Of a stretch of DNA of 64,000 bases, positions 1 through 64,000 are shown piece after piece. Each line of letters starts with the position of its first letter. Position 1 is the stretch's first letter. The position numbers and the translations under genes are program-made. The stretch comes from Altererythrobacter sp. BO-6 (lineage in GTDB: Bacteria; Pseudomonadota; Alphaproteobacteria; Sphingomonadales; Sphingomonadaceae), in contig NZ_CP049259.1 in the NCBI RefSeq assembly GCF_011047315.1, forward strand, positions 2,399,001 to 2,463,000. The letters are read 5' to 3'. The notes under the pieces are model-generated. The model saw nothing but the letters and a program-made list of their open reading frames with translations. It was not told where the DNA came from and searched no databases.

Positions 1-320
1 AGGTCGCTTATCGTCGTCACGTCCTGTGCCCCATTGGCCTTCGGTAACACAATGCCGGCAAGGCCGGGGCGGACGACCGCCGCCAGGTCCGCCGCAGTCA
101 ATCCGGTGTCGAGCGGGTTGATGCGTACGAAGAGTGCGGGCGCGATATCGTCGGCTTCGCCGAGCCACTCGCTCACACGAACGCGGGCCGCTTCCTTTTG
201 CGATGGCGCGACCGCATCCTCGAGGTCGCAGATCAGCACGTCGGCCCCGGATTCACGGCCCTTGGCGAATTTTCGGTCCGAATCTCCGGGTACGAACAGG
301 AGCGAGCGCAGCCGAGTCAC
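1..320 (-). CDS. HpcH/HpaI aldolase / citrate lyase beta (CitE-like), partial
   Basis: This is the N-terminal 107 or so residues of a CoA-ester lyase; the rest lies beyond the left edge. The GTG start at 320 overlaps the upstream MaoC stop codon (GTGA), with a GAGGAGG ribosome site just before it. The protein opens RSLLFVPGDSDRKF and continues with LICDLEDAVAPSQK, the typical first strand and the metal/substrate Asp-Glu region of CitE-like lyases, followed by LFVRINPLDT. Family members cleave or form malyl-, citramalyl- or similar CoA esters. As the last visible gene of the minus-strand operon it probably acts on a product of the neighbouring MaoC hydratase. The exact substrate is not deducible. 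Confidence 0.85.
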   Translation of the reverse strand, partial: MTRLRSLLFVPGDSDRKFAKGRESGADVLICDLEDAVAPSQKEAARVRVSEWLGEADDIAPALFVRINPLDTGLTAADLAAVVRPGLAGIVLPKANGAQDVTTISD

Positions 321-769
321 GCTGGCCTCCTCATCATCAACGCGCTCCGTAAGGTGCGGCACACCGTCTCGTCCCGCTGGTTAAGCCCAAGGTGTTCGAA
401 AGTGACGATTCCCTGCGTGGGGCGACTGGCGCTTTCACGCAGTTCCTTCACCACCGTGCGCGCGCGGATCGTATCGCCCGCGAAAACCGGCTTTGGAAAG
501 GTCGTCTCACTCATGCCGAGATTGGCCACGGTGGTGCCAAGAGTGGTGTCCTGCACGCTCAGCCCGATTACCAGGCCCAGCGTAAAGATCGAGTTGACCA
601 GCGGCCTGCCAAACTCCGTTTCTGCGGCATAGGCATGGTCGATATGGATCTGCGCGGGATTATAGGTGAGTGCGGAAAACCACATATTGTCGCTTTCCAG
701 GATACTGCGCCGGATCTCGTGATCGAACACCTGCCCGATCGAGAATTCCTCAAACCACAAGCCTGCCAT
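317..769 (-). CDS. MaoC-family (R)-hydratase / dehydratase
   Basis: A 150-residue single hot-dog-fold protein with the hydratase-2 type motif around residues 36-44 (LTYNPAQIHID), carrying the conserved Asn-Pro and His. Length fits stand-alone MaoC dehydratases of mesaconyl-CoA or enoyl-CoA type. A strong GGGAGGG ribosome site precedes the ATG at 769. It sits 14 bp downstream of the thiolase and overlaps the CitE-like lyase by 4 bp, so translation is probably coupled. The pairing with a CitE-like lyase recalls mesaconyl-CoA hydratase/malyl-CoA lyase pairs, but the ring-catabolism context makes another enoyl-CoA equally possible. Confidence 0.85.
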   Translation of the reverse strand: MAGLWFEEFSIGQVFDHEIRRSILESDNMWFSALTYNPAQIHIDHAYAAETEFGRPLVNSIFTLGLVIGLSVQDTTLGTTVANLGMSETTFPKPVFAGDTIRARTVVKELRESASRPTQGIVTFEHLGLNQRDETVCRTLRSALMMRRPA

Positions 770-783
770 CTTTCCCTCCCCGT

Positions 784-1983
784 TCAGTCAATGCGGCCGA
801 AGATCGCCACTGCAGCGACGCTGTTGAACGGTGCGCCACCAAGATTATGAGTCAATGCATGGCGGATATTCGGGCGCTGGCGCTCCCCGCCGCGTTCGAG
901 CAATTGGTTGTAGGCCTCGTAGGCCATGCGCAGGCCCGATGCGCCGACCGGGTGCCCGAAGCATTTCAGGCCGCCATCGAGCTGGCAGGGAATTGCCCCT
1001 TCAGCATCGTAACGGCCATCGAGGATATCTGCCGGTGCACGGCCAGGATCCGAAAGGCCAAGATCCTCCATGATAACCAGTTCGGTAATCGAAAAGCAGT
1101 CATGAACCTCGGTCATGTCGATCTCTCGCTTGGGATCGCCGATCCCGGCCTCGGCATAGGCACGGCGGGCAGCGGCCTGCGTGGTCGGCACTGAAGCACC
1201 GTCCCATGCGCCGTACTGCATTTCCGCCCCGTCGCTGGCCGCAAGCTGGATCGCCTTGATCGTTACCGGGCTGGCAATGCCGAGCGAACGGGCGATCTCC
1301 GGCGTTGTCAGGATCGCGGCCGCAGCTCCGTCCGAAACGCCGCAACAGTCTAACACGCCCAATGGATCTGCAATCAACGGCGCGTTGAGGATGGTGTCCA
1401 GTTCTACCGGCTTTCGCAAATGCGCCTTGGTCGCCTTCGCCCCGTTCTGGTGGCTTTTCCAGGATACGTGCGCCATTGCCCGCTTCAGGTCCTTGGAGTC
1501 GATGCCGTGGCGCGCGCTATAGGCATGGGCAAGCTGCGCGAAGGTGCCGGGCGCGGAGCCATAGGGCATCCACAAGTCATTCTGCACGCCCTTGGTGCGC
1601 AGCGGCAGTCCACCGTAACCTGTGTCCTTGAGCTTTTCGACACCGATTGCCAAGGCGATGTCCACGGCGCCTGAAGCCACCGCATAAGCCGCGCCGCGTA
1701 GCGCCTCAGTGCCGGTAGCGCACATGTTCTCCACCCGGGTGACCGGTATTCGCGCCAGTCGCAGCGCGTGGGCGGCCGGCAATGCGCTGTTGCCGACATT
1801 GATATCGTCCAGCGCATTGCCGACCCAGGCAGCCTCAATCTGCTCGCTGCCCAGCCCGGCATCGGCCAAGGCCTCGGCAAAGGCTTCGACCATCAGGCCG
1901 TCAGCGCCAATATCCCAGCGTTCGCCGAAGCGAGTACAACCCATCCCGACTATGGCGACCTTGTCCCTTATGCCGCTGGCCAT
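784..1983 (-). CDS. thiolase (SCP2-type acetyl-CoA acetyltransferase family)
   Basis: A 399-residue thiolase. The nucleophilic Cys lies in ENMCATGTEAL (about C88), HDCFSITE follows in the second half, and GGLKCFGHPVGASG near the C-terminus carries the catalytic His. It belongs to the SCP2-like thiolases that often pair with a DUF35/OB-fold protein, and such a domain lies in the gene immediately upstream. The ATG at 1983 overlaps that gene's stop (ATGA); a longer in-frame reading to 2085 runs into the upstream gene and is rejected. Expected role: thiolytic release of acetyl- or propionyl-CoA from a 3-ketoacyl-CoA. Confidence 0.88.
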   Translation of the reverse strand: MASGIRDKVAIVGMGCTRFGERWDIGADGLMVEAFAEALADAGLGSEQIEAAWVGNALDDINVGNSALPAAHALRLARIPVTRVENMCATGTEALRGAAYAVASGAVDIALAIGVEKLKDTGYGGLPLRTKGVQNDLWMPYGSAPGTFAQLAHAYSARHGIDSKDLKRAMAHVSWKSHQNGAKATKAHLRKPVELDTILNAPLIADPLGVLDCCGVSDGAAAAILTTPEIARSLGIASPVTIKAIQLAASDGAEMQYGAWDGASVPTTQAAARRAYAEAGIGDPKREIDMTEVHDCFSITELVIMEDLGLSDPGRAPADILDGRYDAEGAIPCQLDGGLKCFGHPVGASGLRMAYEAYNQLLERGGERQRPNIRHALTHNLGGAPFNSVAAVAIFGRID

Positions 1984-3410
1984 CAGGCGTCTCCCAACTG
2001 CGGACGCGCGACAGGCGCGGCCTTCCAGAAATAAGTGCGAAAGCCGAGCGCGCGATTGAGCGACTTGATGCGCGGGCGCATGCACACCTCCTGACCGATG
2101 GTGAAGCCTTCAGGCGGCCGATCGACCATTTCCATCAGAACGCGAGCGCCATTGGCGAATTGCACGAGGCCGAAATCAAACGGCGGATCGGGAGTAAAGT
2201 TCAGCCGGTCGGAGGTAAGCGAGACAATAGTGCCGTTTTCTTCTGCCAGTCTTACGTCGACCAATTCCTCAGGCCTGTTCAGGGCCGGATTGACCGGAAT
2301 CGAGCTCTTTGGAAACTGTACATTGCCGAGGCTGTCACGCCCGCCCACGAAACCGGCCATATCGCGCCCCACGCGCTCCAGCACGGTGGCCTGAGCCTTC
2401 TGCGCGAATTCTGCACGCATGCCCCAGTCCATCTCGATTCCCCCGGTGAGCGAGAGAAAGCGGGTGATCCTCTCGAGCCGTTCGCCCTGGCTCAGTGCTT
2501 CAGCCATCTCTGCTGCGCCCGGTATTTCGCCATCCTTGCGAAACACGAGCGCATCGACCCCACTCCCGAAGCCGACCAGCAACACATGCTCGCCAATCGC
2601 CGCGGCAGTAAGCGCCATTCCCAAGGCATAGAGCGGGTGCGCCACACCAAGATCACCCGCTTGCTCCTCCAGCGTAGCGCAGTGGTTGGACGCAGCTATG
2701 CCCAGCTTCCGCGATACCGCGGCCCAGCAACCACCTGCCGGTTCGGCAACGGCGGCCTGTGCAATGTCGCCTGCCGCGATACCCGCATTATCGAGCGCGG
2801 CAGTGATCGCAGGCAGCAACAGTTCAGCAATCGCAACCTCTCGAATAAACCTTTCTTCGTAGGAATAGGAAGCTGGATGCTCGCGCGAAGAGTAGCGATC
2901 GACCAGGTCATGCGTGATCGTTGCATGGCCTAGCAGCTGTGCACCTTTGCCAACTCCCGTCCGTACGGCTGCGGCACCATCGCCGAAGCTCAGATTGGCG
3001 GAATTACCGGGAACGGTTTCGCGCTTTTCGGCGGCTGCAATCACTTCCTCGCGCTGTCCAAGCAGCGCCTCCAGAAGCGCACTTGTGCCTGCGCGCCGCG
3101 AATTGGCCGCGTCGCTGGTGCGAATGTGACGTGGAAGGGCCAGGATATCCAGCATGGCCCCTGCCTGCCCGCGATCGGTGAAATAGGCTGAGGTTGAGGC
3201 AAAGCGCAGCGCTTCGGGCGGCGAATCGGCGATCAGCACACGCGCGGCCTCTGCTGCCATGGTCAGCGGATCTTCGTCCCAGCCGGCCACGCTGCGCATT
3301 CCCCGCCGCGGCAGAGGTAACCCGCTCCACGAAAATTCGCGTGCCGCCGCGGCGCGATCGAGTCGCAGCAGCGGCAAATATCCGCCTATCGATGCAATTC
3401 CCACGACCAT
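1983..3410 (-). CDS. HMG-CoA synthase-like / DUF35 OB-fold fusion protein
   Basis: 475 residues. Residues 1 to about 310 have a 3-ketoacyl-synthase-III/HMG-CoA-synthase-like thiolase fold (start MVVGIASIGGYLP). Residues from about 340 to 475 resemble the DUF35 OB-fold (DRLNFTPDPPFDFGLVQF, GFTIGQEVCMRP). Where HMG-CoA synthases have the active-site Cys, this protein reads SRRAGTSAL (around 104-111), so catalysis by that Cys looks lost. The usual CxxC zinc-ribbon cysteines before the OB-fold are also absent. I infer a partner or scaffold subunit for the following thiolase. Start: the ATG at 3410 with GAGG upstream is preferred over TTG at 3419. Confidence 0.75.
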   Translation of the reverse strand: MVVGIASIGGYLPLLRLDRAAAAREFSWSGLPLPRRGMRSVAGWDEDPLTMAAEAARVLIADSPPEALRFASTSAYFTDRGQAGAMLDILALPRHIRTSDAANSRRAGTSALLEALLGQREEVIAAAEKRETVPGNSANLSFGDGAAAVRTGVGKGAQLLGHATITHDLVDRYSSREHPASYSYEERFIREVAIAELLLPAITAALDNAGIAAGDIAQAAVAEPAGGCWAAVSRKLGIAASNHCATLEEQAGDLGVAHPLYALGMALTAAAIGEHVLLVGFGSGVDALVFRKDGEIPGAAEMAEALSQGERLERITRFLSLTGGIEMDWGMRAEFAQKAQATVLERVGRDMAGFVGGRDSLGNVQFPKSSIPVNPALNRPEELVDVRLAEENGTIVSLTSDRLNFTPDPPFDFGLVQFANGARVLMEMVDRPPEGFTIGQEVCMRPRIKSLNRALGFRTYFWKAAPVARPQLGDA

Positions 3411-3497
3411 AGCCCTCAATCAATAACCAGTTTTCTATTCCCAATCGACGGAGAAAAAGCCAAAACCTTCCCTCTGGTGCGATAACTAGTAAACCTG

Positions 3498-3526
3498 TTG
3501 ACTATCATTTGGCAAGCGATTATCTG
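3498..3526 (+). promoter_or_regulatory. candidate sigma-70 promoter of the plus-strand ring-catabolism operon
   Basis: TTGACT at 3498-3503, a 17-bp spacer, then TATCTG at 3521-3526, in the gap between divergent operons. If used, the transcript would start only a few bases before the ATG at 3540, giving a nearly leaderless message. The MarR protein encoded at 5647 is a plausible regulator of this site. Called by eye only. Confidence 0.35.
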
Positions 3527-3539
3527 TTGGATCAAGCCA

Positions 3540-4448
3540 ATGGAGGCAGACTTGGTTTTTCGAGATGATGCACTGACAGGCAAGGCCATCCTCGTGACAG
3601 GTGGCGGAGGTGGCCTTGGGCGGGAGATTGCCCAGGCACTTTCCGCACTTGGTGCACAGGTATACATTTGTGGCCGGCGGCAGGCGCTTTTGACCGAAGC
3701 TGCCGAAGCTATATCCGCGCAGACTGGCGGCAGGGTCGTTCCGCATGCGTGCGATATTCGCGATGCCGATGCAGTGGACGTGATGATCGCAGAGATTTGG
3801 CGTGACACGCCGCTGACCGGGCTCGTCAACAACGCTGCGGCTAACTTCATTTCCCCGACCAAGGATCTCAGCGCGCGGGGTTTCCGCGCCATAACCTCCA
3901 CAGTGATGGACGGTAGCTTTCATGCAACGCTATCCTGCGGGAAGCGCTGGATCAATCAGGGCATTAAGGGTTCGGTTGTATCCAACCTTGTCACCTGGGT
4001 GTGGACTGGCTCCGCCTTCGTTGTTCCTTCCGCCATGGCCAAATCGGCGCTGCACGCGATGACGATGTCGCTCGCGGCTGAGTGGGGACCTTATGGCATC
4101 CGGCTGAATGCGACTGCACCCGGGCCGTTCCCCACGCCGGAGGCCTGGGAAAAGCTGAATCCGCTGCCCGACACCAAGAGTTCGGCGACGAGTTGTGACA
4201 CTATCCCGATGCGGCGTTTTGGCGAGATCCCTGAGCTTACCAACCTCGTCGCATTTTTGCTGTCTGATGCCTGCGCTTTCCTGACTGGCCAGACAATCGC
4301 AATCGACGGCGGACAGCACCTGGCCGCGCCGAGCACCTTTGCAGATCTGACCATCCTTACCGACGATCAATGGCGCGCCGCGCGCGAAGCAATCGAGGCT
4401 TCAACAAGCCGATCCAAGGCCGCCCAGAACGGGGATAATCCAGCATGA
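3540..4448 (+). CDS. short-chain dehydrogenase, 2,4-dienoyl-CoA reductase-like
   Basis: 302 residues. A Rossmann nucleotide motif TGGGGGLG lies near residue 20, and LVNNAAANFISPTKDLS matches the segment typical of 2,4-dienoyl-CoA reductases. The usual YxxxK is replaced by a Ser-containing PSAMAKSAL, as expected for that subgroup. The C-terminus has the common LTGQTIAIDGG. Expected role: NADPH-dependent reduction of a conjugated dienoyl-CoA during beta-oxidation of an unsaturated or cyclic acid. ATG 3540 is preferred over TTG 3498, which lies inside a likely -35 box. The end overlaps the next gene by 4 bp. Confidence 0.82.
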   Translation: MEADLVFRDDALTGKAILVTGGGGGLGREIAQALSALGAQVYICGRRQALLTEAAEAISAQTGGRVVPHACDIRDADAVDVMIAEIWRDTPLTGLVNNAAANFISPTKDLSARGFRAITSTVMDGSFHATLSCGKRWINQGIKGSVVSNLVTWVWTGSAFVVPSAMAKSALHAMTMSLAAEWGPYGIRLNATAPGPFPTPEAWEKLNPLPDTKSSATSCDTIPMRRFGEIPELTNLVAFLLSDACAFLTGQTIAIDGGQHLAAPSTFADLTILTDDQWRAAREAIEASTSRSKAAQNGDNPA

Positions 4449-5608
4449 TCGAACGCACACTCTTCTCTTCAGAGCACGAAATGTGGCGAGAGTCGGTCCG
4501 CCGCTTCATCGAGAAGGAGATCGTGCCGTTCCATGACCAATGGGAAGAGGACGGAATTGTTCCGCGCGATGTCTGGCTCAAGGCAGGTGAGGCGGGAATG
4601 CTGTGTTGCACCGTGCCGGAGGAATACGGTGGGCTCGGTGCCGATTATCTCTATGACGTGGTTGTCTTCGAGGAACTGTGGCGCTCCGGCAGCAGCGGCC
4701 CCGGATTCCTGATTCACGCCGACCTGGTGGCGACCTATATCCGCTCGTTCGGAACCGAGGAACAGAAACAGCACTGGCTGCCAAAGATGGTGACTGGCGA
4801 GGCGATCGGTTCGCTGGGAATGACAGAGCCGCATGCCGGCTCCGACCTGAAGGCAATCCGCACCACCGCGGTGCGCGATGGTGACGACTATGTCATCAAC
4901 GGGCAGAAGGTCTTCATCTCAAACGGACAGATGTGCGACGTGCTGGTACTTGCCACCAAGACCGATAGCTCTGCAGGGGCGCATGGCGTCACTCTGTTCC
5001 TGGTGGATACCAGCCTGCCTGGCTTCCGGCGCGGTCAGAACCTGAAGAAATTGGGAATGAAGGCACAGGATACGTCCGAGTTGTTCTTCGACGACCTGCG
5101 CGTGCCCGCCAGTGCCATGCTGGGCGAGGAAGGCGGCGGTTTCAAACTGATGATGACAAAGCTGGCACAGGAGCGCTTGGCCCAGGCAATCCGTTCGGCC
5201 ACCGTGACCGAAACCGTGCTGGAATGGACAGTCGATTACACCAGCCAGCGCAATGCCTTCGGCCAAACCATCGCCGACTTTCAGAACACGCAATTCGTGC
5301 TTGCCGATCTGAAGGCGCGCAGCGTGGCGGCGCGCGTGTTTACCGACAAGTGCATCGAGCTTTTCCTCGAGAACAAGCTCGATCCAGTTGATGCGGCAAT
5401 CGCAAAGATGATTACTTCCGAACTGCATTGCGAAGCGGCGGACAAGTGCCTGCAACTGTTCGGCGGATGGGGTTATATGTGGGAATACCCGATCGCGCGC
5501 GCCTACGCCGATGCAAGAATCGTAAAGATTGCAGGGGGTTCGATCGAGGTCATGAAGATGATCATCGCCCGCGAAATGTTCAAAGGCAAGATCGGAAGAA
5601 ATCGGTGA
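4445..5608 (+). CDS. acyl-CoA dehydrogenase
   Basis: 387 residues, full length for the family. Visible motifs are GMTEPHAGSDL in the flavin/substrate region, LFGGWGYMWEYPIARAYADAR near the C-terminus, and GGSIEVMK, with E368 as the likely catalytic base. ATGA overlap with the dienoyl-CoA-reductase-like SDR indicates coupled expression. In an operon with BadH- and BadI-like genes it is a reasonable candidate for the dehydrogenase that introduces the ring alpha,beta double bond (the AliB/BadJ role), but family-level sequence does not fix the substrate. Confidence 0.88.
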   Translation: MIERTLFSSEHEMWRESVRRFIEKEIVPFHDQWEEDGIVPRDVWLKAGEAGMLCCTVPEEYGGLGADYLYDVVVFEELWRSGSSGPGFLIHADLVATYIRSFGTEEQKQHWLPKMVTGEAIGSLGMTEPHAGSDLKAIRTTAVRDGDDYVINGQKVFISNGQMCDVLVLATKTDSSAGAHGVTLFLVDTSLPGFRRGQNLKKLGMKAQDTSELFFDDLRVPASAMLGEEGGGFKLMMTKLAQERLAQAIRSATVTETVLEWTVDYTSQRNAFGQTIADFQNTQFVLADLKARSVAARVFTDKCIELFLENKLDPVDAAIAKMITSELHCEAADKCLQLFGGWGYMWEYPIARAYADARIVKIAGGSIEVMKMIIAREMFKGKIGRNR

Positions 5609-5646
5609 ACAGCTTTTCCAACTTGGGATTTGACGAGGTTGCGTCC

Positions 5647-6144
5647 ATGACGGTGGGCACAATCATGTCAGGAGACAAACCCTTGCGAAAAGAACTTGAT
5701 TACGGCCTCAGGTTTGGCTTTCTCATTCACGATGTTTCCCGCCTGCGTCGCATAATCGTCGACCGTGCGCTGAAGCCGCTCGGCATTACTCGCTCGCAGT
5801 GGTGGGTACTAGCTTTCCTCTCCCGCCGGGACGGGATGAAGCTTTCCGCTCTCGCAGCCGATCTTGATCTGACCAAGGTCGCCGTTGGTGGCCTGATCGA
5901 ACGCATGGAGGCAGTCGGCCTTGTCGTGCGCCGCACCGACGAACGCGATGCCCGTGCGAAGCGCGTGTATCTGACGAGCGAAGGCCAGGGCCTGGTCAAC
6001 CGTATCCGCGAGCACGTGGAAACAGTGGAGTCCGCAATTCTCGAACCTGTGGGCGAAGATGAACTCGAAGTCGCCGCTGGCACTTTGCTGAAGATGAAAA
6101 ATCGCCTGCTCGAAATGATCGGCGATGACAACGATGCTGGCTAG
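5647..6144 (+). CDS. MarR-family transcriptional regulator
   Basis: 165 residues with a central winged helix: LGITRSQWWVLAFLSRRDG, then LADLDLTKVAVGGLIERMEAVGLV and the wing RRTDERDARAKRVYLT. ATG 5647 is chosen because GAGG precedes it at good spacing; GTG 5605, overlapping the upstream stop, is an alternative. It lies inside the ring-catabolism operon. In Rhodopseudomonas palustris the MarR-type BadR represses the cyclohexanecarboxylate genes and is relieved by a ring CoA thioester (established knowledge). A similar ligand-responsive local repressor is inferred here. Confidence 0.85.
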   Translation: MTVGTIMSGDKPLRKELDYGLRFGFLIHDVSRLRRIIVDRALKPLGITRSQWWVLAFLSRRDGMKLSALAADLDLTKVAVGGLIERMEAVGLVVRRTDERDARAKRVYLTSEGQGLVNRIREHVETVESAILEPVGEDELEVAAGTLLKMKNRLLEMIGDDNDAG

Positions 6145-6183
6145 CCGGGAGAGCGCCCGCCAGCTGTACTGATGGAGGATTGA

Positions 6184-6942
6184 GTGAAAGGTTTGGAAGG
6201 CAAGGTTGCGATCGTGACTGGCGGTGGCCAGGGAATTGGCCGTGCGCTGGTGCTGCGCCTTGCGGCCGAAGGCTGCAAGGTTGCGATCTTCGACCTCTCG
6301 CAGGAAGCGGGCGACGAGACTGCCGCGCTGGCACCCGAGGCAACGATCAGGACATGGACTGTCGATGTCAGCGATTTCGATGCGGTGGGGCGTGCAGTCG
6401 AAGCTGTCGAGGCCGAGCTCGGTCCGGTTTGGGCGCTCGTCAATAATGCCGGCTGGGACAAGCCCCAGCCCTTTCTCGCCACAGACCCGGCATTCTGGGA
6501 AAAGGTCATTTCGATCAATCTCAAAGGCAATCTCAACACCCACTTTGCGGTTGCCGGCAAGATGGCCGAGCGTGGCGGCGGGCGGATCATCAATATCGCG
6601 TCCGACGCGGCTCGCGTCGGCACCGCGAACGAGGCGGTCTATTCCGCGTGCAAGGGCGGCCTCATCTCTTTCACCAAGTCGATCGCCCGCGAACTGGCGC
6701 GCAACAACGTGCTCGCGAATTGTGTGTGCCCGGGGCCAACCAATACGCCCATGATGGCAGGCGTGCTGGGCGAAGGCGAGCAGGCGGTGAAGTGGAAGGA
6801 TGCGATGGTGCGCGGCATTCCGCTCAAGCGTATGGGCGAACCGGATGACTATGCTGGTATCGTTGCTTTGCTGGCTTCGGATGACGGCGCCTACATCACC
6901 GGGCAGGCGATCTCGGTGTCCGGCGGCATGAACATGGTTTGA
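6184..6942 (+). CDS. badH-like: BadH-like 2-hydroxycyclohexanecarboxyl-CoA dehydrogenase (SDR)
   Basis: 252 residues of classical SDR. Visible are VTGGGQGIGRA (dinucleotide site), NNAGWD, the catalytic Ser region NIASDAARVG, and YSACKGG, which supplies YxxxK. NNAGWD, IASDAARVG and the CPGPTNTPMM segment recall BadH closely, more than general FabG proteins. Expected reaction: oxidation of a 2-hydroxycycloalkane-carboxyl-CoA to the 2-keto form with NAD+. GTG start with GGAGG about 6 bases upstream. The BadI-like ring hydrolase is the next gene, which supports the assignment. Confidence 0.8.
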   Translation: MKGLEGKVAIVTGGGQGIGRALVLRLAAEGCKVAIFDLSQEAGDETAALAPEATIRTWTVDVSDFDAVGRAVEAVEAELGPVWALVNNAGWDKPQPFLATDPAFWEKVISINLKGNLNTHFAVAGKMAERGGGRIINIASDAARVGTANEAVYSACKGGLISFTKSIARELARNNVLANCVCPGPTNTPMMAGVLGEGEQAVKWKDAMVRGIPLKRMGEPDDYAGIVALLASDDGAYITGQAISVSGGMNMV

Positions 6943-7052
6943 CCATGTCGCCCGGCGCACAAGCCATTCTGCCGATCGCAGGCGAACGGGGAAGACCGGA
7001 TGCATGCCTGCTCCAGCGCAATCTACAGCAATAGCCAAAGAAAGGACTCGCC

Positions 7053-7847
7053 ATGAGCGACACCCCTCAGTTCGAAGACATCATCTATGAAATACGCGGC
7101 CGTGCCGCCTGGATCATCATCAATCGACCCAAGCTCTACAATGCTTTCCGTGCGACGACGATCGAGGAAATGATCACTGCGTTTCAGCAGGCCGCCACTG
7201 ACCGTGAAGTATCTTGCGTGGTACTGACCGGCGCAGGCGACAAGGCATTCTGCACCGGCGGCGACCAGTCTGCCAAGGATGGCCAGTATGACGGTCGTGG
7301 GATCGTGGGACTGCCCATCGATGAGCTGCAGTCGATCATTCGCGATATTCCTAAGCCAGTGATCGCCCGGATCAACGGCTTCGCCATCGGCGGCGGCAAT
7401 GTCTTCGCCACGCTGTGCGACCTGTCGATCATGGCTGACACTGCCCGGCTGGGACAAGTTGGCCCGAAGGTCGGTTCGGTCGATGGCGGTTGGGGCACAG
7501 CCTACCTTGCCCGGCATGTCGGCGATAAGAAGGCCCGCGAGATGTGGTATCTCAACCTACAATACACGGCGCAGGAAGCGCTTGAGATGGGTCTCGTCAA
7601 CAAAGTGGTGCCGGCAGCAGAGCTGGACGATGCGGTGAACGAATGGACCGACATGATTGGCCAGCGTTCGCCAACGGCGCTGGCGCTGGCCAAACGATCG
7701 TTCAATGCAGACAGCGAGAATATCCGCGGCATATCGATGCTCGCTCTGAACTCGGTCAAACTCTATTACGACACCGAGGAATCCAAGGAGGGTATGCGGG
7801 CTTTTCACGAAAAGCGCACGCCTGAATTCCACAAATACCTCAAATAG
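7053..7847 (+). CDS. badI-like: BadI-like 2-ketocyclohexanecarboxyl-CoA hydrolase (ring-opening crotonase)
   Basis: 264 residues of the crotonase fold. FCTGGDQS (67-73) forms the first oxyanion segment, GFAIGGGNV the second, and GQVGPKVGSVDGGWGT (135-149) holds Asp144 at the position used by ring-active MenB/BadI enzymes. NRPKLYNAF, YDGRG, LYYDTEES and the terminal PEFHKYLK all resemble BadI as I remember it, at length 260-264. Expected reaction: hydrolytic retro-Dieckmann opening of a 2-ketocycloalkane-carboxyl-CoA to a dicarboxyl-CoA (pimelyl-CoA for the six-membered ring). It follows the BadH-like gene by 110 bp. Confidence 0.82.
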   Translation: MSDTPQFEDIIYEIRGRAAWIIINRPKLYNAFRATTIEEMITAFQQAATDREVSCVVLTGAGDKAFCTGGDQSAKDGQYDGRGIVGLPIDELQSIIRDIPKPVIARINGFAIGGGNVFATLCDLSIMADTARLGQVGPKVGSVDGGWGTAYLARHVGDKKAREMWYLNLQYTAQEALEMGLVNKVVPAAELDDAVNEWTDMIGQRSPTALALAKRSFNADSENIRGISMLALNSVKLYYDTEESKEGMRAFHEKRTPEFHKYLK

Positions 7848-7863
7848 GCGTCGCGCTGGTACC

Positions 7864-9104
7864 GTGACAGGCCCCCGGCGTCTTTCTGCTGGCCAATTGC
7901 CGTCAGTCTTCCCGCCGGGAGGCCATGCCTTCATATCATCCTGCTCGGCACAGAGCGAACTGCTGATTCACGAAATTGGCGAGGCGGGCAGCGCCTTGGT
8001 CGGGGCACGGTTGTCCGGGATTTTTGTTCCTGGGATCAACCGCTCCCCAGCCGGAGGAAACGCCGAAGTCGAAACAATCACCTTCTTCAACTCGGCGGGG
8101 CTAAACAAAGGCGGCGGGTCACTTCGCTTTCTGCCGCTATGCTACCAGGATATCGTTCGCTGGTATGAAGCAAACCCGCCCGATGCCGTTGCGGTCATGC
8201 TTTCTCCACCCGACGATTGGGGTAATTGCAGCTTCGGTGTCGATCCAGGTTTCGGGGCGGACCTGTGGCGCAAGTCCCGGGTTCGGATCGCGCATATCAA
8301 TCCCGCAATGCCCCGGACACCCGGCGATGCAGGTATCCCGTTTTCCGAACTGACGGCCTGGTTCGAGGCTGAGCAGCCGCTGCTCGCAGCACCATCGGTA
8401 GCCATTGATGATACAAGCAGGCAAATCGCGTCGCACGCTGTACAATTCATCGGTGATGGAGCGACAATCCAGACCGGTCTCGGCAAGCTGCCCGATGCAG
8501 TCCTGGACATGCTCCACGATCGCCGGAACCTGCGGATCCATACCGGCCTTGCGGGAGATGGTGTAGGGCGGCTTTTACATTCGGGCGCGCTTGCCGATGG
8601 CAAGTCTGCGCTGGTCGGCTGCGCCATTGGTGGCCGCCAGCTATATGACGAGGCATGCGATCCACGGTTCAACTTCCGGCCCGTTTCGAACACGCATAAT
8701 CCCGCCCTGCTGGCCCAGATCGAACGGCTGGTGACGATCAATTCGGTGATGTCCGTCGATCTATTCGGACAAGGCTTCGCAGAAGCCTTGGGGCAGGCTT
8801 TCGTCTCTGGCCCCGGCGGCGCGAGCGACTTCGCCCGCGGTGCACGGGCCGCACAGGGGGGCTGCGGATCGTGGTGCTGCCTGCGGCGAGCAAAGGGCAA
8901 AGCCGCATCGTCGCCCCCGGCAGCGGGGACGGCCCGGTGTCCCTTTCGCGCTTCGATATTGATGTGGTGGTCACTGAGCATGGCGCGGCCGATCTTCGGT
9001 TGATGGGACATGACGCGAGGGCGGAGGCCCTGATTGCCATCGCGGCACCAGAATTTCGTGACGAACTGGCGCGAGCATGGTCAAGCCTTGGCACGAGGCC
9101 CTGA
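7864..9104 (+). pseudogene. acetyl-CoA hydrolase / CoA-transferase family, one-base frameshift
   Basis: Read through one shift this is a 413-residue protein of the acetyl-CoA hydrolase/4-hydroxybutyrate CoA-transferase type: QTGLGKLPDAVL, HTGLAGDGVG and GPGGASDFARGA before the break, and IVVTEHG-like DVVVTEHGAADL after it. The zero frame enters nonsense after a G6 run at 8856-8861, while the -1 frame restores LRIVVLPAASKGQSRIV to the stop at 9104. One missing G explains it. G GGG GGC in the correct phase is also a possible -1 slippery heptamer. Expected role: moving CoA onto or off an acid. The GTG start has no strong ribosome site. Confidence 0.75.
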
Positions 9105-9132
9105 ACCAGTCATTATATTGAGGAGAGAGGGC

Positions 9133-10062
9133 ATGGCCCGAAAGAAGACAATCATAAGCTGCGCCGTAACCGGCTCCATTCACACTCCCTCGATGTCGCC
9201 ACACTTGCCAGTAACCGCGCAGGAAATTGCTGATGCGGCTCTCGGCGCGGCGGAAGCGGGCGCGGCAATCGTGCACCTTCACGCTCGCAATCCAGAAGAC
9301 GGCAGGCCCGCGCACGAGCCGGAGGACTTCGAGCCATTTCTGAAGGCGATCAAGCAGCAGAGTGACGTCGTGGTGAATATTACCACCGGCGCCTCTCCCT
9401 ACATGCCGGTCGAATACCGCGTGAAACCTGCCGAGACATGGGCCCCTGAAGTCGCCAGCCTCAATATGGGCTCGATGAATTTCGGCCTGTTCCCGATGCT
9501 GGCCCGGAATACGGAATGGAAACATGCGTGGGAGCCGGAAATGCTCGAAGCGAGCCATGATCTCGTCTTCCGCAACAGCTTCAAGGACATCCGATATGCG
9601 CTCGACACGCTGAACAAGACCGGCACACGCTACGAGTTCGAATGCTACGATACGAGCCACCTCTACAACCTTCACTATTTCTTCCGTGAGGGGCTGGTAG
9701 AGGCGCCGCTGTTCATCCAAACCTGCTTCGGCCTGCTCGGCGGGATCGGCTCGCATCCCGAAGACGTGCAGCATCTGAAGCGCACGGCCGACCGGCTGTT
9801 CGGTGACAAGTACGAATGGTCTGTCCTCGCTGCGGGATCGAACCAGATGAAAGTTGCCGCCATGGCTGCGAGCATGGGCGGGCACGTACGGGTCGGGCTG
9901 GAAGACAGCTTGTGGATCGGCAAGGGCCAGCTTGCTGAAAGCAATGCCGCGCAGGTGCTTAAGGTGCGCCAGATCATCGAAGGACTAGGCGGGGAGATCG
10001 CCACGCCCGACGAGGCGCGCGAAATCCTGCAGCTGAAGGGAGGCGATCGTGTCGCATTCTGA
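9133..10062 (+). CDS. BKACE / 3-keto-5-aminohexanoate cleavage enzyme family (DUF849)
   Basis: 309 residues of the beta-keto-acid cleavage enzyme family. The opening TIISCAVTGSIHTPSMSPHLPVT and the metal-site segment IVHLHARNPEDGRP carry the zinc His-x-His, and LNMGSMNFG is also typical. These zinc-dependent TIM-barrel enzymes condense a beta-keto acid with acetyl-CoA and release acetoacetate plus a new acyl-CoA, or cleave by a related Claisen reaction. ATG 9133 has GGAGAGAGG upstream. In this operon it could shorten a keto acid without prior thioesterification; the substrate is not deducible. Confidence 0.85.
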   Translation: MARKKTIISCAVTGSIHTPSMSPHLPVTAQEIADAALGAAEAGAAIVHLHARNPEDGRPAHEPEDFEPFLKAIKQQSDVVVNITTGASPYMPVEYRVKPAETWAPEVASLNMGSMNFGLFPMLARNTEWKHAWEPEMLEASHDLVFRNSFKDIRYALDTLNKTGTRYEFECYDTSHLYNLHYFFREGLVEAPLFIQTCFGLLGGIGSHPEDVQHLKRTADRLFGDKYEWSVLAAGSNQMKVAAMAASMGGHVRVGLEDSLWIGKGQLAESNAAQVLKVRQIIEGLGGEIATPDEAREILQLKGGDRVAF

Positions 10063-11332
10063 ACTGCCACAGCTCACCCAGTTCCGGCTTGAGCCTCAGG
10101 ATAACGGCCTTGTCCATCTGGTCTTCGACTGCCCAGACCGCAGCATGAACGTCTTTTCCAACAAGGCGATTCACGAACTCGGCGCCATTGCTGAATGGTT
10201 GCATGCCTCCTCGGTGCGCGGCCTCCTTGTCCGATCGGGCAAGGCCAGCGGCTTTTGCGCAGGTGCGGACCTGACCGAGCTCGGCACAGCCTATGACATG
10301 ATCGTGGCAGCCAAACCGGCAGACCGTTTCGACATCGCCTTCAACCACTTCTTCCCTCTCAGCCACGCCTTACGACGGCTGGAAACCGCTGGTGTGCCGA
10401 TTGCGGCAGCGATCGGCGGAGTGGCGTTGGGTGGTGGATGCGAGCTTGCGCTGGCCGCGCATTACCGGGTCCTTGCGGATACGTCGGCTGCCATTTTGGG
10501 CCTGCCCGAATGCCAGGTCGGCCTGCTGCCGGGTGCCGGGGGCACCCAGCGCATGCCACGGCTAGTCGGGGTCGAGCTGGGTCTTGAGGTATTGCTGCAA
10601 GGCCGAACACTGGAGGGCGACGCGGCAATCGCAGCGGGAGCCGTAAATACGCTGGTACGACCCGGAGAAGAGATCGAAGCGGCGGAACGCTGGTTGCTAT
10701 CGGGCGAATCCCGGGCCACGCAGCCTTGGGACCAGCCCGATCACCAACCCATGCCCCATGCCGCATACGCCCCGGCCATCGCCCAACATCGGACGCGAGA
10801 ACTGCGCCGGATGCTCGGACACGAACCTGCGCCGCTTGCGATTCTTGACTGCGTGGAGCTGGGATTGATGCAGCCGATGGATGGCGCGATCCGCGCAGAG
10901 ATGTCGGTGTTCGCGCGGCTGATTGCCCGCCCCGAACCGCGCAACATGATCCGCGCGCTGTTTCTGGGCAAACAGGCTTACGACAAAGCCGCCCGTCAAG
11001 GTGCCGTTCCGCAGGCGGTCGAGGCGGAGGCAAAGACCTTTGGCGGCCTGATTGCAGATGCGCTGACAAAGGAATCTCGCCTGCGGTTGGCTCTGCCCGG
11101 CTCCGATGGCGGCGAGCCAGTGCAGGAACGGCTCGGCCTGCAAATCTGGCTGCTGGACCAGCCCGACTTGCTGGCCGCGCTCGAACCAGCACGCGCCTAT
11201 GCCGCGTCTCTCGTCAACGAGATGCCTGAGGCCGAGTTGCTGCAGCTCGATCACCTTGTTATCCGACAAGGGCATTTGCCCGCCTATCTTGGGGGCGTGA
11301 GTGGGCTTGCGCGGCTGGGTACCGCAGCATGA
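10049..11332 (+). CDS. enoyl-CoA hydratase/isomerase-like protein with helical C-terminal extension
   Basis: 427 residues. Residues 1 to about 250 form a crotonase domain with GFCAGADL, GVALGGGCELALA and LPECQVGLLPGAGGTQRMPRL, so both hydratase Glu residues are present. The C-terminal 170 residues resemble the helical linker after the crotonase part in FadB/FadJ-type proteins, but no 3-hydroxyacyl-CoA dehydrogenase domain follows. The GTG start at 10049 overlaps the BKACE gene by 14 bp, and the stop overlaps the next gene (ATGA). It may hydrate the ring enoyl-CoA (the BadK role) or an open-chain one. No frameshift is seen. Confidence 0.8.
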   Translation: MSHSELPQLTQFRLEPQDNGLVHLVFDCPDRSMNVFSNKAIHELGAIAEWLHASSVRGLLVRSGKASGFCAGADLTELGTAYDMIVAAKPADRFDIAFNHFFPLSHALRRLETAGVPIAAAIGGVALGGGCELALAAHYRVLADTSAAILGLPECQVGLLPGAGGTQRMPRLVGVELGLEVLLQGRTLEGDAAIAAGAVNTLVRPGEEIEAAERWLLSGESRATQPWDQPDHQPMPHAAYAPAIAQHRTRELRRMLGHEPAPLAILDCVELGLMQPMDGAIRAEMSVFARLIARPEPRNMIRALFLGKQAYDKAARQGAVPQAVEAEAKTFGGLIADALTKESRLRLALPGSDGGEPVQERLGLQIWLLDQPDLLAALEPARAYAASLVNEMPEAELLQLDHLVIRQGHLPAYLGGVSGLARLGTAA

Positions 11333-12174
11333 CGATCATGCCCGCAGGATTGACCGGATACCCCGCCATTGTCTTGGGTACGATGGGAATTCCTGCAGAA
11401 GGAACCGTGGCGGCGATCCATCAGGCGATCGAAATCGGTTATCGCGCCTTCGATACAGCGCCAATCTATGGCAACGAAGCGGAGGTTGGCGAAGCGATCA
11501 GAACCTCCCCGCTGGATCGCAGCGAATTGTTCGTCACGACCAAGCTATGGAACTCTTGCCACGGCTATGATCAGGCCTTGCAGGCCTTCGACCGCACTAT
11601 GCAGCGGATGCAGCTGGATATGCTGGATCTCTATCTGATCCATTGGCCCGTGCCGACGCAGGGACTTTATGTGGAGAGCTGGCGCGCGCTGGTGCAACTG
11701 AGGAACGAAGGACGGGTTAGGGCCATCGGGGTCTCGAACTTCCTCCCCGAGCACCTGGAGCGCATCATCGATGCGACAGGAGTCGTGCCGGCACTGAACC
11801 AGGTCGAAATTCATCCTTCGTTCCAGCAGGCAGAATTGCGCGACGCGCACCGCAGGCTTGGTATATGCACGCAGGCATGGAGCCCGCTCGGCAATGGGAA
11901 GGATCTAGCCGATCCGCGCCTCGCTTCAATCGCCGACAGGCTTGAAGTATCCGCGGCGCAAGTGATTCTTGCATGGCTGGCGCACCAAGGAGTTCTGCCG
12001 GTGGCCAAGTCGAGCCGTGCAGAGCACATGCGCGAAAATCTGGATGCGCTCAATATCGAGCTTTTGCCGGAGGATTTGGAAATGCTGGCCCAGCTAGACC
12101 GCAACGAAAGTTGCTTCGGGGTGGATCCTCGAACTTTCGTGGCGCCAGATGGTTTGCGTGACTATCGCCCCTAA
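11329..12174 (+). CDS. aldo/keto reductase
   Basis: 281 residues of AKR fold. The tetrad is visible as Asp in AFDTAPIYGNE, Tyr in the same segment, Lys in VTTKLWN and His in LIHWPVP. NADPH-binding signatures are IGVSNF and PVAKSSRAEHMRENLDA. Members resemble 2,5-diketo-gluconate reductases and reduce aldehydes or ketones. Overlap by ATGA makes it the last gene of the ring-catabolism operon, where it may reduce a carbonyl intermediate or detoxify an aldehyde. Confidence 0.88.
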   Translation: MTIMPAGLTGYPAIVLGTMGIPAEGTVAAIHQAIEIGYRAFDTAPIYGNEAEVGEAIRTSPLDRSELFVTTKLWNSCHGYDQALQAFDRTMQRMQLDMLDLYLIHWPVPTQGLYVESWRALVQLRNEGRVRAIGVSNFLPEHLERIIDATGVVPALNQVEIHPSFQQAELRDAHRRLGICTQAWSPLGNGKDLADPRLASIADRLEVSAAQVILAWLAHQGVLPVAKSSRAEHMRENLDALNIELLPEDLEMLAQLDRNESCFGVDPRTFVAPDGLRDYRP

Positions 12175-12442
12175 GCAAGACATTGCGGAGCAGGGCATTG
12201 AATAAGTGAGCACGTGCCGGCGAGACAGAACATATTCGGGCGGGCAAGTGATCTTATGTTGAGTGAATGACTGGGTTGAGGGCCAAAGCGGACGTTCCAT
12301 TCGACTTCCCCAGCAAACCGAGCATTGGTGTTTTGGTCAGACCGAAAGCAACGGACCTGATCGAAGCCCCGCAGCGTAGCGCTTGAAGGGGCCTTGGGTG
12401 GTGGGAGCAGCAGTGGGCTGCTTCGAAACAGGAGAACCACCC
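12175..12442. other. intergenic region before the recombinase cassette
   Basis: 268 bp without a supportable gene. It holds one degenerate stretch resembling the island's dispersed hairpin repeat (about 12266-12298, ACTGGGT followed by AAGCGGACGTT) and the AGGAGAACC ribosome site of the following DUF3489 gene. Confidence 0.5.
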
Positions 12443-12691
12443 ATGACTATCGAGGTAAACACCACTCGCCGGAAGGCTGAAGATCGCACGGTGACCAAGA
12501 TCAGCGTTGTGACAAAGCTGCTCAAGCGCAAACAGGGCGCTTCGCTCGATGAACTGGTCAAGCCAGCTGGCTGGCAGCCACATACGACACGCGCAGCGCT
12601 GACCGGCCTCAGGAAGAGGGGCTACCAGGTCGAGCGAGGTGAGCGGGCTGGTAAGACCTGCTACTCTCTTGTCGAGCCAACCAAGCCATGA
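12443..12691 (+). CDS. DUF3489 domain protein
   Basis: 82 residues of a small basic winged-helix-like protein: KISVVTKLLKRKQGASLDEL, then HTTRAALTGLRKRGYQVER. This is the DUF3489 pattern regularly found as the first gene of DUF3489-DUF2924-recombinase cassettes in alphaproteobacteria. ATG 12443 follows AGGAGAACC. The end overlaps the next ATG (ATGA). Its role is unknown; DNA binding for the recombinase is a reasonable guess. Confidence 0.85.
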   Translation: MTIEVNTTRRKAEDRTVTKISVVTKLLKRKQGASLDELVKPAGWQPHTTRAALTGLRKRGYQVERGERAGKTCYSLVEPTKP

Positions 12692-13134
12692 GCAAGGCTT
12701 CAAAGATCGAAGCTCAGCTCGCCGGTATCACCAACACGCCTGCAGCAAAGCTTCGTGAGGCTTGGCTAGAGCGGTTTGGTGAAGCTGCGCCTGCGGCTTC
12801 ATCGAACCTGATGCGGTTGGTGCTGGGCCATGCCCTCCAGGAGACGGCTATGGGAAAGCTACCAGCTGCACAGGCTAGGTTCCTGGGAGGTGACGCGCCG
12901 CTTCCTGAAGCATCCATCCAGCTCAAGCCCGGGACGCGTCTCGTGCGCGAGTGGAACGGCAGGATGCATTCGGTACTAGTGTCTGAGGACGGCTTCGAAC
13001 TCGATGGCAAGCTTTATCCTACTCTTTCGGCGGTGGCCCGACGTATCACCGGAGCCCATTGGTCTGGGCCGCGCTTCTTTGGGCTCAAGCGCCGACCTCC
13101 TCCACCATGCAAAGAGGGAAGGGCGGATGGCTAG
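12688..13134 (+). CDS. DUF2924 domain protein
   Basis: 148 residues matching DUF2924: an N-terminal LREAWLERFGEAAP segment, a central GTRLVREWNGRMHSVLV and a C-terminal YPTLSAVARRITGAHWSGPRFFGL. It is consistently the middle gene of the DUF3489-DUF2924-recombinase cassette. The 3' end overlaps the recombinase start by 8 bp. Molecular function is unknown; the conserved context points to a role in site-specific recombination by the neighbouring enzyme. Confidence 0.88.
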   Translation: MSKASKIEAQLAGITNTPAAKLREAWLERFGEAAPAASSNLMRLVLGHALQETAMGKLPAAQARFLGGDAPLPEASIQLKPGTRLVREWNGRMHSVLVSEDGFELDGKLYPTLSAVARRITGAHWSGPRFFGLKRRPPPPCKEGRADG

Positions 13135-14782
13135 CAGAGTATCGGCCATGTCTGCTTCCCGATCCGCACAGCAGGTCCGCTGCGCCATCTATACTCGTAA
13201 GTCGACCGAAGATGGGTTGGAGCAGGAGTTCAACAGCCTCGATGCGCAATACGAGGCTTGTGCTGCCTATGCCTTGAGCCAGCAACACGAGGGCTGGGAA
13301 CTGGTTGGCCAGCGTTACGATGATCCGGGCTTCTCAGGCGGCAATTTGCAACGACCTGGGCTCAAGCAGCTCCTCGCCGATATCGAGGCAGGCAAGATCG
13401 ATATCGTGCTGCTTTACAAGATCGACAGGCTCACGCGCAGCCTGTCCGACTTCACCAGGATCGTTGAAGTGTTCGAAGGCGCAGGAGCAAGCTTTGTCAG
13501 CATCACGCAGAGCTTCAACACCACGACAAGCATGGGAAGGCTGACGCTCAACATGCTCTTGTCCTTCGGCCAGTTTGAACGGGAGATCGCGACGGAGAGG
13601 ATCAGGGACAAGATCGCTGCTTCGAGAAAGAGGGGCATGTGGACCGGAGGTCCGGTGCCGCTTGGCTATGACCTCAAAGATCGCAAGCTCGTCATCAAAG
13701 AAGAGGAAGCCGCGCTCGTCAGAATGATCTTTGAACTGCACCAACAATGGGAGACGCTGACCGCTCTCCAAGCCGACCTTCTAGACCGCGGCTTCAGAAC
13801 CAAGCCGCGCCCCTGCAAGGATGGACGGATAATGGGAGACGTGCCTTTCCGTTCAGGCGGGCTCAGGCACCTGCTCAGTAATCCCATCTATCTCGGTAGA
13901 GTCAGGCAAGGCGATAAGACTTATCCCGGACAACACGAGGCGATCATCGACCAACAAGCATGGGAGGCGTCACAGCGATTGTTGGAGAAAGCCAAGCCGA
14001 GGCCAAGGACCGGACATATCAGTCCGCTTGCTGGCCGGATCTGTGATGGGGAAGGGCGCAATCTTATCTCGGCTCACACGATCAAGCAGGGCAAGCGCTA
14101 TCGCTATTACACCAGCAAGACCAGGAACTCAGCTGGAGCGTGGCGCCTTCCTGCAGGCGATGTCGAGAGGCTCGTAAGACAGGAACTGGATCGCTTTCTT
14201 CGTGACCACGAAAGACTTGCAGGAGCATTGGGCATTCCGTGCCTTGGTGAAGAGACCGAACAAAAGAGAGGACGGCTAGTCGAGCAGATGTCCAAGGCGA
14301 AGGGCCTTGATCACCTCGTCAGCCAACTCGATGTGCAAATCGAGGTTCAAGAGGCGAGTGTAACACTGACACTCAATCGGAATGCCCTTGGCGCAGTCTT
14401 GGGGATTGAACTTCCACCTGAGACATCGGACCAGTCCATCGAACTTGAAGTTGCGGCAGCACTAAGGAAGCGCGGGCACGAGCTGCGATTTGTTGAACAG
14501 GCCAGGCAAGACGCATCTCGTGGTCGGGACCGATCCTTGGCTTCATTGCTTCAGAAGGGCTGGCAGGCATGGGACAAACTGAAGCGTGAGGCAGATCAAG
14601 TCGATCCATCTGAGCGTAGCGAACTTACTCGATACGCAAGGCTGCGCTTCCTTGCTCCAGATATTGTCTCTGCCGTTCTCGAAGGTCGTCAGCCTGTAGA
14701 ACTGACCGCGCGCAAACTCATGCGCACTTCCAACCTGCCCATCTCCTGGTCAGAACAGCGCAAAGTTCTGGGCTTTTCCTGA
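13127..14782 (+). CDS. large serine recombinase
   Basis: 551 residues. The N-terminal resolvase domain has CAIYTRKSTEDGLEQEFNS with the nucleophilic Ser, VLLYKIDRLTRSLSDF, and GQFEREIATERIRDKI. A recombinase domain follows (PLGYDLKDRKLVI, LSNPIYLGRVRQGDKTYPG), then a long C-terminal region. ATG 13127 is chosen because it overlaps the DUF2924 stop and avoids a long unrelated leader. This is the catalytic member of the cassette. It lies 215 bp outside attL of the tRNA-Val island and is probably a separate, older integration. Confidence 0.9.
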   Translation: MASRVSAMSASRSAQQVRCAIYTRKSTEDGLEQEFNSLDAQYEACAAYALSQQHEGWELVGQRYDDPGFSGGNLQRPGLKQLLADIEAGKIDIVLLYKIDRLTRSLSDFTRIVEVFEGAGASFVSITQSFNTTTSMGRLTLNMLLSFGQFEREIATERIRDKIAASRKRGMWTGGPVPLGYDLKDRKLVIKEEEAALVRMIFELHQQWETLTALQADLLDRGFRTKPRPCKDGRIMGDVPFRSGGLRHLLSNPIYLGRVRQGDKTYPGQHEAIIDQQAWEASQRLLEKAKPRPRTGHISPLAGRICDGEGRNLISAHTIKQGKRYRYYTSKTRNSAGAWRLPAGDVERLVRQELDRFLRDHERLAGALGIPCLGEETEQKRGRLVEQMSKAKGLDHLVSQLDVQIEVQEASVTLTLNRNALGAVLGIELPPETSDQSIELEVAAALRKRGHELRFVEQARQDASRGRDRSLASLLQKGWQAWDKLKREADQVDPSERSELTRYARLRFLAPDIVSAVLEGRQPVELTARKLMRTSNLPISWSEQRKVLGFS

Positions 14783-14996
14783 TTCTCCGATAGATCGCCG
14801 CACCATGATCCCACCCGTTCTGGTGCCACCAAAAAGGCCATCAGAGACGCCTGGCGAGATCTGGCCCAATTTGCCGAGACAAGCACGGTCTCTGTCCCCA
14901 AGGCCAAACCATGAAGCGGTGAAAAGGCGCAGAACCGCGCGGTTTTCAAGGGCTATCGCGAGACAATTGGAATGGTGCCGCAGAGACCGAACTGCG

Positions 14997-15046
14997 TGGT
15001 GGGCGCGGCAAGGATTGAACTTGCGACCCCACCCGTGTGAAGGGTG
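14997..15046 (-). repeat. attL: 50-bp copy of the tRNA-Val 3' portion
   Basis: Identical over 50 bp to 43248-43297. It starts at the CCA end (TGGT on the plus strand) and runs through acceptor, T-arm, variable region and most of the anticodon arm. It diverges after AGGGTG, so this is only the displaced 3' fragment, not a functional tRNA. Confidence 0.9.
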
Positions 15047-15127
15047 GGAAAACGGACATTTGCGGCTATACACGGACAATAAAACGTCATAAAAACAGAC
15101 TTAGGCGTTCGAGAATGTGCGCCAATG

Positions 15128-15149
15128 TTTTTCATGCTTTTTTCATGGA
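15128..15149 (+). repeat. inner-end 22-bp repeat, candidate integrase arm site (left)
   Basis: TTTTTCATG-N-T6-CATGGA: two direct TTCATG units. It differs by one base from the site at 43192-43213 near the other end of the island. It lies between attL and the integrase start, where arm-type binding sites are expected. Confidence 0.5.
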
Positions 15150-15167
15150 TTTTGGAGTGCCCCGAAA

Positions 15168-16340
15168 ATGCCCGATCTGAGTCGCATCGGAGAGCGCGAA
15201 AAGCTGAAGCCGAAAGCTGGCGATGAGCCGCATTGGCAGCGCCTGCGCCAAGGGGTCTATCTTGGCTATCGTCCTTCGAAGAAGAAGGCTGGGGGCACGT
15301 GGTTTGCCCGCTTCTATGATCCCGAGACAAACCGCAATTCCCGCAAGCGATTAGGCGACTACGGAACCTTGTCAGGCCATGATGTTTTCAAGCAGGCCAA
15401 GGCGGATGCCGAGACATGGGCCGAAACAGTCGAAAGCGGGGGCGAGTTGGCCCGCGACATGGTGACGGTCAAGGATGCGTGCGAAGCCTATCTGAGGGAA
15501 AAGCCCGGATCGATTGCCGAAGGGGTTTTCCGGCGGCACGTTTATGATGATCCCATCGCCAAGGTGAAGCTCGAAAAGTTGCGGCGGCACCACCTGAGGG
15601 CATGGCGCAAGCGGCTGGAGCAAGCCCCGGCGCTAGTGACGCGCACGAAGGAAAGCGACAAAAAACGAATGAAGGAGCGTTCCAAGTCGACCGTCAATCG
15701 CGACATGGTGCCGCTGCGCGCCGCGCTGGGTATGGTGCTTAAGCCCGGTTCGCCGAATACGGATGCCGCATGGCAAGAGGCGCTGCGCCCCTTCAAGGGA
15801 GCCGACAAGCGCCGGGAGCTGTATCTCGACCGCGATGAGCGTAAGAAGCTGATCGATGCAACTTGCGACGAGGCGCAGCCTTTCGTGAAGGCCCTGTGCC
15901 TCTTGCCCCTGCGCCCCGGCGCTTTGGCTGGCTTGACGGTGCGCGACTTCGACAAGCGCACTCGTGCCTTGACTGTCGGCAAGGATAAGAATGGCAACCC
16001 GCGTCAACTTACCATGCCGCCAAAGATTGCCGCCTTCTTCGAGGCGCAAGTGCAGGACAAATTGCCAACTGCATCGATTTTCGCCCGCGCTGGAGGCGAG
16101 GCTTGGAACAAGGATGCTTGGAAATATCCGATAAAGGACGCGGTTAAAGCGGCTGGCCTACCTAGTGCAGCATCGGCTTACACCTTGCGCCACAGCGTAA
16201 TCACCGACTTGATCCGCGCCCGCCTACCCATCCTCACCGTCGCGCAGCTATCGGGCACGAGCGTTGCCATGATTGAAAAGCACTACGGTCATCTGGTGCG
16301 CGATGATGCAGAAGAGGCGCTGGCAAGCATCGCCATCTAG
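15168..16340 (+). CDS. int: tyrosine integrase of the tRNA-Val island
   Basis: 390 residues. An N-terminal SAM-like/arm-binding region (YLGYRPSKKKAGGTWFARFYD) is followed by the catalytic domain: Arg in LLPLRPGALAGL, then YTLRHSVITDL in the HxxR region with Tyr in place of the first His, and the Tyr nucleophile in MIEKHYGHLVRDD. Start ATG 15168 follows GGAGTG. It lies 121 bp inside attL and reads into the island, the expected arrangement. The C-terminal 30 or so residues reappear as an isolated fragment at 35913-36026. Confidence 0.92.
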   Translation: MPDLSRIGEREKLKPKAGDEPHWQRLRQGVYLGYRPSKKKAGGTWFARFYDPETNRNSRKRLGDYGTLSGHDVFKQAKADAETWAETVESGGELARDMVTVKDACEAYLREKPGSIAEGVFRRHVYDDPIAKVKLEKLRRHHLRAWRKRLEQAPALVTRTKESDKKRMKERSKSTVNRDMVPLRAALGMVLKPGSPNTDAAWQEALRPFKGADKRRELYLDRDERKKLIDATCDEAQPFVKALCLLPLRPGALAGLTVRDFDKRTRALTVGKDKNGNPRQLTMPPKIAAFFEAQVQDKLPTASIFARAGGEAWNKDAWKYPIKDAVKAAGLPSAASAYTLRHSVITDLIRARLPILTVAQLSGTSVAMIEKHYGHLVRDDAEEALASIAI

Positions 16341-16390
16341 GAAAGCTGCCCCCAAAAGTGTCCGCATTTGCATACTTCGTCACATAAACG

Positions 16391-16425
16391 GTCATTCCGC
16401 TAACGACCCAGTTCGAGCCATTGGA
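16391..16425 (-). repeat. dispersed hairpin repeat, copy 1
   Basis: Reads, on the minus strand, GAACTGGGTCGTTAGCGGA with a decayed left arm. Lies between the integrase and the TonB receptor. Confidence 0.55.
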
Positions 16426-16565
16426 CAAAATGGCGGTTATCCACTCGATCAAAAACGTTGGTGTGCGCCTATGAGCAGCGCAAAAATCAATCTAGGCACC
16501 CCCCTTGGGTCGCGACGGCATAAGCTTCTCTAAAGGGCTTGCAACCTACTATTAAAACTCTATAC

Positions 16566-16579
16566 CTACTCCTCAGTAG
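16566..16579. promoter_or_regulatory. inverted repeat CTACT-N4-AGTAG, candidate operator
   Basis: Perfect 5-bp arms with a 4-bp spacer, 44 bp upstream of the TonB receptor start. A near copy lies at 27613-27626 between the divergent monooxygenase and racemase genes, which suggests one regulator for both, perhaps the TetR protein encoded at 20142. Confidence 0.4.
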
Positions 16580-16622
16580 AACAATATGCGCGAGCGTCAA
16601 GCTGCCATTGGGGAGAGCGAAA

Positions 16623-18902
16623 ATGGGTTTCACGAAGACAATCGGATTGCGTCTTGGCTCGGCTGTTTCTGTCGAATGTGCAGCTAAAGGGCGGAGCACG
16701 AGAGCGCTTTACTTTGCGGGGGCAGCCTTTGTCGGTCTCGCCAACTCGGGCTCAGCGCTGGCACAGGAAGGCAGTGCGCAGGCCGAGGGTGCAGAACAAG
16801 CAAACGGCAACACGATCATCGTCACTGCGCGTCGCTCTGAAGAATCCCTGTTCGAGATTGGTGCGTCGATTTCAGCGGTTTCGGCCGATTCAATCAGCCC
16901 AGGGCAAATTGAAGATGTTGAGTCGCTTGCTCGTGCGATTCCCAACGTATCTGTCGGTGACCAATTCGGTGTGAATCGCGTTTTCATTCGCGGTATCGGT
17001 ATGACAAGTATCGACCTCGGTGCCGACGGTGCGGTGGCGATGCTTCAGGATGGTGTGATAATCGCGCGGCCGGCAGCTCAGTTGGCAGGCTTTTACGATG
17101 TAGAACGTGTTGAGGTCCTGCGTGGACCGCAAGGCACGCTTTATGGGCGCGGTGCTACTGCCGGCGCGATGAACATCGTGACCAAGAAGCCGACCGAGGA
17201 ACTCGAAGGCTATGTGCGTGCGACCTATGGCAATTACGATGCATTGACCTTGGAAGGCGCGGTGGGCGGCCCTGTATCCGGCGATCAGGTAATGGTTCGC
17301 CTGGCAGGCAAATACGACAAGCGCGATGGCTATGGAGTCAATCTCGTGACTGGCGAAGATGTAGACGATCGCGATGCATTTGCTGTACGCGGGTCGTTGC
17401 TTGCGCGCCTCAGCAGCAACCTCGATCTCACCCTTCAGGCCGAGTATTACCGCGAAGACGACAACAACTACGCCTTCCACTATTTTGGTCCAACAGTTGC
17501 TCCTGAAAACGCTCTGGGATCGGTTCTAGGTGGCGATACGATCATCACATATTACGAGGCTCTGGGAGAGAAGCCGAATTTCAGGAATGGCTTTTCAGAT
17601 CAGGAAGCTATCAATGATCGGAAGGGCTACAACTTCACTGGTGAGCTGAACCTCGACGCGGGAGACTGGAACGTCAAGTCGATCACATCATATCGTTACT
17701 TTGACCGGTTTCAACGAGACGACCTCGATGCGTCCGACGTGAACATGTTCGGCCAGAACAATTACTACGAAACTTCCAAAACCTTCAGTCAGGAATTCGT
17801 AGCGAATTACGACGGACCTGGTTTTGATCTCCTACTCGGAGCCATGTACTTCCATGAAGATCTGTTCGGTCAAGTCTTGGTTCCGTTGACCAATCTTGGA
17901 CTCCTCTTTGGCCTTCCGGCTGATACATTCGACGATCAGGCCTACAACCAGGAAGGCGACGTCACCATCGACGCATACGGCCTCTTCGCACAGGGGACTG
18001 TTGATCTCAGCGATCGCCTCAAGGCTACATTCGGAGGACGGCTGAGCTATGAAAAGCGAAGGGGCACCGGATCATTCGAGTTTCTCGGTGTTGTCCCGAC
18101 CGACAGGGCCAAGAGCTGGACTGCCTTTACGCCAACCTTCTCGCTCGAATATCAGGCCAGTGATTCCACACTGCTTTACGCTTCGGTTACCCGCGGGTTC
18201 AAGTCCGGCGTGATCAACGTCGGTTCGCAGAACGAAGTGATCAATCCGGAGTTCGTATGGGGTTATGAAGCGGGCGTGAAGACAGCGGTAGGACGGCTTT
18301 TTGAAGGTAGCCTTGCCGCATTCTATCTCGATTACACCGACCTCCAGGTGGGCTTTGTTGATGCCTCGAGCGTGGTAACAACCGTTAACGCGGCATCCGC
18401 GCGCAATTATGGCCTTGAACTCGAAATGCGCGCCCGTCCGGCGCCGGGCCTGACGCTTGAATTCTTCGGCACCTATCTCAATGCCAAGTACAAGGACTTC
18501 GTGAACGGTGACTATCGTCAGGGTTTTGCTCAGGTCGATCTGTCCGGCAATCGGTTGCAGAATGCGCCGGAGTTCTCTGCCCGAGGCGCGATCAGCTATG
18601 ACTGGGTCATGGCGAACGATAGTCGGATCACAGTACGCAGTGACGTGAACTGGCAGGACCGCGTCTTCTTCACAGAGTTTAACAACGATGACGCCACCCA
18701 GCCTGCACACGCAATATGGAACGCGGGAATTGGCTATGCATCCCCAGGCGAAAAATACACGGTTGATCTCTGGGTCAGGAACATCACAGACGAGTTGGTG
18801 ATCGCGAACAACATCATTACTGCACCGCTCTACAACAGTGTACGCGTTGGCTCGCTTGCTCCGCCGCGCACTTACGGTGTGACCGTCGGTGTGAATTTCT
18901 GA
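16623..18902 (+). CDS. TonB-dependent outer-membrane receptor
   Basis: 759 residues. A signal region ends near LANSGSALAQ, followed by a TonB-box-like NTIIVTARR, a plug domain with IRGIGM, VEVLRGPQGTLYGRGATAGAMNIVTKKP, and a long beta-barrel ending in aromatic VGVNF. The FecA-type N-terminal signalling domain is absent. ATG 16623 with GGGGAGAGCG upstream. As the first cargo gene before the Fe-ADH, TetR and CoA-ligase genes it probably imports the substrate of the island pathway; sphingomonads commonly use such receptors for organic substrates. A siderophore role cannot be excluded. Confidence 0.9.
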   Translation: MGFTKTIGLRLGSAVSVECAAKGRSTRALYFAGAAFVGLANSGSALAQEGSAQAEGAEQANGNTIIVTARRSEESLFEIGASISAVSADSISPGQIEDVESLARAIPNVSVGDQFGVNRVFIRGIGMTSIDLGADGAVAMLQDGVIIARPAAQLAGFYDVERVEVLRGPQGTLYGRGATAGAMNIVTKKPTEELEGYVRATYGNYDALTLEGAVGGPVSGDQVMVRLAGKYDKRDGYGVNLVTGEDVDDRDAFAVRGSLLARLSSNLDLTLQAEYYREDDNNYAFHYFGPTVAPENALGSVLGGDTIITYYEALGEKPNFRNGFSDQEAINDRKGYNFTGELNLDAGDWNVKSITSYRYFDRFQRDDLDASDVNMFGQNNYYETSKTFSQEFVANYDGPGFDLLLGAMYFHEDLFGQVLVPLTNLGLLFGLPADTFDDQAYNQEGDVTIDAYGLFAQGTVDLSDRLKATFGGRLSYEKRRGTGSFEFLGVVPTDRAKSWTAFTPTFSLEYQASDSTLLYASVTRGFKSGVINVGSQNEVINPEFVWGYEAGVKTAVGRLFEGSLAAFYLDYTDLQVGFVDASSVVTTVNAASARNYGLELEMRARPAPGLTLEFFGTYLNAKYKDFVNGDYRQGFAQVDLSGNRLQNAPEFSARGAISYDWVMANDSRITVRSDVNWQDRVFFTEFNNDDATQPAHAIWNAGIGYASPGEKYTVDLWVRNITDELVIANNIITAPLYNSVRVGSLAPPRTYGVTVGVNF

Positions 18903-18923
18903 CAGCCATTTGGAGGCCAAGAC

Positions 18924-20096
18924 ATGCGCGCAAGCGAGGTTATTTTAACGAGGACGGAGAAAGTCAGCCTTGGTGTTCCTGCAGCGAAGGCGGTCGCGAC
19001 AGAAGCCGAGAGACTTGGGGCTGAGCGGGTCTTCGTTCTGGCGGGTCGTACGCTGGCAAGGGATACCGACGAAGTTAGCAGAATTGAAAAGGCACTTGGG
19101 TCGCGGCATGTAGCAACGCACACTGGCATAAGGCCTCACGGACCTCGCGAAGATGTGCTCGCGGCTGCGAACCATGCTAGGGAAGTCGATACTGATCTGG
19201 TGATTACGGTAGGCGGCGGATCTGTTACAGACGCTGGACAGGTAATGCTGCTTTGTCTGAAGCATAATTTCAACAGCGTTGACGATTTCGAACCATACCA
19301 TACCTCGGTTGACGAGGATGGAAACATGGTTCTCCCCGAGTTTGAAGGGCCTGACATCCCGATAATCTGCGTCCCGACCACACTTTCTGGTGGGGAGTTC
19401 AATCCGCTCTCGGGCGCGACTGATACGGCGATCAAGCAGAAGCAGGCTTATACACATCCGGCTATGGCACCGGTGTCTGTGGTTCTGGATCCCGCGATTA
19501 CAATACATACACCCGAATGGCTGTGGCTCTCTACTGGCGTCCGGGCTGTCGATCATGCAACTGAAGCCCTCAGTTCTCTCCTGTCGAATGCCTTCTTCGA
19601 TGGAATGGCTGAAAGTGCGTTGCGGCTGCTTTCCGAGGGCTTGCCCCGGGTAAAAGCCGACCCCTCCGACCTTGAAGCCCGTCTCAATTGTCAGGTAGGT
19701 GCGTGGCAGTCGATGATCCCGATCGTTGGCGGTGCACCAATGGGGGCCAGCCATGCGATTGGCCACGTTCTGGGGGGCACTTGCGACGTCTCACATGGGC
19801 ATACATCATGCGTGATGGCTCCATATGTCCAGGCGTGGAACAGTTTGGTCAACGCAGAGAGGCAGACGAGGATTAGTGCAGCACTTGGAGATCCCAACAG
19901 GCCCGCCTCTGAATTGCTTGACTCGCTCATCCGCGGTCTTGGCATGCCCCGGACCCTGCAAGAGGTAGGAGTGGATGAAAGCCAGTTCCCGCTTATTGCC
20001 GAGTATACTCTGGAAGACATGTGGGGAAGAACCAATCCGCGCCCGATCCGGAACGCCGATGATGTTATAGAGGTTCTTCGACTTGCGCTCGGTTAA
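18924..20096 (+). CDS. iron-containing alcohol dehydrogenase / maleylacetate reductase-like
   Basis: 390 residues. The NAD(P) site is VITVGGGSVTDAGQ (93-106) and CVPTTLSGGEF follows. Metal-ligand segments are TGVRAVDHATEA (204-214), MGASHAIGHVLGG and VSHGHTSCVM. The Asp usually found in GxDALxHA is Arg207 here, while H211 and the two downstream His segments remain. This variation fits the maleylacetate-reductase-like side of the family more than classical Fe-ADHs. It follows the TonB receptor by 21 bp with GGAGG before the ATG. Expected role: NAD(P)H-linked oxidoreduction of an alcohol, ketone or maleylacetate-like enoate. Confidence 0.85.
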   Translation: MRASEVILTRTEKVSLGVPAAKAVATEAERLGAERVFVLAGRTLARDTDEVSRIEKALGSRHVATHTGIRPHGPREDVLAAANHAREVDTDLVITVGGGSVTDAGQVMLLCLKHNFNSVDDFEPYHTSVDEDGNMVLPEFEGPDIPIICVPTTLSGGEFNPLSGATDTAIKQKQAYTHPAMAPVSVVLDPAITIHTPEWLWLSTGVRAVDHATEALSSLLSNAFFDGMAESALRLLSEGLPRVKADPSDLEARLNCQVGAWQSMIPIVGGAPMGASHAIGHVLGGTCDVSHGHTSCVMAPYVQAWNSLVNAERQTRISAALGDPNRPASELLDSLIRGLGMPRTLQEVGVDESQFPLIAEYTLEDMWGRTNPRPIRNADDVIEVLRLALG

Positions 20097-20141
20097 AGGG
20101 CGCATCCATGTGCGGCCCTACAAGCCAAAAGAGCAGATCGA

Positions 20142-20786
20142 ATGACTACCGCAGCTAGACGCAAGAGCACTTCAATCCGCAAGGAGATCGCCGCATTCAA
20201 GCGCCAGCGCATCCTTGAGGTGGCGAGCGAGCTCTTCGCGCGCCATGGATATGAATTGACCACGCTTGATGAGGTGGCTGCGAGGATCGAAGTTACAAAG
20301 CCGTTCATCTATTCCTATTACCGGAACAAGGGCGAGTTACTTCGCGAGATCTGCGAGCGGGGAATTCGCAAATCAACTGAAGCACTCGATGAAGTCATGG
20401 CGAGGCCTGCCTCACCAACTGACCAACTCCATCGTATTGTCCGCAGCGTCGGTCGGATTATCGTGGAGAACCGTGATTATATCGCAGTCTACCAGGCGGA
20501 AGAGAAGAACCTCTTGCCCGAAGACGCAAAACATATCCGTGAAATGCGACATGAATTTGATCTCAAGCTTACAGGCCTGCTCGAACGCGGACAGGAAGCG
20601 GGCGAGTTCGAAATCCAGCACGCTCAGCGCTCAGCACTCTGGATTGGCGGCCTGCTGACTTGGATCGCCAACTGGTACCATGAGGGGGGCAAGTGGTCTG
20701 CTGACGAGATCATTGAGGATGCGGTTTATACGATCGACAAGATCGTGATGCCGCTTGGTGAGTCGCCTCGAAAGGTAAACAGATGA
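20142..20786 (+). CDS. TetR-family transcriptional regulator
   Basis: 214 residues. The N-terminal HTH (RQRILEVASELFARHGYELTTL, then VAARIEVTKPFIYSYYRNKGELLREI) is classical TetR. The C-terminal ligand domain includes a TetR_C-like segment with AALWIGG-type SALWIGGLLTWIANWYHEGG. It overlaps the downstream acyl-CoA ligase by 4 bp. Regulators of this kind in acyl-CoA operons often respond to acyl-CoA ligands. It may bind the shared inverted repeats at 16566 and 27613 (inference). Confidence 0.88.
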   Translation: MTTAARRKSTSIRKEIAAFKRQRILEVASELFARHGYELTTLDEVAARIEVTKPFIYSYYRNKGELLREICERGIRKSTEALDEVMARPASPTDQLHRIVRSVGRIIVENRDYIAVYQAEEKNLLPEDAKHIREMRHEFDLKLTGLLERGQEAGEFEIQHAQRSALWIGGLLTWIANWYHEGGKWSADEIIEDAVYTIDKIVMPLGESPRKVNR

Positions 20787-22405
20787 GCGATTTCCCTGCA
20801 CATGGGCATAGCGACCCGCGCGTACCCTCGCGCGAGACGTGTGTAACGCGCTATCTAATCGACCGCTGGGCGCAGGACCGGCCAGACCAGGTCTATGCGT
20901 TGTTCGAAGACGGCTCTAGCTGGACCTATTTCGAACTCAGGGAACGTGTCGTGCAACTCGCGGCCGGGCTGCAGGAGTTGGGAGTCGCACAAGGAGAGCA
21001 TGTCGCGCTGTGGATGCCAAGCGATCGCGACGCCTTGCTTGCCTTTCATGCTGTCAATTACCTTGGCGCGGTCTTCGTCCCTTTCAACACAGCCTACAAG
21101 GGCGCACTGCTCGAGCATGTCCTGAACAACAGCGACGCTAGACTGCTGATTTGTCATGCAAGCCTTGTTGCCCGACTGAATGACGTCGATCGAGCCAAGC
21201 TCGAGCAGCTTGTTGTTGCAGGGGATTTCGACGGTGATGCGCCATTATCGGTTGCGCTTTGGAGCGACGTGGTCGCATCCCGCCACCAGCTGCAAGATCC
21301 GGCTCGTCCGATCGAACCTTGGGATAGCCAGTCGATCATCTATACTTCGGGGACAACCGGGCCGTCGAAGGGTGTGCTCTCGTCCTATTTGCATCTCTAT
21401 ACCAACGCCGGGCCGGACGGCTGGCCGTTTGTACGTGGGGATGACCGGTTCCTCGTCAACATGCCGATTTTTCACATCGGAGGTACTGGACTTCCATTCA
21501 ACATGCTTGCGCGTGGCGGTTCGATCGCGCTGATGGAAAATTTCTCGACCGAAACCTTTTGGCAATTCGTTCGAGAGACCGAGTGCACGGTCATTTTCCT
21601 GCTTGGCGTGATGGCGACCTTTCTGTTGAAGCGGGAGCCCGCTGATACCGATCGCGATCATAGCGTCCGGCTGGCCTTCATGGTGCCGCTGACCGAAAGC
21701 GCCACCGAATTTCATGAGCGGTTCGGGATCGACGTCTATTCGATCTTCAATATGACAGAGGTCTCCACCCCGACCTTCACCGAGCCGAACCCCACCAAGC
21801 TTGGCACTTGTGGCAAGCCGCGACCCGGCGTCGAAGTACGCTTGGTCGATAAGAACGACTGCGAGGTCGCGGTGGGCGAAGTGGGCGAGATGATCGTTCG
21901 TACGGATCGCCCGTGGGGCATGAACAGCGGCTATTATAAGAATCCCGAAGCGACTGCCGAGGCATGGCGCAACGGCTGGTTCCATACGGGTGATGCCTTT
22001 CGCAGGGATGCTGACGGCTATTTCTACTTCGTGGACCGGGTCAAGGATGCGATCCGCCGCCGCGGCGAGAACATCTCCTCGTTCGAGGTCGAAAGCCAGA
22101 TCGCCGCACACCCGTCTGTTCGTGAAGCAGCTGTGATCGGGGTTCCGAGCGAGTTTTCCGAGGACGAAGTGATGGTGGTCGTTGCACCGGTCGATGGGCA
22201 CACAATCGAACTCGAAGTGCTGTTCGAATTTGCCGCAGAGCGGCTGCCCTACTTCATGGTGCCACGATACTTTCGGATCATGGATGAATTGCCCAAGACG
22301 CCCACTGCGAAAGTGCAAAAGGCCAAGCTGCGCGAAGACGGTGTGACGGACGATACGTGGGATCGCGAAAGGGCCGGATTGCGGCTCAAGCGGGAGAAAT
22401 TTTGA
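20783..22405 (+). CDS. AMP-forming acyl-CoA synthetase
   Basis: 540 residues of the ANL superfamily. The phosphate-binding loop is IIYTSGTTGPSKGVLSS; FNMTEVSTPTF is the A5-like motif, FHTGDAFRRDADGYFYFVDRVKDAIRRRGENIS gives the A7/A8 hinge (quoted in pieces from 454 to 490), and the catalytic Lys lies in TPTAKVQKAKL. It resembles CaiC/long-chain or crotonobetaine-type ligases. Coupled to the TetR gene by ATGA. Expected role: activation of the acid made by the island's oxidative enzymes to its CoA thioester. Substrate unknown. Confidence 0.9.
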   Translation: MSDFPAHGHSDPRVPSRETCVTRYLIDRWAQDRPDQVYALFEDGSSWTYFELRERVVQLAAGLQELGVAQGEHVALWMPSDRDALLAFHAVNYLGAVFVPFNTAYKGALLEHVLNNSDARLLICHASLVARLNDVDRAKLEQLVVAGDFDGDAPLSVALWSDVVASRHQLQDPARPIEPWDSQSIIYTSGTTGPSKGVLSSYLHLYTNAGPDGWPFVRGDDRFLVNMPIFHIGGTGLPFNMLARGGSIALMENFSTETFWQFVRETECTVIFLLGVMATFLLKREPADTDRDHSVRLAFMVPLTESATEFHERFGIDVYSIFNMTEVSTPTFTEPNPTKLGTCGKPRPGVEVRLVDKNDCEVAVGEVGEMIVRTDRPWGMNSGYYKNPEATAEAWRNGWFHTGDAFRRDADGYFYFVDRVKDAIRRRGENISSFEVESQIAAHPSVREAAVIGVPSEFSEDEVMVVVAPVDGHTIELEVLFEFAAERLPYFMVPRYFRIMDELPKTPTAKVQKAKLREDGVTDDTWDRERAGLRLKREKF

Positions 22406-22458
22406 GGCCAGTCGCTTGAGAGGGCACGGCACCCAATTCGCATTTGAAGGACCACCAG

Positions 22459-23349
22459 ATGGAACCCTTTTTTCAGGTCGGCAATCACAAGGTCTATCGT
22501 GCGGAGGAATGGCAAGGTGGGTTTGCCCCGCCACAGGATCTCTTCGCTGAATTCGACCCGACGGTGTTCAATGATTTCGCGGCAGGGTTAGAGCCAGACT
22601 ATTACAGGGACGGTGTAATCTATGCCTTCCTTCAAAGCTGGGTGATTGCGACAGAAACCGGAAATATCCTGATCGATACCGGAGCGGGGAACGGCAAGGA
22701 GCGGCCGAATATCCCGGTGTTTGGCAAGCTCGACACACCCTTTCTCCAGCACCTCAGCGATGCGGGTTTCTCTCCGGACAGGATCGACAAGGTCTTTTGC
22801 ACCCATCTCCATATCGACCATGTTGGCTGGAACACAGTTCTGGAAAATCGGCGCTGGATCCCGACATTCCCCAACGCGACCTACTTCTTCCCACGCATTG
22901 ACAATAAGTTCTGGAACCCGGCCGGCCCGTACTATGCCGGGATGAACGGCGCGGCCGTAAACGCGAATGTTTATGAGGACAGCGTGTTGCCGGTGATCGA
23001 AGCGGGCCAAGCAGTATTCGTCGATGATGGCGACGAGATTGCGCCTGGAATGATTGCCCGGGCTGCGCCCGGTCACACACCCGGGCAGATGGTGCTGGAA
23101 GTGACCGACGGCAACGATGTGGCGATGTTTACGGGCGATATTCTGCATCATCCCATTCAAATCTACCGTCCTGACTGGAACAGTGTCTATTGCGAGGATC
23201 GCCGGCTGGCGTCGAGCACGCGTCATGCTGTGCTGGAGCGTGCCTGCCGGATAGGTGCCCGAATTGTCCCAGCCCACTTTGGCGGCGCTCACACCACTTT
23301 CGTCGAGCGAAGCGGCACGGGCTTTTGCCCACGATTTCCGACCGACTAG
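22459..23349 (+). CDS. metallo-beta-lactamase-fold hydrolase (lactonase-like)
   Basis: 296 residues. The zinc motif HxHxDH is THLHIDHVGW (H116, H118, D120, H121), with further ligands in PGHTPGQM, TGDILHH and PAHFGG. The segment order and the preceding LIDTGAGNGKERP resemble AttM/AHL-lactonase-like and related lactone hydrolases rather than beta-lactamases. ATG 22459 follows GAAGGACC. Placed two genes before a P450 and near a Baeyer-Villiger-type monooxygenase, it is a good candidate for opening a lactone or ester product. That role is inference; the fold also serves thioesters and quorum signals. Confidence 0.85.
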   Translation: MEPFFQVGNHKVYRAEEWQGGFAPPQDLFAEFDPTVFNDFAAGLEPDYYRDGVIYAFLQSWVIATETGNILIDTGAGNGKERPNIPVFGKLDTPFLQHLSDAGFSPDRIDKVFCTHLHIDHVGWNTVLENRRWIPTFPNATYFFPRIDNKFWNPAGPYYAGMNGAAVNANVYEDSVLPVIEAGQAVFVDDGDEIAPGMIARAAPGHTPGQMVLEVTDGNDVAMFTGDILHHPIQIYRPDWNSVYCEDRRLASSTRHAVLERACRIGARIVPAHFGGAHTTFVERSGTGFCPRFPTD

Positions 23350-23373
23350 ATCTGTGGAGCGAGCAGGAAACCA

Positions 23374-24597
23374 ATGACAAAGGTCAGATCATTCGCACCC
23401 GATGAGCCAGAGATGCGGGCCGATCCCTATCCGGCATTTGCCGAACTGCGCGAACATGACCCCCTGCACCGCTCGGACCTCGGCTATTGGGTCGTCAGTC
23501 GATATGACGATGTTCGCGGGGTCCTCATGAACAGGGATGATTTCGGCCAGGGCGACTTTGTGGAGAATATCCGGCTGTTCTACGGGCCCGATTTCGATGT
23601 CATGGGGCAACCCGCATACAAATGGCTCTCGGAAGTATTCCTGATGCAGGATCCGCCGCATCACACGCGTGTACGGGGATTGGTGACGGGGGCCCTTACC
23701 GCCCGGATCGTGCGCAGCATGGAGCCGCGGATTCGCGCGATCACTGATACACTGATCAATCGTTTCATTGACCATGGACAAGCTGACCTGATCGGTGAAT
23801 TCGCCTACGAACTTCCCGTCCGTGTGATGTGTGACATGTTGGGCGTTGATCCTGCCGATACTCGACTTCCGGCCGTTGTCGACGCGATCAGTAAGAGCTT
23901 CATTGTCTTCGAGGCAAGAGCGCTGACAGAAAGCGAACTGGCCACCGCCAACCAACAGATTCGCGTGCTCCAGGCCTTCTTTGATGAGCTATTCGATCAG
24001 CGGATGAAGGAGCCTCGTGCGGATCTGGCAACAGCACTGGTGCAATCGGGTGGGAAGGAAGACTCGCTTTCGCACGATGAGCTTGTCACCGTAGCAATCG
24101 GGTTGTTCGGTGCTGGGTTTGAAACCACCGCTCACCTGCTCGGTAATGGCCTGTTGTGCTTAAGCAAATTTCCGGATCAATGGCAGCTTCTGGTCGGTGA
24201 TCCGGTCGGCCTGAGTGCGAATGCCGTCGATGAGGTATTGCGTTATGAAAGCTCCTTGATCGCTACCTATCGTACTGCCCTGAGGGAAACACAGGTGCGC
24301 GGTCAGACCATCGAAGCCGGCTCGAAGGTTCTGTGTCTCATCGGAGCGGGCAACCGTGATCCCCGAACCTTCGATCACGCGGATACATTCGACATCCAGC
24401 GCAACGCCCGCAATCATCTCAGCTTCGGCGGCGGCATCCACTTCTGTGCCGGTGCGGAGCTGGCCCGATTGGAAGGTCGTATTGCGTTTGAGCGATTAGC
24501 TACGCGCTTGCCCGGATTAGCTGTGGAGACACGTAACCCCGCCTGGAGAGAGGGCTTTCTGTTCCGGGGAATGGCGACCTTGCCGGGCCGCTGGTGA
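23374..24597 (+). CDS. cytochrome P450
   Basis: 407 residues, soluble bacterial class. The oxygen-activation helix is GLFGAGFETTAHLLGNG, ExxR is in VDEVLRYESS, and the heme ligand is C358 in FGGGIHFCAGAELARLEG. There is no membrane anchor or fused redox domain, and no ferredoxin or ferredoxin reductase gene is seen nearby, so electrons must come from elsewhere. It begins 24 bp after the hydrolase gene and abuts a convergent MDR gene. Expected role: hydroxylation of an unactivated carbon as an early catabolic step. Resembles CYP families acting on terpenoids or steroids only at a general level. Confidence 0.92.
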   Translation: MTKVRSFAPDEPEMRADPYPAFAELREHDPLHRSDLGYWVVSRYDDVRGVLMNRDDFGQGDFVENIRLFYGPDFDVMGQPAYKWLSEVFLMQDPPHHTRVRGLVTGALTARIVRSMEPRIRAITDTLINRFIDHGQADLIGEFAYELPVRVMCDMLGVDPADTRLPAVVDAISKSFIVFEARALTESELATANQQIRVLQAFFDELFDQRMKEPRADLATALVQSGGKEDSLSHDELVTVAIGLFGAGFETTAHLLGNGLLCLSKFPDQWQLLVGDPVGLSANAVDEVLRYESSLIATYRTALRETQVRGQTIEAGSKVLCLIGAGNRDPRTFDHADTFDIQRNARNHLSFGGGIHFCAGAELARLEGRIAFERLATRLPGLAVETRNPAWREGFLFRGMATLPGRW

Positions 24598-25572
24598 TCA
24601 CGGGCAAATGACGACTTTCCCGATACGGCCCGGGTCTGACAAGGCGTCGAATGCGGCAGCTGCATCCGCAAGCGTGTGCCGTGCGGCAACTGTTGGCTCG
24701 ATCCGCCCAGTGCGCGCCAGATCGAGGATGATCGACAGGATCGCTCGGGTTCGCGCTTTGTCAGTTTGCCACAGGTAACGGGCGTCGACGCCAACAAGTG
24801 CGGCAGACTTGAGCAACGGCAAATTGGCGGGCAGACTGGGAATGCCGGTATCCGCCGCAAACCCAACCACAAGGTGACGACCGCGTTTTGCGAGCGAACG
24901 AAAGGCTGGCTCGAACAACGGTCCACCGACCGGATCGAAAACCATGTTGATTCCATGCGGAACTGCTGCATTGAGGTCGGAGCGCCAGTCTTCCCGGCGA
25001 TAGTCAATTGCATGGCGCGCGCCTGATTGTGAGACGAATGCAAGCTTCTCCCTTCCGCTGGCAAGGCCTGCTACCACCGCACTGCTGGCGTTGGCCAGCC
25101 TGACCGCAGCGGAACCGACCCCGCCAGATGCTCCCGTAACCAGGAGCGTTTCGCCGGGCTTCAATTCTCCGCAGTCGAATAATCCGTAGTAGGCTGTCAG
25201 ATAATCGAGCAGGATTGCGGCCGCCTCTGGTGATTCAAGCTCTTCCGGAACCGCGACTGCGTTGTCTTCGGGCACGCAGACGAATTCGGCGAGGCCTCCG
25301 CCAAATTGCCATGCGGCAATTCGCTGCCCAACTCTGAAGCGGGAGTTTGGCTCGACGGCTTCGCAGACCGTACCGACAATCTCGCCACCTGGGATGAAGG
25401 GCAGCTGGGGTTTTACCTGGTACAGGCCTTTCATCACCAGGGGATCAACAAAACCGAGCGATGTCGCTTCGACCTTGATCAATAACTCGCCCGAAGCGGC
25501 GACAGGCCTCTTGATCTCCTCGAGTGCAAAACTGGAAGGGGACCCCAGTGCATGCCCGATGAATGCCTTCAT
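24598..25572 (-). CDS. medium-chain dehydrogenase/reductase, quinone-oxidoreductase-like
   Basis: 324 residues. The N-terminal GroES-like part (PFIPGGEIVGTV) lacks the catalytic zinc Cys/His set and the structural four-Cys lobe, placing it with zinc-free quinone oxidoreductases and enoyl reductases. The NADPH site is LLVTGASGGVGSAAVRLA near residue 150. It is convergent with and directly abuts the P450 and is followed by the monooxygenase on its own strand (16-bp gap), so it is probably the second gene of that operon. Expected role: reduction of an enone or enoyl thioester, or oxidation of an alcohol. Confidence 0.85.
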   Translation of the reverse strand: MKAFIGHALGSPSSFALEEIKRPVAASGELLIKVEATSLGFVDPLVMKGLYQVKPQLPFIPGGEIVGTVCEAVEPNSRFRVGQRIAAWQFGGGLAEFVCVPEDNAVAVPEELESPEAAAILLDYLTAYYGLFDCGELKPGETLLVTGASGGVGSAAVRLANASSAVVAGLASGREKLAFVSQSGARHAIDYRREDWRSDLNAAVPHGINMVFDPVGGPLFEPAFRSLAKRGRHLVVGFAADTGIPSLPANLPLLKSAALVGVDARYLWQTDKARTRAILSIILDLARTGRIEPTVAARHTLADAAAAFDALSDPGRIGKVVICP

Positions 25573-25588
25573 GCGAATGCCCGTCTCA

Positions 25589-27547
25589 TCAGCCTACCTT
25601 TTCCAGCGCGGCCAGGTTGTTGCTGATCAGGCCGAATTCGAGATCTTCCCGCTTTGGTTTGCGGGTCATGCGCCAGAAGGCATCATTCCTCCACGGCGTA
25701 ATCGCGATGACCCTGCCACTAGAGTTTCTGTACCAGTTTTCCGTGCCGGGATGGGTCCACACAAGCTTTTCATGCTCTTCATCGATCCGGCGATTATATT
25801 CGTGGTAGACGTCCGCCTTGACCTCAACGGTAGCAGCGCCCGCGGCGGCCGCCTCTTCCACGACTTTCCCGGCGAAGTGCATCTGGTTCTCGATATTCCG
25901 GATCATGCTGCCGCCGTGACCCGATCCCACATTTGGGCCAAGCAGAATGAAGAAGTTCGGAAAATCGGGAACGAGCGTACCGAGGTAGGCTTCAGCGTTA
26001 TCTTCCCCCCAAAATTCGCTGAGAACCTTTCCGTCGCGCCCGACGATCTCATAGGATCCAAGCACGCGGGTGGTCTGGAAGCCGGTAGCAAGGATGATGA
26101 TGTCGGCTTCGATCATTTCACCCGAAGAGGAGTACAGCTTGCGCCCCTCGACGCGCGCCAGATGTTCCGGGATCAGCTTCACATTGGGCTTCTTCAATGT
26201 CCGGTACCAACCGTTGTCGAGCAGCATTCTCTTGGCGAACGGGGGGTAGTCCGGCAGGACATCCTTGATGAGCTCCGGACGTTCGGCGAGTTCCTGCTCG
26301 ACATAGCGAGTAAAGGCTCTGCGGTGGCCGTCGTTGATCGCATTGACCGAGCGTTCCGGATGGTCCCATTCCGGGTCGCGGAACAAGGTTCCGTGAACAC
26401 GGTCGTTAAAGGTCCACGACAGTCGCTGTTCGGCCCAGGCCCGGTAAAGTGGGACCACTTTCATCAGATAGCGAACTCCGTCTGGAATTCGCTTGCGAAA
26501 CTGCGGGAAGGGCGCTGCCCATTGCTTGGATCGGGCAAATAAGGTGAGCTTCTCCACTTGGTCGGCTATAGCAGGTGCGACTTGCATGCCCGACGCTCCG
26601 TTACCGACCACTGCAACGCGTTTGCCCGTCATCGTGGCATCCTCGGGCCATCTACTGGTGTGGTAGACATCGCCCTCAAACTCATCGAGGCCGTCGATGT
26701 GGGGGTATTTCGGGATATTGAGAATGCCCACCGCGCTAAAAAGATAATCAGCATAGAGAAGCTCGGTATCGCCGCCAGCGGTCTCGATAGTCACTTCCCA
26801 CTTGCAGGTTTCTTCCTTCCACCGTGCCGCGTGAACATGGGTGTTGAACCGCGCGTTGTTGTAGAGCCCGAACTGCTTTGCTGTGTCGAGCAAGTAGCTC
26901 TCGATCTCATCGCGCAGCGGGAAATGCATTGACCAGTCGTTCGGTCGGCAGCTGAAGGTGTAGGTCAGCGCCGGAGTGTCGACACCGCACCCGGGATAGC
27001 GGTTCTCGAACCAGGTGCCGCCGAAATCGTCGTTCTTTTCGAGGACCGTGTATTTGACACCCATTCTCTGTAATTCGATCCCGGCGCAAATGCCTGAGAT
27101 GCCGCCGCCAATCACGAGCGCGGTCTTATCGCGGAGGCTCTCAGGGAGCTTGGGTTCATCGGCTTCTAGTGACATTCCAGCCGCGATCACATCTCCATAT
27201 TCTTCGGGGACATTCTCGGTCATGGCGACGCTGAGCATTTCAGCAAGGTGACTGTTGTCGGGTCGTGCGAGCTTCAGGTCCTGACCGCCCAGCCAATCGC
27301 TGATCGCCTTCAGCGCTGCATCCCTAATTTCATCCTGGATCGCCTCCGGCAATTGGCCGCTGTCATTGTCATCAAGCCCCGGAGAGCGAGCAGGAGCATA
27401 GGGGGCGGCCAGCCATTTCCCATCGCCTGTCATCTGATGGAGCACCATCAGCAAGCTAGGGATATTTGCCTGCCTTACTCCTGATTGCAGCAGATCCCAG
27501 TCCACCTGAGTGTCTGCGACGGGCCGCGCTGCAAACCGATCGGTCAT
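25589..27547 (-). CDS. Baeyer-Villiger-type flavin monooxygenase (HAPMO-like)
   Basis: 652 residues. An N-terminal extension of about 135 residues without cofactor motifs, as in 4-hydroxyacetophenone monooxygenases, precedes the FAD site GGGISG (147-152) and the type I BVMO fingerprint FEGDVYHTSRW (290-300). The NADPH site is VVGNGASGMQ near 316. C-terminal LGPNVGSGHGGSMI is also typical. Expected reaction: insertion of oxygen next to a ketone, giving an ester or lactone. Together with the MDR gene it forms a minus-strand unit, divergent from the racemase-like gene. Confidence 0.9.
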   Translation of the reverse strand: MTDRFAARPVADTQVDWDLLQSGVRQANIPSLLMVLHQMTGDGKWLAAPYAPARSPGLDDNDSGQLPEAIQDEIRDAALKAISDWLGGQDLKLARPDNSHLAEMLSVAMTENVPEEYGDVIAAGMSLEADEPKLPESLRDKTALVIGGGISGICAGIELQRMGVKYTVLEKNDDFGGTWFENRYPGCGVDTPALTYTFSCRPNDWSMHFPLRDEIESYLLDTAKQFGLYNNARFNTHVHAARWKEETCKWEVTIETAGGDTELLYADYLFSAVGILNIPKYPHIDGLDEFEGDVYHTSRWPEDATMTGKRVAVVGNGASGMQVAPAIADQVEKLTLFARSKQWAAPFPQFRKRIPDGVRYLMKVVPLYRAWAEQRLSWTFNDRVHGTLFRDPEWDHPERSVNAINDGHRRAFTRYVEQELAERPELIKDVLPDYPPFAKRMLLDNGWYRTLKKPNVKLIPEHLARVEGRKLYSSSGEMIEADIIILATGFQTTRVLGSYEIVGRDGKVLSEFWGEDNAEAYLGTLVPDFPNFFILLGPNVGSGHGGSMIRNIENQMHFAGKVVEEAAAAGAATVEVKADVYHEYNRRIDEEHEKLVWTHPGTENWYRNSSGRVIAITPWRNDAFWRMTRKPKREDLEFGLISNNLAALEKVG

Positions 27548-27612
27548 TTCATTTCCTCTTTGTCTTGCTCGAGCCTGTCAAACGGGTGATTGCATAGTGG
27601 CAGGGAATGGGT

Positions 27613-27626
27613 CTACTGACTAGTAT
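27613..27626. promoter_or_regulatory. inverted repeat CTACT-N4-AGTA, candidate operator
   Basis: Second occurrence of the motif at 16566-16579 (arms CTACT and AGTAT, 4-bp spacer), centred in the 129-bp gap between the divergent monooxygenase and racemase-like genes. AT-rich TATAAAATTT follows immediately, possibly a -10 region. Confidence 0.4.
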
Positions 27627-27676
27627 AAAATTTAACTCGTAAGAATACTGCGACCCTCCGCGTGGAGAAGGAACGG

Positions 27677-28840
27677 ATGAACGTGCCAGTCGACGAAAAT
27701 CAGGCTCCGCTTGCGGGTATCCGGATCCTTGAGTTCTCAGGATTGGGGCCGACGCCGTTCGGCACCATGCTGCTTGCCGACCTTGGTGCACAGGTTCTGC
27801 GGATAGAGCGTCATGGCGCTGTAAATCCTCTGGGCGGAGATCCGCGCTATGACTTTATCTACCGGGGCAGACCGTCGGTGGCGCTGGATGTTCGGTCGCC
27901 AGAGGGACGCGGGATTCTCCTCGACCTGGCCAAACAGGCGGATGTGTTGATTGAAGGATTTCGCCCGGGAGTGATGGAGCGGCTGGGTCTGGGCCCCGAT
28001 GAATTGACTGCAGCCAACGAACGGCTGATTTATGCTAGGATGAGTGGCTGGGGTCAGGAAGGCCCACTTGCCCAAAAGGCCGGCCACGATCTCAACTATC
28101 TCGCCATGTCCGGTGGTCTCCATCCGATCGGGCCATTCGATGGTCCGCCAACTCCTCCATTGAATCTTGTCGGTAATCTGGGCGGGGGAGGAACATTCCT
28201 TGCCATGGGCATCATGGCGGCGATCATCGAGCGGAGCCGTTCCGGCAAGGGGCAGATACTCGACGTGGCAATGCTCGACGGAATTTCCGTCCTCCTGACT
28301 CAATTGTCAGGATGGATGCAGATGGGGCAATGGAACCGCGGGCGCGGGGGAAGCTTGCTTGATGGCAGCGCCTATTTCTACCGCTGCTACGAAACGCAGG
28401 ATGCGCGCTATATTGCCGTCGGCGCGCTAGAGAAACAGTTCCACGATGCCTTCATCACAGGGCTTGGTCTCAGGCCGGAGGATTTTCCTCGTCACCTTGA
28501 TCCGGCTCACTGGAAGTCGAGGTCTGAGGTTGTCTCGCAAGTCATGGCATCGAAATCGCGGGATCAATGGGTGGCGAAATTTGAAGAGTTCGATGCGTGT
28601 GTTTCACCCGTGCTGAGCCTTGAAGAGGCGACCAGCCATCCCGCCAATATTGCGCGGGGAGTGCACAAAATCTCCGCTCGATCTTTCCAGCCCAGACCGG
28701 CACCTCGCTTCAGTCGATCTGAGATAACTGATCCGGGTGAGACTGTGGGAGAAGAGTCGCTTGAGGATGCGTTGCGCAATTGGTCGTTGGAAAAATCCCT
28801 TGCTGCAAAACTAGTGCAGGCGTCCAATCCAGATCGCTAA
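27677..28840 (+). CDS. alpha-methylacyl-CoA racemase-like, CaiB/BaiF CoA-transferase family
   Basis: 387 residues. Resembles AMACR/MCR throughout: VIEGFRPGVMERLGLGPDEL-like segment, GHDLNYLAMSGGLHPIG with H137, and AVGALEKQFHDAF with E252. In mycobacterial MCR the catalytic pair is a His and the Asp of GDFGGG; here that segment is VGNLGGGG, so the Asp is Asn167. ATG 27677 follows GGAGAAGGAACGG. Expected role: epimerising the 2-methyl centre of a branched acyl-CoA before beta-oxidation, typical for isoprenoid or sterol side chains. The Asn leaves activity uncertain; a CoA-transferase is the alternative. Confidence 0.82.
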   Translation: MNVPVDENQAPLAGIRILEFSGLGPTPFGTMLLADLGAQVLRIERHGAVNPLGGDPRYDFIYRGRPSVALDVRSPEGRGILLDLAKQADVLIEGFRPGVMERLGLGPDELTAANERLIYARMSGWGQEGPLAQKAGHDLNYLAMSGGLHPIGPFDGPPTPPLNLVGNLGGGGTFLAMGIMAAIIERSRSGKGQILDVAMLDGISVLLTQLSGWMQMGQWNRGRGGSLLDGSAYFYRCYETQDARYIAVGALEKQFHDAFITGLGLRPEDFPRHLDPAHWKSRSEVVSQVMASKSRDQWVAKFEEFDACVSPVLSLEEATSHPANIARGVHKISARSFQPRPAPRFSRSEITDPGETVGEESLEDALRNWSLEKSLAAKLVQASNPDR

Positions 28841-29349
28841 GAATTGCCCGGCGAGGGCTTTTGCAAAACGAAAGGCGAGCAGGTGCACTGCTTGTGGGTC
28901 TCTGGCATCAGCAAGGCCATGTTTCCGTTCGCGTATTTCGGCTTGCCGCCTGAAGTCATCCCCTTGCTTGATATATTCTTCGTTAGCTGTCCCTTGGTAA
29001 GGAGCCACTGATCAGAGCCTACCGGGGGAGTAAAAGAACCTCGCTGCCTAATTCCGGTTGCGGGCAAGAGAAGTTCTACCAAGTGGAGGCGGCTTTGCGT
29101 CCGATTGACAGCACTGCTACCTACCCCCGACACTGGTCTGAGATATCAGGGTCGTGCTGTAAGCTACCGAAGTTTGCGCGCTTATCAGGGCCAATTCCTC
29201 AATCCGCAAGAAGTTGCGCAGCGTCTCTGGCGAAATCAGGGCCGTTTTGCTCGGCGAAATGGTCCCTAGGGACTGTTAGCCACGAATTTCCACCCTGCAG
29301 GGGGGGGCGCTTACACCCTGAGCAACACCGAGAATCCATTCGCGGGAAC

Positions 29350-29376
29350 GTCTGCTTTCCACCCATTAGCTGCCGG
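29350..29376 (-). repeat. dispersed hairpin repeat, copy 2
   Basis: GTCTGCTTTCCACCCATTAGC on the plus strand: the reverse complement of the ...GGGTGGAAAGCGGAC form, right arm degenerate. Confidence 0.5.
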
Positions 29377-29447
29377 TAATTAGCTCCAGGCGGCTTCCTG
29401 AAAGCCGACAGTCTGCTTTGTTGCGCCGTCAGCAGATAGCGGTTGGT

Positions 29448-29472
29448 CGCGTAACGACCCAATTGCGGAGGT
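29448..29472 (-). repeat. dispersed hairpin repeat, copy 3
   Basis: GTAACGACCCAATTGCGGAGG on the plus strand, the reverse complement of CCGCAATTGGGTCGTTA. Confidence 0.6.
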
Positions 29473-29540
29473 TCGAGGTCGGCCTTGAAAGGCCTGAAGG
29501 CGGTCACTCGGCTTTCTGGAGAAGAACGCCATCGCTGTAT

Positions 29541-29567
29541 TGTCTGTTCTGGGTGGAAAGTGGACAA
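29541..29567 (+). repeat. dispersed hairpin repeat, copy 4
   Basis: TGTCTGTTCTGGGTGGAAAG followed by TGGACA; the arms TGTC(C/T)/GGACA are retained. Confidence 0.55.
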
Positions 29568-29698
29568 CCTCTTCCAAGCGAGCCTTACACAATGTAAGAA
29601 ATCCTTGCGGGACTCAGCAACCTCCCGGTCAGGCTGCAATAGCCCAAGCGTTGCCTCGTCGTCCGCCTTCTGGCGGGCATTTGTCTGCGAGGTAACCA

Positions 29699-31015
29699 AT
29701 GAGCGTGACGCTGACCACCAAACCTAGCTTCTCCCACCTCCTGCGCGTGTTTTTGCGCATTGGCCTGCTCAGTTTTGGCGGTCCTGCTGGACAAATCGCA
29801 CTGATGCACCGTGAACTGGTCGAGGATCGAGATTGGATTAGCGAGGAGGATTATCTTCACGCGCTCAATTTCTGTCACCTCTTGCCTGGACCGGAGGCGC
29901 AGCAGCTGGCGACTTGGATCGGCTGGCGTCTACATGGCTGGCGCGGCGGGTTAGCGGCAGGTCTGCTGTTCGTCATTCCCGGTGCGCTGGTGATCCTCGT
30001 ATTGTCGGCACTCTACGCGGTCGCTGCTGACCTCAACTGGTTTGAAGCGCTGTTCTTGGGAGTAAAGGCAGCCGTACTTGCGATTGTGGTTCAGGCCATA
30101 CTACGGATCGCTGGGCGTGCGCTCAACACACAGTTCAAGCAGGGGCTGGCTGTGGCTGCCTTCGTCGCACTGTTCCTGCTGGATCTGCCGTTTCCGCTGA
30201 TCGTGTTGGGGGCAGGCGCAATCGGAATGGCGGTCGCTGCCATGCGTCCTCAATGGCTGGCGCTAAAGCAGGGAGGTTCTGCTCCGCCATCTGGGCCGCG
30301 CCCGTGGCAAAGAACATCGCAGGCTGTGGCTGTTTGCGGCGTGATCTGGGCCGCACCAATGGTACTTGTCGCCACAACGCTGGGCCGCGATCATGTGCTG
30401 TGGGACATCGGTGCGTTCTTCTCACAGCTTGCCGTGGTGACATTTGGTGGGGCTTATGCCGTGCTTGCCTATATGGCGCAGAAAGCGGTGCATGGCTTTG
30501 GGTGGCTTCAACCGGGCGAAATGGCGGATGGGCTAGGCCTGGCCGAAACCACACCGGGGCCGCTCATCATGGTGACGCAGTTTGTGGGATATCTCGCCGC
30601 ATATCGCGCGCCGGAGCCGTTCACGCCTTTCGTAGCTGGACTGATCGGCGCTGGGCTGACGACCTGGGTGACTTTCGCACCATGTTTTCTCTGGATATTC
30701 GCGCTGGCTCCATGGATCGATCGGCTGGGGAATGCCGTGGGGCTCAAGGGCGGGCTAGCTGCCGTGACAGCCGCTGTAGTTGGCGTGATTGCCAACCTCG
30801 CCGGGTGGTTTGTGCTGCATGTGCTATTTGAAACGGTGGGAGAGACCCGTTTTGGTCCGTTGCGGCTTTACACGCCCGACTGGACAACGTTCGACTGGCG
30901 CGCGGCAGTGCTTGCGGCCATTGCCTGCTTGCTCGTCTTTAAAGCCAACTGGTCGGTAATCCGTGTGCTTGCGGTATGCGCTGCAGGAGGACTAGCGCTG
31001 GGATTGCAACTGTAG
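29699..31015 (+). CDS. chrA: chromate transporter ChrA, long form
   Basis: 438 residues with two CHR domains. The first opens LRVFLRIGLLSFGGPAGQIALMHR (given in part) and LLPGPEAQQLATWIGWR; the second repeats this as QLAVVTFGGAYAVLAYM and ETTPGPLIMVTQFVGYLAAY. About ten membrane segments. The ATG lies at the end of the repeat-rich gap with GAGG upstream. ChrA proteins of this form export chromate by proton exchange. In the island it is a stress or metal-resistance passenger. No chrB regulator is seen. Confidence 0.92.
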   Translation: MSVTLTTKPSFSHLLRVFLRIGLLSFGGPAGQIALMHRELVEDRDWISEEDYLHALNFCHLLPGPEAQQLATWIGWRLHGWRGGLAAGLLFVIPGALVILVLSALYAVAADLNWFEALFLGVKAAVLAIVVQAILRIAGRALNTQFKQGLAVAAFVALFLLDLPFPLIVLGAGAIGMAVAAMRPQWLALKQGGSAPPSGPRPWQRTSQAVAVCGVIWAAPMVLVATTLGRDHVLWDIGAFFSQLAVVTFGGAYAVLAYMAQKAVHGFGWLQPGEMADGLGLAETTPGPLIMVTQFVGYLAAYRAPEPFTPFVAGLIGAGLTTWVTFAPCFLWIFALAPWIDRLGNAVGLKGGLAAVTAAVVGVIANLAGWFVLHVLFETVGETRFGPLRLYTPDWTTFDWRAAVLAAIACLLVFKANWSVIRVLAVCAAGGLALGLQL

Positions 31016-31061
31016 CTCGCTGAGATTGTTCGTTGCTATCGATGTCCGCGAAGTCTTCTTG

Positions 31062-32870
31062 TTAGAAGAACATGTCGATCCCGAAGCATACGGCTAGCCC
31101 AACCACTATGTTCATCGGTACGCCTACCTTCACAAAGTCCATGAAGCGGTAATTGGCGGCGCCGTAGACGAGAGTGTTGGTCTGATAGCCGATTGGTGTC
31201 GCAAAACTGGCGCTTGCGCCAAACATAACGGCCACGACTAGGGGGCGCGGGTCGATACCCAGCGCATTGGCGAGGCCGATTGCAATTGGGGTCATGATTA
31301 CCGCTACGGCATTATTGGTCACCGCCTCGGTCAAAATGCTTGTCACCGCGTATATCGCCACAAGAAGGAAGAGAGGTGACATTGACGCAAGAAGGGGCTG
31401 CAGGCTCGAAACGATCAGATCAACCGTTCCAGCGTTTTCGAGCCCTTTGCCGAATGCCAGCATGCCGAAGATCAGAACGAGCGTATTGCCGTCAATTGAA
31501 CCCCAGGCCTCTTCGGGCTCGAGACATCGCAGGAGCAGGACAACCCCTGCACCTGCCAGAGCCAAGGCGGCGATCGGCAAGCCAAAGGCTGCCGCAAGAA
31601 TGACCACTCCGGCAAGGGTGGCAATGGCTATGGGAGCCTTGGTGCGACGGAAAGCGCGCACGGATGCCTTGCTCACGTCGACCAGCCCGACATTTGACTG
31701 CAAGGCTTGCGCCGCATCACTTCCGGCGGCGATCAAGAGTCGATCCCCTGCTCGAACCCGCGCATTGGCAAGATCTGGTCCTGCTAAATGACCAGGCCGG
31801 GCTAAGCCAAGGACACGTACCTTAAGCCTCGAAAGGAATGGAATATCGGCAAGCCTTCTTCCGATAATGGGATGCGAAGGAGAAATTACTGCCTGGACCA
31901 AACGTAGGTCGTCCGGACGACCTGTCCGGGTGGTCGTCACTCCCCCGCCAACACCAATCAGCCCGGTCCGGAAGTCATTTGCTTCTGCAAGTGAAGCTAA
32001 CTCTACCGGGCTGGCTGCCACGATCAACTGGTCGCCGCTCTTCAATATCCAGTTCTCGTATCCGCGACGATCGATGGCCTTGCCGCGCTGAACACCCAGA
32101 AGACGAAGACCCGGTCGGCGGAAGAGCGCCAACTCGCCAATACTGCGCCCCGCAAGCTCGCTGCCCTGCATGAGCGTGAGATGGGAAAGAAAGGTATCAT
32201 TCTCGTCCTGCTCATCAAGGCTGTGAGCGGCGCGGTCGGGGAGCAGGAACTTACCCGTGAGAACCAGGAGCACGAGACCGGCTGAAGCGGCGCAAATGCC
32301 AACCATGCTGATTTCGAAGATGCCAAAGGCTTCAAGCCCCTGTTCCTGCGCAACGCCATCCACCAGCAGGTTGGTTGAGGTACCGATAAGTGTCAGGGTA
32401 CCTCCGAGGATCGAGATATAGGACAAGGGAATAAGCAGGCGCGTGGCGGCAATGCCAAGCACCCGGGCAAGCCGCTGGATGATCGGGATCATTACCATCA
32501 CGACCGGCGTATTATTCATGAAGGCCGAGGCAAGTAAGGTTCCGCCCCCGATCTCTGCCATTGCCAAGCGCGGCTTTCGTAGCGTGCGCCGGATCACCCA
32601 GCCTGAAACTTCTTCCAGCGCGCCAGTGCGGAGCAAGGCACCGCTGAGAACGAACATGGCTGCAATCGTGATTGGTGCGGAGTTACTGAAGACCCCAAGC
32701 AACTCGCTTGGAGAAAGAAAGCCCAGGGCCATCATGAACAACCCGCCTACGGTGGCAACGACAACTGGAGGTCGCCGCTCCATGGCAAACGCAGCGAAGA
32801 TGGAAATAAGGAGGGCAAGACCGATAAACGGTCCGGCAACAGACACTATGCTCTCGATGGTCTCTTCCAC
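31062..32870 (-). CDS. SLC13/DASS-family anion transporter with TrkA-C domains
   Basis: 602 residues. Two transmembrane halves (about 1-190 and 400-602) flank a soluble part with two RCK/TrkA-C-like segments, for example GRSIGELALFRRPGLRLLGVQRG and GRRLADIPFLSRLKVRVLGLARPG. Family signatures are SAFMNNTPVVMVMIPI and, near the end, TNNAVAVIMTPIAIGLA. Such proteins move sulfate or other anions with sodium. Convergent with chrA; ChrA and sulfate-type transporters share chromate/sulfate chemistry, so the adjacency may be functional (inference). Confidence 0.87.
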   Translation of the reverse strand: MEETIESIVSVAGPFIGLALLISIFAAFAMERRPPVVVATVGGLFMMALGFLSPSELLGVFSNSAPITIAAMFVLSGALLRTGALEEVSGWVIRRTLRKPRLAMAEIGGGTLLASAFMNNTPVVMVMIPIIQRLARVLGIAATRLLIPLSYISILGGTLTLIGTSTNLLVDGVAQEQGLEAFGIFEISMVGICAASAGLVLLVLTGKFLLPDRAAHSLDEQDENDTFLSHLTLMQGSELAGRSIGELALFRRPGLRLLGVQRGKAIDRRGYENWILKSGDQLIVAASPVELASLAEANDFRTGLIGVGGGVTTTRTGRPDDLRLVQAVISPSHPIIGRRLADIPFLSRLKVRVLGLARPGHLAGPDLANARVRAGDRLLIAAGSDAAQALQSNVGLVDVSKASVRAFRRTKAPIAIATLAGVVILAAAFGLPIAALALAGAGVVLLLRCLEPEEAWGSIDGNTLVLIFGMLAFGKGLENAGTVDLIVSSLQPLLASMSPLFLLVAIYAVTSILTEAVTNNAVAVIMTPIAIGLANALGIDPRPLVVAVMFGASASFATPIGYQTNTLVYGAANYRFMDFVKVGVPMNIVVGLAVCFGIDMFF

Positions 32871-32973
32871 TTTCGTGCTTGTGCGTTGGCGAAGAGAGGT
32901 TTGCCAGAAATAAATTCAATTCGTCGGCTTAGGCAGTTTTGGTTCAACTCGAGTTATCTCAGTGACCCGCTCG

Positions 32974-33004
32974 AATGTCCGCTTTCCACCCAGTTGCAGA
33001 CATT
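32974..33004 (+). repeat. dispersed hairpin repeat, copy 5
   Basis: AATGTCCGC at the left and GCAGACATT at the right pair over 8 of 9 positions, with TTTCCACCCAGTT as the loop. The best-preserved outer arms of the family, in the gap between the transporter and the integrase pseudogene. Confidence 0.65.
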
Positions 33005-33024
33005 AATCGCTTGATTGGGGAAAA

Positions 33025-34124
33025 TCAAAAGCTGCCAGCGCGAAGCTTGCGCACCGTCTCTGTGAGGATCTCTGCTAGACGTTCATCTTCGCTAGCGGGT
33101 TGCACCTGCCCAAGTCCCCGGATCAGTTCGGCTTGCCGTGCGGCTGGCACCTTGCCGTAGCTTGTCAGCGTGGTGAGCACCCGCTCGTGCCCGATATTCT
33201 GCGACCAAGCCTTAAATTGCTCAGGCGTCGTGCAAAGTCGTTCACCAAGTTGCACCAGCGCATCGCGGAAACAATGGGGGTTGAAATAAGGCAAGCCAGC
33301 CGCCGTAAACGCGTCCCTATATATCGTTCGGATCGGGCCGGTGCCGCTCCAGTGCTCACGATCAAGGCCGATGGCCTGAAATCCGCCCTGATCGCCCAAC
33401 CCTATCCGCGTCTTGGGAAACAAAGGATCATCCTCGCCCCAAAGCAGGCCGGTGCGCAAATGCTCGCACCAATCAGTCACGATTTGCAGTGCATCGCCGC
33501 CCACCGGGCAAAACCACGTCGTGAAGGTCTTGCTGGCCTTGGTGCGCACTTCCCGCGCATCCTGATGCACGCAGCCTTGCTCCAGGTCGACGAGCTTCAG
33601 CTTCAGGCTGGCAAGCGCAGCCCTCTTGCCCCGGTTAGCAGCGCCAACTCTATCAGCGCCCGATTGCGTTTCTCAATATCGGTTCCGGCGGGCATCTTCG
33701 CCAACACGTGGTGCACCTGATCCAACGTAGGCACGGGCTTTTCGCGGGTTGCCTTTGCAATCCGCACTTCCTTGTCGGACAAGTTGAAATAATCCGCATC
33801 GGCATAGGCAATCTTGCTCTTGTAACCCGGTTGCATCGCCAGCCAGATGAAAAACTCCCGCAGGGCCGAAAGGGTCGAATGCACCGTGGCTTTCGACAGC
33901 GGCTTGCCGGTCCGTTCGGCCTTTTCCGTAGCCAGCCGCTTCTTGAAGGCTACGGCCTGCTCCCGGTGAAAGCGTTTGAAGTCCTTGTGCCCGGTCGCCT
34001 CTTCGAAGCGGGTAAGCGCCTTGGCCACCTGATCGATTGAAGCATCATCACGCCGCCGAGCTTCCTTCAGATAGTGGAAGTATTCGCGCTTGATCCGGGT
34101 GTTTGCCGCGTTGTGTTTTGCCAT
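33025..34124 (-). pseudogene. second tyrosine integrase, frameshifted
   Basis: Intact reading would give 366 residues, split after ALLTGAR at about 33621-33626 by loss of one base; the other frame resumes AALASLKLKLVDLEQ. The N-terminal SAM-like domain (IDQVAKALTRFEEATGHKDF) and the catalytic residues are recognisable: Arg in LTGAR, HCFR in the HxxR box, and Tyr in HERVLTTLTSYGKV. It is unlike the island integrase and belongs to a separate integration module with the HTH genes that follow. Either truly broken or a one-base sequencing error. Confidence 0.82.
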
Positions 34125-34127
34125 GTG

Positions 34128-34600
34128 TCAGGCTCCTTTCAAATTGTCACAGTTTGGGGAGGGTCGCGCCCGCTCAACTATGCTTGAAGGTGCCAGCGTG
34201 ATTTGAACGTCCAGTCCCGGCATTCTGGCGGCAATTTCGGCCAGCCGGGTGCGACGGTGCATCATGGTGCCGCAAGTCTCACAGATGGCCTTCAGATTGC
34301 CCGTGGCGGCATTTGTGGCAGCATATTCCACCATGCCCAATGCGGGCGTTTTCGGCTTCCGGCACTTGAAGCAATACATCTGCCCCGGCTGGCACGGTCG
34401 CTTCGCCGCCTTGCGCTGCGTGCCCCACCATGCCTGAAAGTCGCTGCCAAGGATCAGAGTTGGCTTCGCCCCGTCGATTGCGGGCAAGCCCTTTTGAGCC
34501 AGCCACGCACCGTGTGTTTATGCACGTCCAGCCGTTCAGCTAGTTCGCTCACTGTATAGGACCAGTGCAGCTTAGCGCGACGCGGATTGATCCGCTTCAT
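34128..34600 (-). pseudogene. HTH / zinc-ribbon protein of the integrase module, frameshifted
   Basis: With one added base in the T4 run at 34492-34495 (A run on the coding strand) this reads as about 157 residues. It has an N-terminal helix-turn-helix (YTVSELAERLDVHKHTVRGW) and a central MYCFKCRKPKTP ... ICETCGTM, a four-Cys zinc ribbon. Without the correction the first 48 residues stop early. It lies 3 bp upstream of the integrase pseudogene and is probably co-transcribed. Likely a regulator or directionality factor of the module; no firm family name. Confidence 0.65.
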
Positions 34601-34611
34601 CGCGCCGCCCC

Positions 34612-34779
34612 TCAGTCCTGCCCTTCGACTAGCCGCCGAAGCGAATCCGCCGTGATAAGCCGCCGCCTACCCATCTTGCGGGTTTCAAGCGCACCAGAGC
34701 GCATAAGCTCGTAGATGGAAGTGCGCCCAAGGCTTAGCGCCTTTGCGGCATCGGTGATCGAAACGAGAAGTTTTTCCAT
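34612..34779 (-). CDS. excisionase-like small HTH protein
   Basis: 55 residues. The MerR/AlpA-type excisionase fold is clear: SITDAAKALSLGRTSIYELM, then RSGALETRKMGRRRLI and TADSLRRLVEG. ATG at 34779. It lies directly upstream of the zinc-ribbon gene and the integrase pseudogene, the common order in alphaproteobacterial prophage-like elements. Expected role: binding near att sites to direct excision. Confidence 0.82.
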   Translation of the reverse strand: MEKLLVSITDAAKALSLGRTSIYELMRSGALETRKMGRRRLITADSLRRLVEGQD

Positions 34780-34900
34780 CGTGATAAATCCCTGTTCAGT
34801 GCCAGCAAGTGCCGGCGGATGCAGGGAATCATCGGCGAAATTTGAGGGTGTGTCGGACGAAAAGGCTGAAATGAGGCCAGTAATAGGTAGGCTCGCAATT

Positions 34901-35857
34901 TCAGGCCTTCAAATTCTCCTCCCAAATCAGCTTGGCGTAGGGGCGGACCGTACTCTCTCCCGGCGCCTCGTCCCCCTCGGTAAGGTGCTCTATCAGCGCC
35001 TTCTCTATGTCGGCTTGGCATTCGGGCTTGAAGTCGCCCCGATTGATGAGGCCGAAAATGTGCAGCGATGCAGCTGGCCAGTTGTATTTCGGCCTTCGCC
35101 CCCGGCCTGCATCTGCGCCTTGCCCATTCTCGATTGGCGCTTCCTCAATCTCTAGGTTGATCAAACCGGAGCGGTGGAAGTGCACGCCTTGAAGCTCGAT
35201 GCGATGGGGTTCCCCATCTTTCCTGCCCTCACCCTTCACGTTGCCCAGCGGCCATTCGAATTTTGCGTTTACCTTGTCAGTGAAGTCGCGCCAGAACCAG
35301 AGCGGCACGTCCCACTCAACGGCTTTCCAGCGAAGCATGAGCGTACTGCGCTGTTTGTACTGACAGGTCGCACGCATTGCCCGCGCGCCCAACTGGCCCA
35401 AGCGGCAAGCTTCGGTAAGCATCGCCGTCCCGTAGACGGGTCCAGCCTTTTCGAGCACAGCCAAATGCAGATCACGCGCGCTGATCCATTCTTCGTCTGC
35501 AAGCACACTGATCCGCCGTATAGCTGCGGCCTGCTTGTCGGCGGGCACAAGGTCGCTCAGCGCGGTGAAGTCGAAGCTCACTCCGAAAGCTCGCACTTCG
35601 GTCTTGCCGTCAATCCATGTCGAAAAATCGCCCGCCTGCCAGTCCTGCTCCAGAGCTTCATGCCCTCTCGCCCACCAGAAGCCCTTGCCAATTAACTCGT
35701 CGCGTTTTTCCTGTCCGTCCCAGACAATCCGTTCAGCCTTCGCGGCGATAAGTCCGGCGTGCGCACGCTCACAAATGCGTCGCGGGGCAGAATAGTCGAG
35801 CAGTCCGTCCGAGACGTATTCCAGCGCCAGTGAGGCTTTAATCCATTCGTGCGACAT
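34901..35857 (-). CDS. hypothetical protein associated with integrase modules
   Basis: 318 residues, no signal peptide or membrane segment. Visible features are a Trp-rich middle (WKAVEWDVPLWFWRDF) and an acidic, Ala/Gly-rich linker near residue 250 (GQGADAGRGRRPKYNWPAA) before a helical tail. I recognise it only as a type of protein that accompanies integrase/excisionase pairs in alphaproteobacterial islands. No catalytic motif is evident. It is probably part of the older integration module. Confidence 0.6.
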   Translation of the reverse strand: MSHEWIKASLALEYVSDGLLDYSAPRRICERAHAGLIAAKAERIVWDGQEKRDELIGKGFWWARGHEALEQDWQAGDFSTWIDGKTEVRAFGVSFDFTALSDLVPADKQAAAIRRISVLADEEWISARDLHLAVLEKAGPVYGTAMLTEACRLGQLGARAMRATCQYKQRSTLMLRWKAVEWDVPLWFWRDFTDKVNAKFEWPLGNVKGEGRKDGEPHRIELQGVHFHRSGLINLEIEEAPIENGQGADAGRGRRPKYNWPAASLHIFGLINRGDFKPECQADIEKALIEHLTEGDEAPGESTVRPYAKLIWEENLKA

Positions 35858-35912
35858 GGCTGGAAGCTAATGCGCAAGAGCTTCACAGCGCAAGAGAATC
35901 CAGCTTAAGCCA

Positions 35913-36026
35913 TTATACTGCTATGCTCGCCAGCGCCTCTTCGGCATCATCGCGCACAAGGTGCCCGTAGTGTTTTTTCGATCAAAGCAACGCTCGTGCC
36001 CGAAAGTTTCGCGACGCGTAGGGCCA
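35913..36026 (-). pseudogene. C-terminal fragment of an island-type tyrosine integrase
   Basis: About 37 codons ending TAA at 35913-35915 translate as RVAKLSGTSVALIEKHYGH and then LVRDDAEEALASIAV, nearly identical to the C-terminus of the intact integrase at 15168-16340 (AQLSGTSVAMIEKHYGHLV). The rest of the gene is missing. It marks a recombination scar from an earlier copy of the same integrase family. Confidence 0.8.
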
Positions 36027-36069
36027 ACAAGCGAAAGTCCCCTTATAAGTTTCTCGAAAACCGGCAGGG

Positions 36070-36099
36070 ACGTCCGCAACTGGGTGGGAAGCGGACATT
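36070..36099 (+). repeat. dispersed hairpin repeat, copy 6
   Basis: GTCCGC, loop AACTGGGTGGGAA, GCGGAC: perfect 6-bp arms, immediately beside the integrase fragment. Confidence 0.7.
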
Positions 36100-36128
36100 A
36101 CGATTACCGTAAATCCGTGAGAAGAGCC

Positions 36129-37736
36129 TCAGCTAAATTCCCCGTTCGCGAATGCTTCGGCCATGGCAAATTTCTTGATCTTGCCCGAACCCGTTAGCGG
36201 AAATTCGCTTACCCATACCCAATGTGCCGGCGTTTTCTGTGGTGATAGCCGCTCACGAATAAAAGCACGAAGTTCTGCGTCGTCCGGCTTTTCAACAACA
36301 TCTGCCAGCCTGACGAATGCTGCGACGATCTCTCCCCATTTCTCATCCGGCACACCGGCAACCGCAACCTCCGCAATTGCTGGATGTTCAAGAAGAGCTG
36401 CTTCGATCTCCGCAGGAAACAGGTTCTCGCCGCCGCGAATGATCATTTCCTTTACGCGCCCTGTGATCCTGACATAGCCACGCTCATCCATCGTGCCGAG
36501 GTCACCTGTGTGGAGCCAACCATCCGCATCAACAGTTTCTGCGGTTGCTTCCGGATTATCATTGTATCCGGCCATCATGTTGTATCCGCGCATGCAGATT
36601 TCACCTTGTTCGCCAACCGCACAAACGGTGTTGTCGGACGGATTTCGGATCGAAACTTCCATATGCGGACAAGGCTGCCCGATCGTTTGCGTTAAGTCGT
36701 GATCATTGTCGCTAGGCCAGGTGGCCGTGATAGCGGGGGACGTCTCGGTTTGACCGTAAACGATCACGATCGGCACGCCGAATATCTCTCTCGCAGCGCG
36801 GTTGAGTTCGGGCGCAACCATTGCGCCGCCGCTGGAGACACTCTTTATGCCAGTGATTTTGTGTCCGCCCGCACGAGCCGCTTCAACCATTCCGAAGATC
36901 ATGGTCGGGACTCCGCCGACTGAGTGAGGTTGATGTTTGACGATTGCGGCAACCATTACAGCGGGGTCAAACTGCGTCACAAGCAGGAGCGTTGCGCCGC
37001 GTGAGAAAGTGCCTAGCACGGCCGCTGCGCTTCCGGCGGTATGGAATAGCGGCATAGGAGACATTGTGACATCACCGGCATTTAGGTTCCAACGCTTCAT
37101 GAGGTCATGATTGCTTTGCACCAATCCATGCTGGTGCAGCAGTACGCCTTTCGGAAAACCAGTGGTGCCTGAAGTGTACTGGATCATAACGATATCGTGA
37201 GGCCCCGTTTCACGAAGTTCGCCATCATATTCGCCGGCGAAGACGTGGTTATGCAGCTCAATGTCGAACACTTGATCGGATGCTGGCAGGCCCTTTGCAG
37301 CTTCATCGACAATCGGACGCAGCGCATTGCCACGCACATGGGGCTGATAATAGATCGCTATGGAGCTTGACTGTTCAAGCACGTAGCGCAGCTCGCGCGC
37401 AGTAAAAGCGGGATTGACTGTCACGAGCGTTAGACCCGCCAAAGCGGCCCCCATTTGGAGCAGTACCCATTCCGGGCAGTTCCCCGCCATGATAGCAATC
37501 CGAGCGCCCTTTGGATGTCGAGAAGCTAAGGCGCGACCGCAACGCTCAGCCAATTCGAGCATCTGCGAGTACGTCCACTCACGCCCGATCGATCCATCGG
37601 GAAGTAATTCGCGGAGCGCCAGACTTTCGCCGCGGCTCTCAGCTTGCTCGCGCAGCATGCTTGCGATTGTGCGCTCTCTATATTCGGTATCAGCCTGCGC
37701 GGGAAAATAACTCTCAGTCAGCGAAACCTTGTACAT
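36129..37736 (-). CDS. AMP-forming acyl-CoA synthetase
   Basis: 535 residues of the ANL superfamily. IQYTSGTTGFPKGVLL is the phosphate loop, IVYGQTETSPAITAT the A5 motif, GWLHTGDLGTMDERGYVRITGR the hinge region (given over 410-432), and SGKIKKFAMAE carries the catalytic Lys. It resembles medium/long-chain fatty acid or branched-acid ligases and is not closely similar to the ligase at 20783. ATG 37736 with AAAGGG upstream is preferred over GTG 37742. It stands alone between repeats, so it may be a separate acquisition. Confidence 0.9.
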   Translation of the reverse strand: MYKVSLTESYFPAQADTEYRERTIASMLREQAESRGESLALRELLPDGSIGREWTYSQMLELAERCGRALASRHPKGARIAIMAGNCPEWVLLQMGAALAGLTLVTVNPAFTARELRYVLEQSSSIAIYYQPHVRGNALRPIVDEAAKGLPASDQVFDIELHNHVFAGEYDGELRETGPHDIVMIQYTSGTTGFPKGVLLHQHGLVQSNHDLMKRWNLNAGDVTMSPMPLFHTAGSAAAVLGTFSRGATLLLVTQFDPAVMVAAIVKHQPHSVGGVPTMIFGMVEAARAGGHKITGIKSVSSGGAMVAPELNRAAREIFGVPIVIVYGQTETSPAITATWPSDNDHDLTQTIGQPCPHMEVSIRNPSDNTVCAVGEQGEICMRGYNMMAGYNDNPEATAETVDADGWLHTGDLGTMDERGYVRITGRVKEMIIRGGENLFPAEIEAALLEHPAIAEVAVAGVPDEKWGEIVAAFVRLADVVEKPDDAELRAFIRERLSPQKTPAHWVWVSEFPLTGSGKIKKFAMAEAFANGEFS

Positions 37737-37857
37737 AGGCACCCTTTCGCGACCCAGCGAGGGGAGACTAACTCAAAACAAAAATCTGACAATAGCCTGC
37801 CAGAGACCCCGCAAATTGGATATCCATAACTGGGGCGAAAGCAGCTGCCCTGCCGAA

Positions 37858-37888
37858 GGTCCGCAACTGGGTCGAATGCTGCCGCTAG
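37858..37888 (+). repeat. dispersed hairpin repeat, copy 7
   Basis: GTCCGCAACTGGGTCGAATG with a decayed right arm (TGCCGC). It overlaps the very end of the small membrane-protein gene. Confidence 0.55.
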
Positions 37889-38103
37889 TCAGTCTTGGGC
37901 GGCGTCCTGTTTTCAGGTGCGACAGCGCGCGAGATAAAGATGGTTGAAAGACCAGCAAGCATCGCTCCGATTCCAAGTGGAATCGCCGCATTTTCCATCT
38001 CGTTCACAAGCATGCAAAGGCCATAGCCAATATTGGCACACGAAACCGCAAGGAGTACCAGGCCGCCGGATAAGCTTGGACTAGAGGTAGTTTGCTTAGG
38101 CAT
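37885..38103 (-). CDS. small hypothetical membrane protein
   Basis: 72 residues with two predicted membrane segments (GGLVLLAVSCANIGYGLCML and IPLGIGAMLAGLSTIFISRA) and a short charged C-terminus. No family is recognised. The reading frame ends inside or beside a dispersed repeat, so the last residues may not be original. Supported mainly by its hydrophobic pattern and lack of a better alternative. Confidence 0.45.
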   Translation of the reverse strand: MPKQTTSSPSLSGGLVLLAVSCANIGYGLCMLVNEMENAAIPLGIGAMLAGLSTIFISRAVAPENRTPPKTD

Positions 38104-38243
38104 CTGTTGTCCCCCAGAAGATCGAAAATTGTCCCCAAAACGTAGTCAGTTGTAAATTCCTACGGCTTTTTCGCGATAAAGTTCCACCGGTTTTCCATTC
38201 AAAAGAGTTACTTCGAACCATAAGTCTGAATGGAGGATTCCGA

Positions 38244-38274
38244 ACGTCCGCAATTGGGTCGTCAGCGGACCAGC
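38244..38274 (+). repeat. dispersed hairpin repeat, copy 8
   Basis: GTCCGC (38246-38251), loop AATTGGGTCGTCA, GCGGAC (38265-38270): perfect arms. Confidence 0.7.
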
Positions 38275-38336
38275 CGCTTTGGGCGCGCATCCAGGCCAAG
38301 CTGCCAGTCCGCCTCTAGGATGGCGTCTAGTCCTGT

Positions 38337-38366
38337 CTGAAGGCCGCTGGTGGGTAGATAGCGGAC
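38337..38366 (+). repeat. dispersed hairpin repeat, copy 9
   Basis: GGCCGCTGGTGGGTAGATAG then CGGAC; degenerate left arm. Confidence 0.45.
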
Positions 38367-38491
38367 GGAGAAAAGCGCCACGTTCACTATGGACCGCGGC
38401 GCTTCTCCGCTGTGCCGATGTATTCTTGCTCCTCAGAGCCTTTTGATGGATCGCACTTGGATCAATCTTCGGCGGTTCGGACTATTGGCGA

Positions 38492-38941
38492 TCAATCCCG
38501 CCACTTCATCCTTCTTAGCAGCATTTCGCCTCCAAGAGTGCGGTATTCGGCACGCCCAGCGGACTCTTCCTGCATCTGCGCTATGGTGCGCCCCATTTGT
38601 GCGCGGAATTGGCGCCCTCTCGCTTCCTGCTCCTCGGGTGTCTCGAATTTCTCGAATCGAGTGAGCAGATAAAGATTGGGTTCGCCTTCGCGCGCATGTG
38701 TATTGACCAGAACTTCGTAGCCCGTGATCCAGCCCTGCTTGACCGCATAATCCTGCGAAGCACGCCATACAGTCGCCAAATGCTGGGCGTATTTCAGGCC
38801 ATATCCATCATCAATATGGATGGCAGCCACCTCGACATACTCGGCGGGTTCCATTGGGTACGCATCTTGAGCCAGAGCAAGTTGCGGTGATGCAGCAATA
38901 AGTGCCGCTGCAGCCAAGCATGAAATCCTAAGCTTGTTCAT
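38492..38941 (-). CDS. secreted hypothetical protein, paralogue of the 53036 product
   Basis: 149 residues. A signal peptide (MNKLRISCLAAAALIAASP ... ALAQ) is followed by a periplasmic domain of about 125 residues with VEVAAIHIDDGYGLKYAQHL, ATVWRASQDYAVKQGWITGYEVL and NLYLLTRFEKF. The same layout, length and local pattern (signal, YVKVDEGQLNTYLEGL, TWVRANEAAKSIGQV, VNLVLRITY) occur in the core-genome gene at 53036-53500. It may have a dimeric alpha+beta-barrel-like fold, but no function is known. ATG 38941 gives the proper signal sequence. Confidence 0.7.
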   Translation of the reverse strand: MNKLRISCLAAAALIAASPQLALAQDAYPMEPAEYVEVAAIHIDDGYGLKYAQHLATVWRASQDYAVKQGWITGYEVLVNTHAREGEPNLYLLTRFEKFETPEEQEARGRQFRAQMGRTIAQMQEESAGRAEYRTLGGEMLLRRMKWRD

Positions 38942-39271
38942 CAAATAGTCTCCCCTGGAAGGTTGCAAAACGACCCATGGACACCGAGGAGACGGGCGAC
39001 CCATCCGATATTGGCCGGCCCCAAGGAAAAAGAATTAAACATCAACCACTGCGAAGAGTCAAAACGGCTACCAAACCGCCGCGATCTAAATCCCGCCGTA
39101 AGCAGATATTTCAGCGACGAAAGTTTGTCCGCAATTGGGTCGAACGCCGAACGTCAGGATCCCGGAAAGAATCGGCTGGTTCATTTCCGGGTTAAGGGAG
39201 CGCACCGGTTAACGCCCATACTGCTCAGAGTTCAAGGAAGACATTTAGAACAGCATCAAGCCGATCCCATC
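38942..39271. other. 330-bp intergenic region with one repeat copy
   Basis: No gene can be supported. It contains repeat copy 10 at 39126. Upstream elements for the secreted protein gene presumably lie at the left end, but none is clear. Confidence 0.45.
39126..39154 (+). repeat. dispersed hairpin repeat, copy 10
   Basis: TGTCCGCAATTGGGTCGAAC, then GCCGAACGT; the right arm is one base off. Confidence 0.6.
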
Positions 39272-40147
39272 TTAAATCCTTTCCCTCAGTATCGGATCAG
39301 CACTTAAGGTGGTGCCCCCGGTGATGGTCTTGGAGTGCTGTATTGTTGCGTCTCCTGCTTCAGCTAATTCCGTGGGGAGCCGCAGCAGATTGGCGATGCC
39401 CGAATGGATAGGGGCCATTAACGCCGCAATCGGCTTCAATGCCCATTGGGGGACGGAGCGTACTCTTGCTGTTCGCGACATCTTTGATGAATAAAAATCG
39501 ATGATTTCGCGGTCGCTGAAGTCCGCAGGACCTCGAACCTCAAGATGAGTGTCGACGAATTCCTCGCTAGTCAAAACTCTGACTGCCAGCTCTGCGATAT
39601 CGCTCACAGCGACCAAATTGCGCGTTCGGCTTCCGCTTCCCAACAAGTGCACAGTCTTGCCCTGTGAAATAGGCCGACCAATCAGTTCGAATGCGTATAA
39701 GTCCATGAAGGCCGATGGTCGCAACACCGTGAACCTAAGTCCGCTCTTCTCCAGGTAAGCTTCGACAGCTGCCTTTGCGGACCAGAAGTGGACTGGGTGA
39801 TCAAGGCGAGCTCCTTGTGCCGAGGTATATACGAAATGCTCGACTCCGGCCCTTCTGGCAGCATCTATCAGCTTCTGATGCCCTACAAGATCAACCGCAT
39901 CGATGCTGTCCGATCGACGCCCGGTTAATGCATGTGCTGCTGTGAAAACTCGCGAAACACCTTCGAGTGCCGGTACAAACTCCTCTGGCTTGCGAAGATC
40001 AAGCCGAACCGCTTCGGCTCCCAAAGACGTGAGATCGTGAAGGCTTGCGGGCTTGCGCGATGATACCCTTACTTTGTTTCCAGCTTCCAGAAGTCGATTG
40101 GCAACAGCCCGCCCCAATCTTCCAGAACCGCCGACGATCAAGATCAT
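39272..40147 (-). CDS. NmrA-like NAD(P)-binding protein (atypical SDR)
   Basis: 291 residues. The N-terminal dinucleotide site ILIVGGSGRLGRAVANRLL is followed by KVRVSSRKPASL and the GVEHFVYTSAQGA / FTVLRPSAFMDL segments of the NmrA/HSCARG-like atypical SDRs. The catalytic YxxxK is absent. Such proteins act as redox sensors, reductases or isomerases. Isolated in the island between repeats, with no operon partner, and visibly AT-richer than the core genes. Confidence 0.82.
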   Translation of the reverse strand: MILIVGGSGRLGRAVANRLLEAGNKVRVSSRKPASLHDLTSLGAEAVRLDLRKPEEFVPALEGVSRVFTAAHALTGRRSDSIDAVDLVGHQKLIDAARRAGVEHFVYTSAQGARLDHPVHFWSAKAAVEAYLEKSGLRFTVLRPSAFMDLYAFELIGRPISQGKTVHLLGSGSRTRNLVAVSDIAELAVRVLTSEEFVDTHLEVRGPADFSDREIIDFYSSKMSRTARVRSVPQWALKPIAALMAPIHSGIANLLRLPTELAEAGDATIQHSKTITGGTTLSADPILRERI

Positions 40148-40240
40148 CAGACACCTCTTCGAAACTTTGCTCTCCGCCCTCGGTTACAAGATAAATGAGG
40201 CGCCAGCTTGCCGCAATCATTTGAAAGATGCAGACCTTCC

Positions 40241-40278
40241 AATGTCCGCAATTGGGTCGTTAGCGGCTGGTCCGCTTT
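40241..40278 (+). repeat. dispersed hairpin repeat, copy 11
   Basis: AATGTCCGCAATTGGGTCGT, TAGCGGCTGGTCCGC: left arm intact, right arm GCGG followed by a second GTCCGC. Confidence 0.6.
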
Positions 40279-40338
40279 CAAGCATCACGCACGAATAGCC
40301 GACAGTCGGCTCTCAGGCCGCGCTGCGTGGCAGGAATT

Positions 40339-40369
40339 GGGCCGCTCATGGGTGGAAAGCGGTCGTTCG
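40339..40369 (+). repeat. dispersed hairpin repeat, copy 12
   Basis: GGCCGCTCATGGGTGGAAAG, CGGTCGTTCG; degenerate but with the conserved GGGTGGAAAGCGG core. Confidence 0.55.
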
Positions 40370-40435
40370 AGCTATCTGCGGAGCCGTGCAGTTTTATGCG
40401 ATGCAGCGGGACCGAAGAGTAGACCTTGTTCAGAG

Positions 40436-41437
40436 CTATCTGGATTTAGCGGCAGCCGGAGTCTCAAATTTGAACCACTGGCCGTAGCCAGACGAGAAAC
40501 CGATCAGGAAAAAATTGAAATAACTATACGTGGACCAGGTGGAAACCGTCTCTTCCTTTCTAGCCCTTACGCTCCAATAATATTTTCTATTGGGCTCAAG
40601 CGCCACATTGGGTGTCCACTGTGGTTCGACCAAACCTTGGCTGTAGTCAACCAATCGACCTTCGGTGAACTGACGGGTAATTCCGTCGTCATTGAACGAC
40701 GCAGCTTCATAGAGAACGATGTCATAGGTGACTGCGCTGTCTGCAGATGGCGTCCAGCGGAATTGTGGGCTCAGCCCACCAACTGAAGCGAATTTCTTAC
40801 CGTCAGATGGCAGAAGCGGAGTTACGCCCCAATAGTTTTTGGTACACGCTATCTTCCAATCGGGGGCGCAAATGCCACTCATCTTCAGCCAAGTTCCAGG
40901 CCTTGGTTCGGGACTTACCAAACCTCTGTTGAGCCTTCGTGTCACGCTAGGATAGTTTGCTTCGAACTGCACGGCTGCCCGCTCAAAATCGTCGCCAGCA
41001 CCAACGATGTATCGTCCACCATTCTGTTCGAATACGAGCTCACCAATATAGATCGGTGTCAGGTCTTCCGGCACTGTGAAGATTGCCCGCATTGCCTGAA
41101 TGTCCCAGCCACTATCCCTTCTTGCGAACGCGAGGATCGTGTACTGCCCTGGAGGCAGCGACCATACGAAGTCTGTGGATCTCTCGAATTCGTAGACGGA
41201 GGCTTTGTTACTGTCGGGCGGCAGGATGATGGCTACGCATTTGTAACCGCCATCAGCGCATTTCTTTTCTTCCCCGTCTCTTATGTATCGGATCGCTCCG
41301 ACAACAAGGCTTTGACCGACAGCAGCTTGTTGCGCGTTCTTTATCCGCCAAGGCAGCGAGGTAGGGTCTTTTGCCCCACCTGGGGATATTACCAACCCAA
41401 AACTGAGGAGCAGAACAGCCGCAAGACGTCTAAACAT
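40436..41437 (-). CDS. secreted hypothetical protein with FN3-like C-terminal region
   Basis: 333 residues from ATG 41437, chosen because MFRRLAAVLLLSFGLVIS forms a normal signal peptide; ATG 41470 is possible. The mature part has two sections. The first (about 60-140) includes SLPPGQYTILAFARRDSGWD, a surface-domain-like segment. The second (230-310) has PQFRWTPSADSAVTYDIVLYEAA and NRKYYWSVRAR, resembling a fibronectin-type-III-like strand pattern. No enzyme motif. Possibly a surface or lipoprotein-like binding protein. Function unknown. Confidence 0.65.
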   Translation of the reverse strand: MFRRLAAVLLLSFGLVISPGGAKDPTSLPWRIKNAQQAAVGQSLVVGAIRYIRDGEEKKCADGGYKCVAIILPPDSNKASVYEFERSTDFVWSLPPGQYTILAFARRDSGWDIQAMRAIFTVPEDLTPIYIGELVFEQNGGRYIVGAGDDFERAAVQFEANYPSVTRRLNRGLVSPEPRPGTWLKMSGICAPDWKIACTKNYWGVTPLLPSDGKKFASVGGLSPQFRWTPSADSAVTYDIVLYEAASFNDDGITRQFTEGRLVDYSQGLVEPQWTPNVALEPNRKYYWSVRARKEETVSTWSTYSYFNFFLIGFSSGYGQWFKFETPAAAKSR

Positions 41438-41740
41438 GAGCCCATGTAAGTCCATATGAGGCCAATTCACTTGATTTCCGTCAAAGTGGTAAATTCAGTT
41501 GAAAGCTCTAGGCAGTCCCCAAGTTGCCCATCTCCAGTTTCTGTCGTGAGCTAGATTCTGCTCTTGGGTCGGAAGCGGCTGGTCCGTCTTGTCGCTTATC
41601 AGACACGCGTACCAATGGGTCCGATCAAAATTGGCCGAGGCTGCACGTTTCAAGCTGATTGTCGTTTTCTTACAATCCCTTTTTGGTTCGGTTTGTTGTT
41701 CTATCTTTGGGTCGCCCCTTGAATGGGACTGGGGGTGAAA
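41438..41740. other. 303-bp intergenic region with one repeat copy
   Basis: Lies between divergent genes, the secreted protein and the permease. It holds repeat copy 13 at 41554 and otherwise nothing I can name. Confidence 0.45.
41554..41588 (+). repeat. dispersed hairpin repeat, copy 13
   Basis: ATTCTGCTCTTGGGTCGGAA, then GCGGCTGGTCCGTC: resembles copy 11, arms degenerate. Confidence 0.5.
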
Positions 41741-43100
41741 ATGGCGACTGTCGCCGCAACCGGCTCAAGTGGTCTGATCTTGAGCAGAAGCAAACCTCTG
41801 CGTTTGTTCACGCTACTTCTTTTCTATTTTACGCAAGGCTTCCCGATAGGATTATTTTACTACGCCTTGCCTGCCTGGATGAGTGCTAACGGTTCAAGCA
41901 CAGCAGAAATCGCCTCTGTCGTTGCTGCTTCCGCTCTTCCCTGGTCTTTCAAGCTGATCAATGGCTTCCTAATCGACCGTTACACATTTCTTCCAATGGG
42001 GCGACGGCGATCCTGGATCATCGGGGCGCAGGCGCTAATAGTTGCGGTTTTCCTGATCGGGGCAATAATATCCCCTGCTTCCGCCGACGTTTTCCTGCTC
42101 TCTGCACTTGGCTTTTGCGCCAATACGGCCGTCACCTTCCAGGATGTGGGGATAGACAGCTTGGCGGTCGACATAATGCCCGACAATGAACGAGCAAAAG
42201 CAGCCGGCATAATGTTTGGCGCCCAACTTCTGGGCGTCTCGGCAGCCACGGCCCTAGGAGGCTACATGTTCCAGAATTGGGGCATCACTGTGGGCCTGAT
42301 CGGCCTGTCGATGCTCCCTTTACTGGTCATGGTTTACGGTATCTGCATTCGCGAAAGATCAGGCGAGCGATTGCTCCCATGGACTTCCGGTACAAGTCAT
42401 CCGCTCAATGCGAAAATCAAGATCGATGCATGGTGGCCGCTATTACGTGGTTCTTTCCGGGCGCTGTACGTCCCTCTCACACTTGCCGCCGTGCCGATCT
42501 TGCTGCTGCGTTCTGTTCCCTATGGAGCTTTCGAAGCATTCCATCCTGAGCTCTTCACGCAAACTGCTGAATGGCAGATAAGTGAATACACCAATCTGAT
42601 TTCCACATCGACAATGATCAGTGGTCTTTTGGGGCTGATCTTCGGTGGCTGGCTCATCGACAGGATCGGTTCGCGCAAGGGCCTGATAATAGGCGCTGGC
42701 GGGGGGCGCAATCATGTTGGTCGCGATGGGGTTCGCTCAACCGTTATGGACGCAAGGCTGGGTCTTGATCTCCTTCACGGTCATCGTCGACATCTTCGCC
42801 TTGCTCTACATCATTGCAATCATCCCGATTTGCATGCGGATGTGTTCGCCCGTAGTCGCAGCGACCCAGTTCACGATCTACATGGCTGTCGGCAATTTCG
42901 GGCGCCCGATCGGGGCATGGCTTGCTTCTGAGACAGCTGGAAACGGCTATCCGCAATGGCTCTATTGGTCGGGCGCAATTGGATGGACGTGCGTCGTCTT
43001 TTTGATGCTTACGGTTCGCTTTCCGAGGCGTGGCGATGCCATCCTGGAGATTATCCATGAGCAACCTCAGGCAGATGGCATTCCGGCAAAAGTGGACTAG
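41741..43100 (+). pseudogene. AmpG-like MFS permease, one-base frameshift
   Basis: With one G removed from the G6 run at 42701-42706 the reading frame is 452 residues with about 12 membrane segments. Signatures are LLLFYFTQGFPIGLFYYALP, the PMGRRRSWI loop, FQDVGIDSLAVDIMPDNERA and, after the break, IMLVAMGFAQPLW. This matches AmpG/PAT-type MFS permeases, which import muropeptides or acetyl-CoA-related solutes. Without the correction the frame turns to nonsense. The last gene before attR; its 3' end lies near repeat copy 14. Sequencing error or true decay cannot be separated here. Confidence 0.78.
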
Positions 43101-43103
43101 TTA

Positions 43104-43134
43104 GCGTCTGCTTATGGGTCGTTAGCGGAACGTC
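43104..43134 (+). repeat. dispersed hairpin repeat, copy 14
   Basis: GTCTGCTTATGGGTCGTTAG, then CGGAACGTC; last copy before attR. Confidence 0.6.
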
Positions 43135-43191
43135 GGGTTTTAGTGCGGCCTAGAGTCTCACGGTGCTAGTTGGCTGCCATTTCGCAGGCTA

Positions 43192-43213
43192 TTTTTCATG
43201 TTTTTTTCATGGA
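43192..43213 (+). repeat. inner-end 22-bp repeat, candidate integrase arm site (right)
   Basis: TTTTTCATG-T7-CATGGA, one mismatch from 15128-15149, 35 bp inside attR. Presence at both inner ends supports an integrase-binding role. Confidence 0.5.
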
Positions 43214-43247
43214 AATGCGAACCATCTCTTCTAAGCCATTGAAAAGA

Positions 43248-43297
43248 TGGTGGGCGCGGCAAGGATTGAACTTGCGACCCCACCCGTGTGAAGGGTG
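43248..43297 (-). repeat. attR: 50-bp repeat within the intact tRNA-Val gene
   Basis: Identical to 14997-15046. It begins exactly at the CCA end and ends in the anticodon stem, so integration rebuilt a complete tRNA on this side. Confidence 0.9.
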
Positions 43298-43322
43298 TGC
43301 TCTACCACTGAGCTACGCGCCC
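43248..43322 (-). tRNA. tRNA-Val(CAC)
   Basis: 75 nt including encoded CCA. A GGGCGCG acceptor pairs with CGCGCCC; the D-arm is GCTC/GAGC; the anticodon stem CACCC/GGGTG encloses TTCACAC, giving anticodon CAC for GUG; the T-arm is GCAAG-TTCAATC-CTTGC. The 3' portion is the island's attachment sequence. Confidence 0.95.
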
Positions 43323-43396
43323 GCCCTGCTGGGCAGGGGCGCGCCATTGCCACGCAGCAGGGCCATTGGCAAGTGCCCTGTTATGCGCGTGCCCTG

Positions 43397-45277
43397 TCAG
43401 CTCGCGAAAAACCGTCCGAGGAATGCCAGCCAACCGGAAAGCGCTGCGGACGGTGCCGCACGCGCTTCACGCGGGCATTCAAGGCAATAGGCCTGCACCC
43501 CCTGTGTGCCGGTGAGCCGGTCCAGATCGCCCGCCAGTTGCGCCAGGCTGGCATTGCGCTGTCCTGCCATCAGCGCGAACAGATCGCCCCGAGGCGCTGA
43601 GTCTTCTGCATTGTCGAGCAGGATCTGGCGAATCAGCGAGTCATATCCCGAAGGCGCCGTACCCAGTCGCCGGGCGTGCCATTCGCCGTCCTTCAGACCC
43701 GCTTTTTCAGCCGCCCAGGCGAGTGCATCGTCGAGCCCACCGAACTGGTCCACCAGGCCCAGCTGACGGGCGGTTCCGCCGTCCCACACGCGGCCCTGGG
43801 CGATCGGATCGAGGTCGCTGGCGGCAATCTTGCGTCCGTCTGCCACCTGCTGGATGAACTTGGCATAGGTGTTCTCGACCGAGGCTTGCAGGATCGCATC
43901 GACCTCTGGCGTGAAGCCGCCGATGATGTCGGGCTGGCCGGACAGCGGGGTGGTGCGGATGCCATCCGAATTGACGCCGAAGCGCGCAGCCGTCGCTTCG
44001 AAAGTCGGGATGACTGCGAACACACCGATGGAGCCTGTGATGGTTTCGGGCTGGGCGAAGATGCGATCGCCAGTCGCGGCAATCGAGTATCCGGCGCTGG
44101 CGGCGACATTGGCCATGGAGATGGCGATCGGGATGTTCTTGGCCTTGTGGCGCAGGATCGCGCGGCGGATCTCTTCGGACGCGGTGACCGAGCCACCCGG
44201 CGTGTCGATCCGCACGACCAGCGCGGCGAGATCGTCATCCAGTGCATCGTCGAGCAACTGCGCGATCCGGTCCCCGCCGGCGGTGCCGGGGCCAGCTTCG
44301 CCATCGACCACGTCGCCCGCGACGGTGATGATGCCGATTGCCTTGCCGTCCGTGTTCTTGCCGATATCGGCCAAGTAAGGCTTGAGCTCGGTCGCGGCGA
44401 AGGCACCCGGCGCATCGCTCCAATCGTCTTCGCCCGCGACTTCCGCAACGCGCTCGCCCCACTGGACACGATCACCCAGTCTGTCGACGAGGCCAGCGTC
44501 AAGCGCTGCCTTGGCGAGGTCGCCATTAGCAGCCTGCACCCAGCCGACCGGGTCTTTGGTGACGCGGTCCAGCTTTGCTGCGGGGCGGGCTTTCTTCACG
44601 TTAGCCTGCCATTCCTCCCACAGCGCCGCCATTGTGCCGCCGATGTTCTGTTTTGCCTCATCGGAGAACGCGCTGCGGGTGTAAGGTTCGGTCGCGGCCT
44701 TGAAGGTGCCCACCTTATACACGCGCGCATTCACGCCATATTGCTGCAGCAAGTCGCCAAAGAACAGGTATGACCCGCCCGGTCCGGCGACGACCGCGCC
44801 GCCGATCGGATCGACCCATACTTCGCTGGCATGCGCGGCAAGATGAAGGGCGTCATCGGCATAGGCGTAGGAGTATACCAACACCGGCTTGCCGGCATCG
44901 CGCACTCGCGCAAGGGCATCGCCCACTTCCTGCATGTGCACCTGGCCGCCGCCCATGAAACGCGACAGGTCGAGCGCCACCGCCTTGATTCGTTCGTCAC
45001 CGGCAGCCGCGTCAATTGCGTGAACCAGTTCACCCGCCTCGAATTCGTTGACGGGCGCTTGCTGGCTGAGCAGCGCCTGGATCGGATCGATCTCGGCCCG
45101 TTCCTCGACGATGTAGCCGTCCAGCTCAAGCAGCAGCGCGCCATCGCGCACCAAGCCGGGGCTGGGGCGGGCGGACAGCACCGCGAACAGCAGCGCGAAG
45201 AATAGCAGCATGAACAGCAGGACAAGGCCATCCTTGATCCCGACCAACAGCCGCCAAACCTTGCCTGCAAAACTCAT
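43397..45277 (-). CDS. sppA: signal peptide peptidase SppA, 67K type
   Basis: 626 residues with one N-terminal membrane segment (LVLLFMLLFFALLFAVLSA) and tandem S49 domains. The N-terminal domain supplies the Lys (VYKVGTFKAATEP) and the C-terminal domain the Ser nucleophile (NVAASAGYSIAATGDRIFA), as in E. coli-type long SppA. It degrades signal peptides left in the membrane after secretion. ATG 45277 with GGAAAG upstream is preferred over TTG 45292. First core gene to the right of the island; divergent from pyrB. Confidence 0.93.
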   Translation of the reverse strand: MSFAGKVWRLLVGIKDGLVLLFMLLFFALLFAVLSARPSPGLVRDGALLLELDGYIVEERAEIDPIQALLSQQAPVNEFEAGELVHAIDAAAGDERIKAVALDLSRFMGGGQVHMQEVGDALARVRDAGKPVLVYSYAYADDALHLAAHASEVWVDPIGGAVVAGPGGSYLFFGDLLQQYGVNARVYKVGTFKAATEPYTRSAFSDEAKQNIGGTMAALWEEWQANVKKARPAAKLDRVTKDPVGWVQAANGDLAKAALDAGLVDRLGDRVQWGERVAEVAGEDDWSDAPGAFAATELKPYLADIGKNTDGKAIGIITVAGDVVDGEAGPGTAGGDRIAQLLDDALDDDLAALVVRIDTPGGSVTASEEIRRAILRHKAKNIPIAISMANVAASAGYSIAATGDRIFAQPETITGSIGVFAVIPTFEATAARFGVNSDGIRTTPLSGQPDIIGGFTPEVDAILQASVENTYAKFIQQVADGRKIAASDLDPIAQGRVWDGGTARQLGLVDQFGGLDDALAWAAEKAGLKDGEWHARRLGTAPSGYDSLIRQILLDNAEDSAPRGDLFALMAGQRNASLAQLAGDLDRLTGTQGVQAYCLECPREARAAPSAALSGWLAFLGRFFAS

Positions 45278-45422
45278 GATGCGTCTTTCCAATGATGCTT
45301 TGTCACTAAACTAGGTGCGAATATGCAAAGTTCCACTGAATTCGGGCGACCCAATTGGTTCAACGCGCGATCGGCTTCTGCCAACGGCTTTCGGCGGCAA
45401 AAAATGCGCAAAGCCTCTGGAC

Positions 45423-45440
45423 GGTTGGTTAAATCCAACC
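45423..45440. promoter_or_regulatory. inverted repeat GGTTGG-N6-CCAACC
   Basis: Perfect 6-bp arms around TTAAAT, 14 bp before the ATG of the HTH-like reading frame that leads into pyrB. A candidate operator or hairpin in the pyrB leader. Confidence 0.35.
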
Positions 45441-45454
45441 TAGAGCGCCGATTC

Positions 45455-45640
45455 ATGCGAGAACTGCTCCACGAAATCGAACAATTCTGCTTGCGCAACG
45501 GCATGTCGGAAACGCGCTTTGGCGAGCTTGCGCTGAACGACAAGCCGTTTGTTTCGCAACTGAAGGCCGGGCGCGATTTGCGCGGCAGCACGGCCACGCG
45601 GCTGCGCCAGTTCATGGCGACCTATGATGCCAGCCAGCCG
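45455..45640 (+). other. HTH-like reading frame fused in frame to pyrB
   Basis: 62 codons from ATG 45455 ([20 protein letters not shown], then [21 protein letters not shown] and [12 protein letters not shown]) resemble an XRE-like helix-turn-helix. They continue into the PyrB frame without a stop. I recall such small proteins as separate genes before pyrB in sphingomonads. Either a natural fusion, or a small indel has removed the stop codon; one-base errors are common in this window. Confidence 0.5.
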
Positions 45641-46637
45641 ATGAGTGCCCGCGAATATCCCGCCGGCCGGCTGGCCTTTCCGCATCGCGATCTGTTGGGG
45701 ATCGAGCACCTCGAACGGCACGAGATCCTCTATGTGTTGGATCAGGCCGAACCGTGGATCGAGCTCAACCGGCGCAATTCGAAACATGCCGACCTGCTGT
45801 CCGGACTTACCGTCATCAACGCGTTTTTTGAGAACAGCACGCGCACGCTGCTGAGCTTCGAGATCGCGGGCAAGCGGCTGGGTGCGGACGTGGTCAACAT
45901 GCATGCGGCGCAGTCGAGCGTGAAAAAGGGCGAGACGCTGATCGACACCGCGATCACGCTTAATGCCATGCGGCCCGATGCGATCGTGATCCGTCACGCG
46001 TCGAGCGGGGCGACCCAGCTGATTGCGGACAAGGTCGATTGCCCTGTGCTCAACGCGGGCGACGGGCAGCACGAACATCCCACCCAGGCGCTGCTCGATG
46101 CCTTGGCGCTGCGCCATGCGTTGCGGGCGAGAGGGGGAGGCGGCTGAGGATTTCACCGGGCTGACTGTCACGATCTGCGGCGACATTCTGCACAGCCGCG
46201 TTGCGCGGTCCAACCTGCTCTGTCTTCAGGCGCTGGGTGCCAGCGTGCGGCTGTGCGCACCGCCCGCGCTGATGCCTGCCGGGGTCGAAGCAATGGGCGC
46301 TGAGCCGTTCCACGATTTCGACGCGGCATTAGCGGGCAGTGATGTGGTGATGATGCTGCGGCTACAGACCGAGCGGATGCAGGGCCAGTTCATCCCTTCG
46401 CCCCGCGAATACCACCATCTTTATGGCCTCACCAAAGAGCGGCTGACCCGCGCCGCCCCCGACGCGCTGGTGATGCATCCCGGCCCGATGAACCGCGGGG
46501 TCGAAATCGACAGCGACGTGGCCGACATGCTCGATCGCTCGATCATCACCCGCCAGGTGGAGATGGGCGTGGCAGTGCGCATGGCCTGCCTCGATATCCT
46601 TACGCGCAGTGCGCGGCAGGTGGAGGGCTGGTCATGA
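45641..46637 (+). CDS. pyrB: aspartate carbamoyltransferase PyrB, with one-base frameshift
   Basis: Corrected length 331 residues. The carbamoyl-phosphate motif [29 protein letters not shown], and [16 protein letters not shown] lie before the break. The G5 run at 46133-46137 has one G too many; the other frame continues [30 protein letters not shown] and [12 protein letters not shown] to the stop. It catalyses the first committed step of pyrimidine synthesis. ATG 45641 gives the usual N-terminus. The following gene overlaps by 4 bp. Because the enzyme is needed for prototrophic growth, I favour a sequencing error. Confidence 0.88.
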
Positions 46638-47863
46638 GGCAGCCCGCTCCCGTCACGATCACTAACGGGCGCATCGTCGCTCCCAATGGCGTCAAACAGG
46701 GTGGCGTCCGGATGGTCGAGGGCCGGATCGATGCGGTCGGCGAAGTCGCGCCGCAGCCCGGCGACGAAAAAATCGATGCGCGCGGGCAATTGATCGCGCC
46801 GGGCCTGATCGATTTCGGTGTTTTCGCGATCGACAAGCCTGCCTTCCATTTCGGCGGGATCACGCGTGCAGCGCTGATGCCGGACCAGTCCCCGCCGCTC
46901 GATCTGCCCAGCCGGGTCAGCTACATTGCCAAAAGCGGTAAACCTGATCTGTGGGTGCATCCGCTGGCCGCTGCGACCCGTGGGCTTGAAGGCAGCGAGC
47001 TGGCGGAAATTGGGCTGATGAAGGATGCGGGCGCGCGCGGCGTCGCCACCGGTCGGCGTTGGATCTCGAACAGCGGCGTCATGCTGCGCCTGCTGCAATA
47101 TGCGGCGATGCTCGATCTGGTGGTGGTGAGCCATGCCGAGGATGCCGGGCTGGCCGGTGATGCGGCAGCAACTGCCGGTGAAATGGCGACGCGGCTGGGA
47201 TTGCCAAGCGCGCCGGCGGAGGCGGAAGCACTCGCCGTGGCCCGCGATATCGCGCTGGCCGAAATGACCGGCGCCTGGCTCCACTTGCGGCAGGTTACGA
47301 CGGCTGCCGCGCTGGAACTTGTGCGCACCGCCAAGCGGCGCGGGGTCAATGTGACCGCCGGGGTCACTCCGGCGCATTTCATGCTGTCAGACCTTGCCAC
47401 CGCCGAATTCCGCACTTTCGCGCGGCTCTCCCCGCCGCTGCGCAGCGAGGCCGACCGGCAAGCGGTGATCGCCGCAATCGCCGATGGCACCATTGATGTC
47501 GTGGCCTCCGGGCACGACCCGCGCGGGCCGGAGGACAAGCGCTTGCCCTTTGCCGATGCCGAACCGGGCATGGCGGGTGCGGAAACACTGCTGGCGATGG
47601 TGCTGACGCTGGTCCGCGACGGCGTGATCGACCTGCCGCGTGCGTTCGACCTGATGGCGGCCAATCCGGCACGCTTGTTGGGTGTGGAAGCAGGCGCGAT
47701 CGCGGTGGGCAATGAAGCGGACATCGCCCTGGTCGATCCGGACAAGCCGTGGATCATCGACAGCGGCAAGATGGCTGCGAGCGCGGGCAACACGCCGTTC
47801 GACGGGCAGCCCACGCAAGGTCGCGCTACTGCCTTGTGGAAGGGCGGCGTCAGGATCGGCTGA
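46634..47863 (+). CDS. pyrC: dihydroorotase-like protein, probably non-catalytic (PyrC')
   Basis: 409 residues of amidohydrolase fold: N-terminal [25 protein letters not shown], and C-terminal [17 protein letters not shown]. The zinc-binding HxH after PGLID is replaced by GVF, and other metal ligands are not evident, so it is likely the inactive DHOase-like subunit that assembles with PyrB in some bacteria (as PyrC' in Pseudomonas). The ATGA overlap with pyrB fits a paired subunit. A true catalytic dihydroorotase should be encoded elsewhere. Confidence 0.85.
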
Positions 47864-47897
47864 AAAGAAAACCCCCGGGGCTTTGCAGCACCGGGGG
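47861..47897 (-). terminator. intrinsic terminator of the SPOR-TPR gene
   Basis: Minus-strand hairpin CCGGGGG... arms (47891-47897 with 47872-47878) and a 12-base loop, followed on that strand by TTTTCTTTTCA. Sited 30 bp after the stop of the lipoprotein gene and just after the convergent pyrC stop. Confidence 0.7.
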
Positions 47898-47926
47898 CAG
47901 TCTTCGCTGAGTCTGGGAGGAAAGCT

Positions 47927-49279
47927 TCAGCGTGAAGCGACCCGAATGCCGCGATCGACCGCGCCGGGCAGCGGGCGGCTTTGCGCATGGGCGATACAGC
48001 CCTTGCCGCTTGCCTTGACCGTGCCGCACATGGCGCTGGCGCTGCGCGCGCCGAAACCGGCGGCAGCGACGCGGAAGTAGGTTTTGCCGCGGACCACGGC
48101 TTCAGTGATCACGACGTCGCGGCCTTTGAGCTGCGGATAGCGGGTCTGGTAGATGCTCCAGGCGCGCTCGGCACCAGCACGGCTGGCAAAGCTGCCCAGC
48201 TGCACCAGATGCGTGCCGCTCGAGCTATCGGCGGTCGCTGCCATGCGGCGCTGCGACGAGCTGGCCGCGAGGCGCGAAGCCGGGGCTGGCTTGGCGCTTG
48301 TTGCTTTGTAATCGGCCGGAAGCGACTGGACCACCGGTCCCTTGGCGGCAACTGCCGGGGCGGGCTTTGCTGCAGCGCTTTCGGGGGCGAAAGCCACTGC
48401 CACGCTCTGCTTGGGTGCAGGTGCGGGAACCGGGGCGGGTGCCGGCGCAGGTGCTTCGGCCGGTTCGTCGTAGGCCAGCTGCGGCAGTTCACCGCCCGCA
48501 TAGGCAGGCGCTTCAATATCCGCTGCCGCATCGGCCACCATCTGGCCATTGCTGGGGAAATTGTTCAGCGCGAGTTGTGCTGGCTGGCCGCTATCAAACA
48601 CCGGCTGCACCTGCAACAGGCTGGCAACGCGGGTCTGGAACTGCTCGGGCGCGGCCTGCGCAGCCCATTCGGCGATCCGATCGGAAACCATGTCAGCCGG
48701 AACGTCTTCAGCGGCCATAATGCGTGCTGCACGCCAATTGCCTTGCAGCGCATAGGCATAGGCGAGGTTCTGGCGCAGCTTGGCGGTCGATTCGCCGTTG
48801 CGCAACGCATCGGCCAGCACCATCACGCCGCGATCGGCGTTGCCGGCAAGGGCCAGCGCCAGGCCGTAATCGGCCGGGTCGAGATCGCGTTCGGCCTGGT
48901 TAAGCGAGGCCAGCGCTTCCTGCTGGTTACCCAGCGCGATTTGCGCCAGCGCATAACTCAGCACCGTACGCGGATCTTCGTCACCCAGCTGGATGGCGTC
49001 GGAAAAGCTGGTGGCTGCGGCCTGGAAGCGGCCAGCCTCGAGATAGGCAGCGCCCAATAATGCGCGGGTCTGGGGATTGCGCGGATCGGCCAGCACAGCA
49101 TTCTCGGCATGCGCCACAGCCTTGCTGGCATGGCCCTTCTCCAGCGCGACCTGTGCTTTCGCCATGGAAGCGCTTGCGGGCGGCGCAACCGAATTGGCGC
49201 AGCCCGACAGGGCGATGCTGACGAGCGCGGTGCTGAGGGCCAGCGCGATCTTCGGCTTGTTGGTGGCGGTGTGGCTCAT
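47927..49279 (-). CDS. TPR- and SPOR-domain lipoprotein
   Basis: 450 residues. Lipobox ALSGCANS at about 24-31; TPR-type repeats from residue 40 to 200 (EKGHASKAVAHAENAVLADP, ALLGAAYLEAGRFQAAATSF); a Pro/Ala-rich linker around 280-300 (APAPAPAPVPAPAPK); and a C-terminal SPOR domain (GTHLVQLGSFASRAGAERAW). SPOR domains bind denuded peptidoglycan at division sites. Third gene of a minus-strand group with a ParA-like ATPase, hinting at a polar or septal task. Confidence 0.88.
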   Translation of the reverse strand: MSHTATNKPKIALALSTALVSIALSGCANSVAPPASASMAKAQVALEKGHASKAVAHAENAVLADPRNPQTRALLGAAYLEAGRFQAAATSFSDAIQLGDEDPRTVLSYALAQIALGNQQEALASLNQAERDLDPADYGLALALAGNADRGVMVLADALRNGESTAKLRQNLAYAYALQGNWRAARIMAAEDVPADMVSDRIAEWAAQAAPEQFQTRVASLLQVQPVFDSGQPAQLALNNFPSNGQMVADAAADIEAPAYAGGELPQLAYDEPAEAPAPAPAPVPAPAPKQSVAVAFAPESAAAKPAPAVAAKGPVVQSLPADYKATSAKPAPASRLAASSSQRRMAATADSSSGTHLVQLGSFASRAGAERAWSIYQTRYPQLKGRDVVITEAVVRGKTYFRVAAAGFGARSASAMCGTVKASGKGCIAHAQSRPLPGAVDRGIRVASR

Positions 49280-49310
49280 TGGGTGATCCCCTTGGTCAAC
49301 GCAGTTCCGG

Positions 49311-49748
49311 TCACTTGCGCGTCATCTTCGCGACAAGCGCATCCAGGTCTTCGATTTCAGCGAGTGCGCGGTCGAGCGCGTCGGTCACGATTTGCTGCGC
49401 GCTGTCGCCGGTGATGGTGGCGGCAAGGCGCAGCTTGAGGTGGCGTTCGGCATCAAGCCGCAATGTGAAAGCGGCGCGTTTGCCACGCTTCAAAGCCGAG
49501 CGGCGGACAGCCGGCGCGCGCGAAGGCTTGGCAGCTAGCGCTACCGGCAGCACTTCATCATTCGACGGCGGGTTGATCGGCACAACATTGGCGTGCTCGT
49601 CATGCCCCATGTCGTTCCAGCCCAGGTCCTCGAGATGGGCGGGGGAGGCATCGGGGATCGGCGCCAGTTGCGGACGCATCGCCGGCTTGGCACCACCTTT
49701 GCGTGCCAGCAGCGTTGGGTTCAGGGAAGCAAAGCTGGCTTCGGACAT
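49311..49748 (-). CDS. hypothetical protein downstream of ParA, ribbon-helix-helix-like
   Basis: 145 residues. A disordered, Pro-rich N-terminal half is followed by a basic C-terminal part: KRGKRAAFTLRLDAERHLKL, RLAATITGDSAQQIVTDALD. This resembles a ribbon-helix-helix or ParB-like N-terminal recruiter, but I cannot name it. It lies 12 bp after the ParA gene and 31 bp before the SPOR-TPR gene, so it is probably the ATPase's partner. Confidence 0.7.
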   Translation of the reverse strand: MSEASFASLNPTLLARKGGAKPAMRPQLAPIPDASPAHLEDLGWNDMGHDEHANVVPINPPSNDEVLPVALAAKPSRAPAVRRSALKRGKRAAFTLRLDAERHLKLRLAATITGDSAQQIVTDALDRALAEIEDLDALVAKMTRK

Positions 49749-49760
49749 GGCGCGCGCTCC

Positions 49761-50477
49761 TTACTGGGCAACGCGGCGGCCGAAACCACCGGCCGGACGA
49801 TGCACACCTGGCAATTGCGACTGCGAACCCGGCGCCGCGAACACGGTGCGGCGGAAATTCTTTTCGAGACGGTCGGAGATATATTTCCAAAGCGCGGTGA
49901 CTTCGGCGGCGCTGCGGCCTTCCGGATCGACTTCCATCACCGTGCGGCCATCGATCATCGATGCGGCAAAATCGGTGCGGTGGTGGAGCGTGATCGGCGC
50001 GACGGTGCCATGCTGCGAAAGTGCGACGGCGGCTTCCGAAGTGATCTTGGCCTTGGGGGTTGCCGCATTGACGACAAACACCAGCGGCTTGCCGGCGCGT
50101 TCGCACAGGTCAACCGTGGCGCCCACGGCGCGCAGGTCATGCGGGCTGGGGCGGGTCGGGACGACGATCAGTTCGGCGACCGAAATCACGGACTGGATCG
50201 CCATGGTGATCGCCGGCGGCGTATCGATCACTGCCAGCTTGAAGCCCTGCTGGCGTAGCACCTGCAAGTCATTCGCCAGCCGTGCGACGGTGGTCTGGGC
50301 AAAGGCGGGATATTCCGCTTCGCGCTCGTTCCACCAATCGGCCAGCGACCCTTGCGGGTCGATATCGATCAGCACGACCGGGCCAGCGCCGGCGCGCTGG
50401 GCCTGGACGGCGAGGTGGCCGGACAGGGTCGTCTTGCCCGATCCGCCCTTCTGCGATGCCAAAGCTAGTACTCGCAA
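49761..50477 (-). CDS. ParA-family ATPase, orphan
   Basis: 238 residues. Deviant Walker A (LASQKGGSGKTTLSGHLA), Walker A' VVLIDIDPQGSLADW and Walker B LAVIDTPPA. Length fits MinD/ParA-type positioning ATPases without the long HTH N-terminus of plasmid ParA. The TTG start at 50477 follows GGGGGAACC. There is no ParB or parS nearby, so the partner may be the next gene. Likely positions a protein complex or chromosome region. Confidence 0.85.
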   Translation of the reverse strand: MRVLALASQKGGSGKTTLSGHLAVQAQRAGAGPVVLIDIDPQGSLADWWNEREAEYPAFAQTTVARLANDLQVLRQQGFKLAVIDTPPAITMAIQSVISVAELIVVPTRPSPHDLRAVGATVDLCERAGKPLVFVVNAATPKAKITSEAAVALSQHGTVAPITLHHRTDFAASMIDGRTVMEVDPEGRSAAEVTALWKYISDRLEKNFRRTVFAAPGSQSQLPGVHRPAGGFGRRVAQ

Positions 50478-50699
50478 GGCCTGGTTCCCCCTGGTTAGCC
50501 CTAAACACGGGGCCGCAACAAAAAGCGGCTTCCAGCAGGGGATGGCAGGATACCCCTAATTTTGGGTTAACGGGTTTGCTGCGGCGAGCCCGGCAAACGC
50601 CTGAGTGCAAGCCGATATTCTGAGCCTTCGAAAGAACAAACCTTGTGAGCCGGGCCGGGCGTGTTATTCCGGCAAAACACTGCGACAGAGGGGAATTCG

Positions 50700-51978
50700 G
50701 TGATAGTGAGCGATTCAAACGACGCGATCGGCGGATCCGTTACCTCTCCCGTAGGTGTCAGTGACCGGATCAGCAGCTTGGATTTCATTCGCGGTATTGC
50801 CGTCATGGGCATCCTGGCAGCCAATATCGTCGCGTTCGGGCAGCCTTCTAGCGCCTATATGTTTCCCGACGCATTCCTGGTTCCCAGCGGGGACCCCGGC
50901 GGCTGGTTATGGGTGGCGCAGTTCGTTCTGATCGATGGGAAGATGCGCGGCCTGTTCACGCTTCTCTTCGGTGCGGGCGTCTATCTGTTCATGGAGCGTG
51001 CCTGGGCGCAGGGCGCAACCCGCTGGCTTCAGGCGCGGCGATTGCTCTGGCTGCTGTTGTTCGGCCTCGCTCACTTTTTCCTGATCTGGTTCGGCGATAT
51101 CCTGACCTATTATGCACTATGCGGCCTTATCCTGCTGTTATGCCTTCGCTGGGAAGCGAAAACGCAGCTGCTGGTAGGACTGTCGAGCTACCTGCTGGGC
51201 GCTATTGCCTACGCCGCCATGATGGGCCCGCTGCCATTTATCGCGGATACGCCGATGGGCGAGAAAGAGCCCTTTGCCGAGATGCGCCAGGGGCTGGAGC
51301 AGGGGCAAGCGGAAATCATGGCCGACGATGCCGTCGAAGCGGCGCTGATCTCTGGTGGGGATTATGGCGGGTTCGTCGCTCACCGGTTTGCCGAACACAC
51401 GCTCGATCCGCTGACAAATGTGCTGTTGTTCGGGCTTGAATCGCTGCCGCTGATGCTGATCGGCATGGCGCTCTACCGGATCGGTTTCTTTGGCAGCGGA
51501 ATTGCCCGGCATCGCATGATCGCCTTGGGCTGGGCAGGGCTGCTGGTTGGAGCGGTGCTTCATCTCGCGATCGCCTTATGGGCCAGGCAGGCCGGCTTTA
51601 CCTATTACGGCACACTCGCCGCCTTTATCGGATTCAGTGCCATGCCCCGGTTGCTGATGGTAATCGGCCTGGCTGCACTGATGGTGACTTACTCGCCGCG
51701 CTGGACCGGATGGCTGGCCGAGCGCGTCCGTGCAGCAGGGCGAGCCGCTTTCACCAATTACCTGGGCACTTCGATTGTCATGCTGTTCATGTTCCACGGC
51801 TGGGCATTGGGACTGTTCGGTGAACTTAACCGCCCGCAGCTTTACCTCGTGGTTGTGCTGGCCTGGATCGTCATGCTGACCTGGTCAAAGCCGTGGCTGG
51901 CGCGCTTTCGCTACGGCCCGCTCGAATGGCTCGTGGCGCTGCCTGACCTATGGGCGGATTTTCCCGCTGCGACGCTAA
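50700..51978 (+). CDS. DUF418 membrane protein, one-base frameshift near the end
   Basis: Corrected length about 425 residues with about 10 membrane segments. The start DRISSLDFIRGIAVMGIL, GKMRGLFTLLFGAGVYLF and the C-terminal WSKPWLARFRYGPLEWL are typical for DUF418. After EWL the raw frame diverges to 52184, but skipping one G at 51933 gives WRCLTYGRIFPLRR and a stop at 51978, the family's expected ending. GTG start with GAGGGG upstream. Function unknown; the family sits in the inner membrane. Confidence 0.82.
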
Positions 51979-51991
51979 TATCACTTGCTAT

Positions 51992-52006
51992 TGCGAATAG
52001 TTCGCA
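51992..52006. promoter_or_regulatory. Fur-like palindrome upstream of bfd, copy 1
   Basis: TGCGAATAGTTCGCA, a 15-bp near-palindrome of 7-1-7 type, 42 bp before the bfd start. Confidence 0.45.
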
Positions 52007-52018
52007 TAAGTTGGCTAC

Positions 52019-52033
52019 TGCGAATCACTCGCA
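52019..52033. promoter_or_regulatory. Fur-like palindrome upstream of bfd, copy 2
   Basis: TGCGAATCACTCGCA, 13 bp downstream of copy 1 and touching the bfd ribosome site GGAG, so binding would also block translation. Confidence 0.45.
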
Positions 52034-52047
52034 GGAGAACCACGCCG

Positions 52048-52236
52048 ATGTATATCTGCATCTGCAATGCCATCCGCGAAACCGACCTCCGCCGTGTGGC
52101 GCGGCACACCGCTGGCGATGCCGAGGCGGCCTATGCGGCGCTGGGCAAAAGGCCCAATTGCGGCTCCTGCCTGATGGAAGCTGACGCGATCCTGTTCGAA
52201 GAACGTGAGCTGGGTTGCAAACCGGTCGCAGCATGA
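52048..52236 (+). CDS. bfd: bacterioferritin-associated ferredoxin Bfd
   Basis: 62 residues: MYICICNAIRETDLRRV and GKRPNCGSCLMEADAIL, with the four Cys (CIC, NCGSC) of the Fer2_BFD [2Fe-2S] fold. It supplies electrons for release of iron from bacterioferritin. ATG 52048 with CAGGAGAACC upstream. It stands 135 bp before bfr with three Fur-like palindromes around it, a clear iron-homeostasis unit. Confidence 0.9.
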   Translation: MYICICNAIRETDLRRVARHTAGDAEAAYAALGKRPNCGSCLMEADAILFEERELGCKPVAA

Positions 52237-52252
52237 CGCGCTGACCCGCTAG

Positions 52253-52267
52253 TGCGAAGCGCTCGCA
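52253..52267. promoter_or_regulatory. Fur-like palindrome between bfd and bfr
   Basis: TGCGAAGCGCTCGCA, arms TGCGA and TCGCA, third copy of the motif, 105 bp before bfr. Confidence 0.45.
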
Positions 52268-52371
52268 AGTAGCGGAATTTCCGAGATTTTTTATTCTCCC
52301 GACTTGTCGTTTGCGGCAAAACGCAGCATAAGTGCGCGCGAATTCCACCCAGACAAACAAGGAGGCCCGCT

Positions 52372-52851
52372 GTGAAGGGCGACGCGACAGTCATCGATTT
52401 CCTCAACAAGGCGCTCACCAATGAGCTGACCGCGATCAACCAGTATTGGCTGCACTATCGTGTGCTGGCGGATTGGGGTGTGACGCGGCTGGCCGAATAT
52501 GAGCGGCACGAATCGATCGACGAGATGAAGCATGCCGACAAACTGGCTGAGCGGGTGCTGTTCCTCGGCGGGCTGCCCAACTTCCAGGCGATCCACAAAC
52601 TCAAGGTTGGCGAAACGGTCGAGGAAATCCTCAAGGCCGATCTGGCGATGGAGGAAGAGGCGATCCCGCTGCTGCGCGATGCGATCGAGCATTGCGAGAA
52701 AGTGCGCGATTACGTTAGCCGTGATCTGTTTGCCGACATCCTCGAAAGCGAGGAGGAGCATGTCGATTTCCTGGAAACCCAGTTCGACATGATCGCCCGC
52801 ATGGGCCTCCAGAATTACGTCCAGCTGCAGAGCAAGCCGGCGGAGGACTGA
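52372..52851 (+). CDS. bfr: bacterioferritin
   Basis: 159 residues of four-helix ferritin fold. Ferroxidase ligands are E18 in LTNELTAINQY, E51/H54 in ESIDEMKHADKL, E94 in MEEEAIPLLRD and E127/H130 in ESEEEHVDFLE. M52 is the expected heme axial ligand. GTG start with a good GGAGG upstream (AAGGAGGCCC). Stores iron and protects against iron-driven oxidation; paired with bfd. Confidence 0.95.
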   Translation: MKGDATVIDFLNKALTNELTAINQYWLHYRVLADWGVTRLAEYERHESIDEMKHADKLAERVLFLGGLPNFQAIHKLKVGETVEEILKADLAMEEEAIPLLRDAIEHCEKVRDYVSRDLFADILESEEEHVDFLETQFDMIARMGLQNYVQLQSKPAED

Positions 52852-53035
52852 GGACCTGCCGGGCTGGCGCTACGCTGCAGCATTCGGTTGAATGTCGTAT
52901 TCTTACAATGCGGCGGCAAGCTGTTGACTTTGCGGGCATTGGGGTCCAGCTTCACCATCGGAAGGGACAGAGACGTAAGGGGTCGTACACCATCCAGTTT
53001 CGGGTCGCAGTCACCTGAACTACGAGGGGTACGAA

Positions 53036-53500
53036 ATGAGAATACTCAAGACGATCGGGCTTGGAGCCGTGGCAGCCACGGCTATGGCACTTGCGACACC
53101 TGCCGCTGCACAATTGCAGGAATGGGAAGACTACACGCCGCAAAAGGAAGTGATCGAGCTGACATACGTCAAGGTCGATGAAGGGCAGCTCAACACCTAT
53201 CTTGAAGGTTTGCGGCAAACCTGGGTCAGGGCCAATGAAGCGGCCAAATCGATCGGCCAGGTGTCATCCTATGGCATCTACGTCGTCCCTTATGGCAGCA
53301 ATGAAGTGAACCTGGTGCTGCGGATAACCTATCCAAGCATGGCTTCGCTTGATGCCGACAAGGCGGAGTATGACAAGTTCATGGATGCCTGGGGCAAGGC
53401 CAACCAGGCCTCAAGCAACAAGACGGTGCTTGAACTCTACAACAAGATCCGGAAGATCAAGGGCACCTACGTCCTGCGCGAATTGCGCATGAAGCCCTAA
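53036..53500 (+). CDS. secreted hypothetical protein, paralogue of the 38492 product
   Basis: 154 residues. Signal peptide (GLGAVAATAMALATPAAAQ) followed by a small periplasmic domain with LTYVKVDEGQLNTYLEGL, RQTWVRANEAAKSIGQVSSY and VNLVLRITYPSMASL. The same layout is seen in the island gene at 38492-38941. Function not known. A strong terminator follows. ATG 53036 is preceded by an AT-poor spacer with GAGGGG. Confidence 0.75.
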   Translation: MRILKTIGLGAVAATAMALATPAAAQLQEWEDYTPQKEVIELTYVKVDEGQLNTYLEGLRQTWVRANEAAKSIGQVSSYGIYVVPYGSNEVNLVLRITYPSMASLDADKAEYDKFMDAWGKANQASSNKTVLELYNKIRKIKGTYVLRELRMKP

Positions 53501-53522
53501 TCGATCCTGACAAATTGAAAGA

Positions 53523-53549
53523 GGGCGGGGCGTAACGCTCCGCCCTTTT
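53523..53549 (+). terminator. intrinsic terminator of the secreted protein gene
   Basis: 10-bp stem GGGCGGGGCG / CGCTCCGCCC (one G-U pair), loop TAA, followed by TTTT. It lies 22 bp after the stop at 53500 and 10 bp before the convergent DUF2721 stop. Confidence 0.85.
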
Positions 53550-53559
53550 CGCATGCGGG

Positions 53560-54039
53560 TCAGGGCTGGTCCTTGCCGCGGTAACCGCGCGCGGCGACGA
53601 TCGTCTCCCGCGCAAACAAAAGCAGCCCGGTGATCAGCAAGATCATCGTGCCGATCCACGCGATGGCCGTCAGCGTACCGATCTGCGGCCTGATGAAAGC
53701 GCTGACGAACAACAACGCCACCACCACACAAATCGTCAGACCGGCGCCGGTGCTGAACATGACGGCGCGCTGGGCCAGCTTGCGCCGATGGCGCAGCCAC
53801 TCGAGCTCGCGCTCTTCGCGCGCCGTGTGCTCTTGCTCCATCCGATGTTCGAGCCGTTCGATCCGGTCGGCGACCCAGATCAGCCGCGTCATCATGACAT
53901 TCATGATCGCGCCGATCGCTGCCAGCAGGAACACCGGGGCCAGGCTCAGCCGCACGATCTCCTGCACCCGCAGCGTGCTGGAGGTCCGTTCCAGCAGTTC
54001 GGTCGCGAGATTGGCGTTGGAGGCGAGCAGGTCGAGCAT
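53560..54039 (-). CDS. DUF2721 membrane protein
   Basis: 159 residues: an N-terminal membrane segment (LSLAPVFLLAAIGAIMNVMM), a charged central helix (RIERLEHRMEQEHTAREERE) and two C-terminal membrane segments (TICVVVALLFVSAFI, AWIGTMILLITGLLLFA). Matches DUF2721. The start lies 2 bp after the der stop, so it is co-transcribed with der. Function unknown. Confidence 0.85.
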   Translation of the reverse strand: MLDLLASNANLATELLERTSSTLRVQEIVRLSLAPVFLLAAIGAIMNVMMTRLIWVADRIERLEHRMEQEHTAREERELEWLRHRRKLAQRAVMFSTGAGLTICVVVALLFVSAFIRPQIGTLTAIAWIGTMILLITGLLLFARETIVAARGYRGKDQP

Positions 54040-54041
54040 CG

Positions 54042-55442
54042 TCAGTCGTTCTTGAACGGGTTCTTCGGGCTTTTCAGCGTCACGCGCACCGGCACCGCAT
54101 CGAAACCGAGCGACTTGCGGATGCCGTTGATGAGATAGCGTTCATAGCTGGTCGGCAGCATGTCGAGCCGGCTCCCGAACACCACGAAGCGCGGCGGACG
54201 CGTACCGACCTGCGTGATATAGCGTAGCTTGATCCTTTTGCCCTTGGGCGCGGGCGGCGGGTTCGCTTCCAGCGCATCGTCGAACCAGCGGTTGAGCGCC
54301 GCGGTGGGTACACGCCGGCTCCAGCTTTCGCGGATTTCGAAGGCGGCGCGCAACATGTCGTCGAGACCTTTGCCGGTCTTGGCGCTGACGGCAAACAGCG
54401 GGAGCCCGCGAACCTGCGCCAGCCCTTCATCAAGCGCGTGGCGGATGCCGTTGAACAGTTTGGAGGGATCGTCGGTGCCGACCGTGCCGGCAATGTCCCA
54501 CTTGTTGATTGCCACCATCAGTGCGCGGCCCTCTTCCAGCACCATGCTGGCAATCTTCAGGTCCTGATGCTCGAGGCCCTGGGTGGCATCGAGCAGCAGC
54601 ACCACCACTTCGGCAAAATCGACCGCGCGGCGCGCGTCGGCGACGCTGAGCTTTTCCAGCTTCTCCACCACATTGCGCTTCTTGCGCATGCCCGCGGTGT
54701 CGATCAGGCGGATGTCGCGTGTCTCGCCGGTCTTGGGATCGGTCCATTGCCAGTCGACCGCAATCGAATCGCGGGTGATCCCGGCCTCGGGGCCCGTCAG
54801 CAGCCGGTCTTCGCCTAGCAAGCGGTTGATCAGAGTCGATTTGCCCGCATTGGGGCGCCCCACGATGGCGAGCTTGAGCGGGCCGGAAACGGCGTCTCCC
54901 TCTTCGCTTGCGGCGAATTCGGCGGCTGCTTCCGCAGCGTCAGCCTTGGCGCCGATCAGCGGCCAGAGCGCGCCAAAGAGGTCAGCCACACCTTCACCGT
55001 GCTCGGCCGACAGCGCAATCGGATCGCCCAGGCCCAGCGAATAGCTTTCCAGCACGCCCGCCTCGCCGGCGCGCCCTTCGGCCTTGTTGGCGACCAAAAC
55101 CACCGGCACCTGCTGCTCGCGCAGCCAGCGCGCGATTTCTTCATCGAGCGGGGTCAGTCCGGCCCGGGCATCGATCACGAACAGCGCCGCGTCCGCCCCT
55201 TCCAGGCTGACCTCGGTCTGCTTGCGCATCCGCCCCGGCAGGGTTTCGGGATCCTCGTCCTCCCAACCCGCGGTATCGACCACGGTGAATTGCATGCCGG
55301 CGATTTCGGCATCGCCCATGCGCCGGTCACGCGTTACGCCCGGCTGGTCATCGACCAGCGCGAGTTTCTTGCCCACCAGCCGGTTGAACAGCGTGGACTT
55401 GCCGACATTGGGCCGGCCGATGATGATGACCTGCGGTTTCAT
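54042..55442 (-). CDS. der: ribosome-assembly GTPase Der (EngA)
   Basis: 466 residues with two tandem GTPase domains: G1 IIIGRPNVGKST (about 5-16) and IVGRPNAGKSTL, G3 VDTAGWED and IDTAGMRKKRN, G4 VANKAEG and INKWDIAG, then a C-terminal KH-like domain (KGKRIKLRYITQVGTRPPRF). Essential for 50S subunit maturation. ATG 55442 gives the standard MKPQVIIIGRPNVG start. No oddities. Confidence 0.96.
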   Translation of the reverse strand: MKPQVIIIGRPNVGKSTLFNRLVGKKLALVDDQPGVTRDRRMGDAEIAGMQFTVVDTAGWEDEDPETLPGRMRKQTEVSLEGADAALFVIDARAGLTPLDEEIARWLREQQVPVVLVANKAEGRAGEAGVLESYSLGLGDPIALSAEHGEGVADLFGALWPLIGAKADAAEAAAEFAASEEGDAVSGPLKLAIVGRPNAGKSTLINRLLGEDRLLTGPEAGITRDSIAVDWQWTDPKTGETRDIRLIDTAGMRKKRNVVEKLEKLSVADARRAVDFAEVVVLLLDATQGLEHQDLKIASMVLEEGRALMVAINKWDIAGTVGTDDPSKLFNGIRHALDEGLAQVRGLPLFAVSAKTGKGLDDMLRAAFEIRESWSRRVPTAALNRWFDDALEANPPPAPKGKRIKLRYITQVGTRPPRFVVFGSRLDMLPTSYERYLINGIRKSLGFDAVPVRVTLKSPKNPFKND

Positions 55443-55493
55443 GTGTGACTGCAAGTGGCGCTTAACCTGCCACTTGGCAAGCCATGCACAGGA

Positions 55494-55778
55494 TCAGCCC
55501 AGCTTCGCGACCGGCGGATTTTCGCCCAGGTCTTCGTACCAGGCTTCGACGGGGCCGGTCAGCTTGATCGTTAGCGGCTGGCCCTTGCGGTCCATCGTCT
55601 TGCCGGCCTGCACGCGCACCCAGCCTTCGGAAATGCAATATTCCTCGATGTCGGTGCGCACGCGGTCCTTGAAGCGGATGCCAACGCCGCGTTGCAGCTT
55701 TTCGGCATCGAAATACTCGCTGCGCGGGTTGACCGACATGCGGTCGGGCGGGGTGTCCTGGGATGTCTGTTCGCTCAT
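55494..55778 (-). CDS. DUF3297 protein
   Basis: 94 residues: DRMSVNPRSEYFDAEKLQRG and VGIRFKDRVRTDIEEYCISE followed by GWVRVQAGKTMDRKGQPLTI. Matches DUF3297, a small conserved cytoplasmic protein of proteobacteria. ATG 55778 chosen over an upstream extension because it opens the conserved part. Function unknown. Confidence 0.85.
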   Translation of the reverse strand: MSEQTSQDTPPDRMSVNPRSEYFDAEKLQRGVGIRFKDRVRTDIEEYCISEGWVRVQAGKTMDRKGQPLTIKLTGPVEAWYEDLGENPPVAKLG

Positions 55779-55907
55779 GGGCGGGCGCATTAGTCGCCTC
55801 AATGGCAGATCACAAGCCGGTTACGCTTGCCCTTTTGCGCACGCCACACTAATGGCGCTCCCCTACACGCGTAGCGGCTTGCCGTGCGCGCGGCTTCGTT
55901 CGGGCTA

Positions 55908-55992
55908 GCGGGCGTGGCGGAATTGGTAGACGCGCTGGTTTTAGGTACCAGTATCGTAAGATGTGGGGGTTCGAGTCCCTTCGCCCGCACCA
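55908..55992 (+). tRNA. tRNA-Leu(UAG)
   Basis: 85 nt including encoded CCA. Acceptor GCGGGCG pairs with CGCCCGC; the anticodon stem CTGGT/ACCAG encloses TTTAGGT, giving anticodon UAG; a long variable arm marks a class II Leu tRNA. Located upstream of tig. Confidence 0.95.
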
Positions 55993-56064
55993 ATTCGCTC
56001 GAACGTGGCCCAAGATATCGCAAGACCATAGCGAAATTGTTGAAAAGGCTTCAGTTTTAGTCCC

Positions 56065-57600
56065 ATGCAGATCAATGAAACCGTAAACAAGGGCCTCAAG
56101 CGCGCCTACCAGATCACTATCGGCGCGAAGGATATCGCCGCCCGGATCGAGGCCGAGGTCAAGAAGATCGCGCCGCAGGTGAAAATGCCCGGCTTCCGCC
56201 CGGGCAAGGTTCCGGCGAATCTCGTCAAGAAGATGCATGGCGAACAGCTGCATGCGCAGACCGTGAACGACGTGATCCGCGAATCGGTCGACAAGCTGAT
56301 GAAGGACAAGGAGCTGCGCCCCGCGATGCAGCCCAAGATCGATCTTGGCGCCGGCTATGAAGAAGGCAAGGACGCTGAACTTTCGGTCGAGCTGGAAGTG
56401 CTGCCCAGCATCGAAGCACCGTCAACCGACGGGCTGAAGCTGGAAAAGCTGGTAGTGCCGGTATCCGACGAAGCCGTCGACGAGGCGCTGCAGGGCATCG
56501 CCGGCCAGCAGAAAAGCTACAAGGACGCCCCGAAGACGAAGAAAGCCGCTGAAGGCGACCAGCTGATCATCGACTTCGTCGGCAAGCTGAATGGCGAGGA
56601 ATTCGAAGGCGGCAAGGCAGAAGACACGCCGCTGGTGATCGGTTCAGGCCAGTTCATCCCCGGTTTCGAAGAGCAGCTGGTGGGCGCCAAGACGGGCGAT
56701 GCCAAGACCATCAAGGTCACCTTCCCGGCAGATTACGCGGCTGAAAACCTCAAGGGGCAGGAAGCCGAATTCGACATCACCGTGAAGCAGGTGAAGATCG
56801 AAACCGAAACCAAGGTGGACGAGGAATTCGCCAAGTCGCTCGGCCTCGAAGGGCTGGAGCAGCTCAAGGGCCTGATCCGCGGGCAGCTGGAACAGCAGAC
56901 CGCCGGGCTCACCCGCACGCAGATGAAGCGCCAGCTGCTTGACCTGCTGGCTGCCGGACACGACTTCGAAGTGCCGGAAGGCATGGTCAACGCCGAATTC
57001 GAACAGATCTGGTCCCAGTTGCAGCAGGAAGCCGCGCGCGAGGATGATCCTGCCGCGGCGCTGAAGGAAATCGAAGCCGAGAAGGACGATTACCGCAACA
57101 TCGCCGAGCGCCGCGTGCGCCTCGGTCTGTTGCTCTCCGAAATCGGCCAGGCCAATGGCGTGGAAGTGACGGCGCAGGAAATGAGCATGCTGATCCAGCA
57201 GGCGGCACAGCAGTATCGCCCTGAAGATCGCCAGCGCTTCATCGACTATGTCCGGCAAGAGCCGATGGCAGCCGCCCAGCTGCGCGCGCCGCTCTACGAA
57301 GACAAGGTGGTCGACTTCCTGTTCGACAAGGCCGAAGTCACGACCCGTGAAGTGACGCAGGAAGAGCTGGAAGCTGCGATCGAAGCGGAAGAAAGCGCTC
57401 CAGCAAAGCCTGCTCCGAAGAAGAAGGCCCCGGCCAAGAAGGAAGCTCCCAAGAAGGAAGCTTCCAAGGAAGAAAAGCCTGCCGCCAAGAAAGCTCCGGC
57501 CAAAAAGGCCGAGCCGAAAAAGGCCGAGGCAAAGCCAGCTGCCGATAAGAAGCCTGCAGCCAAGAAGGCACCGGCCAAGAAGGCAGCGGCGAAGAAGTGA
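56065..57600 (+). CDS. tig: trigger factor
   Basis: 511 residues. The ribosome-binding motif is KMPGFRPGKVPANLVKK (about 42-58), the FKBP-type PPIase domain lies around 150-245 (GDQLIIDFVGKLNGEEFEGG), and a C-terminal chaperone domain follows. An added tail of about 75 residues is rich in Ala, Lys and Pro (repeated PAKK/KKAPAKKA units), longer than in E. coli (432 residues). Helps newly made proteins fold. Precedes clpP-clpX as in many bacteria, though an opposite-strand amidase lies between. Confidence 0.95.
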   Translation: MQINETVNKGLKRAYQITIGAKDIAARIEAEVKKIAPQVKMPGFRPGKVPANLVKKMHGEQLHAQTVNDVIRESVDKLMKDKELRPAMQPKIDLGAGYEEGKDAELSVELEVLPSIEAPSTDGLKLEKLVVPVSDEAVDEALQGIAGQQKSYKDAPKTKKAAEGDQLIIDFVGKLNGEEFEGGKAEDTPLVIGSGQFIPGFEEQLVGAKTGDAKTIKVTFPADYAAENLKGQEAEFDITVKQVKIETETKVDEEFAKSLGLEGLEQLKGLIRGQLEQQTAGLTRTQMKRQLLDLLAAGHDFEVPEGMVNAEFEQIWSQLQQEAAREDDPAAALKEIEAEKDDYRNIAERRVRLGLLLSEIGQANGVEVTAQEMSMLIQQAAQQYRPEDRQRFIDYVRQEPMAAAQLRAPLYEDKVVDFLFDKAEVTTREVTQEELEAAIEAEESAPAKPAPKKKAPAKKEAPKKEASKEEKPAAKKAPAKKAEPKKAEAKPAADKKPAAKKAPAKKAAAKK

Positions 57601-57618
57601 TCAGCCAGGGGTTGGCGG

Positions 57619-59109
57619 TTATTCCGCCGGGCTCCACGGCTTGAACGAGGGCGCGGGCAGCTTGGCTGTTCGCGCCCTTTCGTATTCGGCGCCAGCTTTC
57701 AGCACCGCGTGGTCCTGCCACTTCCCGGCAAAGATGCTGAGGCCGACGGGCAGCCCCTCGACCGCGCCCATCGGCACCGTCAGGTGCGGATAGCCAGCGA
57801 TCGCCGGGAGTGAACCCGCGCCGATCCCGCCGCCATAATTGTCGCCATTGACGAGATCGGTCGACCATGCCGGGCCGGTGGTCGGGGCCACCAGGAATTG
57901 TACGTCATGCTCGGCCATCAGCCGGTCTATGCCGTCTTCGCGCGTAGCCTTGAGGTTCGTTTCCAGCGCTTCTCGATAGGCGGCCGCATCGGTCGTCTTC
58001 AGCGCCTGCTCAAACAGGTCCTGCCCGAACCATCGCATTTCCTCAGCGGCATGCGCGCGGTTGAATGTGACGAGATCGGCGAGCGTATCGGGCATGGCAG
58101 GGTCCGCAAGCGTGCCGAGATAGGCGTTCATGTCGCGCTGCAATTCGAACAGCAGCACTGTAAGCGATCGGCCCCAGAAACCCTCTGGCCAGTCATATTT
58201 CACATCGACCAGCACCGCGCCTGCCGCTTCGAGATCGCTTAGCGCCTGTTCGAACCGCGCGGTCACGCCAGCGCGGCTGCCAATCTGGTTTCGCATGACG
58301 CCGATCCGCACGCCCTTGAGCGAGTAATCGGCAAGGCCCTCGGTAAAGTCACCGCGATATTTGTCCGCATCTGCAGTGGCTGGATCGGCCGGATCGCTAC
58401 CTGCCATTGCGCTGAGCAGGAGCGCTGCGTCGTAAACGCTTTGCGTCATCGGCCCGGCCGTGTCCTGGGTCGCGCTGATCGGCACCACATGGGTGCGGCT
58501 GACCATGCCCACGGTGGGCTTGAAGCCGACGATCCCGTTCACGCTGGCAGGGCAAGTGATCGAGCCGTTTGTTTCCGTGCCGATTGCCGCCCAGGCAAAG
58601 CCTGCGGCCACCGCCGCCCCGCTGCCCGAGGATGATCCGCAGGCATTGCGGTCGGTGGCATGCGGATTGCGCGTCAGGCCGCCCACCGCGCTCCATCCGC
58701 TGGTCGAATTGTTGTCGCGGATATTGGCCCATTCTGAAAGATTGGTCTTGCCCAGGATCACGCCCCCGTTGGCCCGGATATTGGCGATGAGCGGCGCATC
58801 GCGCCCAGTTCCGTTGCCCGCCAGCGCTATCGAGCCAGCAGTGGTGGGCCATTCGAAGGTTTCGATATTGTCCTTTACCAGAACGGTCCGCCCGTCCAGC
58901 GGCATGCCTGCCTCGCTCGCCTCATTGGCGTAATTTGGCGCTTCCGGCTCGAACACGATCACCGCATTGAGCATGGGGCCTGCATCATCGAGTGACGCAA
59001 TTCGCTCGAGCTGTTGTTCGGCGTTGGTAGCAGCATCCTGGTGATCGTCTGCCAGAGCAGGAAACGCGAGCAAGGAGAAAGCCAGCACGGCGAGGGAGGT
59101 TTGTCTCAT
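57619..59109 (-). CDS. secreted amidase-signature hydrolase
   Basis: 496 residues. A signal peptide (SLAVLAFSLLAFPALA) precedes an amidase-signature domain with the Ser-cisSer-Lys triad: Lys in VLVKDN, cis-Ser in GSSSGSGAA, and the Ser nucleophile in ETNGSITCPASVNG. Likely acts in the periplasm on an amide or peptide; the substrate is not deducible. ATG 59109 gives the signal peptide; longer readings run into the clpP leader. It lies between tig and clpP on the opposite strand. Confidence 0.88.
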   Translation of the reverse strand: MRQTSLAVLAFSLLAFPALADDHQDAATNAEQQLERIASLDDAGPMLNAVIVFEPEAPNYANEASEAGMPLDGRTVLVKDNIETFEWPTTAGSIALAGNGTGRDAPLIANIRANGGVILGKTNLSEWANIRDNNSTSGWSAVGGLTRNPHATDRNACGSSSGSGAAVAAGFAWAAIGTETNGSITCPASVNGIVGFKPTVGMVSRTHVVPISATQDTAGPMTQSVYDAALLLSAMAGSDPADPATADADKYRGDFTEGLADYSLKGVRIGVMRNQIGSRAGVTARFEQALSDLEAAGAVLVDVKYDWPEGFWGRSLTVLLFELQRDMNAYLGTLADPAMPDTLADLVTFNRAHAAEEMRWFGQDLFEQALKTTDAAAYREALETNLKATREDGIDRLMAEHDVQFLVAPTTGPAWSTDLVNGDNYGGGIGAGSLPAIAGYPHLTVPMGAVEGLPVGLSIFAGKWQDHAVLKAGAEYERARTAKLPAPSFKPWSPAE

Positions 59110-59242
59110 TGAATGCACACTGCCATCATCCTGTCCGGATGCAAGCTTCCACATCGAAATCGGACGCTGAGGGTTAATGCCCTTGAACATCGCGGCGTGG
59201 CGTCCGAAATAGGCGCTCAACGCAAAGCACAAGGAAGATTTC

Positions 59243-59941
59243 ATGATCGATCTGTTCGGCACCGACGGTTACGCCAGCCAGGGCCAGTTCACCCGTGACC
59301 CGGTAACCGGCGCGCTGGTGCCGGTGGTGGTCGAGCAGACCAGCCGCGGCGAGCGCAGCTTCGATATCTTCAGCCGCCTGCTGCGCGAACGGATCGTGTT
59401 CGTCACTGGCCAGGTTGAGGACAATATGGCGTCGCTGATCGTCGCCCAGTTGTTGTTCCTCGAGAGCGAAAACCCGTCGAAGCCGATCAGCATGTACATC
59501 AATTCGCCGGGCGGCGTGGTGACCGCCGGCATGGCGATCCATGACACCATGCAATACATCAAGCCGCGCGTGTCGACCGTATGCGTCGGCCAGGCTGCCT
59601 CGATGGGCAGCTTCCTGCTGGCAGCGGGCGAGCCAGGCATGCGGATCGCGCTGCCCAATGCGCGGATCATGGTCCACCAGCCTTCGGGCGGGGCGCGCGG
59701 CATGGCCTCCGATATCGAGATCCAGGCGCGCGAAATCCTGCGCATCCGCAAGCGGATGAACGATCTCTATGTCAAATATACCGGCAAGAGCCTGACCGAT
59801 ATCGAGAATGCGATGGACCGTGATACCTTCCTTGAAGCTGAGGAAGCGCTGAAATTCGGCCTGATCGACAAGGTCTTCGAGTCCCGCCCGGAATCGGAAG
59901 AAACCGGTGACGAGAGCGGCTCGGGCGGCGCGCCCGAGTAA
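59243..59941 (+). CDS. clpP: ATP-dependent Clp protease proteolytic subunit
   Basis: 232 residues. Catalytic Ser in [15 protein letters not shown], His in [11 protein letters not shown], and Asp in the [12 protein letters not shown] helix. [20 protein letters not shown] is also standard. The C-terminus has an acidic Gly/Ser tail ([16 protein letters not shown]) longer than the E. coli protein. Forms the tetradecamer used by ClpX. ClpX follows 172 bp later. Confidence 0.96.
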
Positions 59942-60044
59942 GGATTTGCGCGGGTTTTCGCCCCTTGGCGGGACATTAAGGGCACGTAAACCGCGATATT
60001 CAGCGGAATCGCCAGGCCGGTTTGCGAAAAGCGCGCGCTATAGG

Positions 60045-60072
60045 TTGATTCAGGATTATGCGGCTATACAGT
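60045..60072 (+). promoter_or_regulatory. candidate promoter upstream of clpX
   Basis: TTGATT at 60045-60050, 16-bp spacer, TACAGT at 60067-60072, 42 bp before the clpX ATG. Would allow clpX expression apart from clpP. By eye only. Confidence 0.3.
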
Positions 60073-60113
60073 CGCCGAATCCCCATGATTTGGGGATTTG
60101 GGAAGTTTAGGAA

Positions 60114-61388
60114 ATGACCAAATTGAGCGGAACTGACAGCAAGAGCACCCTGTATTGCAGCTTCTGCGGCAAATCGCAGCACGAAGTGCGCAAGCTGATT
60201 GCCGGGCCTACCGTGTTCATCTGCGATGAGTGCGTCGAGCTGTGCAACGACATCATCCGCGAGGAAACCAAGGCAGGGATCGCCGGCCGCAAGGAAGGCG
60301 AAGTCCCCACGCCCAAGGACATTTTCGAAACGCTCAACGATTATGTGATCGGGCAGGACCGTGCCAAGCGCGTGCTCTCGGTTGCGGTGCACAACCATTA
60401 CAAGCGGCTGAAGCACAGCGGCAAGGGCAACGATGTCGAGCTTGCCAAGTCGAACATCCTGCTGGTCGGCCCGACCGGCTCGGGCAAGACGCTGCTGGCG
60501 CAAACGCTGGCACGCACATTCGATGTGCCCTTCACCATGGCCGACGCAACCACGCTGACTGAAGCGGGTTATGTCGGTGAAGACGTTGAAAACATCATTT
60601 TGAAGCTGCTGCAGGCGTCCGACTACAATGTCGAGAAGGCGCAGCAGGGCATCGTCTACATTGACGAGATCGACAAGATCACCCGCAAGGCGGAAAACCC
60701 CTCGATCACGCGCGACGTTTCGGGCGAGGGTGTGCAGCAGGCGCTCTTGAAGCTGATGGAAGGTACCACCGCCTCCGTCCCGCCGCAGGGTGGCCGCAAG
60801 CATCCGCAGCAGGAATTCCTGCAGGTCGACACCACCAACATCCTGTTCATCTGCGGCGGTGCCTTTGCCGGCCTCGACAAGATCATTGCCGACCGCTTGC
60901 AGAAGCGTTCGATCGGCTTCGGTGCCAACGTCGCCGATCCGGACAAGCGCCGCATCGGCGAGCTGCTGGAAAAGAGCGAGCCGGAAGATCTGCTGAAGTT
61001 CGGCCTGATTCCCGAATTCGTCGGCCGCCTGCCGGTGATCGCCACGCTGCATGACCTTGATGTCGATGCGCTGGTCACGATCCTGCAGGAGCCGAAGAAC
61101 GCACTGGTCAAGCAGTACCGCAAGCTGTTCGAGCTTGAGGACGTCGAGCTGACGTTCACCGACGAAGCACTGCGGGCGATTGCGGAGCGCGCGATACTGC
61201 GCAAGACCGGCGCACGCGGCCTGCGTTCGATCGTTGAGGGCTTGTTGCTCGACACGATGTTCGACCTGCCCGACATGGACGGTGTAACCGAGATCGTGAT
61301 CGACAAGGATGTGGTCGAAGGCCGCAAGGATCCGGTCCGCGTGCTCTCCGGCGACGCCAAGAAGGGCAAGAAGGACGAGGCGGCCTGA
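60114..61388 (+). CDS. clpX: ClpX, ATPase subunit of the Clp protease
   Basis: 424 residues. N-terminal zinc domain ([27 protein letters not shown]); Walker [18 protein letters not shown]; Walker [11 protein letters not shown]; sensor and IGF-loop sequence RSIGFGANV used to dock ClpP. The C-terminus is Lys-rich. Unfolds tagged proteins and feeds them to ClpP. No oddities. Confidence 0.97.
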
Positions 61389-61390
61389 CT

Positions 61391-61756
61391 ATGGAAGGCC
61401 AGGGCTTAGGCCTTGGCGCCATGGTATTTGCCGCGCTTTCGATCGTGGCCCTGATTTGGTCAGGCTGGTGGACGAACCGGCGGTATTCCTGCTTCGACCG
61501 TATTCCCGGTCATTACGATTTCAAAGGGCGCGCCACCCGGCTTGATCCGCGACGTCAGATGGCCTGGCTGCTGCCAGTGCTCTTTTCGCTGTTGATCGCT
61601 GGGTACGGCACCCTGTTTCATCTCGTGCCTGCGGAACTGCAAAACGGCGATCCATCGGTCGGAATGGTTCTGGTATGCCTCGTGTTTCTTGCCGCTCAGG
61701 GTCTGGTCCTCTGGCTCCTGGCACGCTGGGCACAGGCGCAAAGGGGCGACACCTGA
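61391..61756 (+). CDS. small membrane protein, hypothetical
   Basis: 121 residues with three predicted membrane segments ([58 protein letters not shown]) and a basic cytoplasmic loop ([14 protein letters not shown] [15 protein letters not shown]). The start lies 2 bp after the clpX stop, so it is probably translated with clpX. No family recognised. Confidence 0.65.
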
Positions 61757-61771
61757 GCTTTCAGCAAACGA

Positions 61772-63283
61772 TCAAGGCGTAATGCCGTATTTGCCCAATT
61801 CGGTGATCGCGCGCTGCGAACCTTCATCGTACCGCCGCCACTTCTCGAGGCTGCTGGTATAGATTGGCGAGCGCACCTGTACTGAGCTGGCAGTCGCCAC
61901 CGGCTGGGCATTTTCGTGGAAGCGCATGCAGGCATCGTCCCATTCCAATCCGCAGAATTGCAGCAGCCGCTCGGTCTGTCCGCGCTGGTCGGCAATCACG
62001 TCTTCATAGCGGATCGGCAGGAAGCGCCCGGTTGGCAGAGTTTGCGCATAGGCATCGGCCATACGCTCGAACTGCGCCACGAAATGCGCCGTGTCGCCGA
62101 AATCATAGGCATAGCTGTAATAGCTGAATCCTGTCGCGAACAGCTGGCGGTAATTGGCGAACAGCACATCGAACGGGGACCGGCGCAAGCAGATCACCCG
62201 CGCCCCCCGCAGCGCACGCAGGATCGCCGGCACAAAGAATGCGTTGAACGGCATCTTGTCGATAAAGCGCGGCGCATCGCCGCCGAGGGCGGCGGCCCGT
62301 TCCAGATAAGCGCGGCCAACCGCGCCGATGTCGGCGTCGGTTGCGGCATCGATCAGCGCAGCTTCCAGCACCAGCGGGCCGGGGGTGCGCAGGTGCTGCT
62401 TCAAAAGGATCGCGAAGTCGGACAATTCGCCGAGCGACCGTACCTTTGGATGCGACGACAGTATGCGTTCGACCAGCGTCGTCCCGCTGCGCGGCATGCC
62501 GACGATGAACAGCGGCCGCTCGTCACCTTCCGGCTTAGGTGCGATCAAAGCCTCCCGTGCCGAAGTGATCGCGGCATCGGCGATAGCCTCGGCGGATGAG
62601 CGATCATGGCGGACGGCAGCGCGTTTCGCCTGCTTGGCGCGGTCGAGCCAGGCAAGCGACGCATCCCACTCTTCCTTGTCTTCACCCAGGCGGGCAAGAG
62701 CATGGCCGACCGTCAGCCGGGCATCGGGATCGCGCTCTTGCTGAAACAATGCTTCAAGACGGTCCTGCCAGTCTTCGTCAGGCTGCTTTGCCAGTTGGGC
62801 AAGCGCCAGCCAGCCCTTGGCGTGGTCAGGCTTCAGTTCGATCAGCGTCCGGAATTGCTGTTCTGCCCGCGTCAGGTCGCCTGAGAACTGCAGCGCCACC
62901 GCAAGGTTGTAACGCATGTCCGGGTTGGCTGGTTCGCCCGCCGCGGCCGTTTCGAACGGGGCCACAGCCTGTTCGTGCCAGCCGCCGCGCGAGAGCACCA
63001 CGCCCAGCTGGTTGGCGATCTGCGGATCGTCGGTTCCGATTTGCAGCGCAGCGATCGCCCGTTCGCGGGCCCGCTCCTGATCCTGCATGAGCAGTGCGAC
63101 CCGCGCCTCCAGTACCGCAAGCCAGCAGCTGTCATGCCCTGTATCGCGGAGCAAATGGCATAGCTTGACTGCGCCCGGTGCATTGCCATGCTCGATGGCG
63201 ATCGCCGCCATCACCAGCACTGCCTCATGCGCCTGCGGATTGACCCGCAGGGCCTGCTGCGCCGCCGCGTGCGCCTCGCGCAT
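61772..63283 (-). CDS. TPR-containing sulfotransferase
   Basis: 503 or more residues. The N-terminal 230 residues contain TPR-like repeats (QLGVVLSRGGWHEQAVAPFE, PDMRYNLAVALQFSGDLTRA). The C-terminal half is a sulfotransferase with the PAPS 5' loop FIVGMPRSGTTLVERIL and the 3'-phosphate region VICLRRSPFDVLFANY. Coding character continues upstream of ATG 63283 (VSLETLLDDARKQLFSGQ) without a good start codon, so the true start may be upstream or affected by an error. Substrate unknown. Confidence 0.83.
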   Translation of the reverse strand: MREAHAAAQQALRVNPQAHEAVLVMAAIAIEHGNAPGAVKLCHLLRDTGHDSCWLAVLEARVALLMQDQERARERAIAALQIGTDDPQIANQLGVVLSRGGWHEQAVAPFETAAAGEPANPDMRYNLAVALQFSGDLTRAEQQFRTLIELKPDHAKGWLALAQLAKQPDEDWQDRLEALFQQERDPDARLTVGHALARLGEDKEEWDASLAWLDRAKQAKRAAVRHDRSSAEAIADAAITSAREALIAPKPEGDERPLFIVGMPRSGTTLVERILSSHPKVRSLGELSDFAILLKQHLRTPGPLVLEAALIDAATDADIGAVGRAYLERAAALGGDAPRFIDKMPFNAFFVPAILRALRGARVICLRRSPFDVLFANYRQLFATGFSYYSYAYDFGDTAHFVAQFERMADAYAQTLPTGRFLPIRYEDVIADQRGQTERLLQFCGLEWDDACMRFHENAQPVATASSVQVRSPIYTSSLEKWRRYDEGSQRAITELGKYGITP

Positions 63284-63456
63284 CTGGCCCGAAAACAGTT
63301 GTTTTCGAGCATCATCTAGCAGGGTTTCGAGCGAAACTATCGATTGTCTCCGGTCCTCTGGTTGACAAGGCGTAACGCGCTTGTCACCAAATGCCTATGT
63401 TGCGTTGCAACATCGGGGCTGAATCCTGATAAAATATTGCTGAGGGATCGTAATCC

Positions 63457-64000
63457 ATGAAACTCACTCAAACAAACCCAACTTTGCGTGCCATGCTGCT
63501 TGGCAGCACGATCATCGCCGCCGCACAGGCAGCCCCTGCTTTTGCGCAGTCGAATGCTGGTGCAAGCGACGCCTCCGATGACAATGTCATTATCGTGACC
63601 GCCACGCGCCGCGCTGAATCGGTGCAGGATATCCCGCTCAACATTGCGGCTGTCGGCTCTGAGCAGATTGAAGAGCAGGGCCTGACCGAGCTGTCTGACC
63701 TTCTGCCTTTCGTTCCCGGGATCAATATCGTCGACCGCGGCGGACGCCAGGGCAACCCGATCATCGTGCGCGGCCTGAACGTCGACGCAATCGGATCGGG
63801 TGACGGCAACAACAACGGCGGCGGTACGGTTGCCACCTATCTTGGCGAAATTCCGGTGTTCGTGGACCTCAAGCTGAATGACCTTGAGCGGGTCGAAGTG
63901 CTGCTTGGCCCGCAGGGGGACGCTGTACGGCGCAGGCACGCTTGGCGGCGCCATTCGCTACATCCCTCGCAAGCCCCAGTTCGGCGAAACGAGCGTCCAG
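63457..64000 (+). CDS. TonB-dependent receptor, partial and with one-base frameshift
   Basis: The N-terminal 180 or so residues; the gene runs off the right edge. Signal peptide (LLGSTIIAAAQAAPAFAQ), TonB-box-like NVIIVTATRRAES, plug with LSDLLPFVPGINIV and PIIVRGLN. After LERVEVLLGPQG the G5 run at 63915-63919 has one G too many; correcting it restores TLYGAGTLGGAIRYIPRKP, the expected plug ending. ATG 63457 follows GAGGGATCG. It is missed by plain reading because no stop lies inside the window. Confidence 0.85.
   Translation, partial: MKLTQTNPTLRAMLLGSTIIAAAQAAPAFAQSNAGASDASDDNVIIVTATRRAESVQDIPLNIAAVGSEQIEEQGLTELSDLLPFVPGINIVDRGGRQGNPIIVRGLNVDAIGSGDGNNNGGGTVATYLGEIPVFVDLKLNDLERVEVLLGPQGDAVRRRHAWRRHSLHPSQAPVRRNERP

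Follow-up and report, generated by a model that had tools for sequence, protein, structure and literature searches.

A putatively mobile nine-gene set with a predicted TetR operator as a candidate route for terpenoid-like ketones in Altererythrobacter sp. BO-6

Gene content and recurrence of the set

The window, that is, the whole 64,000-nucleotide stretch of Altererythrobacter sp. BO-6 DNA analysed here, contains nine neighbouring genes:

16623-18902, plus strand: TonB-dependent receptor (likely ATG start; the frame is open from 16539)
18924-20096, plus strand: protein of the iron-type alcohol dehydrogenase family (Fe-ADH)
20142-20786, plus strand: TetR-family regulator
20783-22405, plus strand: AMP-forming acyl-CoA ligase
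22459-23349, plus strand: MBL-fold hydrolase of the AidC / lactonase-ancestor (MPH) group (ATG start)
23374-24597, plus strand: cytochrome P450
24598-25572, minus strand: MDR NAD(P)H:quinone oxidoreductase, PIG3-like, a proposed enone reductase
25589-27547, minus strand: type I Baeyer-Villiger monooxygenase (BVMO; FAD monooxygenase) with an N-terminal extension
27662-28840, plus strand: CaiB/CoA-transferase III family protein, AMACR-like and close to MtMCR

A sequence-only reading of this DNA had placed these genes correctly, save for the TetR gene, which it overlooked. Its view that they form a single catabolic set, including the BVMO, a lactonase-type hydrolase and the CoA ligase, is supported. 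The nine genes recur together at 25 other loci, nearly all of them in Sphingomonadales, in shuffled order and sometimes incompletely; the CoA ligase is found at 24 of the 25 and the TonB receptor at 22, and two loci (L064 and L069) lack most of the set within the stretches seen. Members of the P450 subfamily (at least 56 % identity) share a contig with a broad-family BVMO in all 15 other genomes that carry them, among 397 sampled. This co-localisation, the contig sharing of P450 and BVMO and the common operator described below indicate a grouping beyond chance. Phylogenetic trees show the cluster to be a mosaic of two modules.

A tRNA-Val island as carrier

The set lies between two copies of a tRNA-derived repeat:

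14997-15046, plus strand: left attachment-site copy, a 50-bp perfect direct repeat of the tRNA-Val 3' end
15117-16340, plus strand: tyrosine integrase, just inside the left repeat
43248-43322, minus strand: tRNA-Val(CAC), with the right copy of the 50-bp repeat as its 3' part (43248-43297)

Since the right copy is the 3' part of the tRNA gene itself, the island extends from 14997 to 43297, and it has both the integrase and the border repeats of a tRNA-targeting integrative island. From these sequence features the nine genes are the cargo of a putatively mobile element. A third attachment-site copy was not found, the next best candidate matching at 28 of 50 positions. An empty site was sought through the SLC13/CitMHS gene (31062-32870), whose neighbours gave no match; the gene is itself accessory, as 8 of 61 genomes of the genus, counting the own one, have it. 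Among eight relatives in which the SppA region was inspected, three have a tRNA-Val within the stretch. In one of them (G426, locus L133) this stretch runs straight into a homologue of window positions 5-788 (73 %), which would fit an insertion of about 42 kb, in two blocks, in the window strain; the remaining two show no direct continuation into that homologue.

Just outside the island, upstream, stands a BadHI ring-cleavage cluster (784-12174). A link to the set was attractive, since in Castellaniella the opening of monoterpene-derived rings is ascribed to related enzymes (PMC4109377). Of 397 genomes of the family, 10 (own included) encode a close BadI (E <= 1e-70), and none of the 18 other carriers of a close BVMO does. 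The separation is not clean: among the nine BadI genomes besides the own one, G035, G088, G094 and G296 have a more distant BVMO (33-45 %), and in G088 one such BVMO stands near a BKACE relative (56 %). The BadH/BadI cluster was left out of the set because of its position outside the island and the absence of a close BadI from those 18 carriers.

Predicted control by TetR

Each promoter of the nine-gene set holds one copy of the same inverted repeat, the only two in the window:

16567-16578, plus strand: candidate TetR operator TACT-N4-AGTA, copy 1, upstream of the run from the TonB receptor to the P450
27614-27625, plus strand: candidate operator, copy 2, in the divergent BVMO/CaiB promoter

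The motif is found at 24 of 26 loci (own included). Of its 49 copies there, 41 precede a cluster gene by no more than 250 bp, and the other 8 stand next to the start of the TonB gene. On a whole-genome scale it is no commoner than a reversed control pattern, with 7 sites against 10 in the own genome and, in 11 carrier genomes, 26 forward sites against 28, so only its placement is telling. Two of the seven own-genome sites are those of the cluster, and four others fall within reading frames. Three off-cluster sites occur in the 11 of 18 carriers covered; one lies within a reading frame, while the other two (two genomes of one genus) sit between lipoprotein-like and dut-like genes, apparently with no promoter. 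As the set includes a TetR gene of its own and has the inverted repeat at each promoter, the nine genes appear, by sequence, to be a TetR-controlled regulon with a predicted operator. The earlier reading would have given up its pathway had the genes lacked co-regulation; the candidate operator common to their promoters argues for it.

Proposed ketone oxidation and opening of the product

The monooxygenase encoded at 25589-27547 carries the type I signature FxGxxxHxxxWP and not the FMO form, FxGxxxHxxx[YF][KR] (PMC10028610), in agreement with its original, sequence-based assignment as a BVMO. The F, G, H and W of the signature are kept in the window protein and 27 relatives; the last place is P in 26 of the 28, with D and N once each. 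Two dinucleotide-binding motifs (GGGISG and GNGASG) complete the pattern of a type I BVMO, FxGxxxHxxxWP/D plus two such motifs. A close copy is present in 19 of 397 sampled family genomes (about 5 %, own included), the best match outside the family reaches 57 % (385 genomes of the class), and the pNL2 stretch examined for Saro_3708 contains no BVMO match.

Matches in the PDB include cyclohexanone monooxygenases (204 bits), steroid monooxygenase (199 bits) and the camphor-pathway enzyme OTEMO (190 bits), to which the window BVMO is distantly related. They bring to mind steroid side-chain removal as by the pdc cluster for progesterone in Caenibius tardaugens, which, compared by gene content, likewise combines a type I BVMO with a nearby TetR gene (PMC12239570). 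However, the steroid enzyme is no nearer than the cyclohexanone monooxygenases; the luciferase-like monooxygenase by which pdc is recognised in the cited account, and its LuxR regulator, are not among the nine genes, whereas the window has a ligase, an MBL hydrolase and a P450. We consider a steroid route scarcely probable at all.

The MBL hydrolase has the HxHxDH motif, the further Asp/His metal ligands and the matching fold of an AidC/MPH-like lactonase. Its nearest relatives and folds are lactonases and phosphotriesterases, its group also includes AHL lactonases, and it resembles AidC, AidB and LrsL. It could thus be a quorum-quenching lactonase, or the whole set could detoxify a xenobiotic without feeding on its carbon, and TetR control and the mobile island would fit such a role. 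Nevertheless, the regular presence of the CoA ligase and the TonB receptor among the 25 loci points to uptake and assimilation, and inactivation of a signal or toxin is very unlikely.

The N-terminal extension of the BVMO comprises about 130 residues and is helical in a low-confidence model (pLDDT 67). BVMOs with such extensions, of the HAPMO kind, accept aryl and open-chain ketones too. The set could accordingly serve a methyl ketone, either isoprenoid (e.g., phytone) or aryl, which the BVMO would convert into an ester; the MBL enzyme would then be an esterase, a dehydrogenase would oxidise the freed alcohol and the ligase would activate the acid. HAPMO, as described, shares both the type I motif and the extension with the window enzyme (PMC10028610), though the nine genes include no ring-cleavage dioxygenase; a Tistrella plasmid has a serine hydrolase adjoining the BVMO-ligase pair, and the AMACR-like protein would suit branched acids. 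Yet the affinities of the hydrolase are with lactonases and phosphotriesterases, an aldehyde dehydrogenase is not among the nine genes, and the MDR would have no clear task. This open-chain or aryl route is possible but doubtful.

Other enzymes of the set

The P450 has its heme Cys and I-helix Thr, as do the 18 relatives whose match spans both sites (one further relative of the 19 is cut). The observation that no ferredoxin or reductase accompanies it holds within the nine-gene cluster, which thereby lacks the dedicated redox partners of a camphor-type P450 system. Elsewhere in the genome Fer2 domains occur at five places, three in reading frames 127-129 aa long; small [2Fe-2S] ferredoxins stand at C1:809519, C1:2221638 and C1:2587640. 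No ferredoxin was seen under TACT-N4-AGTA at six of the seven own-genome sites or at the three off-cluster sites of the other carriers. Both the P450 and the MDR are absent from several clusters, and therefore the route cannot need either everywhere.

Two enzymes depart from their families at key residues. The metal ligands of iron-dependent alcohol dehydrogenases are Asp, His, His and His, and the methanol dehydrogenases 8zrl and 8zwd have Asp at the metal place in the alignment. The Fe-ADH protein keeps the three His, but the Asp is replaced by Arg in all 24 copies, which weakens the proposal that it oxidises an alcohol. The place is Asn in 3jzd and Arg in MAR1 (9ph0, 134 bits), a chain of the maleylacetate reductase / MAR1 branch that also shares the GxRAVDHA motif. 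As a difference from that branch, the nine genes include no ring-cleavage dioxygenase to make maleylacetate.

The CaiB protein matches MtMCR with 352 bits over query residues 15-374 and has its Arg91, His126 and Glu241. Asp156 of MtMCR is the catalytic base for the R-epimer; Asn stands at this place in 17 of 22 cluster copies, the window protein included, while His126 is kept in all 22 and Glu241 in 21. The AMACR racemase pattern, a His126/Asp156 two-base pair plus Glu241, is thus incomplete, and for this reason the suggested 2-methyl epimerisation has lost ground.

Homologues of the ligase (55-56 %) in Rhodococcus and Sulfitobacter have as neighbours MDR/Fe-ADH relatives, or phosphotransferase and acyl-CoA dehydrogenase genes together with transporters, a setting that is suggestive of hydroxy acids but not decisive. 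In Variovorax a 52 % ligase stands alongside a 44 % CaiB.

The proposed route and described pathways

We put at about even chances that the set is a mobile, TetR-controlled catabolic regulon in which oxidation steps, a BVMO, a lactonase and a CoA ligase process a terpenoid-like ketone with an alicyclic ring; the most probable substrate would be an alcohol or ketone of this alicyclic, terpenoid-like kind. The substrate would enter via the TonB receptor, and it or an early product would release TetR. The P450, an optional component with its ferredoxin encoded elsewhere, may hydroxylate it; the Fe-ADH-family protein would interconvert alcohol and ketone or be a reductase like the maleylacetate reductases, and the MDR, likewise optional, would reduce an enone. 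The BVMO would then convert the ketone into a lactone, the MBL enzyme would open this to a hydroxy acid and the ligase would form the CoA thioester, on whose alpha-carbon the AMACR-like protein may act, perhaps as a one-base enzyme, with general beta-oxidation coming last.

Such a route is most likely analogous to those for carvone and camphor. The limonene/carvone/dihydrocarvone route of Rhodococcus erythropolis DCL14, likened here by description, has hydroxylation, alcohol oxidation, ene reduction, a BVMO, a lactone hydrolase and CoA activation in common with it (PMC4097962, PMC7794910); the window adds the TonB receptor, the CaiB protein, the mobile island and the TetR operator. For camphor, a P450, an alcohol dehydrogenase, a BVMO and a CoA synthetase are described (PMC4097962, PMC7794910), and the cam system of Pseudomonas putida ATCC 17453 shares these four with the window (PMC4097962, PMC8706424). 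The cam system brings redox partners of its own (camCAB) as well as diketocamphane monooxygenases, whereas the window set is without a redox partner and has the MBL hydrolase and the CaiB protein. The earlier statement that no such pathway is described was therefore too strong for the logic of the steps, but this particular grouping of enzyme families, governed by one operator, did not turn up in the open-access literature searched. Nor did a search of that literature yield a gene-level match for geosmin as the substrate.

Significance

A wider reading, which we advance only tentatively, is that of a widespread regulon, assembled by horizontal transfer, hitherto undescribed and recognisable by its own operator, by means of which aquatic Sphingomonadales would use one class of natural terpenoid-like ketones, and in which the AMACR-like protein without a second base and the Fe-ADH-family protein without the metal Asp would perform non-standard reactions. 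The two-module mosaic offers an example of pathway assembly through exchange, and a reporter built on the operator would permit a direct search for the inducer and thereby for the substrate. Since about one in twenty of the sampled family genomes has the close BVMO, the set likely matters for the turnover of some natural compound, and it probably enables water-dwelling bacteria to take up and consume a ring-shaped ketone.

Composition and recurrence of the gene set

The sequence-only reading had built a degradation pathway from eight genes of this stretch (positions 2,399,001-2,463,000 of a single-contig genome of 3.04 Mb). All eight are indeed present, along with a gene for a TetR regulator that was not listed among them:

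16623-18902, + strand, TonB receptor
18924-20096, + strand, Fe-ADH family protein
20142-20786, + strand, TetR regulator
20783-22405, + strand, ligase
22459-23349, + strand, MBL hydrolase
23374-24597, + strand, P450
24598-25572, - strand, MDR
25589-27547, - strand, BVMO
27662-28840, + strand, CaiB

The first six genes share one direction, with intergenic gaps of -4 to about 53 bp. The BVMO and MDR genes follow each other on the opposite strand, 16 bp apart; the stop codons of the P450 and MDR genes abut, and the CaiB gene is divergent from that of the BVMO.

A close BVMO (at least 64 % identity) is encoded by 19 of the 397 sampled genomes of the family, the genome of the window counted. The comparison covered 25 other loci from named records and from genomes of the sample, including one MAG classed only as an alphaproteobacterium; duplicate copies of one genome were dropped. 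L043, a short contig from a MAG, was excluded, as were two loci of Rhodococcoides (BVMO identity 45-47 %). Within 13 kb of the BVMO at these loci, some of whose stretches or contigs end early, the ligase is found 24 times, the Fe-ADH protein and TetR 23 times each, the TonB receptor 22, the MBL hydrolase and CaiB 21 each, the P450 19 and the MDR 15. In a single case, a Polymorphobacter locus (L053), BVMO identity is only 40 %, and one genome (G056) has a further P450 11 kb from its BVMO, beyond the stretch compared. Gene order varies between groups; it is therefore content that is conserved, and not mere synteny.

The P450 subfamily (at least 56 % identity) occurs in 15 other genomes among the 397, with two more at 44 %. 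Fourteen of these 15 carry a close BVMO on the same contig, and the fifteenth (G228) has a 39 % BVMO 2.5 kb from the P450. Four of the 18 other close-BVMO carriers (G006, G131, G235 and G314) have no P450 at this threshold, so that the P450 is an accessory step. An extra FMN-dependent dehydrogenase (lactate-dehydrogenase type), not found in the window cluster, adjoins TetR in ten of the 25 relatives (e.g., L039, 18276-19502), some stretches being too short to tell.

Proposed route

In the most likely scheme, which we infer from family chemistry, the substrate would enter via the TonB receptor and might be hydroxylated by the P450, an optional step. The Fe-ADH protein or another dehydrogenase would perform the alcohol/ketone step and the MDR, again optionally, an enone reduction. 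The BVMO would then generate a lactone, the MBL hydrolase open the ring, the ligase form a CoA thioester and CaiB act on the alpha carbon, before housekeeping beta-oxidation completes the route. The BVMO and ligase genes are not adjacent in the window. Their adjacency in 15 of the 25 loci, and their occurrence together with a serine hydrolase in Tistrella (BVMO 57 %, ligase 62 %), suggests that the ligase takes the product of the BVMO and the hydrolase. No MBL, P450 or CaiB relative was matched in the Tistrella stretch.

A candidate TetR operator

The 64 kb contain two copies of an inverted repeat, TACT-N4-AGTA, where shuffles predict 0.05 and the whole-genome rate about 0.15. One copy lies 44 bp upstream of the TonB receptor ATG, the other between the BVMO and CaiB genes. 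The window and the 25 loci together contain 49 sites, present at 24 of the 26 loci scanned (zero in L064 and L066). When the letters of the half-sites were rearranged in 11 other ways, 0-8 sites resulted; with a spacer of 0-3 or 5-8 bp, the number was 0-1. At most 250 bp separate 41 of the 49 sites from a projected cluster gene start downstream; the remaining eight are 87-110 bp away from where the TonB receptor gene was projected to start, and they too adjoin its start, since the projection used a frame opening 84 bp before the likely ATG. Over the whole genome of the window the pattern is not commoner than a reversed control (7 versus 10), and a stricter form shows no excess in the whole genomes of 11 of the 18 carriers (26 versus 28), 23 of these 26 sites being in the cluster. 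The telling evidence is thus the placement of the sites and not their genome-wide number, and TACT-N4-AGTA is probably the TetR operator. In six of the ten relatives with the FMN-dependent dehydrogenase (L039, L041, L044, L046, L054 and L058), a site lies between this gene and TetR.

A genomic island and its probably mosaic cargo

The set lies between the two copies of a perfect 50-bp direct repeat (14997-15046 and 43248-43297), which corresponds to the 3' part of tRNA-Val(CAC) and is the sole same-strand repeat of at least 25 bases in the window. A tyrosine integrase gene lies in the island, directly next to the left copy. GC content is 52-59 % between the repeats, 59-67 % to the right of the island and 59-63 % to the left, except for 58 % at 12-14 kb. 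Further cargo comprises:

29699-31015, chromate-transporter gene
31062-32870, CitMHS-type transporter gene

In a relative of the same genus (L133), tRNA-Val runs straight into a homologue of window positions 5-788, which suggests that two pieces of the window, the block 788-14996 as well as the island, were additions at this site; two other relatives with this tRNA have different neighbours. A large serine recombinase (13004-14782), between the BadHI cluster described below and the island, may have mobilised the first block. Inside the island, two adjacent frames (33025-34124) may be pieces of one interrupted tyrosine recombinase; only 33603-34124 has a Pfam match (phage-integrase N-terminal domain, 26 bits). 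Near the tRNA-Val end, an MFS transporter (41723-42931) apparently extends into a second frame (42714-43100), which has no Pfam match.

In midpoint-rooted gene trees, the window TonB, Fe-ADH, TetR and ligase genes group with L048, a MAG of Erythrobacter, and with Polymorphobacter (L053), with supports of 0.96-1.0, but 0.06 at one inner TonB node. The MBL, P450, MDR, BVMO and CaiB genes group with Altererythrobacter/Sphingopyxis (supports 0.68-0.999; the CaiB node has no printed value). Because their tree neighbours differ, the nine genes look like a mosaic in which two modules are joined. The same mosaic is perhaps present in L048, which falls within or beside the Altererythrobacter/Sphingopyxis group for MDR and BVMO.

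Neighbouring and related clusters

A second catabolic cluster lies outside the island:

784-12174, BadHI cluster: thiolase, OB-fold protein, dienoyl-CoA-reductase-like SDR, acyl-CoA dehydrogenase, BadH-like, BadI-like, frame with an acetyl-CoA hydrolase/transferase domain, BKACE, enoyl-CoA hydratase, AKR

It resembles the monoterpene ring cleavage (mrc) genes. The BadH-like and BadI-like proteins score below their cut-offs (305 bits for 431 and 409 for 468, respectively), and the enoyl-CoA hydratase (10049-11332) was found in none of 60 other genomes of the genus. The BKACE protein (9034-10062) scores 536 bits versus an NCBIfam cut-off of 430 for 3,5-dioxohexanoate:acetyl-CoA acetone transferase, an odd predicted activity beside BadHI.

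Rhodococcus plasmids (L137 and L139, including pRHL1 of RHA1) carry a ligase (56 %) with MDR and Fe-ADH relatives (33-37 %); in R. koreensis (L137), their neighbours include a TetR gene and an ABC transporter of the sugar type. No BVMO relative was matched in the stretch, and these loci are a cousin of one module.

Relation to known pathways

The carvone/dihydrocarvone route comprises a monooxygenase, a carveol dehydrogenase, a carvone reductase, a ketone monooxygenase, a lactone hydrolase and a CoA step (PMC4097962, PMC7794910); these steps match the proposed route, as does the camphor route (PMC4097962, PMC7794910, PMC8706424). No paper on this cluster was found in the open-access library searched; the cluster may already be described, since the search reached few papers of subscription journals. 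The kind of pathway is a known one; as far as can be seen, what is new is this combination of enzymes, together with the operator, mobility and spread of the set.
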